This document shows positions 1 to 64,000 of a DNA stretch of 64,000 nt, in pieces. Origin of the DNA: Pacificibacter marinus (lineage in GTDB: Bacteria > Pseudomonadota > Alphaproteobacteria > Rhodobacterales > Rhodobacteraceae). A model generated the notes under the pieces. It saw only the letters and a list, made by a program, of their open reading frames with translations, made no database searches and was not told the DNA's origin. Position 1 is the stretch's first letter. Every line of letters starts with the position of its first letter. The stretch spans positions 1-64,000 of the forward strand of contig NZ_JAHKPK010000034.1 in assembly GCF_018860665.1 (NCBI RefSeq), written 5' to 3'. Both the position numbers and the translations under genes were made by a program.

Positions 1-100
1 ATTTCGCGCAACAACCTCAGTGCGTCTTCATCAGAATAACGTTTGCGGGCCATGTCTCTAAACTCCTGTCGTCAACAAATAGTGGCACAGTTTTAGGGGG
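1..100 (-). mobile_element. End of an IS3-family insertion sequence with the start of its transposase OrfA
   Basis: The first 53 bases read leftward as the N-terminus of a transposase OrfA (MARKRYSDEDALRLLRE), which I recognise as the start of a common Rhodobacteraceae IS3-family OrfA. A ribosome site (AGGAG) lies just upstream, and bases 54-100 would be the left terminal region of the element. Its boundary coincides with an abrupt stop in the neighbouring dctP fragment, so the element probably inserted there. The rest of the element lies outside the window, so intactness and the terminal repeat cannot be checked. Confidence 0.6.
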
Positions 101-510
101 CTAAGACACCGCTCCAAGGGCTTCGAGGAACTTGGCGGTCATACGCCCAGAGGCACGGACCTTTAAGCCTTCGAGGTCCGCAAGGGAGTTCATGTCACCA
201 TTACAGAATACGACCTGTGGTGGGTAGGGCGCGATCGCCAGAACGTGACTGTTGAAGCGGTCCCGAAAAATGTCGCTAACCATTGGACGTGCAGCGTCGA
301 CCATCGCGCGGGCCTCGTCCGCCGAAAGTGCTGTCTAGCCCCCAATTTCAAGATTTTGCGTGACCCGTCACTCGCTGATTGGAGAAAGATTTGTGCGGGC
401 TAGGATGTTGGTCGTGGAGGCCATTACAGCATGTTAGCATTCCTCTGACATGACCATGCTCTCGCGGAATTCGGAATACTGCGAAACGAATGACACTTTG
501 CTGCCATGGC
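101..510 (-). pseudogene. Decayed TRAP transporter substrate-binding protein (DctP-like) gene, interrupted by an IS
   Basis: Leftward translation gives DctP-family sequence in pieces. Around 440-505 it reads SFVSQYSEFRESMVMSEEC followed by a stop where the family usually has Tyr. Around 305-358 it reads QNLEIGG, then a TAG where Trp is expected, then TALSADEAR. The longest open piece (101-304) continues with MVDAARPMVSDIFRDRF and ends at GAVS exactly where the IS sequence begins. Two in-frame stops, a frame change between the pieces and the IS insertion show a gene already dead or dying. No matching dctQM lies beside it. The periplasmic carboxylate-binding role is known for the family only. 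Confidence 0.7.
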
Positions 511-585
511 GCGGGGACGCGGCCCATTCATGCAGGCAGCTAAGTGGTTCATTGGTTTTGAACGAGGGACACGGGCGTTGAACGG

Positions 586-1635
586 TCAGGCATTTGCTTT
601 ATTCCATCTGCAAGAGGACAAAAGTGCAATGCCGATTAGCGTGGCCCCGCCCAATCCTGTGATGGTTTCGGGAATGTGAACCAATGTCTGCGTGTACATG
701 ATGACGGACAAGATCAGGATGGCATAGAATGCCCCGTGCTCCAGATAGCGATATTGCGACAGAGTGCCCCGTTCGACCAGCATGATGGTCATGGCGCGCA
801 CATACATCGCCCCGATTCCAAGCCCGATCGCGATGATGAATAGGTTCTGGCTCAACGCAAAAGCCCCGATAACACCATCAAACGAGAACGACGCATCAAG
901 GACTTCGAGATAAAGGAAGGCACCAAGCCCCCCCTGCGCCGCTGTCTTCGTTGCTGCACTGGTGCGGTCCAGAACGGCGCCAAGGGTATCGACTATCAGA
1001 TAGGTCAGCAACCCGTACAAGCCCGCGCGGATAAAGGTGTTGGATTCCTCTGTCGGCAGAAATGACGCGAACGCGATTAAGAGGATAAGAACCAAAGCAA
1101 CCTCTATGCCCTTGATCGTCGCCGACGATGCCATTCGCACCTCGATCCAGTTGATCCAGTGGAGGTCCTTTTCCGGATCGCAGAAAAAGCCGAGTGCAAC
1201 CATCATCAAGAATGTCCCGCCGAAGGCCGCGATCGACACATGGGCGTCCTGCATGATGCGGGCGTATTCTTCTGGCTGACTGGCGGCCAGTTTGACAGCC
1301 TCTAACGGCCCGACTTTTGCGGCGATTACAACGATCAACAGCGGAAACACGATCCGCATTCCAAAGACCGCGATCACAATCCCCCACGTCAGGAACCGTT
1401 TACGCCAGAGAGGTGTCATGGATTTCAGTTTGTTGGCATTTACAATGGCATTGTCAAAGGACAGCGAAATTTCTAGAACCGCGAGGATCGCGCAGATCAG
1501 GAAATAGCTAAGAACTGCTGAAAGCGTGCCCTCGGCCTGCCACCCCAAGAACGCCCCGATTGCAAGCCCCAAAGCGGTGATAACAAAGGGCCAGAACAGA
1601 TAAGATAGAGTGGATCGTTGACTGCTGATGTTCAT
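586..1635 (-). CDS. DUF475 family integral membrane protein (TerC superfamily)
   Basis: This 349-residue protein has about nine hydrophobic segments and the DUF475/TerC pattern of acidic residues inside membrane helices, namely LEISLSFDNAIVN near residue 55 and EVLDASFSFDGVIGAFA near residue 245. TerC-type proteins are linked to metal-ion handling or tellurite resistance; the substrate of DUF475 members is unknown. The start follows an AAAGGA ribosome site. It begins only 9 bases after the dioxygenase stop, so it is probably the last gene of the operon that starts near 6572. Why a TerC-like protein ends an aromatic or carboxylate operon is unclear. Confidence 0.85.
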   Translation of the reverse strand: MNISSQRSTLSYLFWPFVITALGLAIGAFLGWQAEGTLSAVLSYFLICAILAVLEISLSFDNAIVNANKLKSMTPLWRKRFLTWGIVIAVFGMRIVFPLLIVVIAAKVGPLEAVKLAASQPEEYARIMQDAHVSIAAFGGTFLMMVALGFFCDPEKDLHWINWIEVRMASSATIKGIEVALVLILLIAFASFLPTEESNTFIRAGLYGLLTYLIVDTLGAVLDRTSAATKTAAQGGLGAFLYLEVLDASFSFDGVIGAFALSQNLFIIAIGLGIGAMYVRAMTIMLVERGTLSQYRYLEHGAFYAILILSVIMYTQTLVHIPETITGLGGATLIGIALLSSCRWNKANA

Positions 1636-1644
1636 ATTGATTGC

Positions 1645-2511
1645 TCAATCCTTTGCAAGGGTGACATCAAAATTGACGTGTAGGAACCGCTCTTGCACTT
1701 TGCCGGAAATGGCCATGCCATCGGGGAATTCGTCGGCGGCCTTTTCAACATACCGCATCACCAGATCGTTGCGCACGCCAAAGACGGTGTCTTGATCGAG
1801 GTATGGATCATCCTCCGGGAAGACCTCTGTCACAAGGGTGCGAAACCCTTCTGCTTTTACGATGTAATGCAGATGTGAGGGCCGCCAAGGGTGTCTGCCG
1901 CAAGCGTTCAGGATCGCTCCGACGGGGCCGTCGGAGGGGACGGTATATTCCGCCGGTTTCGCGGTGGTGAACGCATAGCGCCCATCCTCACCGACAGTCA
2001 TCAACCCGTGGAACGAAAAGGTGTCCTGATCGTCGTCCTGACTTGCGTACAGCCCGTTGGGCGCGGTTTGCCAAATGTCAATTTCGGCGTTCGGGATCGG
2101 GTTGCCGTCCGTGTCGCGAATGACACCTTCGGCGAGCAAGATCGGGCCGCCGAAGTCGCGTTTCATATCGCCTCCTACTGCCAAAGGTGGGGCACCAGAG
2201 ACGTGAAACGGCCCAAGCACTGACGATGATGTCGAGGCCGGATCAGAGTGCAGCATATCGACCAGCGAGGACAGGCCCAGCACATCAGACGCCAGAACGA
2301 ACTCGTGGCGGTCCTCGGATTCGATGGCGGCGCAGCCTTCGAGAAACGCGATGCCTTGGCGCCATTCGTCATGTGTCAGGTTCTTTTCGCGGGCAAAGGC
2401 ATGCATATGCTCGACCAGCCCTTCCAACAATTCGCGGGTGCGCGGTGCCATGTCGGCAGACATATAGCTTTTGAATACATCAGTGATGTTGTCTTTGGTG
2501 ACGTTACGCAT
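1645..2511 (-). CDS. Intradiol ring-cleavage dioxygenase (hydroxyquinol or catechol 1,2-dioxygenase-like)
   Basis: This 288-residue cytosolic non-haem Fe(III) enzyme would cleave a catechol- or hydroxyquinol-type ring between the hydroxyls to a muconate-type acid. The N-terminal helical dimerisation domain (about 1-100) is followed by the beta-sandwich catalytic domain. The expected iron ligands are visible: Tyr155 (NGLY), Tyr189 (PAEYTVP), His213 and His215 (RPSHLH). The early PFHVSGAP segment resembles hydroxyquinol dioxygenases more than protocatechuate enzymes. It lies 32 bases after tctA and 9 before the DUF475 gene, suggesting co-transcription. No maleylacetate reductase or muconate cycloisomerase is nearby, so the exact substrate is uncertain. 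Confidence 0.88.
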   Translation of the reverse strand: MRNVTKDNITDVFKSYMSADMAPRTRELLEGLVEHMHAFAREKNLTHDEWRQGIAFLEGCAAIESEDRHEFVLASDVLGLSSLVDMLHSDPASTSSSVLGPFHVSGAPPLAVGGDMKRDFGGPILLAEGVIRDTDGNPIPNAEIDIWQTAPNGLYASQDDDQDTFSFHGLMTVGEDGRYAFTTAKPAEYTVPSDGPVGAILNACGRHPWRPSHLHYIVKAEGFRTLVTEVFPEDDPYLDQDTVFGVRNDLVMRYVEKAADEFPDGMAISGKVQERFLHVNFDVTLAKD

Positions 2512-2543
2512 GGGGGTTTCCTTACTCGAGAGGGGCGGCGGAA

Positions 2544-4049
2544 TTAGTCGTCATCGACCAGCGCCAATTTACGGGTTCTTCGGAACGAGGGCAGCAGCAC
2601 TAAAGCAAGAGCGGTGGCCGCCAGAATGAGCAGACCTGCGCTGATTGGTTCGCGCAGGAACACGGTGGGATCGCCGCGTCCGATCAACAGGGCGCGTTGC
2701 ATGTGGCCCTCCATCATCGGTCCAAGAATAAAGCCAAGGATCATCGGAGCTGCCTCACATTCCAGTTTGCGCAAGACGTATCCAAACATCCCGAAGCCAG
2801 CCATTGTCACAACCGCGATGGCGCTGTTGGAAATGCTATAAACACCGATACAGGCGAAGACGATCACGGTCGGAAACAGGTATTTGTATGGAATCGATAC
2901 AAGTTTCACCCAAAGCCCGACAAGCGGTAGGTTCAACACCAGAAGCATCAGGTTGCCGACCCACATAGAAGCAATGACGCCCCAGAAAAGTTCAGGGTGT
3001 TGGGTTATGACGGCTGGGCCGGGTTCGATGCCTTGAATGACCAGCGCGCTGATCATCAGCGCCATCACCGGATTGGACGGGATGCCGAGTGTTAGCATCG
3101 GGATGAAAGATGTCTGCGCTCCGGCGTTGTTGGCCGCTTCGGGTGCAGCAACACCTTGAATAGCGCCTTTCCCGAATTTTTCCGGTGTCGGAGAAATTTT
3201 CTTTTCAAGCGCATAGGCCGAGAACGAGGCCAGCAACGCGCCGCCGCCTGGCAAAACACCCAGCAATGACCCCAAAAATGTGCCCCGAACCATGGGAGCA
3301 AAGATCGCTTTCAGATCGGCCCGGGTCGGCATCAGGCTTGTCACTTTGGAGACCTGCATTGCGCCGCCTGTTGGCCCTTCGAGATTACGGATGATTTCAC
3401 CAAGTCCAAACAGGCCCATTGCAATGGCGGCCACATTCAAACCGTCAGCAAGTTCAGGTACACCGAAAGTGAAACGCTGAATTCCAGTCTGCCCGTCGGT
3501 CCCGATGATGCCCAACAATAACCCCAACACCATCATGCCAAGCGCCTTGATCAACGATCCGCTTGCCAGCACGACGGAGACGATTAACCCGCAAACCATA
3601 AGCGAGAAATATTCAGCCGGTCCGAACTGAAACGCCAGCTTAGCCAAAGGCGGGGCAAAGACGCCGATGATCACCGTCGCAACGCATCCTGCAAAGAAGG
3701 AGGCGATAGCGGCTGTGGCCAACGCTTTGCCCGCATTGCCTTGCTTAGCCATTTCGTGTCCATCAAGGGTGGTCACGATCGACGACGCTTCGCCCGGAAG
3801 GTTTATCAGGATTGCCGTAGTGGAGCCGCCATATTGCGCACCGTAAAAGATACCGGCGAGCATAATCATTGACGAAACCGGATCGAGCACAAATGTGAAG
3901 GGCAACAGAACCGCGATGGCCACGAGTGGCCCGAGCCCCGGAAGCACCCCGATCAACGTGCCAAGCAGTACACCGAAGAAAGAATAGACCAGATTTTGAA
4001 AGGTCAGGACGGTCGTAAAGCCCAGCCCTAGATTGTTTATAAGCTCCAT
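2544..4049 (-). CDS. tctA: Tripartite tricarboxylate transporter large permease TctA
   Basis: This is the large membrane subunit (about 12 helices, 501 residues) of a TTT-type secondary transporter that works with a periplasmic TctC protein to import carboxylates. The N-terminus reads GVLPGLGPLVAIAVLLP, and the family signatures GGSTTAILINLPGE (near 85) and APEAANNAGAQTSFIPMLTLGIP (near 310) are intact. I place the start at the Met of MELINNLG because a GGAGC ribosome site sits just upstream; an upstream extension of 16 residues lacks one and would overlap tctB. It follows tctB in the operon. The substrate is unknown, although the linked dioxygenase hints at an aromatic or dicarboxylic acid. 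Confidence 0.93.
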   Translation of the reverse strand: MELINNLGLGFTTVLTFQNLVYSFFGVLLGTLIGVLPGLGPLVAIAVLLPFTFVLDPVSSMIMLAGIFYGAQYGGSTTAILINLPGEASSIVTTLDGHEMAKQGNAGKALATAAIASFFAGCVATVIIGVFAPPLAKLAFQFGPAEYFSLMVCGLIVSVVLASGSLIKALGMMVLGLLLGIIGTDGQTGIQRFTFGVPELADGLNVAAIAMGLFGLGEIIRNLEGPTGGAMQVSKVTSLMPTRADLKAIFAPMVRGTFLGSLLGVLPGGGALLASFSAYALEKKISPTPEKFGKGAIQGVAAPEAANNAGAQTSFIPMLTLGIPSNPVMALMISALVIQGIEPGPAVITQHPELFWGVIASMWVGNLMLLVLNLPLVGLWVKLVSIPYKYLFPTVIVFACIGVYSISNSAIAVVTMAGFGMFGYVLRKLECEAAPMILGFILGPMMEGHMQRALLIGRGDPTVFLREPISAGLLILAATALALVLLPSFRRTRKLALVDDD

Positions 4050-4060
4050 TTCGCGGCTCC

Positions 4061-4504
4061 TTAAAAAGACCAGAGTGCGATGGGTAAACCGAGGCACAGG
4101 ATGAACAGGAATGCGCTGAACGCAGCGAGGAAAAGTGCCGTGACGAACCGTGGCAATATTCCGAAATCAGGCTTTGCTAGACTGGCGATCAGAGTGGCCG
4201 CGAAAACTGCAGGCATAAGGCCGAACGTGCCTATTATCAGTGCGAACGTGATAACCCCTAGCGTGATAAACACAAAAGGCCGCCAAACAAATTGCGTGTA
4301 GTGTACGATTGGGCTGCGTAAACTGATGCCCGCCACACCTAATCCAATAATGGTCAGCAAGACGGAAAGAACGGTGGGAAAGAATCCCGGACCCGGACGC
4401 GCAGTCGAACCAAAGTCAAACTGCACTGACAACATTAAACTGAAAAGGCCGATGACCAGAAACATCAAGCCAGCGGCCACGTCCTTATCGTAGATGTGTT
4501 TCAT
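4061..4504 (-). CDS. tctB: Tripartite tricarboxylate transporter small permease TctB
   Basis: This 147-residue protein has four predicted membrane helices and the typical TctB opening (KDVAAGLMFLVIGLFSLMLS), followed by the GPGFFPTVLSVLL segment of this family. It is the small membrane subunit of the TTT transporter. The start at MKHIYDKD is favoured by a strong GGAGGG site just upstream. It sits between tctC and tctA with 11 bases to tctA. A hairpin lies in the 75-base gap after tctC. Confidence 0.88.
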   Translation of the reverse strand: MKHIYDKDVAAGLMFLVIGLFSLMLSVQFDFGSTARPGPGFFPTVLSVLLTIIGLGVAGISLRSPIVHYTQFVWRPFVFITLGVITFALIIGTFGLMPAVFAATLIASLAKPDFGILPRFVTALFLAAFSAFLFILCLGLPIALWSF

Positions 4505-4535
4505 CCGCGTCCCTCCCACAGGTAGCTATGAAGTC

Positions 4536-4568
4536 GGGAGCGCCTGACACGTTTCAGCAGGCACTCCC
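4536..4568 (-). terminator. Hairpin between tctC and tctB
   Basis: The leftward transcript can form an 11-pair stem (GGGAGTGCCTG with CAGGCGCTCCC, one G-U pair) around an 11-base loop, directly after the tctC stop. There is no T-run, so it more likely stabilises the tctC mRNA 3' end or attenuates read-through than ends transcription. Equivalent hairpins occur after other binding-protein genes in this window. Confidence 0.6.
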
Positions 4569-4579
4569 AAGTTTTACGA

Positions 4580-5548
4580 TTAATTCCCGAGGATACCGGA
4601 CCAATTGTCCAGTTCAGCGGCGATAACAGCGGCAAAATCGTCCGACGTGCCGACAAGCGGTTCCAGTCCGGCACTGGATAGTGCGTCTTGGAATTCCGGT
4701 GTCTGCGACTGACGCACGACTTCAGCTTGAAGCTGCGCAACGATCTCGGCTGGTGTACCAGTCGGGGCGATGATGCCAAACCATGAGTTAATCTCGAACC
4801 CTTCGACTCCGAGCTCTGCGATCGGCTGCAAGTCGGGTGCGCCAGGGTTTGTTGTCAGTCCGGTCACACCAAGTGCTGTGAGTTGGCCGTCATTGACGAA
4901 TTGCATGCCTTGGCCTGCGGATACAAACACAGTCGAAACACGTCCTGCCACAACATCCAGAACGCCAAGGTTCAGGCTTTCGTATGGAATCGCGGTCATC
5001 TCAACGTCCGCCATGGTCTGGTACAGTTCCGCCGCCAAGTTGGCGATGCTGCCCGCGCCTGCGGTGGCGAATGTCAGTTCGCCCGGATTGCTGCGGGCGG
5101 CTTCAAGGAATTCGGTCTCCGTGGTGATGCCCGTCTCGTTGCTGACGTAGTGTACCATCGACGCGCCCGCGATCTGGACGACAGGCACGAAATCTTCTGC
5201 CACATCAAATTCAATGTCATAAAGATAGGGAACCGTGGTCAGGTTCGCCGGAACAAATCCGAGTGTGTAACCATCCGCATCCGCGTCGTGCAGTTGCCCA
5301 AGGCCGATGGCACCACCGGCACCCGCAGCGTTTTTGACGATCACCTGCTGGCCCCACTCTTCGCTCATACCGTCAGCGATAAGACGCGCCAGAATATCGA
5401 CCAGACTGCCTGGCCCTGTCGGCGCGATGATTGTGATCGGCTTTTCCGGGTATGACTGTGCGGCCGCCATAAATGGCAGCGCGCCAAGTCCAACAGCCAT
5501 TGCCGCCGTACAGATCAGTCTCCGGCTGATACCTTTAGTCTTCTCCAT
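4580..5548 (-). CDS. tctC: TTT transporter periplasmic substrate-binding protein TctC (Bug family)
   Basis: This 322-residue binding protein begins with a signal peptide (about 1-30, ending MAAAQS) followed by the Bug-family start YPEKPITIIAPTGPGS. The middle carries PGELTFATAGAGS and a typical GVTGLTTNPGAPDLQPIAELG segment that replaces the commoner RSPALPDVPT. Bug proteins bind carboxylates such as citrate, terephthalate or nicotinate in the periplasm and deliver them to TctAB. It is the first transport gene of the operon and lies 37 bases after the YVTN-repeat gene. The ligand cannot be read from the sequence. Confidence 0.92.
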   Translation of the reverse strand: MEKTKGISRRLICTAAMAVGLGALPFMAAAQSYPEKPITIIAPTGPGSLVDILARLIADGMSEEWGQQVIVKNAAGAGGAIGLGQLHDADADGYTLGFVPANLTTVPYLYDIEFDVAEDFVPVVQIAGASMVHYVSNETGITTETEFLEAARSNPGELTFATAGAGSIANLAAELYQTMADVEMTAIPYESLNLGVLDVVAGRVSTVFVSAGQGMQFVNDGQLTALGVTGLTTNPGAPDLQPIAELGVEGFEINSWFGIIAPTGTPAEIVAQLQAEVVRQSQTPEFQDALSSAGLEPLVGTSDDFAAVIAAELDNWSGILGN

Positions 5549-5585
5549 GGTCTCTCCTCCCCATGTTAAGTGAATTATTGTGTAT

Positions 5586-6572
5586 TTAGTAGTACGTTAG
5601 TGCCTCGATTCCCTTACCGGCGGTAACACATTCGATTGTTTTTCCCGAAGCAAGATCGACACGTGTAAACAAGCCGCAATCATGATTGGATACCAGTGTG
5701 TCCTTTCCATCCGCCGTAAATGCAATGCCCTGTGGCCCTTTTGCGATCGGGATCAGGATATGATCGGCAATATTTTTCGCGTCGTGAATGTGCATGACAC
5801 CAGAGGCATAATTTGTGCTGACCAGATACTTGCCGTCAGGTGAATAACGCAGGCGGATCAAACGACTGGTTTTCGGGTTGCTCATAACAGCTCCCTTCAG
5901 CGCAACCGATTCAATGATTTGATCCGTTGCCGTATCAATCACCAACAAATCTTGCTTTTTATTTTCTGCGGCTATGAGCTGGTCGCCCTTGGGGCTGATC
6001 GCAATTCCTTCTGTGCCCTTTGGCACTGAAATACGGGCCAGCACTTTGCGCTCTTTAATGCCAAACACGATGATGTCGCCCAACTTGCAAGAAACATAAA
6101 TCTTGCGGCCATCTGGTGTGATCTCGATAAACGGAGGGCGGCCATTTTCTGCGCCAATTTCGTAGGTTTGAACCAGCTCCAGTGTTTCAGTATCGATGAC
6201 ACCCAGTTCTCCGGTTTCCTCAAAGATCACCCAAAGGTTGCCCTCTAGGTCAATGCGCATCGCATGCGGCCCTTTGAAAGGTCCGGTTGAAATTCGGTGA
6301 ACAACCGTCTGGCTTTTCAGATCAAGCACCGAAATATGCGCGCCGGATTCAATGAACTTTCCCGCACCGAATTTACCAAATTCGGACGCATAGGCGCGTG
6401 TGTGATCCGGGGATACCGTGACTTCGTGGTGGTTCTTGGACGGGATGCACTTCAGTTCCTCCAAGCTGACCGGATCGAAGAAACGGATGGCATCACCCAA
6501 TTTGTCGATGCCAATTAGGCCGTCAGTGCCGGTTGGATTATTTTGGGCCCATAGGCCATTTTCAGAACACAT
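5586..6572 (-). CDS. YVTN-type beta-propeller repeat protein
   Basis: This 328-residue protein is built from repeats of about 42 residues of the YVTN/NHL type (for example TPDGRKIYVSCKLGDIIVFG and SPDGKYLVSTNYASGVMHIHD), predicting a seven-bladed propeller. No signal peptide is visible, so it may be cytosolic, unlike many exported YVTN proteins. A strong GGGAGGAGG site precedes the start. It is the first gene of the leftward operon and diverges from the LysR gene. Lactonase and quinoprotein-like roles occur in propellers, but no catalytic signature is evident, so function is unknown. Confidence 0.8.
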   Translation of the reverse strand: MCSENGLWAQNNPTGTDGLIGIDKLGDAIRFFDPVSLEELKCIPSKNHHEVTVSPDHTRAYASEFGKFGAGKFIESGAHISVLDLKSQTVVHRISTGPFKGPHAMRIDLEGNLWVIFEETGELGVIDTETLELVQTYEIGAENGRPPFIEITPDGRKIYVSCKLGDIIVFGIKERKVLARISVPKGTEGIAISPKGDQLIAAENKKQDLLVIDTATDQIIESVALKGAVMSNPKTSRLIRLRYSPDGKYLVSTNYASGVMHIHDAKNIADHILIPIAKGPQGIAFTADGKDTLVSNHDCGLFTRVDLASGKTIECVTAGKGIEALTYY

Positions 6573-6632
6573 GATGTGACCTCCTCCCAGGTAACAATGT
6601 CTGTCTTGTTGCGTAATCTTGCCGAAACCTTA

Positions 6633-6648
6633 ATGTTTAAACAAACAT
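6633..6648. promoter_or_regulatory. Candidate LysR operator between the YVTN gene and the divergent LysR gene
   Basis: The bases ATGTTT and AAACAT form an inverted repeat with a 4-base centre inside the 111-base divergent intergenic region, enclosing a 10-base perfect palindrome (TGTTTAAACA). This size and position fit a LysR-type binding site that would control both the regulator and the YVTN-tctCBA-dioxygenase operon. Its assignment is inference. Confidence 0.45.
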
Positions 6649-6683
6649 ATAAATGGCATGATATATATCGAAAGGAGATATAG

Positions 6684-7568
6684 ATGCGTTACTCTCTTGC
6701 CCAAATTCAGGCCATTGTAGAGGTTTCACGTTGCGGGTTTCATGTGTCCAAAGCTGCAGCACGGCTTCATTCGTCTCAGTCAGTCATCAGTAAACACCTG
6801 AAATCGTTCGAAGACAATTTCTCGGCGAAAGTATTTCGCAGAACCGGAAAACGTTTGGTTGGTCTGACACCTGAGGGTGAAAAGGTGCTGCAATTCGCAG
6901 AACGCATTATCCGCGATCATGACAGCATCGACAAAATCGGTCGTGAAATGAGCACGACCGAGCGCGAAAACCTGTCTCTGGTCACGACACCAACGCTGGC
7001 GCGTTATCTTTTAGCTGATACGGTCAAGAAGTTTATCCAATCACATTCGCAGGTCGAACTGAATATTTTGGTCGAGGAATCTGATAAAGCTGTCGACATC
7101 CTGAAGCAGGGGCGGTGCGATCTGGCCATCGTCCCGACGGGAAAAATTCCCATGTCCGAACTTGATGTCACTCCGCTAACAGAATGGTCACGGTCCTTGA
7201 TCGGACTTCCGGACTGTCCATTGTTCGACGGCCGCAAACTGACGCTGGAAAACATTGCGTCAGAGCCTCTCATTGCGTTTCAGACGCCGATGATTTCTTT
7301 GCAGGATACGTTTGATCAAAAAGGTTTGGCGACCAATACGACTTTGACCACCAGCAATCCCGAGGTGATGAAAGCATATGCCGAATTGGGATTGGGTGTG
7401 GCGATTATCGCCACGCCGACGTTTCACCCTGTGCGCGACGCGCCTTTGGTGTTGCGGGACGTGTCCGACATCTTTCCACCTGTTCGCATCGCCGCGCTCA
7501 GGCTCAAGGACACCTACCGTATCGCGATGCAAACAAAGTTTGTTGAGTATTTAAAGGCAAGTTTTTAG
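6684..7568 (+). CDS. LysR-family transcriptional regulator (CysB-like)
   Basis: This 294-residue regulator has an N-terminal winged helix-turn-helix (about 1-60: AQIQAIVEVSRCGFHVSKAAARL, then SQSVISKHLKSFED) and a periplasmic-binding-like effector domain from about 90. The HTH start resembles CysB or Cbl more than the usual LysR opening. An AAAGGAGATATAG ribosome site supports the start. It is divergent from the YVTN-tctCBA-dioxygenase operon, the normal arrangement for a LysR gene and its target. The effector is probably a substrate or intermediate of that pathway. Confidence 0.88.
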   Translation: MRYSLAQIQAIVEVSRCGFHVSKAAARLHSSQSVISKHLKSFEDNFSAKVFRRTGKRLVGLTPEGEKVLQFAERIIRDHDSIDKIGREMSTTERENLSLVTTPTLARYLLADTVKKFIQSHSQVELNILVEESDKAVDILKQGRCDLAIVPTGKIPMSELDVTPLTEWSRSLIGLPDCPLFDGRKLTLENIASEPLIAFQTPMISLQDTFDQKGLATNTTLTTSNPEVMKAYAELGLGVAIIATPTFHPVRDAPLVLRDVSDIFPPVRIAALRLKDTYRIAMQTKFVEYLKASF

Positions 7569-7879
7569 AATCTGTTTGGCAAATATTCGTTTGAACGGCC
7601 GGTTTGGCGACATAAGCTGCAACGCGGCGACGTTTTTGCGGCAATCGGCAAGGAGTGCAGGGGTAGAAAAGGAGCAAAAACTCGAGATCCGCTTTGGTCC
7701 GCAGAGCTGCACTTTGACCAATACCATAACCTATATGAGCGGCAGGGGTATTTTCCAACGGAGCCATTTTACCATAGTCTTTTGCTTTCCAGACTTCGCA
7801 GGTGGCGAAGGGGCGGCTAGACTGCCTCGCAACCGGTTCGCCCGAAAGCCGCATTTATGGTATTTCTCGATTCGACCAC
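7569..7879. other. Intergenic stretch without a supported gene
   Basis: Between the two LysR genes I see no protein with family resemblance. Overlapping open frames on both strands have no ribosome site and an odd residue composition. No tRNA, repeat or convincing terminator was found. Confidence 0.5.
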
Positions 7880-7892
7880 TCGCATAATGCGA
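7880..7892. promoter_or_regulatory. Short palindrome upstream of the second LysR gene
   Basis: TCGCATAATGCGA is a 13-base palindrome (six pairs around one base) lying 30 bases before the LysR start at 7922. It may be an autoregulatory site; chance occurrence is possible. Confidence 0.3.
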
Positions 7893-7921
7893 TTTTTGAC
7901 TTGGATTGATCGAAAGATAAA

Positions 7922-8809
7922 ATGGACAAGCTCTCCGTCATGAATGCCTTTCGCCGCATTGTCGAGCGCGGAAGCTTCGCGCGGGCGGCGGAGGATCTCG
8001 GTGTTTCGCCCGCCCTTCTCAGCCGCGAGATCAAGCTTTTGGAGGAAAGCCTGAGCACGGTGTTACTTACCCGCACGACACGTTCGATGTCACTCACCGA
8101 TGCCGGGCAGCTCTTCTACGACGAAGCATTGGGCATCCTCGATGCTGTGTCTCAAATCGAGGCGCGTATCCGTGACGGAGCCGGTGCGATACGAGGTCAT
8201 CTCAAGGTGAATGCGTCCAGTTCCTTCGGACAGACCGTTATTGCTCCGATCCTGCCAAGGTTTTTCGACGCCTATCCCGACCTGCGCCTGACGCTGTCGA
8301 TGGATGATCGGGTGATAGACATGGTGGAGGGCGGCTTCGATGTTTCTATCCGGATCAGTTCAGCCCTGTCTGACTCCGCACTCGTGGCGCGCAAGCTAGG
8401 GACGATGCGGCAACAGGTCTTTGCCGCACCGTCCTATCTGGATAGCGTCGGCGCCCCGGAAACGCCGCAAGACGTTGCCAATCACCGTATCATTGGTTTT
8501 TTGATTGCCGACCATCTCACCACTTGGGCTCTTCATGGTCCATCCGAAACAGTATCCGTGGACCTTGATCCTCCCGTCCGCGTTGGCAACAGTCTTGTCC
8601 TGCGCGATCTTCTGGTTGCCGGTCAGGGCATCGGTACCTTGCCGGATTTCGTTTCGAGGGATGCTGTCGCGCGCGGTGAGCTGGTCCGCGTGCTGCCCGA
8701 TTGGGAGCTGCCCGCGCCGGAAATCTACGCCGTGACAGCCTCGCGACTTGGCATGGATGCGAAGGTCACGGCGTTTCTCGATCATCTGTGCGTGGCGCTG
8801 CGCCCCTGA
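7922..8809 (+). CDS. LysR-family transcriptional regulator
   Basis: This 295-residue protein starts with the classic LysR helix-turn-helix (MNAFRRIVERGSFARAAEDLGVSPALLSREIKLLEE) and has the effector domain with the GGFDVSIRIS motif near 140 that is typical of the AaeR/DsdC-like group. It lies 107 bases upstream of wrbA in the same direction and plausibly controls the quinone reductase, as LysR-wrbA or LysR-NADPH oxidoreductase pairs often do. No clear ribosome site is visible before the ATG, but the HTH alignment fixes the start. Confidence 0.87.
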   Translation: MDKLSVMNAFRRIVERGSFARAAEDLGVSPALLSREIKLLEESLSTVLLTRTTRSMSLTDAGQLFYDEALGILDAVSQIEARIRDGAGAIRGHLKVNASSSFGQTVIAPILPRFFDAYPDLRLTLSMDDRVIDMVEGGFDVSIRISSALSDSALVARKLGTMRQQVFAAPSYLDSVGAPETPQDVANHRIIGFLIADHLTTWALHGPSETVSVDLDPPVRVGNSLVLRDLLVAGQGIGTLPDFVSRDAVARGELVRVLPDWELPAPEIYAVTASRLGMDAKVTAFLDHLCVALRP

Positions 8810-8916
8810 CATTCTTCAATCCACGTAAAGAGTGAAGTCAAAGCGGGCCGGTTTTTCTGAACCGTCCTATCCCCGATCTTCTCTGGTAATGAAATTCACA
8901 TCCATGAGAGGTTCCC

Positions 8917-9540
8917 ATGACCCGTATTCTTGTTCTTTACTATTCCAGCTATGGCCATGTCCGCGCGCTCGCGCAGGCCGAGGTTGAAGGTGCCCGCAGC
9001 GTACCCGGCACCCATGTCGATATGCGCCGCGTTCCAGAAACCGTTTCCCAGGAGATTCGGCATAAGGCCGGATTCGTCACGGATGACACAGCGATCGCCT
9101 CACCTGCGGACCTTGAAAACTATGACGCCATCATTTTCGGGACGCCGACACGCTTTGGCATGATGGCCGGACAGATGAAAACCTTTTTGGATCAGGCCGG
9201 CGGGCTTTGGGCGCGCAACGCGCTGGTTGGCAAGGTCGCTGCGGTCTTCGCTTCCACGGGCTCACAGCATGGCGGGCACGAGGCGACGCTGCTCTCGACC
9301 CAGATCCCGCTCCAGCATTTCGGAATGCTGATCGCGGGTATGCCCTACAGCTTCGCGGGCCAGACGACAGCCGACGGCATCATCGGCGGCGCCCCCTATG
9401 GCGCGGGCACAATCGCTGGAGCCGACGGTTCCCGTGAACCCAACGAGACAGACCTCGCCGGCGCGCGGTTCCAGGGTGCCCATGTCGCGCGAATTGCCGC
9501 GCGCCTTGCGGGAGCCGATCTGGGCGAGGAGGCTGCGTGA
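8917..9540 (+). CDS. wrbA: NAD(P)H:quinone oxidoreductase, WrbA type
   Basis: This 207-residue flavodoxin-like enzyme would reduce quinones by two electrons with FMN, avoiding semiquinone radicals. The FMN loop [12 protein letters not shown] is at about 9-20, and the family signatures [19 protein letters not shown] (near 75) and [10 protein letters not shown] (near 112) are present. A GAGAGG ribosome site precedes the ATG. Its stop overlaps the next gene's start by one base (TGATG), so the two are translationally coupled. Confidence 0.92.
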
Positions 9541-10049
9541 TGGTTTCTCCCATCCCCGAACAACTTCCAGTTCTGCACTTGCTGTGCGGAAAGATTGCTT
9601 CTGGAAAATCGACTTTAGCGGCCAATCTTGCTCGCTCGCCTCAGACCGTCTTGATCACTGAGGATGACTGGCTGAATGTGCTCTTTGCCGACGAGCTGGT
9701 TTCAATGCCTGACTACGTCCGGTGCTCCTCGAAGTTGGGAGGGATCATGGCGCCCCATGTCGCTGCGTTGCTGAACGCAGGAGTCTCGGCCGTTCTCGAT
9801 TTTCCAGCGAACACTGTCGAGCAGCGTGCTTGGAGCCGTGGCATCCTCGAGAAAACGACTGCCGCGCATCAGCTTCATTTTCTGGACGTGCCTGACGAGG
9901 CCTGCCTCGCTAGGCTACACGAACGCAATTGCCAAGGCGACCATCCGTTCGCGGTAACCGAGGCCCAGTTCCGCCAGTTTTCCAGTCACTTTCAAGCGCC
10001 CTTACTGGGGGAGGGCTTCAATGTCGTCAGGCATGAGGCATGCGGGTGA
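9540..10049 (+). CDS. P-loop ATP-binding protein, small-molecule kinase-like
   Basis: This 169-residue protein has a Walker A motif at 17-24 (GKIASGKS), followed by TEDDWL, which resembles the acceptor-binding DxD region of zeta-toxin and chloramphenicol phosphotransferase-like kinases. RLHERN near 120 resembles a lid with arginines. It is therefore probably a kinase of a small metabolite or antibiotic; the substrate is unknown. The start overlaps the wrbA stop by one base; an in-frame GTG one codon earlier is an alternative. Confidence 0.75.
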   Translation: MVSPIPEQLPVLHLLCGKIASGKSTLAANLARSPQTVLITEDDWLNVLFADELVSMPDYVRCSSKLGGIMAPHVAALLNAGVSAVLDFPANTVEQRAWSRGILEKTTAAHQLHFLDVPDEACLARLHERNCQGDHPFAVTEAQFRQFSSHFQAPLLGEGFNVVRHEACG

Positions 10050-10123
10050 CCAGACAATTCCAGCCGTTGCCAGGTCCGCGATTACCTGCCCCTTCTCAAG
10101 TCCCTCAAAAAACGAGACACGCC

Positions 10124-10993
10124 ATGTCACGCACCACCGATATTCTGCTTACGGCGCTCGCTCCCGCGGTCTGGGGCAGCACCTATCTTGTCACCACCGA
10201 GGCGCTGCCGGCAGGCTATCCCGTGACCCTTGCCGCGCTTCGAGCCCTGCCAGCGGGGGTGTTGCTGCTTGCCCTGACACGTTGCCTGCCACCGCGGACG
10301 TGGCTTGGCCGTGTGTTTTTGCTAGGGAGCTTCAACTTCGCGCTGTTCTGGGTGCTGCTCTTCGTGGCGGCATACCGGCTTCCCGGCGGGGTCGCGGCAA
10401 CACTGGGGGCATTGCAGGCGATGATTGTCATCGTCATGGCGCGCGGCTGGCTCGGCACACCGATCCAGACAGGAGCGATTGCTGCGGCTGCAGTGGGAGT
10501 CCTTGGCGTGGCACTTTTGTTGATCGGTCCCGAGGCTGCGCTCGATCCTATCGGTGTCGCTGCCGGTTTGGGCGGAGCCGCCTCTATGGCGGCGGGCACC
10601 GTGCTGAGCCGAAAGTGGCAACCACCGGTTTCGGCCCTGAGCTTCACCGCTTGGCAGCTAACCGCCGGAGGTCTCATCCTGTTGCCGTTCGCTTTGATCA
10701 CTGAGCCCCCCTTGCCGCTGCTTTCAGCGACGAACATCGTTGGGCTGGTTTGGCTTGGCCTGATCGGAGCGGCGGCGACCTATGCGCTCTGGTTTCGGGG
10801 GGTTGCTCGAATCGAACCAGGAACCGTCTCATTGCTTGGCATGATGAGCCCAGTAACAGCGGCACTGCTTGGCTGGGTTATACTGGGGCAATCTCTCTCG
10901 CCCCTACAGTGCTTGGGGGCAATGGTCGTCCTTGCCTCTGTATGGGCTGGTCAGAGGGTCAACCAGACCAGTTCAATTGCCACGTACGACTAG
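10124..10993 (+). CDS. EamA/DMT-family transporter, probable metabolite exporter
   Basis: This 289-residue protein has ten predicted membrane helices in two EamA repeats. The typical start WGSTYLVTTEALPAGYPVTLAALRALPAG resembles YedA/RhaT-like exporters. I choose the start at MSRTTDILL, since the 28 upstream codons are hydrophilic and overlap the preceding gene. The family mostly exports amino acids or other small metabolites; the substrate here is not predictable. Confidence 0.85.
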   Translation: MSRTTDILLTALAPAVWGSTYLVTTEALPAGYPVTLAALRALPAGVLLLALTRCLPPRTWLGRVFLLGSFNFALFWVLLFVAAYRLPGGVAATLGALQAMIVIVMARGWLGTPIQTGAIAAAAVGVLGVALLLIGPEAALDPIGVAAGLGGAASMAAGTVLSRKWQPPVSALSFTAWQLTAGGLILLPFALITEPPLPLLSATNIVGLVWLGLIGAAATYALWFRGVARIEPGTVSLLGMMSPVTAALLGWVILGQSLSPLQCLGAMVVLASVWAGQRVNQTSSIATYD

Positions 10994-11050
10994 CGGACAT
11001 CGTCGCTCGCAAGAAATATCTGATCACACCGAAAGAAAGGACCGTTCTCA

Positions 11051-11761
11051 TGCCTGCTCTTACCCCACACCCGAATTTCGCGCGTAATACGCGGTTCGCC
11101 GGATTACTTTACCTCGTGATCATTATCACGGGCTTGGGTGCCGAAATTGGTCTGCGCGCTCCGTTGATTGATCTCGGGAATGCTGACGCCACGGCCGCTG
11201 CTGTCCTCGCGGCACCGGGGCAATTCCGTCTTGCCATCGCTGCCGATATCGTGATGGCGCATCAGTGATGCAGGGTTGGCAGTACTGCTATACCTGATTT
11301 TCAGCCCAATGGCGCGGGGGCTGGCCCTATCGGCGATGGTCTTTCGGCTGATTCAGACTGTGGTGATTGTCGCCAGTCTCATGAGTCTGCTCACTGGGTG
11401 GTTGCTGTTAACACGGGCGGATGTTCTGGCCGATGCGCCCGCGCTCGCCTTGGTATTTTTCGATCTTCACGCCCACGGATACGATCTTGGCCTTGTGTTC
11501 TTCGGCATCAACAGCTTGATTATGGGATTGCTGGTCTGGCGGTCGGGCCTCTTTGCGAGGATGTTTGGCGCCGGACTTGCCATGGCCGGTCTGGTCTACC
11601 TGTGCGGTAGTGGCTTGCGCTTCTTCGCCCCCGAACTGGCTTCGGCATTCGCACCAGCCTACGCACTAACGATTTTGACCGAAACGGCATTTTGCCTGCG
11701 ATTGCTTCTCCAGCGCAGCACTGATCATGAGGATTTTCGACTGCGTAAAAATGCCGTTTGA
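11051..11761 (+). pseudogene. DUF4386 family membrane protein, split by a one-base frameshift
   Basis: The first part (11051-11268) reads MPALTPHPNFARNTRFAGLLYL and ends after AADIVMAHQ at a TGA. The second frame resumes at about 11267 with DAGLAVLLYLIFSP, exactly where DUF4386 proteins continue, and runs to 11761. Together they give the usual length of about 235 residues with six or seven helices. One extra base between 11260 and 11266 explains the break. It is either a true recent mutation or a sequencing error. DUF4386 function is unknown. Confidence 0.75.
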
Positions 11762-11782
11762 TAGACAAACTGGAGAGGGTCC

Positions 11783-12231
11783 ATGTCCCAAAGAAGATTT
11801 TCCGTCCGCGCCCTTGGCGAAATCGCCATCCGTTGTATCGATCTTGAAGCGATGGTCGAATTTTATCGCGATGTGGTCGGTCTGAAGTCAATGAACGATC
11901 CGAAGAATGGCGATTTCGTGTTCTTGCGGATCGCCGAGGGCTTTGCTGATCATACTCAGGTGCTTGCCCTGTTCCGGAATGATGTCGAAGGTGCAGGGAA
12001 CACGAGGGCTGGTGACGAACCTCCGGCTACTGGCCCTGGCTCGTCGCTCCACCGTCGGGCTCTCAATTTTCTTTGGGGGGCATCGCATGGTGTTAGACGC
12101 CGAAGAGGGAATATCATGTTGAGAGGTTCTCTTGGATTGGCGGACGCGGGGGATCCACCAAGGATCCGGACGGCAACTCTGTTGAACTCGTCGCGGAACA
12201 CTCGAAAACCAAAACCGAAAGGAGCACATGA
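11783..12231 (+). pseudogene. VOC-family (glyoxalase-like) protein gene with two frameshifts
   Basis: The opening is intact: SVRALGEIAIRCIDLEAMVEFYRDVVGL and the GFADHTQVLALF strand are typical VOC features, and SSLHRRALNF is the third-strand region. After about 12070 the family sequence moves to another frame (GGHRMVLDAEE), and after about 12105 to a third (WIGGRGGSTKDPDGNSVELV), ending at TGA 12229-12231. Two indels therefore break the gene. It belongs to the same damaged stretch as the YCII and integrase fragments that follow. Confidence 0.7.
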
Positions 12232-12275
12232 TGTCAAAATTTCTAACGATTGGATACGGTGAGCGTGAAGGATTC
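12231..12275 (+). pseudogene. N-terminal remnant of a YCII-related protein
   Basis: After an AAAGGAG ribosome site, ATG begins MSKFLTIGYGEREGFEK, which resembles the first strand of YCII/DGPF-type proteins often found beside VOC and SRPBCC genes. The similarity stops after about 15 residues, where opposite-strand integrase sequence begins, so only the 5' end survives. The identification rests on a short stretch. Confidence 0.4.
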
Positions 12276-12446
12276 GAAAAGTACTGGTTTCTGCGTCTTG
12301 CTCTGCAGAACAGACGTGCGCGCCTTGATTTGGCCTGACGTCATGATATCGACCACCTTCATCTTCACTAAGTCGCAGCCGCGCAGCTTTCTGTCGATGG
12401 CCAGATCTCGATGGTTTTCGGCGAGCTCCAGCCGCACTCTGATCAC
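12273..12446 (-). pseudogene. Fragment of a tyrosine recombinase/integrase
   Basis: Leftward translation gives LAIDRKLRGCDLVKMKVVDI followed by SKTQKPVLFE, which matches the start of the catalytic domain of a group of alphaproteobacterial phage-type integrases (DLAIDSKLRGCDLV, then KTGKPVQFE). The catalytic Arg region (KLRGCDLV) is present, but the rest of the domain and the Tyr are missing. The fragment abuts the truncated YCII gene, marking a deletion or insertion junction near 12275. Confidence 0.6.
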
Positions 12447-12562
12447 TCAGACGGTTCGTTCGTCAGCGCGCAGCAAATGTCTGTTTTTGCCCTCGAATGG
12501 CAATGGTTAGGATGTTTCCTAAGTCTTGTTGACAGTTCCAGTCTGTGGCGTTACTTAGGTAT

Positions 12563-12904
12563 ATGTCTAAGTATGACCCCAAACTCGACCAGTGCTTTTC
12601 GGCTCTTGGTGATCCGACGCGGCGCTTGATCCTTCAACGTCTTGCAAGAGGCGAGGCAAGTGTCAGCGAATTGGCTGAGCCGCACGACATGGCGTTGCCG
12701 TCCTTCATGGAACATCTGAAAAAGCTGGAAGCGGCTGGCCTCGTTACATCCAAAAAGCAGGGGCGAACGCGAACCTGTGAACTGGCACCCGACGCTTTTG
12801 CTCCTGCCAAAGATTGGTTGAGCGAGCAAAGCGAGACTTGGGAAGGGCGACTGGACCGCTTTGATGACTATGTCAAAAACCTCATGCAGGAACGCCAAAA
12901 ATGA
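12563..12904 (+). CDS. ArsR-family winged-helix regulator
   Basis: This 113-residue regulator has the ArsR fold (FSALGDPTRRLILQRLARGEASVSELAEP, then the recognition helix around ALPSFMEHLKKLEAAGLV). No metal-binding CxC or CVC motif is present, so it belongs to the non-metal group that usually precedes SRPBCC/AHSA1 genes. Its stop overlaps the AHSA1 start by 4 bases (ATGA), indicating an operon. The start at MSKYDPKL fits the family length. Confidence 0.88.
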   Translation: MSKYDPKLDQCFSALGDPTRRLILQRLARGEASVSELAEPHDMALPSFMEHLKKLEAAGLVTSKKQGRTRTCELAPDAFAPAKDWLSEQSETWEGRLDRFDDYVKNLMQERQK

Positions 12905-13368
12905 AACTTGATCCGACAACCGATCTGACCTTTACCCGCAAGATCAACGCACCCAAAGATCTGCTTTGGGAGTGCTGGACAACGCCAAAGCACATCAAGA
13001 ATTTCTTTGTGCCCAAGCCGCATAGCATCGACACTTGTGAAATCGACCTGCGCGTTGGCGGCAAGTTCAACACGACGATGAATGTCGAAGGCAATCTCAT
13101 GGAAAATGAGGGTGTCATTCTGGAAGTCATTGAAGGCGAGCGCCTTGTTTTCACGGACACTTACAGCGAAGGCTGGAAGCCTGCCGCTGATCCGTTCATG
13201 ACGGCGATTGTCGAATTCGTAGATGATGGGAAGGGTGGCACAATCTACACGGCGACCGCCCGTCACCGCTCGCCCGAAGCACGCCAGAGCCACGAAGACA
13301 TGGGCTTCTATAATGGCTGGGGCACAGTCGCGACGCAGCTCGAAGAATACGCCCAGTCTCTCAAATGA
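12901..13368 (+). CDS. SRPBCC-domain protein, AHSA1 (activator of Hsp90-like) family
   Basis: This 155-residue protein has the START-like fold typical of AHSA1 proteins, with TRKINAPKDLLWECWTTPKHIKNFFVP at the start, LRVGGKFNTTM in the middle and the C-terminal helix (MGFYNGWGTVATQLEEY). The fold forms a hydrophobic pocket; bacterial roles are not well established. It is coupled to the ArsR gene by a 4-base overlap and followed by VOC genes, a common module in alphaproteobacteria. Confidence 0.88.
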   Translation: MKLDPTTDLTFTRKINAPKDLLWECWTTPKHIKNFFVPKPHSIDTCEIDLRVGGKFNTTMNVEGNLMENEGVILEVIEGERLVFTDTYSEGWKPAADPFMTAIVEFVDDGKGGTIYTATARHRSPEARQSHEDMGFYNGWGTVATQLEEYAQSLK

Positions 13369-13463
13369 CTGACAGCGGACATCGCATCTAAAACAACTTT
13401 GGTCGCTAAACCGAGGTACGCTAACAGCAGCTCCGTATTCGGCTGCACGGAAAGGACGCTACA

Positions 13464-13868
13464 ATGCCAAAGAAGATTTTCGTAAATCTGCCGGTAACCG
13501 ATTTGCCAAAAGCGATGGCATTCTATCAAGCTATCGGGTTTGAGAATAATCCGCAATTTACCGATGATACAGCGGCTTGTATGGTTTGGAGCGAGGCAAT
13601 CTTTGTAATGTTGCTGACCCATGACAAATGGCGCACGTTCACCAAGCGCCCAATACCGCCTGCAACTTCAAGCGAAGTGCTTTTAGCGATTTCTTTCGAT
13701 GATATAGCTGCCGTTGATACAATACTGGACGCCGCAGCGGCATTTGACGGCGCACCAGATATCAACGCCAAACAGGATTACGGATGGATGTATAGCCGCA
13801 GCTTTGCCGATCCGGACGGGCATGTATGGGAATGCATGTGGATGGATATGGCTGCGGCCGGCGCATAG
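13464..13868 (+). CDS. VOC-family protein (glyoxalase/bleomycin-resistance-like)
   Basis: This 134-residue single-domain VOC protein begins KKIFVNLPVTDLPKAMAFYQAIGF and ends SFADPDGHVWECMWMD, with a GHVWE acidic metal-ligand position. It resembles the uncharacterised extradiol-dioxygenase-like lactoylglutathione lyase group. A GGAAAGGA-like site lies upstream. The enzymatic role is unknown. It is probably co-transcribed with the next VOC gene (11-base gap). Confidence 0.85.
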   Translation: MPKKIFVNLPVTDLPKAMAFYQAIGFENNPQFTDDTAACMVWSEAIFVMLLTHDKWRTFTKRPIPPATSSEVLLAISFDDIAAVDTILDAAAAFDGAPDINAKQDYGWMYSRSFADPDGHVWECMWMDMAAAGA

Positions 13869-13879
13869 GAGGCAATATC

Positions 13880-14362
13880 ATGACGACCGCCAAAAACACC
13901 GTTTGCATTTGGTATGACAAAGACGCCGAAGCCGCCGCAAGGTTTTACGCCACTGTTTTCCCAGACAGCGAAGTCATGGCGGTGAATTTCGCGCCTACCG
14001 ACTATCCTTCGGGCAAGGCTGGTGACGTTTTGACCGTTCAGTTCACCGTCGCGGGAGTACCCTGTATCGGCCTGAACGGCGGGTCGGCATTTAAACAGGA
14101 TGAGGCGTTTTCATTTCAGATAGCCACTGACGATCAGGCCGAAACTGACCGCTACTGGGATGCAATCGTCGACAACGACGGGCAAGCAAGTGCCTGCGGC
14201 TGGTGCAAGGACAAATGGGGTGTTTCCTGGCAAATTACGCCTCGTGTATTGATTGATGCTTTGGCCGCTTGCGGGGACCCGGCACGACGTGCGTTTGAGG
14301 TGATGATGCAGATGGGCAAGATTGACGTGGCAACAATTGAAGAAGCGTTGTGGAACCAGTAG
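13880..14362 (+). CDS. VOC-family protein, PhnB/3-demethylubiquinone methyltransferase-like
   Basis: This 160-residue protein carries the signature of this VOC branch: IWYDKDAEAAARFYATVFPDS, LTVQFTVAGVPCIGLNGG, and the C-terminal CGWCKDKWGVSWQITP. Despite the old database name, these proteins have no methyltransferase motif. The AGGAGG ribosome site 9 bases before the ATG at 13880 fixes the start; an upstream in-frame start would overlap the previous gene. Confidence 0.88.
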   Translation: MTTAKNTVCIWYDKDAEAAARFYATVFPDSEVMAVNFAPTDYPSGKAGDVLTVQFTVAGVPCIGLNGGSAFKQDEAFSFQIATDDQAETDRYWDAIVDNDGQASACGWCKDKWGVSWQITPRVLIDALAACGDPARRAFEVMMQMGKIDVATIEEALWNQ

Positions 14363-14438
14363 CTCCAGCACGCGGATACAAGGGATTAATGAAATGCATT
14401 CGACTGGCGACAGAGCTTGCCAGTCGCGAGGAGTGTGA

Positions 14439-14849
14439 ATGGGCTACAAACTGACAACGGGACAATGCCTTTGTGGCGCTGTGAAATTCCGCATATCAGG
14501 ACAGTTCGAGAGCTTTTTCCTGTGCCACTGTTCCCGCTGCCGAAAGGACAGCGGCTCGGCCCATTCGGCAAACCTGTTTTCGTCCACTGCCAAAATCACA
14601 TGGGTGTCAGGCGAGGCAAACATAAAGACGTTCCGTCTCCCCAGATCACGCCACATGAAGAGCTTTTGCGCCACCTGCGGGTCCGCACTGCCTATTTCCC
14701 AGCCGGATATTGGTTCGCTTGTGGTGCCCGCAGGGTCGCTTGACAGCCCAATCGACATTCGACCCAACGCGCATATCTGCTGGTCCAGTCGCGCGAACTG
14801 GGACGAAGCGCTGGCCTCCATCGAAAGGATCGACGGACTTCCCGGCTGA
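14439..14849 (+). CDS. GFA-family (glutathione-dependent formaldehyde-activating/CENP-V) zinc protein
   Basis: This 136-residue protein shows the GFA zinc-binding pattern: GQCLCGAVKF, LCHCSRCRKDSGSAHSANLF, and CATCGSAL. Its founding member binds glutathione and formaldehyde, but most homologues of this size are uncharacterised Zn proteins. A GAGGAGTG site precedes the ATG. It is the last gene of the small-protein run that starts with the ArsR gene. Confidence 0.88.
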   Translation: MGYKLTTGQCLCGAVKFRISGQFESFFLCHCSRCRKDSGSAHSANLFSSTAKITWVSGEANIKTFRLPRSRHMKSFCATCGSALPISQPDIGSLVVPAGSLDSPIDIRPNAHICWSSRANWDEALASIERIDGLPG

Positions 14850-15118
14850 ACGGTCCCGCTGATGATGCATCTTAGATAATAGTCAGACGATAGGGGCACG
14901 GCCATCGGCGTTGTCTGGCTCTGTTGTCATTCGAGGGACAGAGATGCTGCGTGATGCGCGAATGGCCGCAATGGCGGACCGCATTGTGGCAATTCAAAAT
15001 GACGATCTGCGCTGAGTGTGTTCCCAGAACCGTTTTGCCGAACGGACCTGCCGCGCAATTCTACCAAACAGACGCCTTCTTTACCCAAATTGTTGGTATG
15101 CAAAGGGCGCGTCAGGTT

Positions 15119-15325
15119 TCAAGCTGCTTCGATCTGCGGCACCTGTACGTCGGCGTTCTTGAGTTGCTGTGCCATAATTTCCGTATAAGGCAAGGTCGGG
15201 TTTGCCTCGGCAAGCATACCGACCTTCATCCAGAATTCGGCCTGCGCATTGATTGAACGGCACATGACCGAACTGGCCTTGCGGAGTTCTTCATGCAGAT
15301 CGTCCCCTATTTTTACGATGCCCAT
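15119..15325 (-). CDS. ParD-like ribbon-helix-helix family protein
   Basis: This 68-residue protein (MGIVKIGDDLHEELRKASSVMCRSINAQAEFWMKVG in the N-terminal half) matches the ParD-like family, small proteins related to type II antitoxins. No toxin gene is adjacent. Instead it is divergent from a methionine aminopeptidase gene, a pairing I recall from other proteobacteria. It may regulate itself and map through AT-rich repeats in the 118-base gap. Its target is unknown. Confidence 0.8.
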   Translation of the reverse strand: MGIVKIGDDLHEELRKASSVMCRSINAQAEFWMKVGMLAEANPTLPYTEIMAQQLKNADVQVPQIEAA

Positions 15326-15443
15326 CGACCTGTCTCCTAATTTAAAATATACGCTTTATATATGATTCGTATACATGCGTAGTTAGCTGTCAGTCAATAT
15401 AACCTTGATCGCCGCAGCGTAGGATATCTAGAGAGAATAAACG
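15326..15443. promoter_or_regulatory. Divergent promoter region between the ParD-like gene and map
   Basis: The AT-rich segment includes ATACG and CGTAT arms 14 bases apart around a TATATATGATT core (about 15349-15373), a plausible ribbon-helix-helix operator. No experimental support; the arms are short. Confidence 0.3.
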
Positions 15444-16295
15444 ATGGTTAACTATATCGACGTGCCCGTCACATCAAAAGCGCAGAATGCCCGCAGAACC
15501 GAAAGCATCAAGCTCTATGGGCCAAACGCCTTTGAGGGTATGCGCCGCGCAGGCGCTTTGACCGCCCAATGCCTTGACGGTGTGTACGATCTTATTTGCG
15601 ACGGCACTGCTTTGGCGCAGATCAATACCTTCGTCCTCGATTTCGCCGCCGCCCATAATGCAACGCCCGCAACGCTTGGGTACAACGGCTATCAATACGC
15701 CTGTTGCACATCGGTAAACCATATTGTCTGTCACGGTTTTCCGACCGAGAAAAAGCTGCGTAACGGCGATATTGTGAATGTCGACGTGACGCTGATCCTT
15801 GACGGATGGTATGGCGATTCAAGCCGCATGTATGTGGTGGGAAAACCGAAACGCGCGGCTGAACGCCTGATTCAGGTCGCTCATGAGGCGATGATGCAAG
15901 GCATCAGGACGGTGCGGCCAGGGGCGCGATTGGGTGATATCGGTCACGCCATCCAGAGCTACGCCCATTCTCAACGCTGTTCTGTGGTGCGCGAGTTTTG
16001 CGGGCACGGCATCGGTCAGGTTTTTCACGATTCCCCCGATGTGTTGAACTTTGGGAAAGCGGGCACCGGCCCTGAGCTGCGCGAGGGGATGATTTTCACG
16101 GTTGAGCCGATGGTTAATCTGGGGCGCGCGGACGTGAAAGTGCTGGCGGACGACTGGACCGCCGTGACGCGAGACAAGTCCCTTTCGGCGCAATTTGAGC
16201 ATTCGATTGGTGTGACATCCGATGGTTTCGAGATTTTCACAGGCTCTCCCGCGGGCCTCCATGCACCCAAGGTTGAGGTTTTGACCGCTCCGTAG
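15444..16295 (+). CDS. map: Type I methionine aminopeptidase
   Basis: This 283-residue dinuclear-metal enzyme removes the initiator Met from new proteins. All metal ligands are visible: Asp114 (NVDVT), Asp125 (YGDSS), His188 (CGHGIG), Glu221 (TVEPM) and Glu252 (FEHS). Substrate-site His98 (CHGFP) and His195 are also present. The N-terminus (NYIDVPVTSKAQNARRTE) lacks a zinc-finger extension. Its pairing with a ParD-like gene and its accessory-type neighbourhood suggest that it is a second, non-housekeeping copy. Confidence 0.93.
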   Translation: MVNYIDVPVTSKAQNARRTESIKLYGPNAFEGMRRAGALTAQCLDGVYDLICDGTALAQINTFVLDFAAAHNATPATLGYNGYQYACCTSVNHIVCHGFPTEKKLRNGDIVNVDVTLILDGWYGDSSRMYVVGKPKRAAERLIQVAHEAMMQGIRTVRPGARLGDIGHAIQSYAHSQRCSVVREFCGHGIGQVFHDSPDVLNFGKAGTGPELREGMIFTVEPMVNLGRADVKVLADDWTAVTRDKSLSAQFEHSIGVTSDGFEIFTGSPAGLHAPKVEVLTAP

Positions 16296-16398
16296 CGAGC
16301 TTTGCCACAAGGCAAACATGCGCCCATATTCACCCATCCACGTATGTCAATAAGGGCATTGCTTGACAAAATACACGAATCATAACTATTGAAGTTAC

Positions 16399-16845
16399 AT
16401 GAAACGTGATAGTCGCCTCTCCTCCGTCCTCCATGCGCTGCTCCATATGGCAGAACGTGATGGCCCCATGACATCTGACGCACTCGCAAAGTGCTTGACC
16501 ACAAACCCTGTCGTTGTTCGGCGGACTATGGGGTTCCTGCGGGATGCGGGTATTGTCACCTCGGATCGGGGGCATGCGGGTGGCTGGCGCATCACGGCTG
16601 ACCTGTCTGTGGTTACGCTTCGCCACCTGCATGATGCCTTGGGGGAACCCGCGTTATTCGCCGTTGGCAATCGCAATGAGGCCCCCGACTGTCTTGTCGA
16701 ACAGGCTGTAAATGCGGCGCTTGACCAAAGTTTTGCCGAGGCTGAGGCCTTGCTGTTGGCGCGTTTTGGAGAAATCACCCTAGCCGACCTCGCGGCGGAT
16801 TTTGCGGTGCGATACGCGGCACGGCTCAAACAGAAAGACTTATAA
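16399..16845 (+). CDS. Rrf2-family transcriptional regulator
   Basis: This 148-residue winged-helix protein has the Rrf2 pattern (SVLHALLHMAERDGPMTSDALAKCLTTNPVVVRRTMGFLRDAGIV, then the wing GHAGGWRI). It lacks the three-cysteine cluster of IscR or NsrR; only Cys near residue 33 and CLVEQ near 95 are seen, so an Fe-S cofactor is doubtful. A TTGACA box lies about 35 bases upstream. It adjoins the FAD-oxidoreductase gene with no gap, and probably regulates this three-gene operon in response to redox or electrophile stress. Confidence 0.9.
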   Translation: MKRDSRLSSVLHALLHMAERDGPMTSDALAKCLTTNPVVVRRTMGFLRDAGIVTSDRGHAGGWRITADLSVVTLRHLHDALGEPALFAVGNRNEAPDCLVEQAVNAALDQSFAEAEALLLARFGEITLADLAADFAVRYAARLKQKDL

Positions 16846-17742
16846 ATGATCCATGATGTCATCGTCATCGGGGGAAGCTATGCTGGCATGGCAGCTTCCC
16901 TTCAGCTTCTGCGTGCCCGTCGCTCAGTGTTGGTCATTGACGCCGGACAACGGCGCAACCGCACCGCAAGTCATTCTCATGGGTTTCTGGGGCAGGACGG
17001 CGTAGACCCCGCCGTCATCGCCCGCGATGCCCGCAACCAGTTGGAGGCCTATCCGACCCTGACTTGGGTCGAAGGGGAAGCCGCCTCTGTCACTGGAAAA
17101 CGTGATGCGTTTGTCGTGGAAACCGTGGGTGATCAGACCTACCACACTCGCCGTATCCTGTTTGCGACTGGCGTAACGGACCAGCTGCCCCAGATCGACG
17201 GGCTGGCGGAACGGTGGGGGCGGTCCGTCTTTCATTGCCCATATTGCCATGGCTACGAGCTTGATCAGGGCCGTATCGGCGTCATCGCGTCTGGTCCGAT
17301 GTCAATGCATCAAGCCGAGCTGTTGACGGAATGGGGCGCAGTCACGTTCTTCATCAATAGTGTCCTTTCGCTGGACCCCGCCGCCCAGCAGGTTCTGGAG
17401 CAGAGGGGCGTTATGATCGAAAACACCGCCGTTCTCGCGCTTACGGGCGAGGCCGACGTGCAGCTGGCTGATGGCCGGACGCTGTCATTTGCGGGGCTCT
17501 TTGTTGCGCCGACGGTCACGCCCTCGACCACTTTGCCAACCAAACTGGGGTGCACCATTGTAGAGGGACCGATGGGTCAGATGATCGCTGTGGACGGGGC
17601 GAAAGAAACCACGGTGCGCGGCGTATACGCCTGCGGTGATGTCGCCCAAATGCCGCATTCAGTATCTCTTGCCGTTGGTGATGGCGCCATGGCTGGCCTG
17701 CAACTTCATCGCTCTCTGGTTTGGCCAGACATGCATGCGTAA
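16846..17742 (+). CDS. Thioredoxin reductase-like FAD/NAD(P) oxidoreductase
   Basis: This 298-residue flavoprotein has the N-terminal FAD motif IVIGGSYAGMAA, a CPYC redox pair at Cys131/Cys134 (FHCPYCHGYE), and the closing GVYACGDVAQMPHSVSLAVGDG. Canonical thioredoxin reductases have CATCDG, so this belongs to the CPYC-type group, whose partner is unclear. The NADPH-domain Rossmann motif is weak (GVIASGPMSMHQ). It starts directly at the Rrf2 stop and is followed after 11 bases by a methyltransferase. Confidence 0.9.
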   Translation: MIHDVIVIGGSYAGMAASLQLLRARRSVLVIDAGQRRNRTASHSHGFLGQDGVDPAVIARDARNQLEAYPTLTWVEGEAASVTGKRDAFVVETVGDQTYHTRRILFATGVTDQLPQIDGLAERWGRSVFHCPYCHGYELDQGRIGVIASGPMSMHQAELLTEWGAVTFFINSVLSLDPAAQQVLEQRGVMIENTAVLALTGEADVQLADGRTLSFAGLFVAPTVTPSTTLPTKLGCTIVEGPMGQMIAVDGAKETTVRGVYACGDVAQMPHSVSLAVGDGAMAGLQLHRSLVWPDMHA

Positions 17743-17753
17743 AGGAGAGAGGC

Positions 17754-18434
17754 ATGAGCAATCGCACATTCACGCGGGATGCCCCCGGATACGCGGCAAG
17801 GACTGCACGTCTTGTTCCCGGCCTGCAAGATATGTATCGTATGGCTGGGATTTTGCTGGCCGAACAAGTGCCTGCCTCTGGTCGCGTGATGGTCTTGGGT
17901 GCTGGTGGTGGCCTTGAGCTAAAAATCTTTATTGAGATGCAACCCGACTGGCATTTTGACGGCATCGACCCCTCAGCCGAGATGATCGATCAAGCCCACC
18001 GGACGTTGGGCGATCAGGCTGATCGTGTGTCATTCACCCAAGGCTATATCGATGATGCGCCGATGGGTCCCTTCGATGGCGCAACCTGCTTGCTGACGCT
18101 ACACTTCCTGCCGCGCGAAGAGCGCCTGCACACGTTGCAAGAGATAGCGCGGCGCTTGCACCCAGGCGCACCGCTGATCGTGATGCATCATAGTATGCCG
18201 GAGGGCGCGGAACGAGACGTCTGGCTACGCAGGAACGCTGCATTGATGATGTCCCATGGAATACCTTCCGAACAAGCGCAAAAGAGCATCGAGACATTCA
18301 AAACGCGCCTGCCAATCCTGACGCCGCGAGAAGACATGGCCCTATTAGAAGAGGCTGGGCTCACAGATATTCAGCTGTTCTATGCCGCGTTCACATTTAA
18401 GGGGTGGGTCGGCTATCGGCATTCATCGGCATGA
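17754..18434 (+). CDS. Class I SAM-dependent methyltransferase
   Basis: This 226-residue protein has SAM motif I (VMVLGAGGGLELKIF near 48), an acidic motif II loop (FDGIDPSAEMIDQA) and the post-motif FDGATCLLTLHFLPREERL. The substrate is not predictable. The start at 17754 follows an AAAGGAGAGAGG ribosome site; a longer upstream reading overlaps the oxidoreductase. It is the third gene of the Rrf2 operon. Confidence 0.87.
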   Translation: MSNRTFTRDAPGYAARTARLVPGLQDMYRMAGILLAEQVPASGRVMVLGAGGGLELKIFIEMQPDWHFDGIDPSAEMIDQAHRTLGDQADRVSFTQGYIDDAPMGPFDGATCLLTLHFLPREERLHTLQEIARRLHPGAPLIVMHHSMPEGAERDVWLRRNAALMMSHGIPSEQAQKSIETFKTRLPILTPREDMALLEEAGLTDIQLFYAAFTFKGWVGYRHSSA

Positions 18435-18489
18435 ATGGTTTTATCCGCTGGGCTGACACAGGTAACCCGAAAAAGCATCACAGGGCATG

Positions 18490-18985
18490 ATGACTAGCCC
18501 CTAGATTTGTAGACGCTTTGTTCGGTAACTTTGGAAGCAAGGAGACAGTGATGTCAGGGACTAGCATTACAGATGAGTTCAAACGTGGCGCGGTCGCACA
18601 GGTTGTGGATAGCGGAAACTCAGTTGCGGAAGTTTCGGAACGGTTAGAGATTAGTACCAAGTCACTTTACACGTGGCGCGCCCAGTTTTCGCAGCCATGC
18701 CAACAGATCAACGAGACTACAGAACAGGCCGCAGAGATCAGGCGGTTGAAGAAAGAATTGGCCTGCGTCTCTGAGGGCCGCGATATTCTAAACTGATAAA
18801 GGCCGCCGCGCACTGACCGGCAGGGCATTGCAAAGCAATGTCCCAAGAGGCGCAAGTTGCATGATTATTATTGTGATCTGAGCGAGATGTGTTGCCCGAA
18901 CCGTATGGCTCGATTGGCCAAATGAGCCGCCATTCTAGCATTGGGCTGGAAAAGTCCCGACGCTTTCGAAAGGAAAGTGGCTTAA
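18490..18985 (+). mobile_element. Degenerate IS3-family element (OrfA fragment plus OrfB remnants)
   Basis: OrfA is readable from 18551 to 18796 (SITDEFKRGAVAQVVDSGNS and WRAQFSQPCQQINE) with the IS3 leucine-rich tail RRLKKELACVSEGRDIL. It then shifts frame just where KKAA should follow. Most of OrfB is deleted; near 18875-18985 pieces such as CCPNRMARLAK, RHSSIG and GWKSPDAFERKVA with a stop match the start and the last residues of an OrfB. The element is inactive. It lies between the Rrf2 operon and the 5-oxoprolinase locus. Confidence 0.75.
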
Positions 18986-19114
18986 ACGAGCACTTGGGGC
19001 GGCACAAAGCGTTGTAGATCTAATTTGTACAGGTATGTGCTTCAACACATGCCGACGCCCACGTTGGGCTCGCAGTTGAACTATTTGAAGTAAGCTTCGT
19101 TGGGGGACAATTTG

Positions 19115-19140
19115 AAGGGCGTCACAATAGTGACGCCCTT
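19115..19140. terminator. Perfect 11-pair hairpin downstream of the 5-oxoprolinase gene
   Basis: AAGGGCGTCAC and GTGACGCCCTT flank a 4-base loop (AATA). It lies 128 bases past the 5-oxoprolinase stop, beyond the IS remnant. No strong T-run follows on either strand (GGTTTTGG on the plus side), so termination efficiency is uncertain. Confidence 0.6.
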
Positions 19141-19267
19141 GGTTTTGGTTCCGACATTACAAGTCGATGCTGAGGCAATAAGTGATGCGGTTCCAACTTT
19201 TTATGCGCATTCGCACGACGCTATTCCTTGTTCTTAGAGGCACATGGATATCGGCGTAGATGATTTC

Positions 19268-22200
19268 TTAAACAGGTTCCCCGTAACCGCCACCGCCAGG
19301 AGATTTGAGAACAAACACATCGTCCACCTCCATTTGTGCAACGTCATTGCCTTTCAAATATTCGACAGTGCCGTCCGCGCGATTGATGGAGTTTTCTCCT
19401 GTAGAACCAGCCTGTCCTGCGGATGCGCCATGGGGGGCAGTTTCGCGATGAGATGATAGAACCGTTGCGGTCATAGGTTCTAAGAACCGCAATTTGCGAA
19501 CGATCCCGTCACCACCTTTGTAAGCGCCTGCGCCGCCTGAACCGTGCCGGATTGAAAATTCGTCCACACGCAATGGGAACCGCGTTTCCAACACTTCGGG
19601 ATCAGTCATGCGGGTGTTGGTCATGTGGCTGTGCACTGCGCTTGCACCATGAAATCCGTCGCCCGCACCTGTTCCGCCGCAGATGGTTTCATAATTTTGA
19701 AAAACATCATTGCCGTAAACAAAGTTGTTCATCGTGCCTTGGCTTCCGGCGATCACACCTAAGGCACCGTAAAGCGCGTCCGCGATGGCTTGACTGACCT
19801 CGGTGTTGCCCGAAATCACGGCTGCGGGGGCCTTGGGATTGATCATCGATCCTTCGGGAATGATCAGTTTGAGCGGCTTTAGGCAGCCTTCGTTCATCGG
19901 GATGTTCGATCCTACCAGTGTGCGGAATACGTAAAGTACGACCGCATGACAGATGGCTTTGGGAGCATTGTAGTTGAACGGATCTTGTGGGGAGGTGCCG
20001 GTGAAGTCCACAGTGGCTTCGCGGGCCGATTTGTTCACGGAAATAGCCACCTTGATCTGTGCGCCACTGTCGAGCGGATAGGTAAAGGTGCTGTCATGCA
20101 GGACATCCAGCACACGACGTACACTTTCTTCAGCGTTGTCCTGAACGTGGCCCATATAGGCGTGAATCACGTCGATGCCAAATTGACGCGTGATCTTGGT
20201 CAACTCTTGGACGCCTGTGGCGTTTGCTGCGATCTGTGCGGCAAGGTCTGCCATGTTTTGATCTACATTGCGGCATGGATATTTACCTGACGAAAGCAGA
20301 TCGCGCGCGTTTTGATCTTGCAGGACACCTTGTTTGACCAGCAAAAAGTTGTCGATCAACACACCTTCTTCATCGATGTGACGGCTGTCGGGTGGGGCGG
20401 AACCAGGGGTTGTGCCGCCAATGTCGGCATGGTGCCCGCGGGATGCGACGGTGTAAATGATGTTGGTCCCATCGTTATCAAACACAGGTGTGATCACGGT
20501 GACATCTGGCAAATGCGTTCCGCCATTATAGGGGTTGTTCATCATGAACACATCACCTGGGCGGATTTGGCCGGCATTTTGGCGCAAGATCGACCGCACG
20601 CTGTCAGACATGGACCCAAGGTGCACGGGAACGTGGGGTGCGTTGGCCACCAAATCGCCCTGCGCATCGAAAATCGCACATGAGAAATCATAACGTTCTT
20701 TGATGTTCACTGAATAGGCCGTGTTGGCCAGTGTCGCGCCCATCTGTTCGGCGATGGACATATAAAGATTGTTAAAGACCTCTAGCATGACCGGATCGAC
20801 CGAGGTGCCAATGGCTTCAGAGCGGACAAGTGGCACGACGCGTCGCAGGATCAAATTGCCACTTTGCGTGCATTCCGCTTGCCAGCCATGCTCCAAAATA
20901 TTGGTGCCGGTCGGTTCGGTTAAGATCGCGGGACCATCAACGATTTCACCTGCAGCCAGTGTTGTCCGATCAACCAAAGGCACGTCGATCCATTGGCCTT
21001 GACTGTACATGCGGGCGACTTGGTCTGATCTGGACTGGTCTTGTGCATTGGGCAAGGTCACGTTTTCGCCTGTTGATCCAATGGCCTCGGCTGTGAGCAG
21101 ATCAATGATTAGGCTCGCATAATCTGGTATGAAACCGAACCGCTGTTGGTGTGCCGCTTCAAAGGCTTTACGCATTTCGCTGACTGTGTCGAATGGAATT
21201 TCCAATGTTTGATGTGCGCCGTCGGTGCGGATATGAGCTGTTTGGACCACCTGCACGTTGGCCGCGTCGATGCCTTGCGCTGTAACCTCGCTGCGCGCCA
21301 AGCGGGACAACGCGTCCATTTCGCGCTGCGCGTCTGTGATCTTGTCTATCGAGGCTGCAAATTGATGTTCTTTAATCGCGCGCACATCGGCTAAGCCCAT
21401 GCCGAAAGCAGACAGAACGCCGGCAAAAGGATGGATGAAAATGCTTTCCATGCCCAAGGCGTCTGCCACCAAACAGGCATGTTGTCCGCCCGCGCCACCA
21501 AAGCAGTTCATCGTGTATTTGGTCACATCATAGCCGCGCTGCACAGAGATTTTTTTGATCGCATTGGCCATATTTTCAACAGCGATGCGTAAGAAACCTT
21601 CGGCAATTTCTTCAACTGTTTTGCCGCTGTCGATCTCTTTCGCCAAGGCGTCAAACTTGCGGCGAACAACATCGACATCAAGTGGTTGGTCAGCATTCGG
21701 CCCGAACACTGGCGGAAACTGGCTAGGTTGAAGTTTGCCTAACAGGACGTTGCAATCGGTTACCGTTAAAGGCCCGCCGCGGCGATAAGCGGCAGGCCCA
21801 GGATTGGCGCCTGCGCTTTCTGGCCCTACTTGCATGCGCCCATCGGCATATGACAAGATGGACCCGCCACCTGCTGCGACAGTGTGAATGGACATCATTG
21901 GCGCGCGCATACGAACGCCGGCCACTTCGGTTTCAAAGGACCGTTCAAATTCGCCAGCGTAGTGGCATACATCTGTAGATGTGCCCCCCATATCGAAGCC
22001 AATCAACTTATCAAAGCCTTGATCGGCCGCGGTACGGACCATGCCGACCACGCCACCTGCTGGGCCGGAGAGGATTGCATCTTTACCTTGGAACAGGCGT
22101 GCGTCTGTTAAACCGCCGTTGGATTGCATGAACATCAGGCTGTCACAGCCACCAGAGGCAGAGTTCAATGCCGTGGCCACTTGATCGACGTAGCGGCGCA

Positions 22201-22867
22201 AAATAGGGGACAGATAGGCATCTACAACTGCAGTATCCCCACGGGACACAAGCTTGATCAAGGGGCTGGCCTCATGGCTAAGCGAGACTTGCGTAAAACC
22301 GATCTGGCGCGCCATTTTGCCCAACGTCTTTTCGTGGTCCGTAAAGCGGTAGCCATGCATCAATGCGATTGCCACTGACCGGTATCCTTGCTCGAAGGCA
22401 CGGGATAATGCGTCGCGCGCTGCCTGCAAATTCAGCGGAGTAACGATTTCACCCTGCGCGCCCAAGCGTTCATCAACTTCAATCACATCTTCATACAGAA
22501 GCTCTGGCAACTTGATTTCCAAGTCAAACAAGTTTGGACGGTTCTGATAGCCAATCCGTAACAAGTCGCCAAAACCTTTCGTGATGAGCAAAAGGGTGCG
22601 TTCTCCTTTGCGCTCCAACAAAGCGTTGGTTGCCACTGTCGTTCCCATTTTTACGGCTGAAATCTGTCCTTGCGGAATTTCTTCAGTGCTGTCGAGGCCA
22701 AGAAGCGACTTGATGCCGTAGACGGCAGCGTCGGGATAAACTTCGGGGTTCTCTGACAAAAGTTTATGGGTTTTCAACGTACCGTTCGGCTGGCGCGCGA
22801 CGATATCAGTGAAGGTCCCTCCACGGTCCACCCAGAACTGCCATTTTTTTGTGCATACGTTTTCCAT
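19268..22867 (-). CDS. 5-oxoprolinase (ATP-hydrolysing), fused HyuA-HyuB hydantoinase/oxoprolinase
   Basis: This 1199-residue fusion would hydrolyse 5-oxo-L-proline (pyroglutamate) to glutamate using ATP. The N-terminal HyuA half opens with [14 protein letters not shown] and [13 protein letters not shown], and has the actin-like ATPase segments DMGGTSTDV and SGPAGGVVG near 270-300. The HyuB half starts about residue 700 ([20 protein letters not shown]), includes HLGSMSDSV and ends with [10 protein letters not shown]. The full length matches single-chain 5-oxoprolinases rather than split hydantoinases. Its neighbours include a pyroglutamyl peptidase and a peptide ABC transporter, strengthening the assignment. 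An operator-like repeat lies just upstream. Confidence 0.88.
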
Positions 22868-22905
22868 GATCTACCCTCGAATCAAAATTCTGCCTCCTTG
22901 TTGAT

Positions 22906-22932
22906 ATAACGTTGATAATTTGTCAACGTTAT
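22906..22932. promoter_or_regulatory. Candidate operator upstream of the 5-oxoprolinase gene
   Basis: ATAACGTTGA and TCAACGTTAT form a perfect 10-base inverted repeat with a 7-base AT-rich centre, 39 bases upstream of the start codon. A further partial copy (ACAACGTTAAC) lies about 27 bases beyond. The size fits a dimeric winged-helix regulator, most simply the nearby MarR-type protein. Confidence 0.6.
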
Positions 22933-23007
22933 ACAAGGGAAGATTCCAGATACTCGGACAACGTTAACGCAACACAGGCGATGATATGAAACGAAGGTTG
23001 AATCGTT

Positions 23008-23277
23008 TTGGGATGTTTTGGGGACGGAATTCCAGTCATCGTGCTGATCACATCCATTATCATGCCGATGATCACCGCCGTGGGCATAGGCCCGCTTTGG
23101 TTCGGCATCTATTTGGTGATCATCGTCGAGATACGCCAGATCACACCGCCTGTGGGTTTCAACCTGTTCGGGTTTCGAGGTTTGACGGACATCGACATAC
23201 TGCGCATTGCTAAGGCTGCTTTTCCGTTCTTTCTGTTGATTTCGTTAGACGCGGTACTGATTACGGTCTTCCCGTAG
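23008..23277 (+). pseudogene. 3' remnant of a TRAP transporter large permease (DctM)
   Basis: The frame reads DGIPVIVLITSIIMPMITAVGIGPLWFG and then VEIRQITPPVGFNLFGFRGL, the conserved last quarter of DctM proteins, and ends at a natural stop. The 5' three quarters of the gene are absent; the upstream sequence is the 5-oxoprolinase promoter region. It is a deletion remnant and no dctP or dctQ is adjacent. Confidence 0.75.
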
Positions 23278-23309
23278 ATTGTGACCATTTAGCCCAAGCT
23301 GATGCGCAA

Positions 23310-23843
23310 CTAGAGCGACGTAGCGGCGCGGCTGGCTTGATCATATTGCCCAGATAGGGCACGTAAGCTGGCCGCCATCATACGCATTTCATCACCTGTC
23401 ATATCGAGATGGGACAGCCCGTCTAAAAAGCAATGATCACGCACTTGGCGGTAAGCTTCGCATAGCGCTGTGCCAGCTTCGGAGGCGCTATAGAACACCT
23501 CTTTGCCACGCTTTTGTGACGACAGTAGCTCCATCTTCATGAGCTTGCGAAGCGCGTAATTGACGGTGTGCGTATCTTCGATGTTGAGTAGAAAGCAGAT
23601 GTCAGTCAGGCGTTTGTCACGCCCGCGATGATTGATATTGTGCAACACAAGAATTTCCAACGGCGTCAGATCTGTGTTTCCTGCCGCAGACATGCAACGT
23701 GTCATCCAGCGCGAGAAGGCGTTATAGGCGATGATCATGCCGTATTCGACTTCGGATGCTTCCCAACCATCGCCTTCAGCCAGGTGACGCGATGAAACAA
23801 TACGGCGTTTGGGATCTGTACTCTGGGTCATTTTATCATCCAT
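23310..23843 (-). CDS. MarR-type winged-helix regulator
   Basis: This protein of about 177 residues has a central winged helix-turn-helix (DLTPLEILVLHNINHRGRDKRLTDICFLL, recognition helix around DTHTVNYALRKLMKMELL, wing GKEVFYSASEAG) and a C-terminal helical dimerisation part. It resembles the roseobacter MarR-like group recognised as winged helix DNA-binding proteins. Start choice is uncertain because no good ribosome site is seen; 23843 is the first ATG. It is the likely binder of the inverted repeat before the 5-oxoprolinase gene. Confidence 0.78.
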   Translation of the reverse strand: MDDKMTQSTDPKRRIVSSRHLAEGDGWEASEVEYGMIIAYNAFSRWMTRCMSAAGNTDLTPLEILVLHNINHRGRDKRLTDICFLLNIEDTHTVNYALRKLMKMELLSSQKRGKEVFYSASEAGTALCEAYRQVRDHCFLDGLSHLDMTGDEMRMMAASLRALSGQYDQASRAATSL

Positions 23844-23897
23844 TTGCAGGTGTTTTGATAAGATAGTGCAAGCGAGCACTCTTTAAAAGCACCTTAG

Positions 23898-24842
23898 TCA
23901 GTCGGGATTTGTTGCTAGGTATCGGTGTATGCGATTCTGCTCTGCACCGTTTTTTTCGAATGCACCCATATGGACCCGCAAAATCTCAATAAAGTCTTTG
24001 GCCATGCGCGACAAAGCTTGGTCTTCGGGCAAGGCCACGACGTAGTCGTAGCTGATGTTCGGTTCAAATCGTCGCGTTATCACGCCATTGAGGCGCCACG
24101 ATGGGGCCGCGAATGGTTCAATCAACCCAATCGCTAAATTTTCAGCAATCATCGCATAGCCCGTGTGTGAGCTTTGGGTGCCAAAGTCAGACCGGAATTG
24201 AATGGCAGCCTTGTCCAGAACAGTTTTAGTGTCATCCCAGTTCACGTTGCCTTCTGGCAAAATACGCAACACGTTTTCATTCGTGAGATCCTGAGGTCCG
24301 ATGACATCCTTTTGCGCCAAAGGGTGTGTCTCGTGCATTGCGCATATATGAGGAACCTTTGCCATCAAAAGCTGCTCTATTCCGGGAAGGTTTGGAAAGG
24401 CATGAGCGATTCCCAGGTCTGTTTGAAAGGTTTGCAAGCTCAATGCGATTTGTGAAAAAGAGGCAGTTTCTATTTCAATTGATGCTTTGCTGTGCGTTTT
24501 GTGGAACTCAGCGATAGCCTTGGGCAAAACACCCGTCGAAAGTGCGGGCGTTGCGCTGACTCTTAACGCGCCGCCGCCTTGTTCCCGAATCTGCTTGGCA
24601 GCATTTTCTAGACTGTCCACGCCAATGAAAAAACGCTCGACACCGCTGAAAAATTTCAGCGCCTCTGGGGTCGGGATAAGCCGTCCTTTGTTGCGGTCAA
24701 AGAGTTTGAAATCTAAGTGAATTTCAAGCTCACCGATCAAGCGGCTGACTGCTGGTTGCGTGATGCACATCAAGTTTGCAGCCTTGGCTGTGGTCCCTGT
24801 TTTCATGACGTTTCGAAAGGCTTCGAGCTGGCGATGTTTCAT
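23898..24842 (-). CDS. LysR-family transcriptional regulator
   Basis: This 314-residue regulator has an N-terminal HTH (KHRQLEAFRNVMKTGTTAKAANLMCITQPAVSRLIGELE) and a typical effector domain; the opening resembles NocR/OccR-type regulators of amino-acid or opine catabolism. It is divergent from the pyroglutamyl-peptidase gene and the ABC transporter operon, so a ligand such as 5-oxoproline or a pyroglutamyl peptide is plausible. Confidence 0.88.
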   Translation of the reverse strand: MKHRQLEAFRNVMKTGTTAKAANLMCITQPAVSRLIGELEIHLDFKLFDRNKGRLIPTPEALKFFSGVERFFIGVDSLENAAKQIREQGGGALRVSATPALSTGVLPKAIAEFHKTHSKASIEIETASFSQIALSLQTFQTDLGIAHAFPNLPGIEQLLMAKVPHICAMHETHPLAQKDVIGPQDLTNENVLRILPEGNVNWDDTKTVLDKAAIQFRSDFGTQSSHTGYAMIAENLAIGLIEPFAAPSWRLNGVITRRFEPNISYDYVVALPEDQALSRMAKDFIEILRVHMGAFEKNGAEQNRIHRYLATNPD

Positions 24843-24869
24843 TTGAGGCTTCCATCTAGGTATAAGGTT

Positions 24870-24883
24870 TAGGCATTAGCCTA
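24870..24883. promoter_or_regulatory. Candidate LysR box in the lysR-pcp divergent region
   Basis: TAGGC-ATTA-GCCTA is an inverted repeat in the centre of the 113-base divergent region, with looser outer arms (AAGG, then CTT). It has the size of a LysR-type site that could act on both promoters. Confidence 0.45.
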
Positions 24884-24955
24884 TCAGCTTAAATGACTTG
24901 ATGTAATTCTTGGGCTCTGTTTTTCTTTTGTTACATTGCTAGGGATTGAGACAGA

Positions 24956-25612
24956 ATGAAAAAGCCAAAACTCCTTGTTGCGGGATATGGAAGCTGGGCA
25001 AAAGCCCATGCAAACCCAGCCGAAGCTATCGCCTTGGCCATGGGAGCGCGCCATTGGGAGACATGTGATGTTATAGGCATTGGCATCCCCGTGGACAGTA
25101 CCGCGATTACAGGCGAGATTGATCGCCTGCTGGATTTACACGCCCCTGATGCTTGGATTGGTGTTGGTGTGTCTTCAGCTGCGATCATACAAGCTGAGAT
25201 GGTCGGTGTGAATTGGCGCGATTTCGATGTGCCGGACGTGAATGGTCAGACCATCAAGGCGACCCCCATCGCCGCGCAAGGGCTTGCTGCATACAATGCA
25301 ACGCTCCCAAATGCTGAGATTGTAGAGGCGATCAAACAAGCTGGCATACCTGCAGCGCTGTCTTTTTACGCGGGCACGCATTTATGCAATCAGATGCTGT
25401 ATACATCCGCGCGGCTCATTGAGCAGCGGGGAGCGGCGACACTGAACGGTTTTATTCATGTGCCAAGCACACCTGAGAATGTTTTGGAATTCGCGAGCGC
25501 GGGATCCTCAAAATCATCAATGCCTCTCTCGTTGAGCAGTTCGGCGCTGGTTCAATGTATAGAGGTCACGGCTGGTTATATTGCGCGCCACCGTCAACGC
25601 AATTGCGCTTGA
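24956..25612 (+). CDS. pcp: Pyroglutamyl-peptidase I (peptidase family C15)
   Basis: This 218-residue cytosolic cysteine peptidase removes N-terminal pyroglutamate from peptides. The catalytic triad falls at the classical positions: Glu81 (IQAEMVGVN), Cys144 (AGTHLCNQMLY) and His168 (GFIHVPS). The N-terminal strand reads LLVAGYGSW rather than the common VTGFxPF, a divergent oxyanion loop region. It is the first gene of an operon with a peptide-type ABC transporter and lies near the 5-oxoprolinase gene, giving a complete route from pyroglutamyl peptide to glutamate. Confidence 0.88.
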   Translation: MKKPKLLVAGYGSWAKAHANPAEAIALAMGARHWETCDVIGIGIPVDSTAITGEIDRLLDLHAPDAWIGVGVSSAAIIQAEMVGVNWRDFDVPDVNGQTIKATPIAAQGLAAYNATLPNAEIVEAIKQAGIPAALSFYAGTHLCNQMLYTSARLIEQRGAATLNGFIHVPSTPENVLEFASAGSSKSSMPLSLSSSALVQCIEVTAGYIARHRQRNCA

Positions 25613-25624
25613 GAGGATTTTTTG

Positions 25625-27472
25625 ATGACAACGTCTAGTGATCAGGCATCACCCATTCTATCGGTTCGCGATATGATCGTAGAATTCGGTGTTAGTGACG
25701 CCGCTGTGCGGGCAGTCGACAGTCTTTCGTTTGATTTACACGCAAATAAGACCTTGGCGATTGTAGGAGAGTCGGGATCTGGCAAATCCATTTCGTCATT
25801 GGCTTTGCTTGGGTTGCTCAAACATATTGGCGGTAAAATCACATCAGGCAGTATCGCGTTTCAAAGTTCACTCTTGGGGAAGACCATAGATTTGGTGCAA
25901 GCCCCTGAACCGGTGCTGCGCAAAATTCGTGGCAACGAAATTGCTATGATTTTTCAAGAACCGATGACCTCACTCAATCCGGTGTTCACCATTGGGTCGC
26001 AAATGGGCGAAACACTTGCGGTTCATCAAAACTTGAACAAGAAAGACACCCGCACAAAAGCACTCGAGTTTCTTGATCTCGTGCGCCTGCCTAATGCGAA
26101 ACGCTTGTTGGACAACTTTCCGCATCAATTGTCTGGCGGAATGCGCCAACGTGTGATGATTGCGATGGCCTTGTGTTGCCAGCCCAAAATTCTAATCGCA
26201 GATGAGCCGACAACAGCGTTGGATGTGACTATTCAGGCTCAAATCTTGCATATTATCCGCGAATTGCAGGCCGAAATGGGCACATCCGTCATTTTTATTA
26301 GTCATGACATGGGCGTTGTTTCCGAAATGGCGGACGACGTGCTGGTTATGAAAGCCAGTAAATTCGTTGAAACAGGCACTGTGCGTGATGTTCTGGGCGC
26401 GCCGAAAGAGGCCTATACAAGGGCTTTGTTGGCTGCAGTGCCAAAAATCGGAAGCATGACGGGCACCAGCGCGCCACAACTGTTCGACATTCCCGGCGTG
26501 ACAGGTGACGCGCAGGTGTCAGCCATTGCTCCTGTGGCGGCGCCTGAGAGTGTCCCAGTCCTCGAAGTCGAAGATCTGACCACGCGCTATGATATTCGCG
26601 GTGGATTTTTAAACAAAATCACTCACCGTGTGCATGCTGCCGAGAAAGTCTCGTTCAAAATCTACCCTGGCGAAACTTTGGCATTGGTGGGCGAGTCCGG
26701 TAGCGGTAAATCCACAGTCGGCAAGACCATTCAGCAGCTTGTCGAACCTGTTTCAGGTGCGATGCGCTATCATGGGCGTGATATTTTTTCACTGCCATCA
26801 GCCGAGCGCAAAGCCTTTCAAAAGCAAACCCAATATGTGTTTCAAGATCCATATGGATCAATGAATCCGCGCAAATCTGTTGGGGAAAGTCTTGTCGAGC
26901 CAGCATGGGTGCATGGTCTTGTCACAAACAAGGTACAAGCACGCGACATGGCGGCTGATCTGCTTGAGAAAGTCGATCTTCCTGCCGATTACGCAACTCG
27001 CTATCCGCATCAGTTCTCAGGTGGTCAACGTCAGCGTCTTTGTATTGCACGAGCCTTGGCGTGTGATCCCAGCTTAATCATCGCTGATGAGGCGGTGTCT
27101 GCACTGGACGTATCGGTTCAAGCGCAAGTGGTGAATCTGATGATGGAACTACAGGCGAAGCAGAATTTGTCTTATCTTTTCATCACCCATGACATGGCTG
27201 TTGTTGAACGTATCAGTCACCGTGTGGCCGTGATGTATCTCGGTCAGATCGTTGAAATCGGTAGTCGTCAGCAAATTTTTGAAAATCCACAACATCCTTA
27301 CACGAAACGGCTTTTGGCGGCTGTTCCCGTGCTTGATCCAGGGCATCGCCCCACACGGGCACCGCTTGAGGGTGAAATTCCAAGTGCGCTGCGTGCCGTC
27401 GGGGATGAACCAGAACCGATCGTTTTGAAACAAATCAGCGAAGGCCATTTCGTCGGTCACGCGCAACAGTAG
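25625..27472 (+). CDS. Peptide-type ABC transporter ATP-binding protein, two fused ATPase domains (DppD-DppF-like)
   Basis: This 615-residue protein contains two complete ABC ATPases. The first has Walker A at 48-55 (GESGSGKS) and signature LSGGMRQRV; the second, from about residue 300, has GESGSGKST and FSGGQRQRL followed by [16 protein letters not shown]. Both have the C-terminal oligopeptide-type extension ([19 protein letters not shown]). It energises uptake by the two permeases downstream. The second domain has IIADEAV in Walker B, normal for DppF-like subunits. It begins 12 bases after pcp. Confidence 0.92.
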
Positions 27473-27555
27473 CCTCATAATATCGCGCGAAAGGGCACAT
27501 TTCTCGCGTCAAATAATGAGCAAAATTGCTCAGACTCAACAGACTGGAGGACATT

Positions 27556-29094
27556 ATGTCTTATAAATTAAATTCATTTTCTCGAGGGGCCGTGTGCGCC
27601 ACTCTGCTTGCCTCGGCTTTGACCGTGTTGATGCCAGCCGTTTCCTTTGCGCAAACCACTTTGAATGTTGCTCAACGTCAAGATCCGCAAAACCTTGACC
27701 CGATTGATACATTCAGTCTGTCTTGGGGCTCCATCGCTAGTAATATTTTTGAGGGCCTAGTTTTCCGCGGCGAAGATTTGCAACTGCAACCTGGTCTGGC
27801 GACGTCTTGGGAATTTCTGGATAACGAAACTCGTATCCGGTTCAATCTGCGTAAAGGCGTGGCGTTTCATAACGGTGAGCCTTTCAATGCAGATGCGGTC
27901 AAATACACCTTTGATCGATTGCTCGGTGCAGAAGGCGAAAAGGGCCCGCAGCGCTCAAATTATACCTCAATCAAAGAGGTTGTCGTCGTTGACGCACATA
28001 CCGTTGACTTCCTTATGGAGCGTCCCGATCCGGTGTTGATCACCAAGCTCGCTGGATATGGAGCGATGATCGTACCACCGAAATACATTGAAGAAGTGGG
28101 CGAAGAAGCTTTCGACTTGAAACCGGTTGGAACGGGTCCGTTTGAAGTGGCTGAATATACGCCGACAGTCGGAGCGAAACTCGCAAAATCCGACACCTAT
28201 TGGAATGGTGAGGCCAAGGTTGATGCCGTAAACATCCGCTTCATCTCAGAAGACGCGACACGCATAGCAGAGCTGTTGTCTGGCGGAGTTGACATTGCAT
28301 TGAACATCCCAAAGCCGTCGGTTGAAACAATCCGTGAAAATGAACGGGTTGATCTCGTGGCGGTGGATGGCCCCACAGTTGTCATCACCCGTTTCAATAC
28401 CGAAACCGGTATTACACAAGATCCACGGGTGCGCCGCGCTATCGCGCTTGCGATTGACACAGACGCTATTATTGAATCGCTGCTGGGTGGTCTTGCCAGT
28501 CCGATTTCCAGCGCCCAAGGTGAAAAATCCTTTGGCAATGCGCCTGATTTAACTCCCTATGCCTATGACCCAGAGCAAGCCCGCGCTCTGCTAGCTGAAG
28601 CGGGCATAGCGCCCGGTACCGAGATCACACTTGATTTCCCAGGCAACTATGACACGTTCCGTGAAGTGTCTCAGGTATTGGCAGCCTATCTCGATATGGT
28701 GGGGTTGAAACTAAATGTTCGCCCGCATGAAAACAGCGTCTACTACAACGACATTCAACCCAACGGCAAAACCGGCGAGCTATATTATTTCGGTTGGGGT
28801 GGCTGGACTTTTGATTTCGATAATACAGCCTATCTGCTTTACCACACTGGCGAGCGCCAAAACGCATATATCTCGGATGAAAAACTTGACGCATTATTGG
28901 AATCCCAGCGCACAACATATGATACAGACGTACGTCGTAAAGCTTTGCAAGATGTGGCACGTTATTCCTATGAAAACACACTGGATTTGCCGCTTTATAA
29001 TGAGGCAACCCTTTACGGTGTGAGCACACGGGTAGAGGGGTTTGTCCCCGCGCCGGATGATCGCGCCCGCTATATGAACGTCACTGTGAAGTAA
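27556..29094 (+). CDS. ABC transporter substrate-binding protein (peptide/nickel family 5)
   Basis: This 512-residue periplasmic protein has a signal peptide (to about residue 33, ending AVSFAQT) and the SBP family 5 pattern LNVAQRQDPQNLDPIDTFSLS, then GLATSWE and LRKGVAFHNGEPFNADAVKYTFDR. The ATG at 27556 follows a GGAGG site; longer readings lack one. Such proteins bind oligopeptides, dipeptides, glutathione or opines. Next to Pcp, pyroglutamyl peptides or related compounds are the likely ligand. Confidence 0.92.
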   Translation: MSYKLNSFSRGAVCATLLASALTVLMPAVSFAQTTLNVAQRQDPQNLDPIDTFSLSWGSIASNIFEGLVFRGEDLQLQPGLATSWEFLDNETRIRFNLRKGVAFHNGEPFNADAVKYTFDRLLGAEGEKGPQRSNYTSIKEVVVVDAHTVDFLMERPDPVLITKLAGYGAMIVPPKYIEEVGEEAFDLKPVGTGPFEVAEYTPTVGAKLAKSDTYWNGEAKVDAVNIRFISEDATRIAELLSGGVDIALNIPKPSVETIRENERVDLVAVDGPTVVITRFNTETGITQDPRVRRAIALAIDTDAIIESLLGGLASPISSAQGEKSFGNAPDLTPYAYDPEQARALLAEAGIAPGTEITLDFPGNYDTFREVSQVLAAYLDMVGLKLNVRPHENSVYYNDIQPNGKTGELYYFGWGGWTFDFDNTAYLLYHTGERQNAYISDEKLDALLESQRTTYDTDVRRKALQDVARYSYENTLDLPLYNEATLYGVSTRVEGFVPAPDDRARYMNVTVK

Positions 29095-29103
29095 CTCATT
29101 TGT

Positions 29104-29130
29104 CGGCCTGAACTGGTTTGGTTTAGGCCG
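29104..29130 (+). terminator. Hairpin between the binding-protein and permease genes
   Basis: CGGCCTGAAC pairs with GTTTAGGCCG (one G-U) around a 7-base loop, starting 9 bases after the binding-protein stop. There is no T-run. It probably stabilises the upstream mRNA or attenuates read-through to the permease genes. Confidence 0.6.
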
Positions 29131-29161
29131 GCCCCATCTTGATCTCATAAAGGCGTAATCC

Positions 29162-30088
29162 ATGCCCATATTTCGTTTTGTTTTTCAACGTTTGTTGCAA
29201 GCGATCCTTGTCACCGTCGCGGTCACGCTTTTTGTCTCCTTTGCAATTCGATTGACCGGCGACCCCGCAATTATGCTGGCAGGGGATTCAAGTGGTGTTA
29301 CTGAGGACGATCTTGCGCGTATTCGCGAGGCGTTGGGGTTAAATCAGCCATTTTTGGTGCAATATTGGGATTTTATGAAGACTCTTGTGACGCTTGATTT
29401 TGGCGAATCCTTTTTCCGCGGATCTGTGCGTGACCTGATCGCGATTGCGCTTCCGTCAACATTGCTTTTGGCACTGGCGTCGATGGCTGTGTCTATTATG
29501 ATTTCATTGCCTCTGGGCATCCATTCAGCCCTGCATAAAGGTGGAATTTCTGATCAGATCATTCGCGTGCTGTCTTTGGTAGGCTTGTCGTTTCCCAACT
29601 TTTGGTTGGGTATTATGCTGGTGTTACTCTTTTCAATCACCTTCCCAATTTTGCCTGCATCCGGTTTTGCGACAGGACAATCCCTCATTTTGCCGGCCAC
29701 AACAATTGGTATCATCCTGACGGCGACCAATGTGCGTTTGGTGCGGACCCAGATGTTGGAAACGCTGTCTGCTCAATATGTAATGGTCGCGCGCGCAAAG
29801 GGGCTGAGCGAGGCCTCGGTGATTTATAAACATGCGCTGAGAAATGCTGCGATTTCGATCATCACCTTTCTGGGTTTACAGTTCGGTAACTTGATTGGTG
29901 GCCTCGTGATCATTGAACTGGTTTTCAACTGGCCCGGCATGGGGACGTTGTCTATCGAAGCTATTTCCCAGCGTGATTATCCATTGTTGCAAGCAACAGT
30001 CTCAATCCTCGCGATCATGATTGTCGCGGTAAACTTGGCAGTAGATCTGGTCTACGGCCTCATTGATCCTCGAATTCGGGTGGCCTAA
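29162..30088 (+). CDS. ABC transporter permease, DppB/OppB type
   Basis: This 308-residue inner-membrane protein has six helices, the DppB-like opening (FVFQRLLQAILVTVAVTLFVSFAIRLTGDPA) and the EAA loop ETLSAQYVMVARAKGLSEASVIYKHALRNA that contacts the ATPase. It is the first of two permeases in the pcp-linked peptide transporter. Its stop is immediately followed by the next start. Confidence 0.93.
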   Translation: MPIFRFVFQRLLQAILVTVAVTLFVSFAIRLTGDPAIMLAGDSSGVTEDDLARIREALGLNQPFLVQYWDFMKTLVTLDFGESFFRGSVRDLIAIALPSTLLLALASMAVSIMISLPLGIHSALHKGGISDQIIRVLSLVGLSFPNFWLGIMLVLLFSITFPILPASGFATGQSLILPATTIGIILTATNVRLVRTQMLETLSAQYVMVARAKGLSEASVIYKHALRNAAISIITFLGLQFGNLIGGLVIIELVFNWPGMGTLSIEAISQRDYPLLQATVSILAIMIVAVNLAVDLVYGLIDPRIRVA

Positions 30089-30958
30089 ATGTCAGATATA
30101 AAACCTAAAACCAGTTGGTTCCTCCGCTTTTTTATCAGCCGCTATGCGAGTTTTGAATTTATCGTTGGAACGTTTTTGACGGTCACCTTGGTGTTGCTCG
30201 TATTATTTGCGAGTATTCTGTTTCCCGACGGGGCCACAAAAGTAAACTTGGCGGCTCGATTGACAGAACCCTTTCAGTCCAGCGAGTTTTTCCTTGGAAC
30301 CGATCCTTTGGGGCGTGATATTCTGGCGCGGATTGTACATGGCGGAAAGATTTCCTTGTTGGTCGGCCTTCTGTCTGCCTTGGGGGCGGTTGTTGTTGGC
30401 ACTGTGGTTGGCCTTTACGCCGGGTATTATCGCGGTTGGCTTGATACTTTTGTCATGCGGTTTGCTGACATCCAGCTTGCTTTGCCATTTATTCTGTTGG
30501 CTATCACGATCATCGCCATCGTCGGGCCGGGCACGGATCGGATCATCATCTTGATGATTGTGTCTCAATGGGTTCAATACGCCCGACTGGTTCGAGGCGC
30601 GGTGCTGAGTTTGCGCGAACGAGAATTTGTACAAGCGGCCCGTAGTTACGGTTTGTCAAACACCAAGATCATCTTCAGTCACATTCTTCCTAACGCGATG
30701 GGGCCGCTGATTATTCTGCTCACCTTGAATGTCGCAAATAACATTCTTCTCGAAAGTTCGCTGACATTCTTGGGGCTTGGCGCTGATCCACAAACCCCAA
30801 GCTGGGGGGGGATGCTGTCGGAAGGGCGCAACTATGTCCAAACAGCATGGTGGGTGACCGTTTTCCCAGGCATAGCGATCATGTTGACAGTCTTAGGGCT
30901 GAACCTTCTGGGAGATTGGTTGCGCGATGAATTGGACCCATTAGGTCATACGCGATAG
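30089..30958 (+). CDS. ABC transporter permease, DppC/OppC type
   Basis: This 289-residue inner-membrane protein has the DppC N-terminal extension, FFLGTDPLGRDILARIVHGGKISLLVG and the EAA loop (REREFVQAARSYGLSNTKIIFSHILPNAMGP). It pairs with the preceding permease. It is the last gene of the transporter operon; weak hairpins follow in the long gap. Confidence 0.93.
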   Translation: MSDIKPKTSWFLRFFISRYASFEFIVGTFLTVTLVLLVLFASILFPDGATKVNLAARLTEPFQSSEFFLGTDPLGRDILARIVHGGKISLLVGLLSALGAVVVGTVVGLYAGYYRGWLDTFVMRFADIQLALPFILLAITIIAIVGPGTDRIIILMIVSQWVQYARLVRGAVLSLREREFVQAARSYGLSNTKIIFSHILPNAMGPLIILLTLNVANNILLESSLTFLGLGADPQTPSWGGMLSEGRNYVQTAWWVTVFPGIAIMLTVLGLNLLGDWLRDELDPLGHTR

Positions 30959-31728
30959 AAAGACGGCTGGTACCGCGCTGCATCAGTCTGACGTGACGCG
31001 CGGAGGCGGTCATCAACGTTAAGCCAATAAGGATGGCACCATCTATGGGATTGGGTGGTGCCAAATCTTTCATTCGCAGGCGAGCGCCATCAAAGGCTGA
31101 GCGTCAGTAAACACTTATGCTGACGAATTTTTAAAACATGCGGGATGCACCGTGTCGCATCCAATTGGTCAGCCTTATCCTAAAGTACGTTGTCGTCAGA
31201 TGTATCGTTTCCATGCTGTCCCCAAGAACTGTGTCAAAACAAGTGGGAACGGGCCATCACGGGCGGATATAACGGTTACTGACATGAGGAGACACCTTAC
31301 CGAGTTTCCCCATCGACAAGTACATTCACAATGCAGAAAAATGATTCGATCTTGCCTGTTTGCTTAAGGGGCGAAGCCCCAAGGCTAGTCTTGGAATATG
31401 TGGGGATGGGCATACCTATCTATATATTTGTAAATTCTGTATCGAAAATATCCTAAAAAATGCCGAAAGTTGCCATTTTTTACAATATAAATTTACAACT
31501 ATGGACAAATATAAGAAATCAAGTTACCAATTATTTCAACGCCAGCAATGGAGTTTGGGAGGATCTGATGTGTTGAGCCACTTGACTGGGCCCTGTGCCC
31601 TTCTGGCTGGTCATCAACTGGACCCCTCGTAATAAGCAAGCAATGAAATGCTTTGAGTTAGGCTTTCTGAGAGAAAGCTTGATGTAGGACATTAGCGGCC
31701 GAGTAGGGGCCTACGTGAGGAAAAAATT
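30959..31728. other. Long intergenic region before the RraA-like gene
   Basis: No convincing gene is seen in these 770 bases. Two weak hairpins (arms 31035-31041/31056-31062, GGCACCA; and 31101-31107/31120-31125, CGTCAG followed by AATTTTT) may end the ABC operon. From about 31410 to 31510 the DNA is strongly AT-rich and has TTGTAAATT and AATTTACAA arms at 31428-31436 and 31490-31498, presumably part of the promoter or operator region of the downstream carboxylate genes. Confidence 0.45.
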
Positions 31729-32454
31729 ATGAGCGATTACATTTTATCGAACGAAGTGCGTGAAAAACTGATGCGTGTTTCTACGGCTTCTGTTGCCACA
31801 GCGCTCTACAAGCGTGGGTTGCGCAATCAGTTTGTGCAGGGTGTGGTTCCGATTGGTTCTAAGCCTGTCACAATGGTTGGTCAGGCTTTCACATTGCGTT
31901 ACATTCCAGCCCGTGAGGATCGCAATCCGATCACTGTATTTCGCGAGCGTGACCACAAGCAGCGCGTGGCCGTAGAGACCTGTCCTGAAGGGCATGTCTT
32001 GGTGATGGATGCGCGCAAAGACAGCCGTGCAGCCACTGCCGGTTCAATCCTTGTGACGCGGCTTGCCAAACGTGGCGTGGCGGGTGTTGTTTCTGATGGC
32101 GGTGTGCGGGATGCAGCTGGCATTGGCGCACTCGACATGCCCTCCTATTTCGCACGTCCATCTGCACCCACAAACCTGACGCTGCATGAGGCGATTGATA
32201 TCAATGTGCCTATTTCTTGCGGTGATGCTGCGGTCTTTCCTGGTGATGTGATGTTGGGTGATGGCGATGGCGTTATGGTCATTCCTGCGCATCTCGCTGA
32301 TGAAATCGCAGAGGAATGCACAGGAATGGAATCCTACGAGGATTTCGTTTTGGAACAAGTCAATGAGGGCGCTGGCATCATTGGATTGTACCCAGCCACG
32401 GACGAAGAAAATGTCGTGAAATACAACGCATGGCGCGAACAGAAGGGCCGATGA
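31729..32454 (+). CDS. RraA-family protein, probable HMG/CHA-type aldolase or related lyase
   Basis: This 241-residue protein has the RraA/dimethylmenaquinone-methyltransferase fold. Motifs include ATAGSILVTRLAKRGVAGVVSDGGVRD (the GG and Asp/Arg of the active pocket near 110-125) and GDAAVFPGDVMLGDGDGVMVIP. Family members with RD are often class II 4-hydroxy-4-methyl-2-oxoglutarate or carboxy-hydroxy-oxoadipate aldolases, while others inhibit RNase E. Its overlap with an aldehyde dehydrogenase gene and the nearby TTT transporter favour a catabolic role on an organic acid. Confidence 0.85.
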   Translation: MSDYILSNEVREKLMRVSTASVATALYKRGLRNQFVQGVVPIGSKPVTMVGQAFTLRYIPAREDRNPITVFRERDHKQRVAVETCPEGHVLVMDARKDSRAATAGSILVTRLAKRGVAGVVSDGGVRDAAGIGALDMPSYFARPSAPTNLTLHEAIDINVPISCGDAAVFPGDVMLGDGDGVMVIPAHLADEIAEECTGMESYEDFVLEQVNEGAGIIGLYPATDEENVVKYNAWREQKGR

Positions 32455-33977
32455 TGATGAGCTATACTCCACATGGACACCACCTGATTGCAGGCGAAAA
32501 AATCGGGACTGAGACAAAGTTCTCTTCCGCGCCCGCAACAGGTCAAGCTTTTGAATTTTCTACAGGAACGCCAGAACTAGTCGCGCAGGCTTGTGTCGCA
32601 GCGCAAAAAGCTTTCGCAGGATTTTCCGCAACATCCCGCGAAGAGCGTGCTGTGCTTTTGGAAACAATTGCTGACGAGATCGACGCGCGCGGCGACGCAA
32701 TCACAGAGGTAGGTAGTGCGGAAACAGGACTGCCTGAAGGACGTCTTGTCGGCGAACGTGGTCGCACAACGGGACAGTTGCGCTTGTTCGCAACGCATAT
32801 CCGCAAGGGTGACTATCTTGACTGTCGTCACGACAAGGCCTTGCCTGATCGTCAGCCTCTTGCGCGGCCCGATTTGCGCATGATGCAGCGCCCTATTGGG
32901 CCTATAGCTGTGTTCGGCGCGTCAAACTTTCCTTTGGCTTTCTCGGTTGCAGGTGGTGATACGGCTGCGGCTTTGGCTGCCGGTTGCCCTGTTGTGGTTA
33001 AGGGCCACGGCGCCCACCCCGGTACCGGTGAGCTTGTCGCCGATGCCATCACAGCTGCGGTAAAAGCCTGCAATATGGATGCGGGTATTTTTAGCCTCGT
33101 TCAAGGTGGCACACGTGCGGTTGGCGAAGCGCTCGTTACGGACCCACGGATCAAAGCTGTTGGCTTTACGGGCAGTCTTGGGGGTGGTCGCGCGCTTTAC
33201 AACCTTTGCGCCGCGCGCCCTGAGCCGATTCCGTTTTTCGGTGAGCTTGGCAGTGTGAACCCTATGTTTGTTTTGCCTGAAGCGACTTCTGCAAGAGGCG
33301 CTGACATCGGTACAGGTTGGGCGGGAAGCCTGACGATGGGTGTTGGTCAGTTCTGCACCAATCCTGGTATTGCGGTTGTGATAGACGGTCCTGAAGCCGA
33401 TCGCTTTGTTGAGGCCGCAACGCAAGGTCTTGGTGCTGTTGCGGCGCAGCCTATGTTGACTGACGGCATGGCTGATGCTTACCGCGATGGCGCGCGCCGC
33501 GTGGGCGAAGGGGTAGGGGTCAAAGCTTTGTTGACCACCGCTTGCGAAGGTCGCGATGGGGCGCCTTACTTGTTTGAAGTTTCTGCCGCTGACTGGTTGG
33601 CAGATGAGGTTCTATCTGAAGAAGTCTTTGGCCCGCTTGGCCTTGTCGTCCGCGTAAAAGATGCGGCGCAGATGCAAGAGGTTGCTGAAAGTTTCAAAGG
33701 GCAGCTGACTGCAACCTTGCAAATGGACGATGGTGATACGGAGCTTGGTCGGACGCTCCTGCCTGTGCTTGAGCGCATGGCCGGACGAGTGTTGGTCAAC
33801 GGCTTTGCGACAGGTGTTGAGGTCTGTGACGCGATGGTGCACGGCGGGCCTTATCCTGCCAGCACGAACTTTGGTGCGACCTCTGTCGGCACATTGTCGA
33901 TCCGCCGTTTCTTGCGCCCTGTTTGCTATCAGAACCTACCTGAAGCGCTCCTCCCTAAGGATTTCTTGACTGCCTAA
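32454..33977 (+). CDS. NADP-type aldehyde dehydrogenase (2,5-dioxovalerate/alpha-ketoglutarate semialdehyde dehydrogenase-like)
   Basis: This enzyme of about 507 residues would oxidise a semialdehyde to its acid with NAD(P). Landmarks are RPIGPIAVFGASNFPLAFSVAGGDTAAALAAGCPVVVKGH, the Glu base in FFGELGSVNP and the Cys nucleophile in GVGQFCTNPG. This pattern fits the KGSA dehydrogenase branch (araE/gucD-like). Three consecutive ATGs at 32451-32459 overlap the RraA stop, so the exact start is ambiguous. Such enzymes end pathways for sugar acids, hydroxyproline or glucarate, producing 2-oxoglutarate. Confidence 0.9.
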   Translation: MMSYTPHGHHLIAGEKIGTETKFSSAPATGQAFEFSTGTPELVAQACVAAQKAFAGFSATSREERAVLLETIADEIDARGDAITEVGSAETGLPEGRLVGERGRTTGQLRLFATHIRKGDYLDCRHDKALPDRQPLARPDLRMMQRPIGPIAVFGASNFPLAFSVAGGDTAAALAAGCPVVVKGHGAHPGTGELVADAITAAVKACNMDAGIFSLVQGGTRAVGEALVTDPRIKAVGFTGSLGGGRALYNLCAARPEPIPFFGELGSVNPMFVLPEATSARGADIGTGWAGSLTMGVGQFCTNPGIAVVIDGPEADRFVEAATQGLGAVAAQPMLTDGMADAYRDGARRVGEGVGVKALLTTACEGRDGAPYLFEVSAADWLADEVLSEEVFGPLGLVVRVKDAAQMQEVAESFKGQLTATLQMDDGDTELGRTLLPVLERMAGRVLVNGFATGVEVCDAMVHGGPYPASTNFGATSVGTLSIRRFLRPVCYQNLPEALLPKDFLTA

Positions 33978-34594
33978 CGGTTGCTTTGATCCTGCGCTTG
34001 GTCCGCTGTTGCGTTTTATCGTGACGGCGGGCTTTTTCTTTGAGGGGGCTCTATGGCGACAGCTGCGCTCTGTTCGAATGGAATCGCCTATGTTGATTGT
34101 GGGCTGAATTTTACTTATTTTTGCAAATATCGATATTTGGACTGTAATTTGGCAAGTAATTAACTTATTATTGTAAATAACATGACTAATTTACGCATAA
34201 TTCGTAATAATGGGTAATTTTAGTTGTTGATTTGTAAGTGCAGTCTTGTAGAGTGAGTTAGGGTTCATGAGTGCCAAAATCTGCACAAATGGATGGGGGA
34301 GCTTCGGCTCGAAATGAGGGGGATTTATATGTGCGTACAAAGTGCGCATGTGTGATGCATCAAGAAAAATGCATATTTTGCGAGATGATTGTACGCTTTT
34401 GATCTCGATGTCATATGGCCTTAATGGTTTGGCTCATATGTCGTTCGAGGTGCCTTTAAGCGCTACTTTTGCTCAACGAAATACCCCTTGTCCTAAGTTG
34501 GTTTAAGATACGGCTTTGCTGGACAAGCATGGTCATGCGATCTGCCAGATGTTTCTGGATAGACGTTACGAAGTTCAAAAAGGAGGAATAATTT
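33978..34594. promoter_or_regulatory. AT-rich regulatory region before the second tctC
   Basis: No gene is supported in these 617 bases. The stretch 34110-34240 is very AT-rich and contains a 16-base perfect palindrome (CAAATATCGATATTTG, 34124-34139) and several TTGTAAAT-like words. It is a likely promoter and operator region for tctCBA, perhaps bound by the GntR/FCD regulator encoded at the end of the operon. Confidence 0.45.
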
Positions 34595-35560
34595 ATGTTT
34601 TCTAAAGGCTTGAAGAAAAGCATCATTTTGGCGCTCGGCGCTTGTGTCGTGGGTACAGCCGTTGCTGCGGCTGATTTCCCGACACGCGACATCCGTCTTA
34701 TCGTTCCGTGGCCTGCTGGCGGTGGTGCTGATGCCATCTCGCGTAAGATTAGTAATCTTGCTGAGCAAGATCTTCCAAAATCGATCTACGTAGAAAATAT
34801 CGCTGGTGCGGTGACTGCAACGGGTCTGATCCAGATGACCAGCGCACGTCCAGACGGCCACACTGTTGGCGTTTTGACATATGATAGTGTTATCACCTTG
34901 CCACGCGGTCAAATGGTTCCTGGCTATGGGCTGGAAAACATGTCTTTGATCGCGCGCATCACCAGTGAAGCTGACGCGATCGTTGTGTCTAAGCACTCTG
35001 GCATCAACAGCTTTGAAGAATTGGTCGCAAAAGCCAAGGAAAACCCAGGTCAAGTCCGTGTCGGTGTGGCACCAAAAGGCTCTGGTCCGTACTTGTCTGC
35101 AATCCAGCTTGAAACCCTATTGGACGTTGATTTCAACGTGATCACTTACGCGGGATCTTCTAGCGCTGAAGCTGAAGCGCTTTTGTCTGGTGAGTTGGAC
35201 GCAGCGATTTCAAGCCTTGGCGATTTCAGCGGGATCATTGAATCCGGTGATGCAAAAGGTGTGATCGAACTGACATCTGTGCAGAACTTGACATACACAG
35301 ACGTGCCGACAATCAGCTCAAAAGGCTTTGATCTGCAAACAGGTAGCTTTATTGTTCTTGCTGCTCCGAAAAACACACCGGATGAAGCAATCGACGTGAT
35401 CGAGACTGCATTCAAAACAGCTTATGACAGCGCAGAGTTCCAAGATTGGCTTGCACAAATCGGTGTGACACCTGATTGGCTCGGCTCTGACGAAGTCAAC
35501 GGCTGGGTTGATGCGCTTCAGGATAAGACATTCTCTCTTATGGATGATCTGGACCTGTAA
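34595..35560 (+). CDS. tctC: TTT transporter periplasmic substrate-binding protein TctC (second system)
   Basis: This 321-residue Bug-type protein has a signal peptide (to about 27, ending AVAAADF) and the family opening FPTRDIRLIVPWPAGGGADAISR. The ligand loop region reads NIAGAVTATGLIQMTSARPDGH, somewhat unlike the usual PGAGGxxG. A GGAGGAATAA site precedes the start. It probably brings the organic acid handled by the RraA-like and dehydrogenase proteins to TctAB. Confidence 0.93.
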   Translation: MFSKGLKKSIILALGACVVGTAVAAADFPTRDIRLIVPWPAGGGADAISRKISNLAEQDLPKSIYVENIAGAVTATGLIQMTSARPDGHTVGVLTYDSVITLPRGQMVPGYGLENMSLIARITSEADAIVVSKHSGINSFEELVAKAKENPGQVRVGVAPKGSGPYLSAIQLETLLDVDFNVITYAGSSSAEAEALLSGELDAAISSLGDFSGIIESGDAKGVIELTSVQNLTYTDVPTISSKGFDLQTGSFIVLAAPKNTPDEAIDVIETAFKTAYDSAEFQDWLAQIGVTPDWLGSDEVNGWVDALQDKTFSLMDDLDL

Positions 35561-35582
35561 TCAGATCCTCTACAAAACAAAC

Positions 35583-35609
35583 ATGTCTCCGGCGTATCGT
35601 CGGGGACAT
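35583..35609 (+). terminator. Hairpin between tctC and tctB (second system)
   Basis: ATGTCTCCG pairs with CGGGGACAT (one G-U) around a 9-base loop, 22 bases after the tctC stop. No T-run follows. Its position matches the hairpin in the first tct operon and suggests differential expression of the binding protein. Confidence 0.6.
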
Positions 35610-35751
35610 TGTCTTCTCAATGGGCTTGAATGGCCTAAAATTGTTAGGCTTTACAAAAAGCCTTCCCAAACGACCAGCGCACAGAAAATCAGATAAAGTC
35701 TTTTTATCTTTCACTTGCGTTAGTGACCCAGCCTCATATCGGGAGAAAACG

Positions 35752-36201
35752 ATGTTCATAAACAGGCAAAACTCATTTCTTTACGTCATACTCGTCGTGT
35801 CTGTCGGATATCTTATTTCGGCGGTAAGCCTCGGCGCCCCTATCGTCGATAACGGTTTGACGCCGTCGTTCTTTCCTATCCTTGTTGGGGCTGCGGCGAT
35901 CCTTTTCTCTACGATGCTCATCGTACAAAGCCTGCGGACTCCCGTAGAAAACACCAAGGCAGATGAGCCACGCACCTATACGCACCTGTTGGTTATCGCA
36001 GCCATCTTTGTCTACATCGTCGCATTTCGTCAGATAGGGTACTTCATTTCCTCAACACTGTTCGTCTTTGCGCTGATCTTGATTTTCTCTCGTGTTGAGA
36101 AGCTTTTGTTCAAAGCAGGGATTTCGGTGCTGGTTGTCGCGATCTGCTATGTCATGTTCCAGAAACTGTTCGGGGTCCGCCTCCCGACACTGTGGGGTTG
36201 A
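35752..36201 (+). CDS. tctB: Tripartite tricarboxylate transporter small permease TctB (second system)
   Basis: This 149-residue protein has four helices with the TctB pattern (GLTPSFFPILVGAAAILFSTML). I start it at MFINRQNS, after a GGGAGAAAACG site; a longer in-frame reading of 44 codons is hydrophilic and unlike TctB. It is 3 bases from tctA. Confidence 0.87.
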   Translation: MFINRQNSFLYVILVVSVGYLISAVSLGAPIVDNGLTPSFFPILVGAAAILFSTMLIVQSLRTPVENTKADEPRTYTHLLVIAAIFVYIVAFRQIGYFISSTLFVFALILIFSRVEKLLFKAGISVLVVAICYVMFQKLFGVRLPTLWG

Positions 36202-36204
36202 ACC

Positions 36205-37734
36205 ATGGATTTTATACTTCTCGTTTTTAACAGCTTTTCTTTGCTGATGGACCCGTTCAACCTGACTTATGTTGTTCTTGGGTTTTTGATCGGCACCATT
36301 TTTGCGGCCATTCCGGGGTTGACTGCGACCTTGGCCATGGCCTTGTTGTTGCCGTTGACTTACACCTTGAGCGTTGAAACCGCGCTTATGGCTTGTGCCA
36401 GTATCTATATGGCTGGCATGTGTGGTGGCAGTATTACGGCGACCACAATTAATATTCCGGGCGCGCCATCGTCAATGATGACCGCGTTGGATGGATACCC
36501 AATGCAGCAGCAAGGCAAAGGCGCCTTGGCGCTTGGGCACGCAGCTTTAGGGTCAATGTTCGGGGGTGCTGTCGGCGCTTTGCTTTTGATCGCGGTCGCC
36601 CCTTTCGTGGCCGAGCTATCGTTGCTTGTCAAAACCACCGGTAAGTTTTCCTTGCTCGCATTCGCGATCATCGTGGTGGTTATTGCGCAGCGTGGACGTA
36701 TTCCACAAGCTGGATTGGCCGCCTGTATCGGTTTGATGTTGGCGACTGTCGGTTTGGATGCGATGGAGCCGATCACGCGCTTTACCTATGGCGATAGCAA
36801 CCTGACGGCGGGAATTGCCCTGATGCCAGTGATTATCGGGACATTCGCCATCGCCGAAGTTTTGATGCAAGCCTACGAACCAACTGATGACGCGGCCACC
36901 AAAGCGGCTGCGAGCAAGGTTAAAATTCGTCGTCGCGACTTCATTCCTCCGTGGTCTGACATCCGCAAAATCGGCTTTATGTGCTATTTCAAATCCTGCC
37001 TGATCGGGTATTTCGTCGGAACACTGCCGGGGGCGGGTGGGTCTATGGGGTCATTCCTAGCCTATACTGAAACTGTTCGGACGTCTGACGAACCAGAGAC
37101 TTTTGGTAAAGGTAACCCCAAAGGCATCGTCGCCTCGGAAAGCGCCAATAACGCGGTGTGTGGCGGAGCTATGGTTCCCATGCTGACCTTCGGTATTCCA
37201 GGGGATCCCATTACGGCGATTATGCTTGGGGTGCTGGTGATCAACGGCGTACAACCCGGTCCGCAACTTATGTCGGATCAAGCGGGTATGATCGCACCGA
37301 TGTTGGCGGCTTTGCTGTTCAGTGCTGTGGTTCTTATTCCTTTGACACTGTACTTGATCGGGCCATATTTCATCAAGATCGTGTCCATCCGTAAGGATGT
37401 TCTCTATGCGGTGATTGCGCTTTTGGCGATTGTCGGCAGCTTCGTGGCGACTTACTCGACATTCCAGATGTTTATGGCTCTGGGCATGGGTATCCTTGCC
37501 TTCTACCTGCGACGCAATGGGTTCCCTGTGATCACCATGTTGCTTGGATATATTCTAGGCCCGAACCTTGAGGAATTCTTGCGTCGGTCTCTGTCTTTGT
37601 CGAATGGCGATCCAACCACCTTTGTGACAAATCTGGACAGCTTGTTCTTTGTCTTGCTGACGCTCGTCTTTGTCTACTTTCTTGTCATTAGAAAACCAGC
37701 GACAAAATCTCCGGCGGACCGCTCCGCGTCGTAG
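36205..37734 (+). CDS. tctA: Tripartite tricarboxylate transporter large permease TctA (second system)
   Basis: This 509-residue large membrane subunit has family signatures GTIFAAIPGLTATLAMALLLPLTY (near 25), ITATTINIPGAPSSMMTALDGYP and ASESANNAVCGGAMVPMLTFGIPGDP (near 310). It forms the transport channel with TctB. A strong hairpin 15 bases past the stop ends the structural genes, before the GntR gene. Confidence 0.93.
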   Translation: MDFILLVFNSFSLLMDPFNLTYVVLGFLIGTIFAAIPGLTATLAMALLLPLTYTLSVETALMACASIYMAGMCGGSITATTINIPGAPSSMMTALDGYPMQQQGKGALALGHAALGSMFGGAVGALLLIAVAPFVAELSLLVKTTGKFSLLAFAIIVVVIAQRGRIPQAGLAACIGLMLATVGLDAMEPITRFTYGDSNLTAGIALMPVIIGTFAIAEVLMQAYEPTDDAATKAAASKVKIRRRDFIPPWSDIRKIGFMCYFKSCLIGYFVGTLPGAGGSMGSFLAYTETVRTSDEPETFGKGNPKGIVASESANNAVCGGAMVPMLTFGIPGDPITAIMLGVLVINGVQPGPQLMSDQAGMIAPMLAALLFSAVVLIPLTLYLIGPYFIKIVSIRKDVLYAVIALLAIVGSFVATYSTFQMFMALGMGILAFYLRRNGFPVITMLLGYILGPNLEEFLRRSLSLSNGDPTTFVTNLDSLFFVLLTLVFVYFLVIRKPATKSPADRSAS

Positions 37735-37748
37735 CCGTTATTGATAAG

Positions 37749-37778
37749 CCGGCCCTGTGATTGTATAAACAGGGCCGG
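37749..37778 (+). terminator. Strong hairpin between tctA and the GntR regulator gene
   Basis: CCGGCCCTGT and ACAGGGCCGG form a perfect 10-pair GC-rich stem around a 10-base loop, followed by TAAATTTG. It is a probable intrinsic or partial terminator after the tctCBA genes. It also lies in the leader of the regulator gene. Confidence 0.7.
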
Positions 37779-37803
37779 TAAATTTGTTTCAAAGGAGATA
37801 TTG

Positions 37804-38502
37804 GTGTCAGAGACGCAACGCCCCTCATTGGCTGATCAAGTTTACGACAAGTTGCTGGTGAACATTCTTGAAGAAGAATATCCCGTGCACAGTCGGCTTC
37901 CGGCTGAGGATGTCCTTGCGCAAGGGTTCGGTGTCTCTCGGCCCATTGTGCGCGCGGCCCTTTCGCGATTGCGCGATGATGGGATCGTTCAGTCCCGCCG
38001 TGGGTCTGGCAGTTATATTTTGCGTCGCCCAGATCGGCAATTGATTAGCTTTGTTCCTCTTGAATCAATTTCGGATGTGCAGCGGTGTTATGAATTTCGT
38101 ATCGACGTAGAAGGCTCGGCCGCCGCATGGGCCGCAAAACGTAGAGACGATGAAGATCTTGCTGCGATGGAACATGCTTATACCGTTATGGAGCAAGCGT
38201 ACCAAGAAAATGAACTCGCTGTAGATGCAGATCAGATGCTGCACCTCGCTGTGGCGCGGGCATCAAAGAACCCGTTCTTTTCTTCCGTACTTGAATCCTT
38301 GGGCCAACAGATCGCCTTTGGAGTCAAATTGTCTCGGTCTTTAACGCTTTTGGATACGCCCGCGCGTCAAGAACTCGTGTTGGCAGAACATCGAGCCGTG
38401 TTAGAGGCAATCCGGCTAAAACAGCCAGAGGTCGCGTCCGCGACCATGCGCTATCATATAACAGCAGCGAAAGACCGCATGTTCGTTGGTACACAGGACT
38501 GA
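37804..38502 (+). CDS. GntR-family regulator, FadR/FCD subfamily
   Basis: This 232-residue regulator has an N-terminal winged helix (LADQVYDKLLVNILEEEYPVHSRLPAEDVLAQGFGVSRPIVRAALSRLRDDGIV) and a C-terminal all-helical FCD ligand domain with metal-type residues (EFRIDVEGSAAAW, DADQMLHLAVARASKN, AEHRAVLEAI). The GTG at 37804 is preceded by AAAGGAG at correct spacing, so I prefer it to upstream ATGs inside the terminator. FCD proteins sense organic or sugar acids, matching control of the RraA-dehydrogenase-tct genes. Confidence 0.88.
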   Translation: MSETQRPSLADQVYDKLLVNILEEEYPVHSRLPAEDVLAQGFGVSRPIVRAALSRLRDDGIVQSRRGSGSYILRRPDRQLISFVPLESISDVQRCYEFRIDVEGSAAAWAAKRRDDEDLAAMEHAYTVMEQAYQENELAVDADQMLHLAVARASKNPFFSSVLESLGQQIAFGVKLSRSLTLLDTPARQELVLAEHRAVLEAIRLKQPEVASATMRYHITAAKDRMFVGTQD

Positions 38503-39089
38503 ACAGCACTGTGAGGTGCCGTTCAGGTTGACAGGTTTTCAAAGCCTGCAAAAAGACGATCAACCTGTCGCAAAGCCCCGCCTGACATCAGTTGTGACGG
38601 TTTTGGGAAAAATTTAAGTCGTGTTATGCTGCCCTCAGGCCCGTTGTTCCGCACTGCCAATTGGTCACGGCAAGTGTCTGGTCTCGGCTAACGATCGCAA
38701 ACAGCGGGCAGCGGTATCTTCGGCGGCGCACCGGCCAGAGCAAATCAGATCATTGCGCCAAGTCTTTGCTATTAAAAGATCTGATCAGGCAATCCCAAGA
38801 AACAACAGTATCAAAATGAGTTGGTTGGGGCCGTTTTCGGCGATTTGGTCGACCAATCAAAAACTGTAACTCAATCGTGGTCAAGTGTGTGACATGTCGC
38901 GACCACAGTGTTGTTGGTTGAAAGTTATGACGAAGTAAATGGGGCGTATGTGCGCAGCATCTATGTGGTGGTTTCTTGCTTCGAACTGATCGCGATATTT
39001 GGGACCGTGGTACGCCTTAGGAGGCAGTTGAGGGCGCGCACAGGCCGCGAGTGCACAGTGGTGCGCGTCGTCATCAGAGATTTATCTAT
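38503..39089. other. Intergenic region before the phn operon
   Basis: No supported gene is seen. CAGGTTGA (38525-38532) and TCAACCTG (38561-38568) are inverted repeats that may form a loose hairpin after the GntR gene. The rest appears to be upstream DNA of the phosphonate operon, whose Pho box begins at 39090. Confidence 0.5.
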
Positions 39090-39107
39090 CTGTCATAGCT
39101 GTGTCAC
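39090..39107 (+). promoter_or_regulatory. Pho box upstream of phnF
   Basis: CTGTCAT, four bases (AGCT), then GTGTCAC: two 7-base direct repeats spaced 11 bases apart, as in the PhoB consensus (CTGTCAT, four AT-rich bases, CTGTCAC/T). Only the first base of the second repeat differs. It lies 43 bases before the phnF start. This predicts induction of the whole operon by phosphate starvation. Confidence 0.8.
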
Positions 39108-39149
39108 GCAGAGCGCTTATCCAAAATTCATTCGAATGATTGGTGCGGT

Positions 39150-39863
39150 ATGAATAGAAATAAATGGTCCATTGTCTGCGACGGAATCGAAATGGCTATC
39201 TCGTCAGGGCAGTATCCACCTGGTGACAAATTGCCGACAGAGCCAGAGCTGGCTGCTCAGTTCGGCGTTGGCAGGCATTCGGTAAGGCGCGCCATCGCAG
39301 AGCTGGCGAAGGCCGGTAAAGTGAGCGTCGAACAGGGGCGTGGAACCTTTGTTGAAAGCGGCCCGTTGCTTGAATATGCCATCGGACAGCGCACCCGTTT
39401 GCGTAAAAACCTTTTGTCTCAAGGCATCGATATTCACGGCGAACTTTTGGACGCGCAAATCATCACAGCCAGCGCAGAGGTCGCGCGCGCATTGAATTTG
39501 GTTGAGGGCGCTCAAGTTCTTCAAAGTCAGCGGATCACCTTTGGTGATGGCGTGCCGCTGGCCTTTGGTCGCGCCTTTCATTGCCCCAACCGTTTTCCCG
39601 ATTTCGTTGCACGACGCGATGTTCTGGGGTCGGCCACCGAGGCGTATAAAACATACGGAATTGACGATTATCTGCGCGCCCAGACAACCATGCACGCACG
39701 TCTGGCGCAGGCGCATGAGGCCAAGACACTTAAGTTGCACCCGCAGACAGCTGTGATGGTTGTGCGGGCCATAGATCAATTGCTGGACGGCACTCCGATC
39801 AGCTTCAGCGAAGTGATTTGGGCCGCCTCGCGGGTCAAATTCACGATGACAAACGAGGATTAG
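39150..39863 (+). CDS. phnF: Phosphonate operon GntR/UTRA-type regulator PhnF
   Basis: This 237-residue protein has a GntR winged helix (GQYPPGDKLPTEPELAAQFGVGRHSVRRAIAELAKAGKVSVEQGRGTFVE) and a C-terminal UTRA ligand domain. It is the first gene of the C-P lyase operon, as in many phn clusters, and is separated from phnG by 3 bases. PhnF is a local repressor in species where it has been studied. Confidence 0.92.
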   Translation: MNRNKWSIVCDGIEMAISSGQYPPGDKLPTEPELAAQFGVGRHSVRRAIAELAKAGKVSVEQGRGTFVESGPLLEYAIGQRTRLRKNLLSQGIDIHGELLDAQIITASAEVARALNLVEGAQVLQSQRITFGDGVPLAFGRAFHCPNRFPDFVARRDVLGSATEAYKTYGIDDYLRAQTTMHARLAQAHEAKTLKLHPQTAVMVVRAIDQLLDGTPISFSEVIWAASRVKFTMTNED

Positions 39864-39866
39864 ACC

Positions 39867-40301
39867 ATGCCTAAACCTGCACAAGAATTTTCTCACGAAG
39901 ACGCCTTGTCTATATTGGCACGTGCGGATGCAGCAGCGCTCAAGGCGCTTGGTGAAGATCTGGCAATTGGCTTTCCAGATGTCGAAGTGGTGCACAGCCG
40001 AACGGGGCTGGTGATGCTGCCGATGCGTGACACGGCCCAAGGCACAGCTTTTCACTTGGGCGAAGTGCTGGTGAGTGAAGCGCATATTCGTCACGGAACA
40101 CATGAGGGCTACGGCCTACGCAAAGGGATTGATCTTGAGGCAAGCATGGCCATGGCGCTGGTCGATATTGCTTTGGCGAGCGGCACATATGTTGAGATGT
40201 GTCGCGACTTTTTACGCAAATCTGATGCGCAACACCGCGATGCAGACACCGAAACTCTGCGCCGTATTGAAGCCACCCGCGTAGATATGGAGACGTTTTG
40301 A
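39867..40301 (+). CDS. phnG: C-P lyase core subunit PhnG
   Basis: This 144-residue protein is recognisable by GLVMLPMRDTAQGTAFHLGEVLVSEAHI and by EGYGLRKGIDLEASMAMALVDIALASG, the PhnG C-terminal pattern. PhnG is part of the PhnGHIJ core that assists PhnI in coupling phosphonate to ATP. The GYG-GRD segment common in other PhnG proteins reads GYGLRKGID here, a mild divergence. The stop overlaps the phnH start by one base. Confidence 0.88.
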   Translation: MPKPAQEFSHEDALSILARADAAALKALGEDLAIGFPDVEVVHSRTGLVMLPMRDTAQGTAFHLGEVLVSEAHIRHGTHEGYGLRKGIDLEASMAMALVDIALASGTYVEMCRDFLRKSDAQHRDADTETLRRIEATRVDMETF

Positions 40302-40837
40302 TGCTTACTGTACCCACAGCCAACGCGGCAGAAACCCGTGCCAATCAAACCTTTGACGCTTTACTTTGGGCGCTCAGTCGCCCCGGTATGCCGCGTGACA
40401 TAGCGCCTGACGCCGAAGTTGCCATAATCGATGCACTGATCGACCGCGAATGCAAAGTCTATTGCGCCGACCCTGTGTTGATGCCGCATATTTTAAAAGC
40501 GGGGGCGCTCCTTTCTGATCCGACAACGGCGGATCACGCGTTTCTTGGCAAGCTCATAGATGTCAACGTCTTGGAATATCTTAGGGCTGGGACCGATCTT
40601 TACCCCGACGATGGCGCGACTGTTGTGGCCAATGCGCAGATCGGCGCGGGGCAGCTTTTGCGCATAAGCGGCCCGGGTATTGATGGGTCTCTTCAGATCA
40701 ACATCGACGGATTACCCCAAGGATTCTGGACCAAACGCGCCGATTGCCTGCGCTACCCAATGGGGTTTGACATATTTTTGATCGACGGAGGCCGCGTCAT
40801 CGGCCTGCCGCGCTCTACACAAATCGAGGTGCTCTGA
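40301..40837 (+). CDS. phnH: C-P lyase core subunit PhnH
   Basis: This 178-residue protein has the PhnH features: an early FDALLWALSRPGMP, the GTDLYPDDGATVVANAQ strand, the GPGID motif and a final FWTKRADCLRYPMGFDIFLIDGGRVIGLPRST. PhnH is structurally related to PLP-type folds but binds no PLP, and sits in the PhnGHIJ core. Both ends overlap the neighbours by one base, so phnG-H-I translation is coupled. Confidence 0.92.
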   Translation: MLTVPTANAAETRANQTFDALLWALSRPGMPRDIAPDAEVAIIDALIDRECKVYCADPVLMPHILKAGALLSDPTTADHAFLGKLIDVNVLEYLRAGTDLYPDDGATVVANAQIGAGQLLRISGPGIDGSLQINIDGLPQGFWTKRADCLRYPMGFDIFLIDGGRVIGLPRSTQIEVL

Positions 40838-41892
40838 TGGCATATGTTGCGACCCGCGGTGGTGAACGCGCGATTGAACAAGCTGAACGATTATTTCGTG
40901 CCGAAATGGGCACAATCACGCCCGAAAGGATCAACGAGATCAAAGCTGCCATGCCCTATTTGGTGGACCGCGTGATGGGGGAAGCGTCCTTATATGACGA
41001 AGACATCGCGGCCTTGGCATTGGCGCAAACTGGCGGTGAATTGTATGAGGCGGTGCTGGTTTTGCGCGCGTGGCGCACAACGCAGCCGCGTTTAAGTGTG
41101 GCCGAACCCATTGATCAAGATGCGCTCTTCACCCACCGCCGCCTGTCTGCTGCGTTCAAAGACATTCCGGGGGGGCAGCTGTTGGGGCCGACCTTGGACT
41201 ATTCGCACCGTTTGTTGGCCACGCAAGTTTTGACCGGCGAGGCGTTCGACCCCGTGCCTGTTGATCCTGCCGCCACTCCCGCGCCCGCACATCAGCCGTC
41301 TGTGAGTGCTTGGCAAGCCGCCAACGATTTGGTCGATTTACCCGATGATGACACCACACGGCCTGACGATATCCCTGACATTACCCGCGAGCCTTTGCTG
41401 TTCCCGTCCAAACGCGCGCATACATTGCAAAGCCTTGCGCGCGGGGAAACGGGGGGAGTTTTGGCCTTGGGGTATGCCGCGATGCGTGGGTACGGGCAGG
41501 CCCATCCAACCGTAAATGAGCTGCGCTTGGCCGAGGCAGAGATCGTTGTGACCCATCCCAAGGGCACTAAGTTTTCCGCAGGTCGCGTCAAAGTCTCTCA
41601 AGCCGAGGTGCTATCGAAAAAGGGAGAAAAGCTAGAGCTTGGATTTGCCGCCACTCTGGGCTGGAATGAGGTCAAAGTCATCGCCGCTGCCACTCTGGAT
41701 TTGAACAGCGCAGGCGCGCCCAAAGGCGCTGCGACGGAAGAAGAGTTCTTTTTGTACCACACCGAAGGCGTCGAAAGCTCGGGCTTTTGCATCCATTTCA
41801 AACTGCCACATTACGTCACGTTTCAGTCGTCCTTGGACGCCATGCGCGATGCAAAAGCGCGCTCAGCGCAGCAAAAGGAAACAGCGCAATGA
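40837..41892 (+). CDS. phnI: C-P lyase nucleosidase subunit PhnI
   Basis: This 351-residue catalytic subunit displaces adenine from ATP by phosphonate to give the ribose-5-triphosphate phosphonate. Typical motifs are VATRGGERAIEQAE, FKDIPGGQLLGPTLDYSHRLL and the C-terminal HTEGVESSGFCIHFKLPHYVTFQ, which includes the two His residues equivalent to E. coli His328 and His333 near the active-site metal. PhnI therefore looks fully functional, in contrast to PhnJ. The stop overlaps phnJ by 4 bases. Confidence 0.94.
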   Translation: MAYVATRGGERAIEQAERLFRAEMGTITPERINEIKAAMPYLVDRVMGEASLYDEDIAALALAQTGGELYEAVLVLRAWRTTQPRLSVAEPIDQDALFTHRRLSAAFKDIPGGQLLGPTLDYSHRLLATQVLTGEAFDPVPVDPAATPAPAHQPSVSAWQAANDLVDLPDDDTTRPDDIPDITREPLLFPSKRAHTLQSLARGETGGVLALGYAAMRGYGQAHPTVNELRLAEAEIVVTHPKGTKFSAGRVKVSQAEVLSKKGEKLELGFAATLGWNEVKVIAAATLDLNSAGAPKGAATEEEFFLYHTEGVESSGFCIHFKLPHYVTFQSSLDAMRDAKARSAQQKETAQ

Positions 41893-42803
41893 GCCTGAAA
41901 ACCCTCACCCGCGATTGGGAACCGATGAGCTATGGTTTCTTGGATGCCTCCGCCAAACGCGAGCTGCGCCGCAAGATGCTCAAAGCTGTGGCAGTGCCCG
42001 GATGCCAGATGCCCTATGCCAGCCGCGAAGTGCCCATGGCGCGCGGTTGGGGCACGGGCGGTTTGCAAGTGTCCTTGACACTGATCAATCCGAAGACTTG
42101 CGTGAAAGTGATCGATCAAGGCGCTGACGACAGCGTCAATGCCGCGTCAATTCGGTCTTTTCTCGCAAAGGTTTCCGGTGCGCCGACAACGCTCGATACG
42201 CTGAAAGCAGACCTCATTCAGTCACGTCACCGCATTCCAGAAGAGGTGTTGCGCGAAGATCAGGTGCTCGTCCTGCAAGTGCCCAATCCTGAACCTTTGC
42301 GATCCGTTCAACCCAATATGTCCATCGCGCGCCAGATGCATGCAGATGCGGATTACGGGCGGATGTGGTTGCAACTTTACGAACAAATTGTGCGCTCGGG
42401 TCGGATCATGCAAGGGGCGTCTTACCCATCGATGGTCAATGGACGCCATGTGATGACGCCTTCGCCGATCCCGCGTTGGGATGTACCAAAATTGAATATG
42501 GCCAAGCATTTGACGATTCTTTCAGCCGGACGCGAGAAACGTATTTTCGCTGTGCCGCCCTTTACACGGGTCGAACCCTTGGTCTTTGATGATGTGCCCT
42601 ACAAGGTCGAAGATCATGCCAATTTAACGTGTTACAGATCGGGCGTGCGGGGGCTCTTTATGAACGAAATTCCACAAGAGGATGGCAGTTCAACCCATGA
42701 GGTGTCCGACAGTGAGTATGGTGTGAAAGTCATTCGCCGTGCCGATGGCGATGACACCGTGCTGGGCAAAACATGGTATGAAAATGGAGAGATGTCGTCA
42801 TGA
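41889..42803 (+). CDS. phnJ: PhnJ family protein lacking most of the Fe-S cluster cysteines
   Basis: This 304-residue PhnJ relative keeps the fold signatures LRRKMLKAVAVPGCQMPYASREVPM, GWGTGGLQV, KVIDQGADDSVNAASIR, SPIPRWDVPKLNM, GREKRIFAVPPFTRVEPL. Gly38 corresponds to the radical Gly32 of E. coli. In E. coli PhnJ, Cys241, Cys244, Cys266 and Cys272 hold the 4Fe-4S cluster and thiyl radical. The aligned residues here are Cys248, Ser251, Val272 and Gly278 (LTCYRSG, and EVSDSEYG where VCSDTDYC is expected). The frame is open and local similarity continues through the region, so a frameshift does not explain it. A tail of about 25 residues follows. Either the reaction differs or the cluster is held otherwise. 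Confidence 0.85.
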   Translation: MSLKTLTRDWEPMSYGFLDASAKRELRRKMLKAVAVPGCQMPYASREVPMARGWGTGGLQVSLTLINPKTCVKVIDQGADDSVNAASIRSFLAKVSGAPTTLDTLKADLIQSRHRIPEEVLREDQVLVLQVPNPEPLRSVQPNMSIARQMHADADYGRMWLQLYEQIVRSGRIMQGASYPSMVNGRHVMTPSPIPRWDVPKLNMAKHLTILSAGREKRIFAVPPFTRVEPLVFDDVPYKVEDHANLTCYRSGVRGLFMNEIPQEDGSSTHEVSDSEYGVKVIRRADGDDTVLGKTWYENGEMSS

Positions 42804-43597
42804 CCATCACTTTGGACGCACCGCGCATTGTCACAGCGCACCCCTTGATGACATTGAAAAATGTCTCGAAATCGTATGGTGATGTGCGCGCTGTGCGCGA
42901 CGCCTCAGTCGAGGTGTTCCCTGGCGAAGTCATGGGCATCGTCGGCGAAAGTGGATCGGGCAAATCCACGTTGTTGCGGATGATGAACCTCGAAGACACG
43001 CCAGACACGGGCAGCTATACGCTCGACCTGCCCGATGTGCAGGGCAACCTGTTTGAACTGGATAGGTTTGCGCGCCGGATGCTTTGCGCCACGAAAATCG
43101 GTATTGTGTATCAAAATCCGCATCTGGGACTTTTGATGAACCATTCCAGCTCTGGTAATGTCGCCGAACGGCTTTTGGTGGCGGGCGAACGACGGTTTTC
43201 GGTGCTGCGTGACAAGGCCCAAATCGCCCTAGAAGCGTCAGAGTTTCCGTTGGAACGTTTGGACGCCCCGCCGATTGAATTGTCCGGCGGTATGCAGCAA
43301 CGGGTGCAATTGGCCAAGGCCATCGCCTTGGAGCCTGCACTTTTGTTGTTGGATGAACCGACCACGGGTTTGGACGTCAGTGTGCAGGCTCTGGTGCTTG
43401 ATACATTGAAGCGACTGCAACAAGACCGGCAGATCACCATGGTGATCGTGTCTCATGACTTGGGCGTGATCCGCACGATGGCGGACCGTGTCATTGTCAT
43501 GCGCCGTGGTGAAATCGTCGAATCCGGCTTGGCCGATCAGATATTTCAAGACCCTCAACACCCCTATACACAACAATTGGTGCACGCAAAGTTATGA
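42800..43597 (+). CDS. phnK: C-P lyase ABC-type ATPase PhnK
   Basis: This 265-residue ABC ATPase of the phn core operon has Walker [10 protein letters not shown] near 51, signature ELSGGMQQRV and Walker B LLLLDEPTTGLD. PhnK binds the PhnGHIJ core and is not itself part of an importer. The NPHLGLLMNHSSSGNVAERL segment is typical of PhnK. It overlaps phnJ by 4 bases. Confidence 0.92.
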   Translation: MTITLDAPRIVTAHPLMTLKNVSKSYGDVRAVRDASVEVFPGEVMGIVGESGSGKSTLLRMMNLEDTPDTGSYTLDLPDVQGNLFELDRFARRMLCATKIGIVYQNPHLGLLMNHSSSGNVAERLLVAGERRFSVLRDKAQIALEASEFPLERLDAPPIELSGGMQQRVQLAKAIALEPALLLLDEPTTGLDVSVQALVLDTLKRLQQDRQITMVIVSHDLGVIRTMADRVIVMRRGEIVESGLADQIFQDPQHPYTQQLVHAKL

Positions 43598-44313
43598 CAC
43601 TTGTATTGGATGTTCAAAGCCTGACCAAAGGCTTCACGATGCACCATTTGAACACGCAAATGGCGGCTTTTAACGATATTTCCTTTGGCCTGCACTCAGG
43701 TGAGTTTCTTTTGCTCAAAGGCACAAACGGCGCGGGTAAATCGACGTTGTTGCGCACGCTGTATCGCAGCTACTTGGCGCAAAGTGGGGCTGCGTTATTC
43801 CAGTCCTCGCATGGCGTGATCGATTTGATGCGTGCCGCAGATGTGGATATCACCCATTTGCGGCGTAGCGAAATCGGCTTTGTCACCCAGTTCCTTGTGG
43901 CCCGCCCGCGCGTTAGTGCGCAGGCCTTGGTGGCGGAACCTTTGCGCCAAGCCGGACATTCGGCTGATGCGGCACTGGATGAAGCGCGCCGTTGGCTCAG
44001 TGCTTTTGGCGTCAAAGAAGAGTTGTGGCGGGCCTACCCGACGACGTTTTCTGGTGGAGAACAGCAAAAAGTCAATCTTGCCCGTGCATTGATTTTACCG
44101 CAAAAACTATTGCTGCTGGACGAGCCAACGGCATCACTGGATGTCCAAGCCCGCACCGCTTTGGTGGCGCGGTTGGCCGAGTTGAAATCTCAAGGCACAG
44201 CTATGATTGGTGTCTTTCACCACCCTGATGACGTGTCGCATTTGATCGATCGCGTTATCGACCTCACCCCCAATACTTCCAACCCAGAGGACAGAGAAGA
44301 TGTGGCTTACTAA
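43594..44313 (+). CDS. phnL: C-P lyase ABC-type ATPase PhnL
   Basis: This 239-residue ABC ATPase has Walker A GTNGAGKST near 43, signature FSGGEQQKVNLARALI, Walker B LLLLDEPTASLD, and the PhnL stretch HLRRSEIGFVTQFLVARPRVSAQALVAEPL. It works with PhnK in the core complex. Its 3' end overlaps phnM by 14 bases. Confidence 0.92.
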   Translation: MTLVLDVQSLTKGFTMHHLNTQMAAFNDISFGLHSGEFLLLKGTNGAGKSTLLRTLYRSYLAQSGAALFQSSHGVIDLMRAADVDITHLRRSEIGFVTQFLVARPRVSAQALVAEPLRQAGHSADAALDEARRWLSAFGVKEELWRAYPTTFSGGEQQKVNLARALILPQKLLLLDEPTASLDVQARTALVARLAELKSQGTAMIGVFHHPDDVSHLIDRVIDLTPNTSNPEDREDVAY

Positions 44314-45481
44314 TGCAAAACTGGTGCTGCCTGACCGCGTTGTTGAAAAAGGTGCGATGAGACTTGAAAACGGCCGGATTGCCGCCATCGCAGAACAGCC
44401 TGTTGATGTTGGTCTTGATTGTGGTGGCGCGCTGATTTTCCCAGGCTTCATTGATATGCATGGCGATATGATTGAGATGGAGCTGGAGCCACGTGCGCTG
44501 GTCGATTTTCCGATGGAGGTGGCGCTGAGCCATTTGGACAATCGCTTGGCGGCCTCAGGGATCACCACTGCCTATGCGGCGGTCAGTTTTTCAAAAGGAG
44601 CGCGCAGCGGTGAGCAGCGTTCGTTTGAACATACAAGCCATACGATCCGCGCGCTCAATGCGTTGCGACAGCATTGCCAAATTGATCACCGCATTCACGC
44701 GCGGTTTGACATCACATTCGACAATGCTGTGGCTGTGCTCGAAGACCTCATTTGCGATAATTTGGTCGATCTTGTGTCGGTCATGGATCACACGCCAGGC
44801 CAGGGCCAGTACCGCGATATCGAACGCCATATCACTTTGGTGGCCGCGCGCGAGGGTATTTCGCTTATACAAGCGCGCCAAGATGTGGCGACGCGCATTG
44901 CCGAACGCAGCCGCCCTGAAAGTGCCATTTTGAACAATTTGCAGCAAGTGTCTGCTTTGTGCAAAGCACACGGGGTTGCTTTGGCCAGTCACGATGACGA
45001 TACGCGCGACAAAGCGCAATTGATGGCTGATGTCGGCGCAGTTATTTCCGAGTTCCCCGTCACGTTTGAGGCAGCAAAAATCGCAGCCGAACGCGGAATG
45101 CTTTCAGCAATGGGCGCGCCAAATGCGATGCGCGGGCAAAGCTATTCCGGCAATCTGTCAGCGCGTGCGGCACATGCGCAAGGATTGTTGCATATTTTGG
45201 CGTCGGATTATCATCCGGGCGCGATGTTGCCCGCCGTGTTGGAACTGGCGAAATCAGATCCAAACGGTCTGGCAGGAGCGGCAGCCCTTGTGACGTCCAA
45301 TCCAGCACGCGCGCTTGGATTGACAGATCGTGGACAACTGGCGGTTGGTTTGAAAGCGGACCTTGCCATCGTTGAGACACATGCACTCACACGGGTCATC
45401 GCGACGTTACGCGATGGAAAATTTGTCCACTCCATTGGTCAATTGCCGAACACATTGATCGCTCAGCCCGCCGTGGCCTAA
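44300..45481 (+). CDS. phnM: Alpha-D-ribose 1-methylphosphonate 5-triphosphate diphosphatase PhnM (first copy)
   Basis: This 393-residue amidohydrolase-fold enzyme removes pyrophosphate from the ribose-triphosphate phosphonate intermediate. Metal-site motifs are FIDMHGDMIEMELEPR (near 52), VSVMDHTPGQGQY, ALASHDDDT, ISEFPVTFEAA and HILASDYHP. The order and spacing match PhnM, although HGDM replaces the HTDN of E. coli. It is the last gene of the coupled phnGHIJKLM run; a hairpin follows before phnC. Confidence 0.9.
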   Translation: MWLTNAKLVLPDRVVEKGAMRLENGRIAAIAEQPVDVGLDCGGALIFPGFIDMHGDMIEMELEPRALVDFPMEVALSHLDNRLAASGITTAYAAVSFSKGARSGEQRSFEHTSHTIRALNALRQHCQIDHRIHARFDITFDNAVAVLEDLICDNLVDLVSVMDHTPGQGQYRDIERHITLVAAREGISLIQARQDVATRIAERSRPESAILNNLQQVSALCKAHGVALASHDDDTRDKAQLMADVGAVISEFPVTFEAAKIAAERGMLSAMGAPNAMRGQSYSGNLSARAAHAQGLLHILASDYHPGAMLPAVLELAKSDPNGLAGAAALVTSNPARALGLTDRGQLAVGLKADLAIVETHALTRVIATLRDGKFVHSIGQLPNTLIAQPAVA

Positions 45482-45491
45482 GACCTAGGGG

Positions 45492-45528
45492 CAAGTCACC
45501 AAGGCGTTACAAAGCCTTGGGCAACTTG
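45492..45528 (+). terminator. Hairpin between phnM and phnC
   Basis: CCAAGGC and GCCTTGG form a 7-pair stem around an 8-base loop, extended by CAAGT and ACTTG arms after a small internal loop. It lies 10 bases after the phnM stop. There is no T-run, so it may separate expression of the core and transporter genes without stopping it. Confidence 0.55.
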
Positions 45529-45613
45529 TCATGCAATTGTAGATTCAGGGTCATTTTCCTTGGGTATCACTCTCTTGAAACGTTCGAATGAATTTTTTTG
45601 GGAGTGCCGCACA

Positions 45614-46417
45614 ATGAGTTCGATCCTGACCTTGAGCCAAGTCTCGCGCCAATTCGGTGACACCCATGCGGTGGATCGCGCGAACCTGTCGATTGAGCCG
45701 GGCCAGTTTGTGGGTGTCATTGGTCGCTCCGGTGCTGGCAAGTCCACAATGTTACGCTTGATCAATCGTCTTATCGATCCCACTTCGGGGTCGATTTCTT
45801 TTGGAGAGCTTGATGTCACATCGCTGAAAGGCAAGGCACTGCGTCAATGGCGACGCGATTGCGCGATGATCTTTCAACAGTTCAATCTGGTTGACCGTTT
45901 GGATGTACTGACCAATGTGTTGATCGGCCGTTTGGCAGAGCACGGGTTTTTATCATCGATGGCGATGCGTTTCTCTGATGAAGAGCGCGCTATGGCGATT
46001 CAGGCTTTGGATCGTCTGGATTTGGTGCCCCAAGCCTTGCAGCGCGCAGGCACGCTTTCAGGCGGGCAACAGCAACGTGTCGCGATTGCCAAAGCCTTGG
46101 TCCAAAAACCGAAAATCATGTTGGCGGATGAACCAATCGCCTCGCTTGATCCGGCCAATGCCTCATTGGTGATGGAAAGTTTGCGAAGGATAAACCGCGA
46201 GGATGGCATCACCGTTTTGGTCAATTTGCACACGCTCGATACGGCGCGCGCTTACTGCGACCGCATCATCGCGATGCGCCAAGGGCGCGTGTTTTTTGAT
46301 GGGGTTGCTGCACAGCTTACTGATGGCGTTGTGCGCGACATCTATGGTCTTGAGGGCCTGAAAGACTTCAACGCCGACATCACGTCGACCACGATCCGAA
46401 CACCCATGCCTGCTTAA
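45614..46417 (+). CDS. phnC: Phosphonate ABC transporter ATP-binding protein PhnC
   Basis: This 267-residue ATPase has Walker [10 protein letters not shown] near 38, signature [10 protein letters not shown], Walker [16 protein letters not shown] and the PhnC-like ENLxRV-type region [31 protein letters not shown]. It energises phosphonate import with PhnD and two PhnE proteins. The ATG at 45614 fits homologues; a longer reading starts 54 bases earlier. Confidence 0.93.
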
Positions 46418-46447
46418 TTATTCAAACGCTCACAAGGGGATATCCAC

Positions 46448-47353
46448 ATGCGTTTTATTACAGCCACAGCACTCGCCGCTCTCATCGCAGTTCCAGCCTT
46501 GGCCGAAGGTTGGAAAGATGACTACCAAGTGATCAAATTCGGTATCTTGTCCGGTGAAAACGAAAAAGATCGCATCGCGCGCTACACGCCGTTTGAACAG
46601 TATCTTGAAAAAGAGCTTGGCGTTGAGGTCGAAATCTTTACGGCTGGCAACTATGATGGCGTGATCCAAGCCATGGCCGCCGACCAAATCGAATTTGCGT
46701 TCTTGGGGTCCTCCGCTTATGCGGCCGCCTACACAGCCACCAACGGCGGTGTGACGCCATTGGTTTCACGTCTGCAAAATGACGGATCTACTGGCTATTA
46801 TTCTGTTATCGTCACACGGTGTGACAGTGGCCTGAATGATTTGGCCTCGCTTGAGGGCAAAGTTCTGGCCTTTGCTGATCCGGATTCCACATCTGGCTAC
46901 GCTGTGCCATATTTCAACCTGTCCAAAGAAGTAGACCCGAAAACATACTTCTCAGCTATCCCATTTTCAGGATCACATGAGGCGGGCGTTCAAGCCGTTG
47001 TCAACGGAACCTTTGATGCGGCAGCCACGTACACAACCAATGAAATCAGCGGTGTCGTACAGAAGATGGTGACCAAGGGCATGATTAAAGACGGCGAGGC
47101 TTGCGAAATCTGGCGGTCTCCTGAAATCACATCGGGTCCATTGACGGCACGTTCCCATCTGCCAGAAGCTCTTATGGACGCGATGACCTCTGCAATGATG
47201 GAACTTCCTGAGAAAGATCCTGTGGCTTTCAAAGAAATGTCTGGTGGCGAAGATTCCACGCAGAAAGCATGGATCGAAGTTGATCAAGAGCGCTATCAGT
47301 GGATCGTTGAGATGCGCGAATGGATCAAAGAAGAGCGCCGCAAAGCCAACTGA
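46448..47353 (+). CDS. phnD: Phosphonate ABC transporter periplasmic binding protein PhnD
   Basis: This 301-residue protein has a signal peptide (to about 19, ending PALAEGW) and PhnD motifs FGILSGENEKDRIARYTPFEQYLEKELGV, AGNYDGVIQAM, FLGSSAYAAA, DPDSTSGYAVP and FSGSHEAGVQAV, which line the phosphonate pocket in the E. coli protein. A single Cys pair (about 121 and 217) could form a disulfide. A strong terminator-like hairpin follows the gene. Confidence 0.94.
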   Translation: MRFITATALAALIAVPALAEGWKDDYQVIKFGILSGENEKDRIARYTPFEQYLEKELGVEVEIFTAGNYDGVIQAMAADQIEFAFLGSSAYAAAYTATNGGVTPLVSRLQNDGSTGYYSVIVTRCDSGLNDLASLEGKVLAFADPDSTSGYAVPYFNLSKEVDPKTYFSAIPFSGSHEAGVQAVVNGTFDAAATYTTNEISGVVQKMVTKGMIKDGEACEIWRSPEITSGPLTARSHLPEALMDAMTSAMMELPEKDPVAFKEMSGGEDSTQKAWIEVDQERYQWIVEMREWIKEERRKAN

Positions 47354-47365
47354 GTTTGATCACAT

Positions 47366-47400
47366 AAAAGGAGGGCCGCCGTGCCCTCCTTTTCGTTTTT
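47366..47400 (+). terminator. Intrinsic terminator-like hairpin between phnD and phnE
   Basis: AAAAGGAGGG and CCCTCCTTTT form a perfect 10-pair stem around an 8-base loop, followed by CGTTTTTT. This is a textbook intrinsic terminator. Because phnE lies only 16 bases further in the same direction, it probably acts as a partial terminator limiting permease relative to binding protein. Confidence 0.85.
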
Positions 47401-47415
47401 TGAAGGCATCGCACT

Positions 47416-48357
47416 ATGACCCTGACGGCCGAAATTCCTTCCCAAAGACCTGCGCCAATCGATAGGTTTCACACCTTTGAGCAAGACTTCGCTTCCAAAC
47501 GTCAGCGCTCAAAGCGTGCTTGGATCATCGGCAGTGTCTTGTTTTTGGGGCTCTTTGCTTTGACAAGTTGGATGGGGGACTTTTTCAAATACACCCAAGT
47601 CAGTCTTCCAGATGGTTCACGCGAATGGCGGTGGATTATTCCGGCGGGTATTCCGCGCCTTGGGGAATATATTTCACTGACCATTCCGACCCTACGCTGG
47701 AACAGTTTGGGTAGCGATTTCGCTGAATGGTTTTGGCGTTGGCAAATTTGGGGGTGGTTGCTGCTTGAAACCTTATTGATCGCCTTTGTGGGCACGGTCT
47801 TGGGTGTCATCGGCGGCTTTGTTTTGTCTTTTCCGGCCGCTAGAAACTTGTCTCCAAACAAATGGGTGCTTTGGGCGGCGCGGCGTTATTTAGAGATTGC
47901 GCGCACCGTACCTGAACTTGTTTGGGCTTTGATTTTCGTCTTCTGTTTCTCGGTTGGCCCCTTGGCGGGCGTTCTGGCCATCGGACTTCATGCCACGGGT
48001 GCGCTGGGCAAGTTGTATTCCGAAGTGAATGAAAACATCGATATGCGTCCTCTTGAAGGTGTCAAAGCGTCAGGGGGAACATGGTTTGATCAAATTCGTT
48101 TTGGCGCGGTGCCACAGGTCTTGCCTAATATTGTCAGCTACACTTTGCTGCGGTTTGAAATCAACGTGCGCTCTAGTTCGATCATCGGTTACGTCGGCGC
48201 AGGGGGGCTGGGGCAAGAGTTCCGCACGGCGATGTCGTTTCAAGAATATGCAGATTTGTCCGCGCTTTTTGTCATCATTTTCGTCACCGTCGTCATCATC
48301 GATTACGGATCAGAAAAACTACGCCACCGCGTGATTGGAATGGAGGCACAGTCATGA
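47416..48357 (+). CDS. phnE: Phosphonate ABC transporter permease PhnE (first)
   Basis: This 313-residue membrane protein has about six helices and PhnE motifs ETLLIAFVGTVLGVIGGFVLSFPAARNL, RTVPELVWALIFVF and the EAA loop around PLEGVKASGGTWFDQIRFGAVPQVLPN, ending VGAGGLGQEFRTAMSFQEY. Its stop overlaps the second phnE by 4 bases. Confidence 0.93.
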   Translation: MTLTAEIPSQRPAPIDRFHTFEQDFASKRQRSKRAWIIGSVLFLGLFALTSWMGDFFKYTQVSLPDGSREWRWIIPAGIPRLGEYISLTIPTLRWNSLGSDFAEWFWRWQIWGWLLLETLLIAFVGTVLGVIGGFVLSFPAARNLSPNKWVLWAARRYLEIARTVPELVWALIFVFCFSVGPLAGVLAIGLHATGALGKLYSEVNENIDMRPLEGVKASGGTWFDQIRFGAVPQVLPNIVSYTLLRFEINVRSSSIIGYVGAGGLGQEFRTAMSFQEYADLSALFVIIFVTVVIIDYGSEKLRHRVIGMEAQS

Positions 48358-49211
48358 GCCTGACCATCGACGACATCAACGCCGCCAAAGCCCGTGTTCC
48401 GCTAGCGTTTAAAGCGCCATTGCAGGTGCGATTGCGCCGCGCCGCACTTTGGGTCGGCTTTATTGGATTGTTTTGCTACTGCCTGTGGGCTTTTGATTTT
48501 AGCCCTGCTCGCATCTGGACGGGATTGGGCCGTTTGGGCACTGTCTTGGGCTTTATGTTCCCACCGCATATCTGGGACAATTGGTTCGAAGTATCGGAAA
48601 TTTTAAAGGGTTTGGGCGAGACACTGTCTATTGCCTTCATGGGCACGCTTTTGGGTGCGATCATCGGTTATCCCTTGTCATTTTTGGGCGCAAAAAACAT
48701 CAATCGTTTTACCTTTCTGCGCCAAACTGCACGGCGCGGCTTTGATGTTATCCGCGCGTTTGAAACTTTGATCCTTGCGTTGATTTTCATCCGCGCTTTT
48801 GGGCTTGGGCCATTGGCAGGTATTTTGGCAATAGCCGTCAGCGAGATCGGCACCTTCGCGAAAATGTTCTCGGAGGCCACTGAAAATACCTCTGACAAAC
48901 CTGTGGAGGGCGTGAAGTCTTCGGGCGGGTCACGCCTGCAACAAATCCGTTTTGGCATCGCGCCGCAGGTCAACCCCGTCATCTTGTCGATCTTGTTGTA
49001 CAACTTTGAATCCAACGTACGATCGGGCACGATTTTGGGCATCGTTGGGGCAGGCGGCATCGGGTTTATTTTGTCAGACCGCATCAGCGCTTATAGATGG
49101 GATGAAGCATGGTCGATCATCTTTTTGATTATCGCCATGGTCTATGTCATCGATTATCTGTCCGACTTGATCCGCCAGCGCATCATCGGCACGTGGGACG
49201 GTGCGAAATGA
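48354..49211 (+). CDS. phnE: Phosphonate ABC transporter permease PhnE (second)
   Basis: This 285-residue partner permease has ETLSIAFMGTLLGAIIGYPLSFLGAKN, RAFETLILALIFIRAFGLGPLAGILAI, EAA loop PVEGVKSSGGSRLQQIRFGIAPQVNP and GIVGAGGIGFILSDRI. Two consecutive PhnE genes are usual in alphaproteobacteria and form a heterodimer. Confidence 0.93.
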   Translation: MSLTIDDINAAKARVPLAFKAPLQVRLRRAALWVGFIGLFCYCLWAFDFSPARIWTGLGRLGTVLGFMFPPHIWDNWFEVSEILKGLGETLSIAFMGTLLGAIIGYPLSFLGAKNINRFTFLRQTARRGFDVIRAFETLILALIFIRAFGLGPLAGILAIAVSEIGTFAKMFSEATENTSDKPVEGVKSSGGSRLQQIRFGIAPQVNPVILSILLYNFESNVRSGTILGIVGAGGIGFILSDRISAYRWDEAWSIIFLIIAMVYVIDYLSDLIRQRIIGTWDGAK

Positions 49212-49279
49212 CTGTTGATGAACGCATCAGCCGTGCGCATGAGGTTAAATTTTCTCAAACATCGGAGGGCCTAATATGA
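49208..49279 (+). CDS. Tiny coupled open frame between phnE and the acyltransferase
   Basis: A 23-codon frame ([20 protein letters not shown], then GLI) starts in the phnE stop (ATGA overlap) and ends in the acyltransferase start (ATGA overlap, 49276-49279). It would carry ribosomes across the gap and couple translation. The GGAGG of the next gene lies near its end. I do not recognise the peptide; it could be a translational relay, or the fortuitous remnant of a larger gene. Confidence 0.35.
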
Positions 49280-49905
49280 GCGGCGCTGGATCGAAACCAA
49301 AACTAAGCGAGGCCCCAACCATTCACCCCGAGGCCCAAGTGACTGACTGCGAGCTTGGCGCTTGGACTGAGGTGGGCAAAGGCACGGTGATGAAATCTTC
49401 GCAGATGGGCGATTATTCGTACATCACTCAAAACGGTCATGTGGTTTGGACCACCATCGGTAAGTTCTGTTCCATCGCAAATGCAGCACGGATCAATCCG
49501 GGCAATCATCCGACATGGCGCGCGATGCAGCACCATTCCGTTTACCGCGCCGAAGCTTACGATCTGGGCGAAGACGACCATGAGTTTTTCGAGTGGCGCA
49601 AAGATCACTGGGTCACCATCGGTCATGATGTTTGGATAGGTCACGGGGTGACTGTGACCGCAGGAGTGACCATCGGCAACGGCGCTGTCATTGGCGCAGG
49701 CGCCGTCGTGTCGCGTGATGTCGCCCCCTATACGATTGTTGGCGGCGTGCCCGCGCGCCTGATCAAGCGGCGGTTTTCTGAGGCGCAATCCGAGGCTCTA
49801 CAAGAGATCGCTGTGTGGGATTGGCCCCGCGCAAAATACAAAACGGCTCTACCTGATATCCGCGCTTTAAATATAGATGCGTTCATTGAAAAATATCGTC
49901 CATAG
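49276..49905 (+). CDS. Phosphonate-operon hexapeptide-repeat acyltransferase
   Basis: This 209-residue left-handed beta-helix transferase of the xenobiotic/chloramphenicol acyltransferase type resembles the phn-associated hexapeptide family. Hexapeptide turns are visible ([29 protein letters not shown], then [25 protein letters not shown]), with the catalytic-type His in QHHSVYRAE and the C-terminal PARLIKRRF. It probably acetylates an aminoalkylphosphonate or intermediate, as proposed for phn-linked acetyltransferases. A strong convergent terminator follows. Confidence 0.9.
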
Positions 49906-49910
49906 CAGAC

Positions 49911-49950
49911 CGCTTTGCCATGCGCCTATTTCGGCTTGCATGGCAAAGCG
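49911..49950. terminator. Bidirectional hairpin between convergent phn gene sets
   Basis: CGCTTTGCCATGC and GCATGGCAAAGCG form a perfect 13-pair stem around a 14-base loop between the ends of the rightward acyltransferase gene and the leftward isomerase gene. No long T-run flanks it, but the position fits a shared terminator for both transcripts. Confidence 0.8.
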
Positions 49951-49959
49951 CATAATCCG

Positions 49960-50775
49960 CTAACAGACCAGCCCCAAATCTTTGAGATAAGCGAAGCCTT
50001 TGGGAATTTCGGCTTTATCGCGCAGCTCTAACACCAGATGCGGTGCGCTTTCACATGTCGATAGCGCACCAAAGACGGCGGGCCATTCAATTTCGCCATC
50101 CCCTGGCGCCCAGTGGCGATCTGCATATCCATCAAGGTCTTGCAAATGCATATGCTGCAACTGATGCCCTGCATCGCGCACAAAGTAATCAACGGGCGGC
50201 GCACCGGACATCTTGCGGGCCAAATGCGCGTGGCCTGTATCGATAGACAGCGCGATAGCATCGCTGCCAAAGCTGTCGACCATGGCGCGTCGCGTGGCAG
50301 GGTCAACGTCTTGGATGTTCTCGATCACCAAAGTGATGCCTTCGATTTCAGCTTGTTTTACAACGGGCCCAAGCACGTCATGGATACGACCCAGTTTGCT
50401 GGCGCAGTAGTCTTTTGCGCTGTGGAGGTTGTTTTGATACCAAAGCGTATAGGGCGAATGCAGCACCATTTGGCGCGCGCCAATGGCGGCCGCGGCCTCA
50501 AGTGCTTTCAAGAATCGCGCTGTGATCAGCGGGCGCAATTCGGCGTCTTTGTTGTCGATATCAAGTCCTTCAAAGGGCCCATGAATACCCACGCGACCAT
50601 CGTGGCCTTGCAAAGCCAATTTCGCAGCCGTAATCAAATCTTGCCTGTCCTGTGTCAGCGCAGCATGACTCATAAAGTCTTGCAATTCGATGTCTCGAGC
50701 GGCATCAAAAAGCCAATCGCGATGTTCCAAAATCTCACTGTGGCGCAGACATGCGCCGATCTTAAGCGGGGGCAA
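49960..50775 (-). CDS. Sugar phosphate isomerase/epimerase-like TIM-barrel protein
   Basis: This 271-residue protein of the xylose isomerase-like/AP endonuclease 2 superfamily has its metal-site residues in order: Glu in TLVIENIQD, Asp/His in SIDTGHAH, His in MHLQDLDG with DRHWAPGDGEIEW, and Glu in LVLELRD. A role as an epimerase or isomerase of a phosphorylated or phosphonylated sugar is possible; with phnM it might replace a missing step of ribose-phosphate processing. It overlaps the MFS gene by 14 bases and is the last gene of the leftward set. Confidence 0.82.
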   Translation of the reverse strand: MPPLKIGACLRHSEILEHRDWLFDAARDIELQDFMSHAALTQDRQDLITAAKLALQGHDGRVGIHGPFEGLDIDNKDAELRPLITARFLKALEAAAAIGARQMVLHSPYTLWYQNNLHSAKDYCASKLGRIHDVLGPVVKQAEIEGITLVIENIQDVDPATRRAMVDSFGSDAIALSIDTGHAHLARKMSGAPPVDYFVRDAGHQLQHMHLQDLDGYADRHWAPGDGEIEWPAVFGALSTCESAPHLVLELRDKAEIPKGFAYLKDLGLVC

Positions 50776-51967
50776 TGGAGTGTCTCCTTGGGTCGGGAAT
50801 AAAGAAATAGGTGAACAGACCGGCCAACAGGCACAGGGTCATAGCGGCAAAGGAATACCAGCCGCCATAGACTTGCGTGATCCATGCAAAGACGAAGGGC
50901 GCAGAGGCGTTCACGCCCAATTGGACGAAAGAAATCCAACCCAGCCGTGCGCCGTAGCCTTTTGCGCCAAACAGCGCCAGCGGTAATGTGCCGCCTGCGA
51001 TTGTTTTGATCCCGTCGCCCATGCCATAAAGTGCGGCTGCGATGATGACGCCGGGCAGGGTGAAACCTAAAATCAGCAACACAGCAAAGCCCGAAAACAT
51101 CAAAGCGAGGCTTAAAAAATACGTGAACAGCGGATACATATTTCGGCTGACCAGCATCTCAAACCCACGGCCAACGGTTTTAAACGGGCCAATCACCGCC
51201 CCTGCCAAAGCGGCTATTCCTGCGCTGTGACCCAAATCTTGAACATTGACCACCCAAAGGCTCATTATTGCGCCCATGATGTAACCTGTAAAAACAAAAG
51301 ACAGCACCATCCATAGCATGCCACGCATTCGCGCCTGTCCTGTCAATTCTGGCCAATCGTCATCGTTGCGACTTTGGGGCGCGTCATGATCTTTTTGCGG
51401 GCCGCGCAAGGCCCAAAAATGGATCGGGACGCAGACGACGCCCAAGGCCACGCCCATCACCACCCAAGTGCTCTGCCAGCCCAATCCGTTGTAGAGCGCC
51501 AAGGTTAGCGGCCAGAAAATAGTCGACGCCACACCGCCAAACAGCGTGATAATCGAGATTGATTTTTTCGCGGGTACTGGATTGTCCAGACGTGCCACGC
51601 TGGCAAAGGCTACGTTGTACAAAACGAACCTGCCCGCGCCCTCGACCAAGAGGATTGCCAAAAACAACCCAATGACACCTTCGACAAGAGATAGTGACGT
51701 CAATCCCACCGCGGCTACGATTGAACCGATAGTCATGACATAACGTCCGCCAAATCGATCTACTAACATCCCCGCAACAGGTGACGCCAAGCCGCCGAAA
51801 AATAAGCCTAGTGATAAAACGCCGAACACAGTCGAAAGCGTCAAAGACAAATCCTCCGCCATATGCGGCAATAGGACCGCATAGGCGTACATCAACGTCC
51901 CGTAGCCCATGATTTGGGTCACGCCCAATCCGATGGCTGGTATGTAAGGGCCTAGATGCTTTAGCAT
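50762..51967 (-). CDS. MFS transporter
   Basis: This 401-residue membrane protein has 12 predicted helices, with LVDRFGGRYVMTIGS as the loop 2-3 motif, and resembles the oxalate/formate antiporter-like MFS branch. I start it at MLKHLGPYIPA; this start overlaps the PhnM2 stop by a few bases, and the longer reading is basic and overlaps more. The substrate is unknown. Its place among the second phn genes suggests import or export of a phosphonate or product. Confidence 0.85.
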   Translation of the reverse strand: MLKHLGPYIPAIGLGVTQIMGYGTLMYAYAVLLPHMAEDLSLTLSTVFGVLSLGLFFGGLASPVAGMLVDRFGGRYVMTIGSIVAAVGLTSLSLVEGVIGLFLAILLVEGAGRFVLYNVAFASVARLDNPVPAKKSISIITLFGGVASTIFWPLTLALYNGLGWQSTWVVMGVALGVVCVPIHFWALRGPQKDHDAPQSRNDDDWPELTGQARMRGMLWMVLSFVFTGYIMGAIMSLWVVNVQDLGHSAGIAALAGAVIGPFKTVGRGFEMLVSRNMYPLFTYFLSLALMFSGFAVLLILGFTLPGVIIAAALYGMGDGIKTIAGGTLPLALFGAKGYGARLGWISFVQLGVNASAPFVFAWITQVYGGWYSFAAMTLCLLAGLFTYFFIPDPRRHSIAPA

Positions 51968-53172
51968 GCGGCAGGTTGCCCGCGATACGCGCAACGGCCT
52001 GCGACCCAGGTGCCCAAAATGGCTGGCGCTTGCCTGTCTGGCCAATCCACCAAGACCAAATCAGCCCGTTTACCGATCTCAATATCGCCTCTGTCCGTCA
52101 GGTTCATGGCGCGCGCCGGCCCGCTGGAGATAAGCGACCAAAGCGTGCTGCGATCAGCGCGGCGTTCCATATCAAGGCGGGCGACGGCAGCAAGCATTGC
52201 GGGATAGAAATAGTCCGAGGCCAAGACATCACAGAGCCCCGCTTCAACCATGTCGCCTGCGCCAAGCGATCCGATATGACTGCCTCCGCGTGCCGCGTTG
52301 GGCGAGCCGAAGACGATCAAATCGCCGTTGTCACGCGCCGCTTGCACGGCTTCCATAACCATCGGAAACTCTGCGACCTTCGCGCCTAAATCGCGAAAAT
52401 AGCTGCGGGTCTCGCTGCGGGTGTCGTCGTGGCTGAGCATCGGCACGCCCGCGTTACGGCCAAGTTCAGCAATCTTGCGCACTGCGTTTTCCACATCGGG
52501 ACGACGGTCCCAAACCTTGCTCAAAAGCGCGATATAGGCCTCGTCGCTCAGCCCCGCACGCCGCGCCTTAGAGGCCGTGCGTTTGATCATGCGCGCGTCG
52601 TCCAGTGCGGCGATTGAAAAATCGGGTGACAATTCAAAGGCCCGATCCTGAATGGCAACATCATAGGCGCGCATCGTCATCGAGGTGTGATCATTGAAAG
52701 CAATAGATGGCTTCAATGGCGATTGCAGCGCCCATTCGATGGTGTCCAGCGCTTCAAACGCGAAGGTTTCCCAGCGCAGTTGCACACGGTTTTCCACGGT
52801 CAAACGTGGCGCCAGATCAATCATTGCCTGCATCAATTCACGCCCGCGCTGCACGTCGCGCAATCCCGGTTCCCACCCCAAAGTGATAGCGTGAAAAGCC
52901 GTGGCGATCCCGTTGGAGGCCAATTGGCGATCTGTGTCCAATAAAGCCGTTTGCGTTGGGAAAAACACGTCAGGACGCGGCATCAATTGGCGCTCGAAAG
53001 CATCGCCATGCACATCGATAAGTGCAGGTGCAAGATATTGCCCTTTGGCGTCGATAATCTCGCCGACTTCAGCCCCGCCGATTTCGACAATCGTCCCGTC
53101 TGAAACAGTCACAGCGGTTTCAACGATACCGTCAGGCAAAAATACTTTTGCTCCCACAAACGTATAGGTCAT
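51961..53172 (-). CDS. phnM: PhnM-like alpha-D-ribose 1-methylphosphonate 5-triphosphate diphosphatase (second copy)
   Basis: This 403-residue amidohydrolase has motifs LIDVHGDAFERQLMPRPDVFF, MLSHDDTRSETR, VAEFPMVMEAV, FGSPNAARGGSHIGS and VLASDYFYPAML, clearly the PhnM pattern. The HGDAFER version is different from the HGDMIEM of the first copy, so the two are old paralogues rather than a recent duplication. It probably serves the second transporter set, or hydrolyses a related nucleotide-like phosphonate. Confidence 0.88.
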   Translation of the reverse strand: MTYTFVGAKVFLPDGIVETAVTVSDGTIVEIGGAEVGEIIDAKGQYLAPALIDVHGDAFERQLMPRPDVFFPTQTALLDTDRQLASNGIATAFHAITLGWEPGLRDVQRGRELMQAMIDLAPRLTVENRVQLRWETFAFEALDTIEWALQSPLKPSIAFNDHTSMTMRAYDVAIQDRAFELSPDFSIAALDDARMIKRTASKARRAGLSDEAYIALLSKVWDRRPDVENAVRKIAELGRNAGVPMLSHDDTRSETRSYFRDLGAKVAEFPMVMEAVQAARDNGDLIVFGSPNAARGGSHIGSLGAGDMVEAGLCDVLASDYFYPAMLAAVARLDMERRADRSTLWSLISSGPARAMNLTDRGDIEIGKRADLVLVDWPDRQAPAILGTWVAGRCAYRGQPAAC

Positions 53173-53224
53173 TTCAGTGTCTCCAAGCTTAGATGTGGTG
53201 TCGTGGCGGCGGTCGGGAGGGTAA

Positions 53225-54031
53225 TCATCGCTGCTCTCCTATAATTTTTTTGCGCGCCCAAGTGCTAAAGGCTTCGATCCCCAGCACCACAACTGCGATC
53301 ATCACAATCACAGTCATCGCTGTTGGATAATCAAAAAGATCGAACCCGACCTTAAGCTCAATACCAATGCCGCCAGCGCCCACAAGCCCCAGCACTGTCG
53401 ATGATCGCACCGCTTTTTCAAGCGCATAAAGTGCTGTGGATACAAATGCGGGCATGGATGCGGGCACGGTGGCGCAGGCTGCGATGTCAATGCGGGTCGC
53501 TCCCGTGGCCGTCAGCGCCTCGGACGGACCTTTGTCGATGGCTTCCATGTCGTCTGCGAAGAACCTGCCGCAAAAGCCGATGGTATCAATGGCGATGGCC
53601 AATGTGCCAGCAAACGGACCAAGCCCCACAGCGACGACAAACACCAAGGCCCAAGCTAAATCGGGCACCGATCGAATGAACCCTAATATGTTGCGTACAC
53701 TGGTGTTGACCACTTGCCCTGCAATCAGACCGCGCGCGGCGAAGAGTGCGATGGGCACGGATAAAACGATGCCAATAATCGCGCCAGCAAAGGCGATTTG
53801 AAGCGTTTCAACCATTTTCCAAAACAGGCGCAATAGAACTTTGGGCTCTACATTGGGCGGAAAAGCCCGTGACACGAAGTCGGCAAAACGAGGCGGAGAG
53901 CTTAGGATCTTATCCACGGAAAATCCGGCGCCTTGAAAGGACCAGAGCATCACGATGATGACGGCAGCATAGATCAAAAAAGACAAGGCCGTGGGGCGCT
54001 CTAGCCTCTGCGGCAAAGATGTATCAGTCAT
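53225..54031 (-). CDS. phnE: Phosphonate-type ABC transporter permease (PhnE-like, second system)
   Basis: This 268-residue membrane protein has PhnE motifs METLQIAFAGAIIGIVLSVPIALFAARGL, RSVPDLAWALVFVVAVGLGPFAG, the EAA loop SEALTATGATRIDIAACATVPASMP and VGAGGIGIELK. Only one permease is present here, so it probably forms a homodimer. Its start overlaps phnC2 by 8 bases. Confidence 0.9.
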   Translation of the reverse strand: MTDTSLPQRLERPTALSFLIYAAVIIVMLWSFQGAGFSVDKILSSPPRFADFVSRAFPPNVEPKVLLRLFWKMVETLQIAFAGAIIGIVLSVPIALFAARGLIAGQVVNTSVRNILGFIRSVPDLAWALVFVVAVGLGPFAGTLAIAIDTIGFCGRFFADDMEAIDKGPSEALTATGATRIDIAACATVPASMPAFVSTALYALEKAVRSSTVLGLVGAGGIGIELKVGFDLFDYPTAMTVIVMIAVVVLGIEAFSTWARKKIIGEQR

Positions 54032-54839
54032 AAAGCCCCCTCAGGTCTTTGACGCTCAACGATTGGGCTGTCGCATCCAGTCGCACTTTGCCACCAGCCA
54101 AGCCGAGCACGCGGTCGCCATAGCTCAAAGCGTGTTCCATATGGTGCGATGTGAAAATCACTGTTACGCCGTCTTCGCGCATCAAGCGAAAAAACAAATC
54201 CATCACCTCTTCGCCCGCAGACGGGTCAAGCGAGGCGCAGGGTTCATCCGCGATCAAAAGTTTTGGTTTCGCAACCAAGGCACGGGCGATGGCCACCCGT
54301 TGAGATTGTCCGCCGGACAACCGATCCGCGCGGCGATCTGCCAAATGTGCCAAACCCACCTTGTCCAATGCGGCAAGAGCGGCACGTCGCGCGGCAGCTG
54401 GCGCAAAGGATTGTGACCAATAGCGCGGCCCAGAATGCTGACCCAAAAAACCGTGCAGGACATTGGTTAAAACCGAGAGGCGCGGCACCAAATTGTGCTT
54501 TTGCGCCACCAATCCCGTTTGTGCCCGTAACCTGCGCATGTCGCGCGACGTGGCTTCGTTCACATGTTGTCCCAACACTTCAACCGTACCACCGCTCACT
54601 GGGATCAATCCCACAATGCACCGTAATAACGTTGATTTTCCGGTTCCATTGGCCCCCACAAGCGCCATGGATTCGCCCGTTGCCAAGCGAAAGCTGACGT
54701 CTTGAAAAATAGGTGTTGTGCCGAATGATTTCGTGAGGCCCTGAACGGTGACGTCATGGCCCAAAGGCACAGGTGAAGCCGGAGTGCGATGCACCCCGGC
54801 TGTGACCGAACGCCGTTTGGCGTCTGGCTGTAGTGTCAT
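54024..54839 (-). CDS. phnC: Phosphonate-type ABC transporter ATP-binding protein (PhnC-like, second system)
   Basis: This ATPase of about 271 residues has Walker A GANGTGKST near 53, signature RLSGGQSQRV, Walker B LLIADEPCASLDPSAGEE and the switch His in FTSHHMEHAL. The reading can be extended into phnD2, but I start at MTLQPDAKRR, four bases after the phnD2 stop; an in-frame GTG at 54851 is possible. Confidence 0.88.
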   Translation of the reverse strand: MTLQPDAKRRSVTAGVHRTPASPVPLGHDVTVQGLTKSFGTTPIFQDVSFRLATGESMALVGANGTGKSTLLRCIVGLIPVSGGTVEVLGQHVNEATSRDMRRLRAQTGLVAQKHNLVPRLSVLTNVLHGFLGQHSGPRYWSQSFAPAAARRAALAALDKVGLAHLADRRADRLSGGQSQRVAIARALVAKPKLLIADEPCASLDPSAGEEVMDLFFRLMREDGVTVIFTSHHMEHALSYGDRVLGLAGGKVRLDATAQSLSVKDLRGLYD

Positions 54840-54843
54840 TGGA

Positions 54844-55713
54844 TCACTCACCGATGAAGCTGTCGAATTGTGGGTATCCCGCGTTGGAATACATTGAGCG
54901 CACGTAATCATAGGCCGTGTCATCGATCGCCACCAAATCCATACCAGAGTATTTTTCATTCTCTTCATGGGCCACGATACCGGCGATAACCGCTTCTTTG
55001 TTTTCCAAGATAGCGCGTTTCACAGCTTCAGCTTTATCAGTCGGAACATGTGCGCCAACCATGATCATGTCGTTGGGCAAATCGCCTGAACGGGCAATCA
55101 TTTTGAAGAACCCGTATGGCAGGTCTGTTTCTTTATTGCGCACTTGCAACCAGCTGCCCGCGTTGGTGCCGATGGCATCTACGTCGCCCGCTTTCAGGGC
55201 CTCATGTGCGATGTTGCGTTCTGTATGGATCTTGTCGATATCATTGACGGGGTCAACGCCGTGATCGGCCAACACTTGCATCGGGCACAACATGTTTGAC
55301 GTGGAGCCGATGTCGCCAAAGGCCACTTTTTTGCCTTTTAGGTCAGCTGGTACATTGATGCCGCTGTCGGCGCGCACAACGATTGCACAGTGATAATCAG
55401 GGCGACCCAAACCGATCAATGGCGTCGCTTTCGTCAGCTTATTGATCACGACATATTCTGCAGGCCCCGTGACAACGAAATCAACGTTCTCTCCGCGTAG
55501 GGCTTCTGCCGCAGCGGTGCGTGATGGTACGGCATAAAATTCAAAACTATCGCCCGTTGCTGTTTCAAGGGCATCTTTGAATGGACCCCATTCGACAAGG
55601 AGACGCTCCATGCCTTCAACATCCGTGACAGCAAGTTTGAATGTATCTGCCGCAGCAGAGAATGTGGATACCGTTGCAAGGCCGAGACCGAGAAGGATTG
55701 ATTTGATTTTCAT
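54844..55713 (-). CDS. phnD: Phosphonate/phosphite-type ABC transporter binding protein (PhnD-like, second system)
   Basis: This 290-residue protein has a signal peptide (to about 23, ending SAAAD) and PhnD-like motifs FYAVPSRTAAAEALRGENVDFVVTGPAEYVV, KGKKVAFGDIGSTSNMLCP and THE-like HTERNIAHEALKAGDVDAIG. It is distant from the first PhnD (no GSSAY or DSTSGY), so a different ligand is likely. The start at 55713 (MKIKSILL) uses the GGAG that lies in the foot of a hairpin. Confidence 0.88.
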   Translation of the reverse strand: MKIKSILLGLGLATVSTFSAAADTFKLAVTDVEGMERLLVEWGPFKDALETATGDSFEFYAVPSRTAAAEALRGENVDFVVTGPAEYVVINKLTKATPLIGLGRPDYHCAIVVRADSGINVPADLKGKKVAFGDIGSTSNMLCPMQVLADHGVDPVNDIDKIHTERNIAHEALKAGDVDAIGTNAGSWLQVRNKETDLPYGFFKMIARSGDLPNDMIMVGAHVPTDKAEAVKRAILENKEAVIAGIVAHEENEKYSGMDLVAIDDTAYDYVRSMYSNAGYPQFDSFIGE

Positions 55714-55720
55714 GATACGC

Positions 55721-55756
55721 TCCAAATGAAATTCATGCGGATGAATTCCATTTGGA
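55721..55756 (-). promoter_or_regulatory. Leader hairpin covering the phnD2 ribosome site
   Basis: In the leftward mRNA, TCCAAATG and CATTTGGA (8 pairs) and then ATTCAT and ATGAAT (6 pairs) stack across a 2+2 internal loop with a 4-base apex. The GGA of the phnD2 Shine-Dalgarno lies in the 3' arm, so folding would hide it. It could be a translational switch or thermosensor, or a DNA operator palindrome. Confidence 0.55.
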
Positions 55757-55786
55757 CGCGAACATCGCGTGTCGAAGATGCGAAAT

Positions 55787-55797
55787 ATTTATGACAG
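55787..55797 (-). promoter_or_regulatory. Candidate Pho half-site upstream of phnD2
   Basis: On the minus strand CTGTCATAAAT matches the first repeat and spacer of a Pho box exactly, but the following seven bases (ATTTCGC) do not match the second repeat. It lies about 75 bases upstream of phnD2, inside a plausible promoter. It may be a weak PhoB site. Confidence 0.35.
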
Positions 55798-55931
55798 GGG
55801 GAAAGCGTGTTGAATGATACCATTGGTCTGTGGGACGTGAACAGTCCATGTCGACCTACTCGCGGTCTGAACGCTTACCCAAGAATATATAATGCCATCA
55901 AGGCTGACCGCTGTCGTGTCCCGAACATCCG

Positions 55932-56813
55932 TTACGCGATTATAGATGTGAGCCAGTCATAGAAAAGGCTGATCTGGGGCTGTTTTTTGGGCTCTGATTG
56001 TGCGACAAAATAGAACCCGTTTTGAGTTTTAAGAGTTTGTTCAAAAGGCGCTGTCAGCAAGCCGCGCTTGATGTGACCCTTCGAAAACATCTTGTTCACA
56101 ATGGCCACGCCACGCCCTGTCGCGATACTTTCCAAAGCCAACAATGACGAATCCACGGGCATCCAAGGGTGCGGGACGGCGCAGCTCAATCCTAGTTCTT
56201 GGAACATAAGCGGCCAGTCATTTTCCGAGCCAATGATCGGGACGATGTCGGCATCTTTCAGGCTCGTTGGATCGCGATAAAATAAAGCCGCATCGCTGGG
56301 ATTGCACACAAGGGTCGCTTGCCCTTTGCCCAACGGCCGAATGTCTTGTTCGGGCCAGTCCCCTGCGCCATAGCGAATGTCGACGTCAATCGTCGCGTCG
56401 CTCATGCGATCAGACCAGACGATGGTTGACAAGACGATGTCGATTTCAGGATGCAAGGCGCGAAATTCGTGCAGACGCGGTGCCAAGACAAGCACGCCAA
56501 AAGAGATCGAGGCTCGCACGCGCAGGCTGGTTTTCGTCTTGGGTTTGAACAGGTCATCTGTGGCGGTTTTTAAATCATGAAATGAGGCGCGCACAGGCTG
56601 GGCATAGGCTTGACCGATGTCTGTCAGCTCAACGCCTTTGGGCAGCCGTTTGAACAGCTTCATTTCCAGAGTTTCTTCTAACAACTTGATCTGCTGGCTG
56701 ACTGCCGCAGGTGTCAGCAAAAGCTCGTCGGCAGCCGCAGCAAAGGAACTGTGACGTGCTGCGGCCTCGAATGTTCGCAGCCAATTTACATGCGGCAGAC
56801 GTCTCATGATCAT
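55932..56813 (-). CDS. LysR-family transcriptional regulator (GcvA-like)
   Basis: This regulator of about 293 residues has the GcvA-type N-terminus (LPHVNWLRTFEAAARHSSFAAAADELLLTPAAVSQQIKLLEE), then a typical effector domain with VDIRYGAGDWP and ATGRGVAIVNKMF. The ATG of MIMRR is chosen over a more distant in-frame start lacking a ribosome site. It is divergent from the GMC oxidoreductase operon, its probable target, but could also act on phnD2 to its left. Confidence 0.87.
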   Translation of the reverse strand: MIMRRLPHVNWLRTFEAAARHSSFAAAADELLLTPAAVSQQIKLLEETLEMKLFKRLPKGVELTDIGQAYAQPVRASFHDLKTATDDLFKPKTKTSLRVRASISFGVLVLAPRLHEFRALHPEIDIVLSTIVWSDRMSDATIDVDIRYGAGDWPEQDIRPLGKGQATLVCNPSDAALFYRDPTSLKDADIVPIIGSENDWPLMFQELGLSCAVPHPWMPVDSSLLALESIATGRGVAIVNKMFSKGHIKRGLLTAPFEQTLKTQNGFYFVAQSEPKKQPQISLFYDWLTSIIA

Positions 56814-56856
56814 ACACCCCGTTTTTGTGATCTCACCAGTGCATGTATTTGTTTTG

Positions 56857-56916
56857 TTGATCAATCCTTGATGGTCAATTTTTTTTACCCCATTGGTGCA
56901 AATCCATTTGTTTGCA
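56857..56916. promoter_or_regulatory. Inverted repeats in the lysR-GMC divergent region
   Basis: TTGATCAA (56857-56864), TTGA-TGG-TCAA (56868-56878) and TGCAAA-N8-TTTGCA (56897-56916) lie between the divergent genes, upstream of the GMC start. They are candidate LysR-type sites; no direct proof. Confidence 0.35.
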
Positions 56917-56969
56917 ACTGGGGCCTTTGGCGCTGTTTATGAAAGTCCAAGAGCAGGTGGGCGATCATT

Positions 56970-58589
56970 ATGGATTTTTCAAATTTCGACTTTGTGATTG
57001 TCGGTGCAGGCTCTGCGGGCTGCGTTCTGGCCAATCGGTTGACCGAATGCGGACGGTACAAAGTTCTCTTGCTCGAAGGGGGCGACAGCGACGCGCAGTT
57101 TTGGATAAAAGTGCCTCTTGGTTATGCGATTAACGTCACAAACCCCGCCTTGAACTGGGGCTATCACACCGCACCGGATGCGGGATTGAAAGGACGTTCG
57201 ATTTCTTGGCCGCGCGGCAAAGTGATTGGCGGATCGGGGTCGATCAACGCAATGGCTTATGTGCGCGGGTTGGCGCATGACTATGATGATTGGGCCCAAT
57301 CTGGCGCGCAAGGCTGGGATTGGGACAGCGTGAAAACCGTTTATGAGCGGATTGAAACCCATTCAGAACTTACCCCAACAGGGCGTCAGACACGCGGAGA
57401 TGGTCCGGTTGTCGTGTCTGATTTGTCAGATCAAATGTCTGCGTTTTCCGATCATTTTTTAAAGGCAGCACAGGATGCAAATTATCCTGTCATTTCGGAT
57501 ATGAATGCGCCTGATGTGGATGGGATTGGCTATTACCGCAGCACTGTGCGAAATGGTCGTCGCTGGTCGTCTGCGGATGCTTTTTTGCGCCCAGCCGAAC
57601 GCCGCGCGAACCTATGCGTCATCCGAAATGCTATGGTCGATCGTTTGATGAGTGAGAATGGTAAAATCACTGGCGTCGCATTCCATCGCGGCGCACAGCA
57701 TCAACAGGCGAGGGCGCGCAAAGAAGTGATCGTTTGTGCGGGCGCAATCAATTCGCCAAAGCTGTTACAGCTTTCCGGCATTGGCCCAGCAGATTTGTTG
57801 CGTCGTCACGGCGTTGAGATCGTGCATGACGTGCCGCAGGTCGGGCGTGGTCTTCAAGATCATCTGGCGGTGTCCTATCAATTTCAAACGAATAGAGCGA
57901 CCTTGAACAATACGCTGGGGCGGACCGTTGGAAAATTATATGCTGGCGCGAAATATGTGTTCACCCGTAAAGGGCCGCTGGCGGTTCCTGTCAACCAAGT
58001 CGGTGGTTTCGTGCGCTCTGATCCTGACCGTGAGGTGCCCGATATGCAGCTTTATTTCAACCCCGTTTCCTATGGTGAATCCGCCTCTGGCAAGACCGTT
58101 GTCGATCCGTCCGCGGGGTATCAGATTTCTGCGCAGCCTTGTCGACCCACAAGCCTTGGCTCGATTGAGATCGCATCCGCATCGCCCCAAGATGCGCCAA
58201 TCATCAATCCGCAATCGCTAAGCACCGAAGATGATAAAGCGTCCGCCATTCGCGCGGGGCGAACCTTGCAGCGCTTTGCCAAAACGGCCAGCCTGCAAGC
58301 GGTGACGACAGCAGCCAAAGCGCCAGATTTGATGGTCTTAGATGATGCCGCATTGTTGGATGATTTCCAAGACCGCGCCAAAACGGTATATCACCCGACA
58401 TGCACCTGTCGGATGGGGCGTGATCGTGGGGATTCGGTGCTTGACGCAAGGCTGCGCGTTCATGGCGTGGCGGGCTTGCGTGTCGTTGATGCCTCTGCAT
58501 TCCCGAACATAACCTCAGGCAATACAAACGCGCCGACAATGATGTTGGCGATGCGTGCTGCAGACTTGATTTTGGAGGATTCTCTATGA
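56970..58589 (+). CDS. GMC-family FAD oxidoreductase (choline/alcohol dehydrogenase-like)
   Basis: This 539-residue flavoenzyme oxidises an alcohol or polyol. The FAD motif VIVGAGSAGCVLANRL is at 9-24, with the GMC signatures WPRGKVIGGSGSINAMAYVRG (near 80), AGAINSPKLLQLSGIGP (near 257), and the C-terminal catalytic region YHPTCTCRMGRD with HGVAGLRVVDASAFPNITSGNTNAPTMMLA. A choline role is not supported by context; a sugar-acid or polyol substrate fits the following dehydratase. It overlaps the next gene by 4 bases. Confidence 0.92.
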   Translation: MDFSNFDFVIVGAGSAGCVLANRLTECGRYKVLLLEGGDSDAQFWIKVPLGYAINVTNPALNWGYHTAPDAGLKGRSISWPRGKVIGGSGSINAMAYVRGLAHDYDDWAQSGAQGWDWDSVKTVYERIETHSELTPTGRQTRGDGPVVVSDLSDQMSAFSDHFLKAAQDANYPVISDMNAPDVDGIGYYRSTVRNGRRWSSADAFLRPAERRANLCVIRNAMVDRLMSENGKITGVAFHRGAQHQQARARKEVIVCAGAINSPKLLQLSGIGPADLLRRHGVEIVHDVPQVGRGLQDHLAVSYQFQTNRATLNNTLGRTVGKLYAGAKYVFTRKGPLAVPVNQVGGFVRSDPDREVPDMQLYFNPVSYGESASGKTVVDPSAGYQISAQPCRPTSLGSIEIASASPQDAPIINPQSLSTEDDKASAIRAGRTLQRFAKTASLQAVTTAAKAPDLMVLDDAALLDDFQDRAKTVYHPTCTCRMGRDRGDSVLDARLRVHGVAGLRVVDASAFPNITSGNTNAPTMMLAMRAADLILEDSL

Positions 58590-59794
58590 AACTGGAGAAG
58601 CTAGAAACCTTTGTGGTTGGAAATCCACCCCCGCGTCACGGCGGGCGCTATTTTATTTTTGTGCGCCTTACGACGGCTTGTGGGATCACCGGCGTTGGCG
58701 AGATTTACAACGCCACATTCGGGCCTGATCTGTGCTGCGCTATGGCGCGCGACATGTTTGGCCGTCATTTCGATGGGGCCGATCCGCATCATATCGAGGT
58801 CCTGTTTCGCAAATCCTATGGCGCAGGTTTCACCCAGCGCCCCGATGTCAGCGTGATGGGCGTGTTCAGCGGACTAGAGATGGCCTGTTGGGACATCATC
58901 GGCAAGGCGGCTGACTTGCCAGCATATGAGCTTCTGGGCGGGCGTGTGCATGATCGTTTGCGCAGCTATTCCTATATCTATCCCCCCGCTGGTGATGTGT
59001 ACCCTGATCCGAGCTTGCCCAATGCCTATAACGATTCATCCATCGCCGCCGAAGTGGCGCTTGGCATGGTTGAACAGGGGTTTACGGCCCTTAAATTTGA
59101 TCCTGCTGGGCCGTTTTCCATCTATGACGGACATCAACCACGGCGAGAAGACATCACGCGCAGTGTGGCGTTTTGTCGGGATATCCGCGAAGCTGTTGGT
59201 GATCGTGCCGACCTGTTGTTTGGCACTCATGGTCAGTTCACGGTGTCGGGGGCGAAACGTATGGCACGTGCGCTTGAAGAGTTTGACCCGCTTTGGTTCG
59301 AAGAACCTCTACCGCCCGAAAATCCGGTGGATATGGCGCAGGTCGCAAGCTTTACCTCGATCCCTGTCGCCGCAGGCGAACGGTTGTGCACCAAGCACGA
59401 ATTCGCACGCATGTTAGAAGCCAGTGCTGCGTCTATTTTGCAGATCAATCTGGGCCGCGTTGGCGGGCTGTTGGAAGCCAAGAAAATCGCATCGATGGCT
59501 GAAACGCGATCTGCGCAAATCGCACCTCACCTGTATTGTGGGCCGATTGTTGCGGCTGCCAATATTCAGATTGCGACCTGCAGTCCAAATTTTCTTGTCC
59601 TTGAAAGCATAGGGACATTTGATGGACCTTATATGAGTGCTGTTAAAGGCGAGATCACTTGGGAAAATGGTTATGTCATTCCCCCCACCAGCCCTGGCTT
59701 GGGGTTGGAATTGGATGATGAAGCCATCGCTAAAATGCCTTATGAAGGCACAGAATTGCATATTGAAATGGCAGAATTGCCAGTCACCCCATAG
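58586..59794 (+). CDS. Enolase-superfamily (mandelate racemase/muconate lactonising-type) protein, probable sugar-acid dehydratase
   Basis: This 402-residue protein has an N-terminal capping domain and a TIM barrel with Lys170-Phe-Asp172, Glu239/Glu240 (WFEEPLPPEN), Glu265 (AAGERLC) and His315 (APHLYCGP). The position where galactonate dehydratases have the first metal-ligand Asp (VDFHG) reads FGTHG, with Gly213 and His215. It is the second gene of a coupled operon with GMC and aldehyde dehydrogenases. It probably dehydrates an aldonic-type acid; the substrate is unknown. Confidence 0.85.
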   Translation: MKLEKLETFVVGNPPPRHGGRYFIFVRLTTACGITGVGEIYNATFGPDLCCAMARDMFGRHFDGADPHHIEVLFRKSYGAGFTQRPDVSVMGVFSGLEMACWDIIGKAADLPAYELLGGRVHDRLRSYSYIYPPAGDVYPDPSLPNAYNDSSIAAEVALGMVEQGFTALKFDPAGPFSIYDGHQPRREDITRSVAFCRDIREAVGDRADLLFGTHGQFTVSGAKRMARALEEFDPLWFEEPLPPENPVDMAQVASFTSIPVAAGERLCTKHEFARMLEASAASILQINLGRVGGLLEAKKIASMAETRSAQIAPHLYCGPIVAAANIQIATCSPNFLVLESIGTFDGPYMSAVKGEITWENGYVIPPTSPGLGLELDDEAIAKMPYEGTELHIEMAELPVTP

Positions 59795-59830
59795 CTATCC
59801 ATCTATAGCCAGTCTTGAGGAAACCACATC

Positions 59831-61261
59831 ATGCTGACACTGAATAAATTCTACATCGATGGCGCTTGGGTTGATCCAGCGTCCGACGCCACAATGCCGA
59901 TCATGAACCCTGCGACAGCCTCCCAAATCGGGACCGTGTCTATGGGCAATTCCGAAGATGTTGATCGCGCTGTTGCCGCAGCAAAGCGCGCTTTCGAGAC
60001 ATTTTCGATGACAACAAAAGCCGAACGCCTTGCTTTGCTTGAAAACCTGCGCGTTGCCACAATCGACCGTTTGGGCGATTTGGCCGCTGCGATGACATCC
60101 GAAATGGGGGCGCCCGCGACAATGTCGTTGGACGTGCAAGCGCAGTCTGGTTTGGGCCATCTCGATGATTTTATTGCAGCGCTCAAAAATTTGGACGACG
60201 AAGAAGTTCTGCCAAACGGTGACATCATCTCGCGCGAACCCATCGGTGTCTGCGGCTTGATCACGCCTTGGAACTGGCCGATCAATCAAATCGCGTTGAA
60301 AGTCGTGCCAGCTTTGGCGACAGGTGCCACCTGTGTTTTAAAGCCATCTGAGCACACGCCCATTTCCGCACAAATCTATGCAGAAATCGTCGAGGCCGCA
60401 GGCTATCCCGCGGGCGTATTCAACTTGGTGCAAGGTGATGGCATTTCCGTTGGTTCCGCCATGTCGCGCCACCCTGATATCGCCATGATGTCTTTCACGG
60501 GGTCTACCCGCGCAGGCACGGCTGTGTCCAAAGATGCGGCTGATGGTGTGAAACGCGTGACGCTGGAACTTGGCGGAAAATCCCCCAACCTTGTGTTCGC
60601 AGATGCCGATTTGAACAAGCGTGTCACCGAAAGCGTTCAGGGCTGCTTTTACAATACAGGTCAATCGTGCAACGCGCCAACGCGTCTGTTGGTCGAGCGC
60701 AGCTGTTACGACGAGGTTTTGGAAATCGCGAAAGCCGCAGGCGAGGCGCAAGCCGTTGGCGATCCTGCGCAACAAGGCGATCATATCGGGCCTGTCTTTG
60801 ACAAAATCCAATACGATCGCGTGCAAGCGATGATCAAAATCGGCATCGACGAAGGCGCACGCGTTTTGGTTGGCGGTCTTGGCAAGCCTGAAGGTTTGGA
60901 AACGGGTTGGTATGTGAAGCCAACAATTTTTTGCGATGTAGACCACGACATGCGCATTTCACGCGAAGAAATCTTTGGCCCCGTTTTGGTCATCACGCCA
61001 TTTGACAGTGAAGAAGACGCGATCAAAATGGCCAATGACACAGACTACGGTCTTGCCGCTTATATTCAATCGAGTGACGAGGCGCGGGTGTCGCGTGTTG
61101 TGCGTCGGTTGCGTGCGGGAACGATCCAGATCAACGGACGTGGCCCTGATTACGGATCACCATTTGGCGGTTACAAGCAGTCCGGCAATGGCCGTGAAGG
61201 TGGTGTGTTTGGATTGGAAGACTACCTGGAAATAAAGGTACGCCCTCCGTTCACGGCGTAA
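59831..61261 (+). CDS. NAD(P)-dependent aldehyde dehydrogenase
   Basis: This 476-residue enzyme of the classical ALDH superfamily has KFYIDGAWVDPASDATMPIMNPAT at the start, PWNWPINQIALKVVPALATGATCVLKPSEHTP, the Glu base LELGGKSPNLVF and the Cys nucleophile NTGQSCNAPTRLL (near 285), ending in FGGYKQSGNGREGG. It follows the dehydratase by 36 bases. A clear intrinsic terminator lies 20 bases after its stop. Confidence 0.93.
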   Translation: MLTLNKFYIDGAWVDPASDATMPIMNPATASQIGTVSMGNSEDVDRAVAAAKRAFETFSMTTKAERLALLENLRVATIDRLGDLAAAMTSEMGAPATMSLDVQAQSGLGHLDDFIAALKNLDDEEVLPNGDIISREPIGVCGLITPWNWPINQIALKVVPALATGATCVLKPSEHTPISAQIYAEIVEAAGYPAGVFNLVQGDGISVGSAMSRHPDIAMMSFTGSTRAGTAVSKDAADGVKRVTLELGGKSPNLVFADADLNKRVTESVQGCFYNTGQSCNAPTRLLVERSCYDEVLEIAKAAGEAQAVGDPAQQGDHIGPVFDKIQYDRVQAMIKIGIDEGARVLVGGLGKPEGLETGWYVKPTIFCDVDHDMRISREEIFGPVLVITPFDSEEDAIKMANDTDYGLAAYIQSSDEARVSRVVRRLRAGTIQINGRGPDYGSPFGGYKQSGNGREGGVFGLEDYLEIKVRPPFTA

Positions 61262-61281
61262 GCAGCCTAACCTTAAAACGA

Positions 61282-61313
61282 AAAACGGCGCAGAGGTTCT
61301 GCGCCGTTTTTTT
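61282..61313 (+). terminator. Intrinsic terminator of the GMC-dehydratase-aldehyde dehydrogenase operon
   Basis: AAAACGGCGCAG and CTGCGCCGTTTT form a perfect 12-pair stem around a 5-base loop with a run of seven T in total on the plus strand. It also faces the end of the convergent dehydrogenase gene. Confidence 0.92.
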
Positions 61314-61355
61314 ATGCCATGTGACTCGCTATGAGTGCTGTTCAAGTTGACGGTA

Positions 61356-62324
61356 TCAATCCGCCAAAATGGGCTTGCTCAAACCGGTTGGGATCACTTC
61401 ATAGCCTTGCTCTTCGGGTTCATCGTCGGTCAATTCCAACGGGAACCCTGTTGCCGTGACGTCCAGACCTGTTGCGTCTTCAAGGCGGCGAATGATGTTG
61501 GGTGACAATTCACGTTCACCATATTTCGCGATGCCATCGTTGAAAATCTCGACCATTAAGGGGCTGATCTCAAGCGGTACATTCGCGTCTTCTGCCAGCT
61601 TTTGAAACAGGCCGATGTCTTTTTTCACAAGGTCCATAGTAAAGGAAATGTCGCGCGACCCGTTCAAAATCACTTGGCTTTCGGTTTCATGCACAAATGA
61701 TGTGCCTGAGCTGATTTTCATTGCCTCATAGGTGGTGTTCATGTCTATGCCCACGGCTTTCATCGTGACCAAAGCTTCGCAACAGGTCAGCAAGTTTGCT
61801 GTCGCCAGATAGTTTGTCATAACCTTCAATGTTGAGGCAGACCCGATCTCGCCAGTGTGCAAAACGCGGCGGCCCAAGGTTGTCAGGATCGGCAACATAC
61901 GTTCAAAGGTCGCACGATCGGCGCCTGCAAAGATCGAGATATTGCCAGTATCAGCGCGGTGACAGCCGCCAGAGACTGGGCATTCAATCGCTGTGCCGCC
62001 TTTTTCAGTCACAAGGGCCGCCAGTCGTTTGACTTCTGAGACCTCAGTCGTCGACATTTCCATCCAGATTTTTCCGGTCTCAACAAAGGGGATCATTTCT
62101 TCAACAACGGCGGCGCAAGCGGCAGGAGAGGGCAGACAGGTGATGACGGCGTCGCAGGCTTGCATCAACGCTGCTGGGCTGTCCGCAGCCTTCGCGCCTT
62201 TGGCGACAAAGCCAGCGACCAAGTCGGCGTTGAGGTCTAGAACCGTGAGGTCATGCCCGTTGCGCAACAAGCTCCCTGCCAGTTTTCCACCAACATTTCC
62301 AAGCCCAACAAAACCCATTTTCAT
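61356..62324 (-). CDS. NAD(P)-dependent beta-hydroxyacid dehydrogenase (3-hydroxyisobutyrate dehydrogenase-like)
   Basis: This protein of about 322 residues has an N-terminal Rossmann motif (MGFVGLGNVGGKLAGSLLRNGHDL), the substrate motif ECPVSGGCHRADTGNISIFAGA and the catalytic Lys in STLKVMTNYLATANLL. A C-terminal extension of about 30 residues is unusual. Start is either the MKMGF or MGF Met; I chose the former. It probably reduces or oxidises a tartronate-semialdehyde-like product of the facing operon. It is likely co-expressed with the TRAP genes upstream. Confidence 0.88.
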   Translation of the reverse strand: MKMGFVGLGNVGGKLAGSLLRNGHDLTVLDLNADLVAGFVAKGAKAADSPAALMQACDAVITCLPSPAACAAVVEEMIPFVETGKIWMEMSTTEVSEVKRLAALVTEKGGTAIECPVSGGCHRADTGNISIFAGADRATFERMLPILTTLGRRVLHTGEIGSASTLKVMTNYLATANLLTCCEALVTMKAVGIDMNTTYEAMKISSGTSFVHETESQVILNGSRDISFTMDLVKKDIGLFQKLAEDANVPLEISPLMVEIFNDGIAKYGERELSPNIIRRLEDATGLDVTATGFPLELTDDEPEEQGYEVIPTGLSKPILAD

Positions 62325-62533
62325 CTGATAGTACCCCATTTTTGATCTATTTTATGTCAATGCTGGTTTGGTTCATTCGCAGGGCAATATGAAACAATGG
62401 ATTTAAACCCTAAGGGGTTATTTTTCTTATGTCTGGTTAATGCTCAGATTTTAAAGGGGCCTGAATCGAAAACGCCACACATCGGTGAGGATGCATGGCG
62501 TTGTTTTTAAAGTTGTGGAGCTGTGCGATTATC

Positions 62534-63844
62534 TTAGTTGAACGTTTCAGGCATCAACATTTGCGGCAGCCAAAGCGCGATATTTGGGAAAATGATAATC
62601 AACAACAAAATCAACAGCATCGGCAGCAAGATGATGCAGACCTCTTTCATGACCTGAACGACATTCATGCCCCCAATCGAGGCCGATATCAGCAGACACA
62701 ATCCGTAAGGTGGCGTCACCAAACCAAAAGCCAGCGATACGATACCGATGATTGCAAAAACAACCGGATGAATATCGGCGGCTGTCGCAACTGGTAAAAG
62801 AACTGTGCCAAGGATGATGATTGTCGGGATCGCGTCGATGAACAGACCAAAGAACAAGAACAGACCTGCAATTACAAGCGCAGTTCCGAAGGGCCCGAAT
62901 TCAAGGCTGGTCATCGTGTCCACGACCAATTGCGGCACGTGGTAAAAGGCCAGTAACCAGCCAAACGCAGAGGCCGAGCCGATTGCAAAAAGTGAGATCG
63001 AAGCAAACCGCCCAGTGTCGTAAAAGATGTGGCCGAGGTCTTTGACCGTGATCGAACGATAGACAAACATTCCGAGAATAAGTGAATACCCCGCTGCAAT
63101 GATCGCGCTTTCTGTTGGTGTTACGATACCGCCGACAATGCCGCCAATCACAAAGACTGGCGTGAGCATGGCAAGGAACGCGCCTCTAAACGCATTCCAG
63201 ATTTCGGCAGGTGTCGGTTTGCCAATGATTGGATAGTTGTAGATTTTTGCATAGCAGTAAACCGTCGCCATCAATGCAAGGCCGATCATAATCCCAGGAA
63301 CAGCCCCCGCAAGGAACAGCGCCCCCACAGAGGTTTGCATGACGCCGCCCCAAACGATCATCAGGATCGATGGAGGGATAATCACGCCCATGACTGAGGA
63401 ACAGGCGGTGATCGCGATGGCGAAACGACGGTCGTAGCCCTCTTTGATCATCGCTGGGATCAAGATCTTGCCGCAACCTGCCGCATCAGCGGTGGACGAA
63501 CCTGAAATACCTGCAAACAGCATGGACACGGCAACATTGACGTGACCCAAACCACCGGGCATCCAGCCAGTTAAGACGCGTGACAGCTCAATCAGTTTGT
63601 CCGTCACTTTGCCGGAATTCATTAGGTTCGCAGCCAGCAAGAAGAACGGCACAGCAAGCAAGATGAATGAATTATAGGATTGGAACATCCGGTCCAACAC
63701 AATGAACGGGGTTAGGCGCAGTTCTAGCGCCACGATAGGCACCGTTGCAATCGCAAGTGCAAAAGCTACGGGAATGCGGAGCGCAACCAAGAAAATGAAG
63801 CCGCCCACTAGAATGGCACAGGCGAGGCCAGTTGTAATAATCAT
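62534..63844 (-). CDS. dctM: TRAP transporter large permease DctM
   Basis: This 436-residue protein has about 12 helices with DctM signatures (FFLLAANLMNSGKVTDKLIELSRVLTGWMPGGLGHVNVAVSMLFAGISGSSTADAAGCGKILIPAM, shown here as separate parts of that region near 70-130, and VTPPYGLCLLISASIGG near 378). It moves a carboxylate captured by a DctP protein, driven by Na+. It overlaps dctQ by 4 bases. DctP should lie beyond the right edge. Confidence 0.92.
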   Translation of the reverse strand: MIITTGLACAILVGGFIFLVALRIPVAFALAIATVPIVALELRLTPFIVLDRMFQSYNSFILLAVPFFLLAANLMNSGKVTDKLIELSRVLTGWMPGGLGHVNVAVSMLFAGISGSSTADAAGCGKILIPAMIKEGYDRRFAIAITACSSVMGVIIPPSILMIVWGGVMQTSVGALFLAGAVPGIMIGLALMATVYCYAKIYNYPIIGKPTPAEIWNAFRGAFLAMLTPVFVIGGIVGGIVTPTESAIIAAGYSLILGMFVYRSITVKDLGHIFYDTGRFASISLFAIGSASAFGWLLAFYHVPQLVVDTMTSLEFGPFGTALVIAGLFLFFGLFIDAIPTIIILGTVLLPVATAADIHPVVFAIIGIVSLAFGLVTPPYGLCLLISASIGGMNVVQVMKEVCIILLPMLLILLLIIIFPNIALWLPQMLMPETFN

Positions 63845-64000
63845 GCTGCGGTTACCGCCCTGTTTTTATAGATTTGAATGGCTTCAAAAAGCCGGTACCC
63901 TGCGAACAAAAACCAGACTGCGCCAGTGATCGGAAGCGAGATATAGGTGATCAACATATTGGCCCGCATCATCACGGAATTCTGGATGTAGCCGAATTTT
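63841..64000 (-). CDS. dctQ: TRAP transporter small permease DctQ, 3' part
   Basis: The final 52 codons read leftward as GYIQNSVMMRANMLITYISL, then PITGAVWFLFAGYRLFEAI, a typical last helix of DctQ, and end at TGA overlapping the dctM start (ATGA). The N-terminal two thirds are outside the window. Confidence 0.85.
   Translation of the reverse strand, partial: KFGYIQNSVMMRANMLITYISLPITGAVWFLFAGYRLFEAIQIYKNRAVTAA

Follow-up and report, generated by a model that had tools for sequence, protein, structure and literature searches.

A conserved C-P lyase-like operon in Pacificibacter marinus with a PhnJ lacking three of the four C-terminal cysteines

A stretch of 64,000 nucleotides from Pacificibacter marinus (contig NZ_JAHKPK010000034.1; hereafter the window) contains a phnGHIJKLM operon whose PhnJ was described, in an initial annotation made from the sequence alone, as lacking the cysteine set of the C-P lyase radical site. 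The locus raises the question of whether this loss is a defect of one copy or the property of a lineage, and of what such a complex could do. The operon is complete, as the initial annotation had stated, judging from its ORFs, its profile matches and its gene order, which is conserved in relatives (Table 1).

Table 1. Features of the Cys-poor phn locus in the window. Fractions of 57 refer to Cys-poor loci with full flanks.
Feature	Position	Strand	Basis or remark
Pho-box-like site, ~40 bases upstream of phnF	39090..39107	+	2 mismatches to CTGTCATN4CTGTCAT
phnF, GntR-type regulator	39150..39863	+	TIGR02325 195 bits, cut-off 156.8
phnG	39867..40301	+	PF06754 71 bits, cut-off 32.4; TIGR03293 71.8 bits, below cut-off 89
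phnH	40298..40837	+	PF05845 105 bits
phnI	40837..41892	+	PF05861 357 bits; 4XB6 chain C; His219/328/333 kept
phnJ, Cys-poor type	41889..42803	+	ORF (translation 304 aa), PF06007 profile, residue alignment
Four Cys-site codons of phnJ	42630..42722	+	At E. coli Cys241/244/266/272: Cys248 42630-42632; Ser251 42639-42641; Val272 42702-42704; Gly278 42720-42722
phnK, non-transport ABC ATPase	42800..43597	+	PF00005; aligned with relatives, 80 operons
phnL, non-transport ABC ATPase	43594..44313	+	PF00005
phnM, ribose-phosphonate triphosphate diphosphatase	44300..45481	+	NF011988 474 bits, TIGR02318 396 bits, both above cut-off
phnC, transporter ATPase	45560..46417	+	ORF; 56% identity to canonical-operon phnC
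phnD, phosphonate-binding protein	46448..47353	+	TIGR03431 275 bits, above cut-off
phnE1 permease	47416..48357	+	ORF; position shared with related operons, 48/57
phnE2 permease	48354..49211	+	ORF; position shared with related operons
Hexapeptide transferase of phosphonate operons	49276..49905	+	TIGR03308 284 bits, above cut-off; 45/57
Satellite cluster, TIM-barrel PF01261	49960..50775	-	Weak CbiR (phosphodiesterase) likeness, below cut-off; 26/57
Satellite cluster, MFS transporter	50762..52045	-	PF07690; 11/57
Satellite cluster, second PhnM-like amidohydrolase	51961..53172	-	PF07969; 24/57
Satellite cluster, PhnE-/PhnC-/PhnD-like transporter genes	53225..55725	-	ORFs, starts uncertain; PF12974 for PhnD-like

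The PF06007 (PhnJ) profile matches the phnJ product over its positions 3-271 of 275 with 386 bits, against a cut-off of 25, and the product matches E. coli PhnJ in the PDB (1.7e-80). An NCBIfam search with three PhnJ proteins, including both of the types distinguished below, gave zero matches. In the alignment to E. coli PhnJ, Cys241, Cys244, Cys266 and Cys272 correspond to Cys248, Ser251, Val272 and Gly278, respectively, and the radical-type glycine is retained, E. coli Gly32 being Gly38 here; both points had been read correctly in the initial annotation. The 4Fe-4S ligand set Cys241/Cys244/Cys266 is replaced by Cys, Ser and Val and the thiyl cysteine Cys272 is absent, i.e. two of the three cluster ligands plus the thiyl cysteine, or three of the four C-terminal cysteines, have been lost. 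To judge from these residues, the radical chemistry described for E. coli cannot run on this PhnJ.

The same three cysteines are missing in all of the 80 named loci that were read (the best 80 of 183 relatives in a genome scan) and in 23 further genomes of the family, and a sequencing error or frameshift is thus ruled out. Among 186 PhnJ rows, 71 have all four cysteines, 115 have Cys241 alone (Cys-poor type), and none is intermediate; these counts include overlapping loci (70 and 93 unique sequences, respectively) and exclude one gapped row (L059). Cys244 and Cys266 are absent and Gly32 is present in all 115 Cys-poor rows, in which position 272 is Gly (110), Ala (3) or Met (2). Relocation of the cysteines within the protein is also ruled out: Cys248 is the sole invariant cysteine of the 93 unique Cys-poor sequences, the second commonest being Cys39 (80 of 93).

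In a PhnJ tree of 71 of 161 rows, computed without the Cys region and subject to long-branch warnings, the Cys-poor rows, including those of two Thermus plasmids, fall on one side of a branch (97/89) and form a clade that spans Rhodobacterales, Rhizobiales and Thermus. The PhnI proteins from Cys-poor operons likewise lie on one side of a branch in a quick tree (57 of 134 rows, again with long-branch warnings), and most Cys-poor loci contain whole operons. Whole-gene dN/dS was 0.02-0.07 in the nine of 11 chosen pairs with computable dS, which was near saturation in five of the nine; C-terminal dN/dS, computable in five of the 11, was 0.08-0.18, and in these chosen pairs constraint is weakest on the C-terminal domain of PhnJ, which evolves faster than the core. 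The literature searched yielded no description of a Cys-poor PhnJ complex.

Residues G32, G47, G49, T50, R107, H108 and Q124 are invariant in both PhnJ groups (186 rows), and each of the 93 unique PhnI from Cys-poor operons has the zinc-site residues His219, His328 and His333. PMC9947105 describes contacts of PhnJ R107, H108, Q124 and loop 47-50 with a cyclic-phosphate ligand modelled in the structure of the E. coli complex. The residues of the zinc and cyclic-phosphate site of the C-P lyase core are thus retained in the Cys-poor complex. Of the residues that dock PhnK in E. coli (E149, Y158, D226, D228 and D229), positions 149 and 229 are Asp in all 115 Cys-poor rows and Tyr158 is kept in 113; D226 is replaced by Val in 108, and position 228 is mostly Asp (60) or Ser (50).

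Cysteines of partner subunits were considered as replacements and rejected, as no clade-wide Cys exists in PhnH, PhnI, PhnK, PhnL or PhnM. The commonest candidates, PhnI Cys318 (81/84; in the window protein, two residues ahead of the residue equivalent to E. coli His328), PhnH Cys52 (71/77), PhnK Cys96 (66/80) and PhnM Cys221 (70/84), are absent from both Thermus rows, and PhnG Cys112 occurs in 43 of 71 sequences of an alignment that holds no Thermus PhnG. Sequence conservation revealed no obvious residue set for a substitute metal site in the PhnJ C-terminal domain, for which the model was too poor (mean pLDDT 42); possible ligands that are invariant in Cys-poor PhnJ, Thermus included, are Cys248, Glu271 and Asp274.

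The same genome also carries a canonical phn operon with a four-Cys PhnJ (G000:C14; stretch L148), which the initial annotation had missed, as it had the retention of the zinc/product site beside the lost Fe-S/thiyl module. The two operons share phnCDE1E2, the hexapeptide gene, phnF and phnH-M (phnG is uncalled in L148), but their gene orders differ, their PhnJ and PhnI proteins are 46 and 38.5% identical, respectively, and L148 carries phnN and a DUF1045 gene, unlike the Cys-poor operon of the window. A canonical PhnJ is also recognized, by profile score, in 69 of the 74 carrier genomes. Among the 48 such copies of the named set, the 30 that were retrieved all have four cysteines; three of the 21 copies in the family sample were read (those of the own genome, G020 and G317). 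The canonical PhnJ of G390 is in two pieces on two contigs. In the family sample, another PhnJ was found in 21 of 24 carriers and in 179 of 370 other genomes (Fisher p 2e-4, which ignores shared ancestry); here the search with P0001 covered the 31 genomes in which PhnJ was matched at least twice or only weakly at best, and genomes with one strong match were counted as canonical. G882 and G990 were assigned to the Cys-poor type by identity. Two phnJ genes lie within 25 kb of each other in 7 of 69 genomes (0.9 expected for a 4-Mb genome; the distance was chosen post hoc and shared ancestry is ignored), and in Shimia ponticola the Cys-poor and canonical operons occur in succession.

A canonical PhnJ match is absent in G074 and G297 (99% complete) and in the isolate Paenochrobactrum gallinarii (G818). 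In these three genomes phnN and the Cys-poor phnJ are at most 9 kb apart; in each of the 13 tested genomes with both phnJ types, phnN is at most 11 kb away from the canonical one. In Mesorhizobium AR07 and Microvirga VF16 (operon stretches alone), DUF1045 and phnN directly follow the Cys-poor phnM. G335 (79% complete), which also has no canonical PhnJ, yielded neither a DUF1045 match nor a phnN match above the cut-off. Marivita SBSPR1 has a whole Cys-poor operon and a broken canonical core; the phnN beside the former seems to be a remnant of the latter, and a phnN gene beside other Cys-poor operons could have the same origin. No PhnP match above the cut-off was obtained in any of 18 genomes; DUF1045, a relative of the 2H phosphoesterases, is therefore likely to be the PhnP equivalent and is probably RcsF.

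Sites were scored with CTGTCATN4CTGTCAT, which we take to be the Pho-box motif, against an order-1 Markov resample. The window contains three matches against 4.87 expected, which is within chance, and L148 contains four (3 mismatches) against 1.6 expected, a number reached in 11 of 200 shuffles, i.e. nothing clear. Sites with up to 3 mismatches were found upstream of 28 of 69 Cys-poor operons, where about 1.6 would be expected, with gene starts that are possibly over-extended. C-P lyase is under phosphate-starvation (Pho) control according to a passage of PMC10574752; for the Cys-poor operons the indication consists of Pho-box-like sites alone.

Among known systems, the E. coli C-P lyase PhnGHIJKLM (PDB 4XB6, 7Z15-7Z19) shares the PhnG, PhnH, PhnI, PhnJ and PhnM families and the core operon content with the Cys-poor type, together with the zinc-site and product-contact residues and Gly32. 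The Cys-poor type differs from it by the absence of Cys244, Cys266 and Cys272, by Asn in place of D252, by a conserved C-terminal tail (GETWYxxGEM) in alphaproteobacterial members and by flanks that contain phnN at only 1 of 57 full-flank loci. The nearest relatives of the clade in the tree, with long-branch warnings within the group, form a sister type that keeps all four cysteines (Haloarcula, Natrinema, Methylibium and Marinobacter plasmids; G131 and G315), and the Natrinema operon is followed by a PF01261 TIM-barrel gene, as is the window operon. The phn cluster of Thermus thermophilus plasmid pVV8 encodes a Cys-poor PhnJ of the same clade, but without the GETWY tail, Cys39 or PhnI Cys318; a YmdB-type phosphoesterase gene lies nearby, and that stretch gave no PhnN match. 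A precedent for two such operons per genome with different ranges is the second C-P lyase operon (htx) reportedly present in Pseudomonas stutzeri. Glyphosate-specific C-P lyase variants, mentioned in a passage of PMC10574752, are a further lead.

We give about an even chance to the reading that the Cys-poor operons encode a second functional C-P-lyase-like complex, a separate lineage that would carry out ribosyl and zinc chemistry without the radical step. The clean 71/115 split, the single tree branch and the low dN/dS argue for it, as do the invariant zinc/product residues in PhnJ and PhnI, the proximity of phnN to the Cys-poor operon in the three canonical-less genomes, the Pho-box-like sites and the lack of a clade-wide substitute Cys in PhnH, PhnI, PhnK, PhnL and PhnM. 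Under phosphate starvation, the complex would be turned on and a phosphorus compound imported; PhnI with PhnG, PhnH and PhnL would couple the compound to a nucleoside triphosphate at its ribose, and PhnM would trim the ribosylated product. At the zinc site, attack by the ribose 2-hydroxyl would then free 5-phosphoribosyl 1,2-cyclic phosphate with no radical-SAM chemistry, and this product would pass to the DUF1045 protein and PhnN shared with the canonical operon. The putative substrate would be an ester, an amidate or an activated phosphonate, with a substituent for whose departure no homolysis is needed. That cells can open phosphate esters by cheaper routes speaks against this reading. The fast C-terminal domain and the altered or mixed docking positions 226 and 228 may also count against a second functional complex, as do G335, with neither phnN nor DUF1045, and the possibility that phnN elsewhere is a leftover.

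The canonical copy in 69 of 74 carriers also fits a helper role, in which Cys-poor PhnJ would be a pseudoenzyme scaffold for a second import and ribosylation complex that makes the ribosylated product from other phosphonates, to be cut in trans by the four-Cys PhnJ. The excess of another PhnJ among carriers of the family sample, the closely spaced phnJ pairs and the adjoining operons of Shimia ponticola are in its favour, as are the kept docking residues Tyr158 and Asp229 in a protein whose C-terminal domain is under the least constraint. We nevertheless regard this role as possible but unlikely, given that G074, G297 and Paenochrobactrum gallinarii have no canonical PhnJ match and that the Cys-poor operon is the whole one in Marivita SBSPR1. 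The initial annotation holds in so far as it proposed a divergent C-P-lyase-like complex encoded by an intact operon; the different chemistry or substrate that it put forward may or may not apply, since a scaffold, with the C-P bond cut by the canonical PhnJ of the genome, might account for the locus too.

That ordinary C-P bonds are broken at the PhnI-PhnJ zinc site, without 4Fe-4S cluster, SAM or thiyl radical, we consider improbable, because most carriers retain a canonical copy and because an unactivated alkyl group does not leave heterolytically. The invariance of the zinc and cyclic-phosphate residues in both PhnJ types and the phnN genes adjoining the operon in the three canonical-less genomes would agree with such cleavage. 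The parts of PMC9947105 and PMC7916636 consulted bear on both sides: they describe PhnJ as cutting via SAM, the cluster and Cys272, yet they acknowledge that the Fe-S site lies about 30 Å from the glycyl radical at Gly32, an arrangement of the structures that is hard to reconcile with the accepted mechanism. If zinc-site cleavage were true, the zinc site rather than the distant cysteine site would open phosphonates in the family. A decaying or non-functional duplicate, which the canonical copy in the same genome and the faster C-terminal domain might suggest, is scarcely credible in view of the low whole-gene dN/dS, the age and breadth of the clade, its mostly whole operons and their persistence in genomes with a broken or missing canonical core.

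The Cys-poor lineage can be regarded as a natural separation of modules, in which the zinc/product site has been kept and the Fe-S/thiyl site lost, and it makes the disputed C-P lyase mechanism directly testable with respect to which module does what. It also concerns the use of phnJ (KEGG K06163), which is counted as a marker for methane formation from methylphosphonate in the portion of PMC8774927 consulted. Cys-poor genes are named phnJ in public annotation (compared by gene name), and such copies would make phnJ a weaker indicator of aerobic methane production. The Marivita SBSPR1 MAG is among those with a claimed methylphosphonate-methane pathway in that portion of PMC8774927, and its sole whole phnJ is of the Cys-poor type.

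The ORF assigned to phnJ in the window encodes a full-length PhnJ, and alignment with the E. coli protein places Cys248, Ser251, Val272, and Gly278 at the positions of Cys241, Cys244, Cys266, and Cys272, respectively, exactly as the initial annotation had claimed, and Gly38 at that of Gly32. In E. coli PhnJ, these four cysteines are linked to an Fe-S cluster, and attack on phosphorus is ascribed to Cys272 (passages of PMC9947105 and PMC7916636); all four have been checked as marks of a working PhnJ (a passage of PMC11978286). Among 187 aligned PhnJ rows, including E. coli, 71 contain the four cysteines (canonical type), 115 retain only Cys241 (Cys-poor type), and one is gapped. The known radical mechanism requires the cluster and Cys272, neither of which Cys-poor PhnJ can have in the form described. 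No description of a PhnJ without these cysteines was found in open-licence PubMed Central full text, nor do the available passages of PMC9381506, PMC6852614, and PMC5649143 describe one.

According to parts of PMC9947105, a cryo-EM ligand modelled as a cyclic ribose phosphate is located at the PhnI-PhnJ interface, where it contacts loop 47-50 and residues Arg107, His108, and Gln124 of PhnJ; the zinc ligands are PhnI His328 and His333, joined by His219 in the open state. These PhnJ residues are invariant in all 115 Cys-poor rows, as are the three histidines in all 93 unique PhnI sequences of Cys-poor operons; the rest of the complex is unchanged where ribose, phosphate, and zinc are held. PhnK docking is kept in part: Asp occupies positions 149 and 229 in all 115 rows, Tyr158 is retained in 113, Asp226 is replaced by Val in 108, and at position 228 there are 60 rows with Asp and 50 with Ser. 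In the C-terminal domain, Cys248, Arg250, Asn259, Pro262, Glu271, Ser273, and Asp274 are present in 93/93 unique Cys-poor rows. Of 11 chosen phnJ pairs, dS was computable in nine, among them the four close pairs (dS < 0.6), and dN/dS across these nine was 0.02-0.07 for the whole gene and 0.01-0.05 for the core; the C-terminal domain gave 0.08-0.18 in five of the 11 pairs. The C-terminal domain is under looser constraint, yet it is not free. A GETWYxxGEM tail (residues 293-300 of the window PhnJ) is conserved in alphaproteobacterial Cys-poor PhnJ and missing from canonical and Thermus PhnJ. PhnI residue 318 of the window, two residues before the zinc ligand His328 of E. coli numbering, is Cys in the window and in 81 of 84 aligned Cys-poor operons, the carriers being the alphaproteobacterial members; the two Thermus rows have Ala, and four-Cys operons (n=44) have Leu (25), Val (13), or Cys (3).

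It seems most likely to us, at about an even chance, that the complex would perform ribosylation and cyclising release on substrates needing no homolysis. In a search of 18 genomes, PhnN was located within 11 kb of canonical phnJ in all 13 genomes with both types and within 9 kb of Cys-poor phnJ in three without canonical PhnJ (G074 and G297 of the family sample and G818, Paenochrobactrum gallinarii); it adjoins the canonical remnant in genome G805, and no PhnN exceeded the cut-off in family-sample genome G335. G074 and G297 have DUF1045 adjoining the Cys-poor operon; in G818 it lies at another place, and it is absent from G335. In Mesorhizobium AR07 and Microvirga VF16, Cys-poor phnM is followed by DUF1045 and phnN. 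Operons without phnP have rcsF, a member of the 2H phosphodiesterase superfamily that might process the cyclic product (a passage of PMC10574752), and the P. marinus DUF1045 belongs to this superfamily. The placement of PhnN and DUF1045, together with the rcsF parallel, suggests that the product is the same cyclic ribose phosphate; another explanation is that these genes near Cys-poor operons are leftovers.

A helper complex passing ribosylated phosphonates to canonical PhnJ ranks second and is rather unlikely. A strong canonical match was present in 48 of 50 named carrier genomes, Paenochrobactrum gallinarii having none and Marivita SBSPR1 fragments only. In the family sample, 21/24 carriers have such a match (none in G074, G297, and G335, the last 79% complete), compared with PhnJ in 179/370 other genomes (Fisher p 2e-4). 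The two phnJ genes are at most 25 kb apart, a distance chosen post hoc, in 7 of 69 genomes with both (0.9 expected); in Shimia ponticola, the Cys-poor operon, canonical operon, and satellite genes occur in succession. The P. marinus genome (3.89 Mb, 65 contigs, 95% complete) encodes on contig C14 a second PhnJ with all four cysteines, 46% identical to that of the window, among phnCDE, the hexapeptide gene, phnF, and phnH-I-J-K-L-N-DUF1045-M, with no phnG call at this locus. The Marivita SBSPR1 MAG contains a whole Cys-poor operon and a canonical remnant, at which no PhnK or PhnL match was detected within the stretch fetched. Methylphosphonate degradation in Marivita, and methane production by this MAG, were inferred from gene presence (passages of PMC8774927). 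Actual cleavage of the C-P bond by the zinc site ranks third and is improbable.

Within the family sample (394 genomes), the window PhnJ served as query against the 31 genomes that had at least two PhnJ matches or whose best match was weak; 23 hold a PhnJ 75-88% identical to it, all Cys-poor, giving 24/394 carriers including P. marinus. A genome-wide scan by C-terminal alignment yielded 183 relatives, and the best 80 of these, Rhodobacterales and Rhizobiales by title, are all Cys-poor. Plasmid relatives were found by identity in Haematobacter, Nitratireductor, Sinorhizobium, Rhizobium, Mesorhizobium, Microvirga, and Thermus thermophilus, the cysteine pattern being read in Nitratireductor, Sinorhizobium, Mesorhizobium, Microvirga, and two Thermus records. 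The type is rare in broad samples: 2/385 genomes class-wide (E up to 1e-95) and 5/398 phylum-wide (E up to 1e-90), all of the same class, P. marinus included. When a maximum-likelihood tree was built on positions 8-230 (E. coli numbering), which leave out the Cys region, a single branch (97/89; 96% of 200 bootstrap trees) separated the 39 Cys-poor rows, Thermus pair included, from all others. Nearest are four-Cys rows of haloarchaea, Methylibium, Marinobacter, and two family genomes, on long branches with weak support (95/53). The cysteines were probably lost once, as read from this unrooted tree. PhnI of these operons splits as PhnJ does (SH-aLRT 100) in a quick tree that carries long-branch warnings, and the operons thus seem to evolve as units. 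Within the bacterial family, loci L056 and L057 (genomes G131 and G315) represent a third PhnJ type, in which all four cysteines are kept and preceded by an insertion; it groups with the haloarchaeal and Marinobacter type.

Features of the window and of the Marivita SBSPR1 locus
Sequence	Position	Strand	Feature
Window	34595-38502		Tripartite tricarboxylate-type transporter (TctC-, TctA-like, named by eye) and GntR-type regulator, upstream of phn operon
Window	39090-39107		Pho-box-like site, two mismatches, ~40 bases 5' of phnF
Window	40837-41892		phnI
Window	41889-42803	+	Cys-poor phnJ
Window	49960-55725	-	Satellite cluster: PF01261 TIM-barrel, MFS transporter, second PhnM-like amidohydrolase, second PhnDCE-like transporter
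Window	55932-63844		ORFs named by eye: LysR-type regulator, GMC oxidoreductase, enolase-superfamily, aldehyde dehydrogenase, hydroxyacid dehydrogenase, TRAP permease
L196 (Marivita SBSPR1 MAG)	4778-5692		Cys-poor operon locus (operon whole)
L196 (Marivita SBSPR1 MAG)	15236-19900		Canonical remnant: PhnI, truncated PhnJ, PhnN, DUF1045, PhnM

Pho-box-like matches in the window alone are not beyond chance; across Cys-poor operons, such a site (at most three mismatches) occurs in 28/69, with ~1.6 expected, and the P. marinus canonical operon stretch gave no clear signal. A phosphate-starvation role of the Cys-poor operon is likely on this sequence evidence. The gene order phnFGHIJKLM-CDE1E2-hexapeptide is repeated in relatives: 57 named full-flank loci contain phnF (57), phnC (50), phnD (49), the hexapeptide gene (45), a TIM-barrel or second phnM gene (32), and phnN (1). 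Parts of the satellite cluster, which might provide another route of phosphonate uptake or handle cyclic phosphates, are found again beside Cys-poor operons. A PF01261 gene weakly similar to that of the window is also present near the Thermus pVV8 and Natrinema operons, and none is among the listed genes of the second Thermus record. TctC/TctA labels appear in none of the other compared loci listed. The ORFs beyond the satellite cluster look like an unrelated sugar-acid catabolic cluster.
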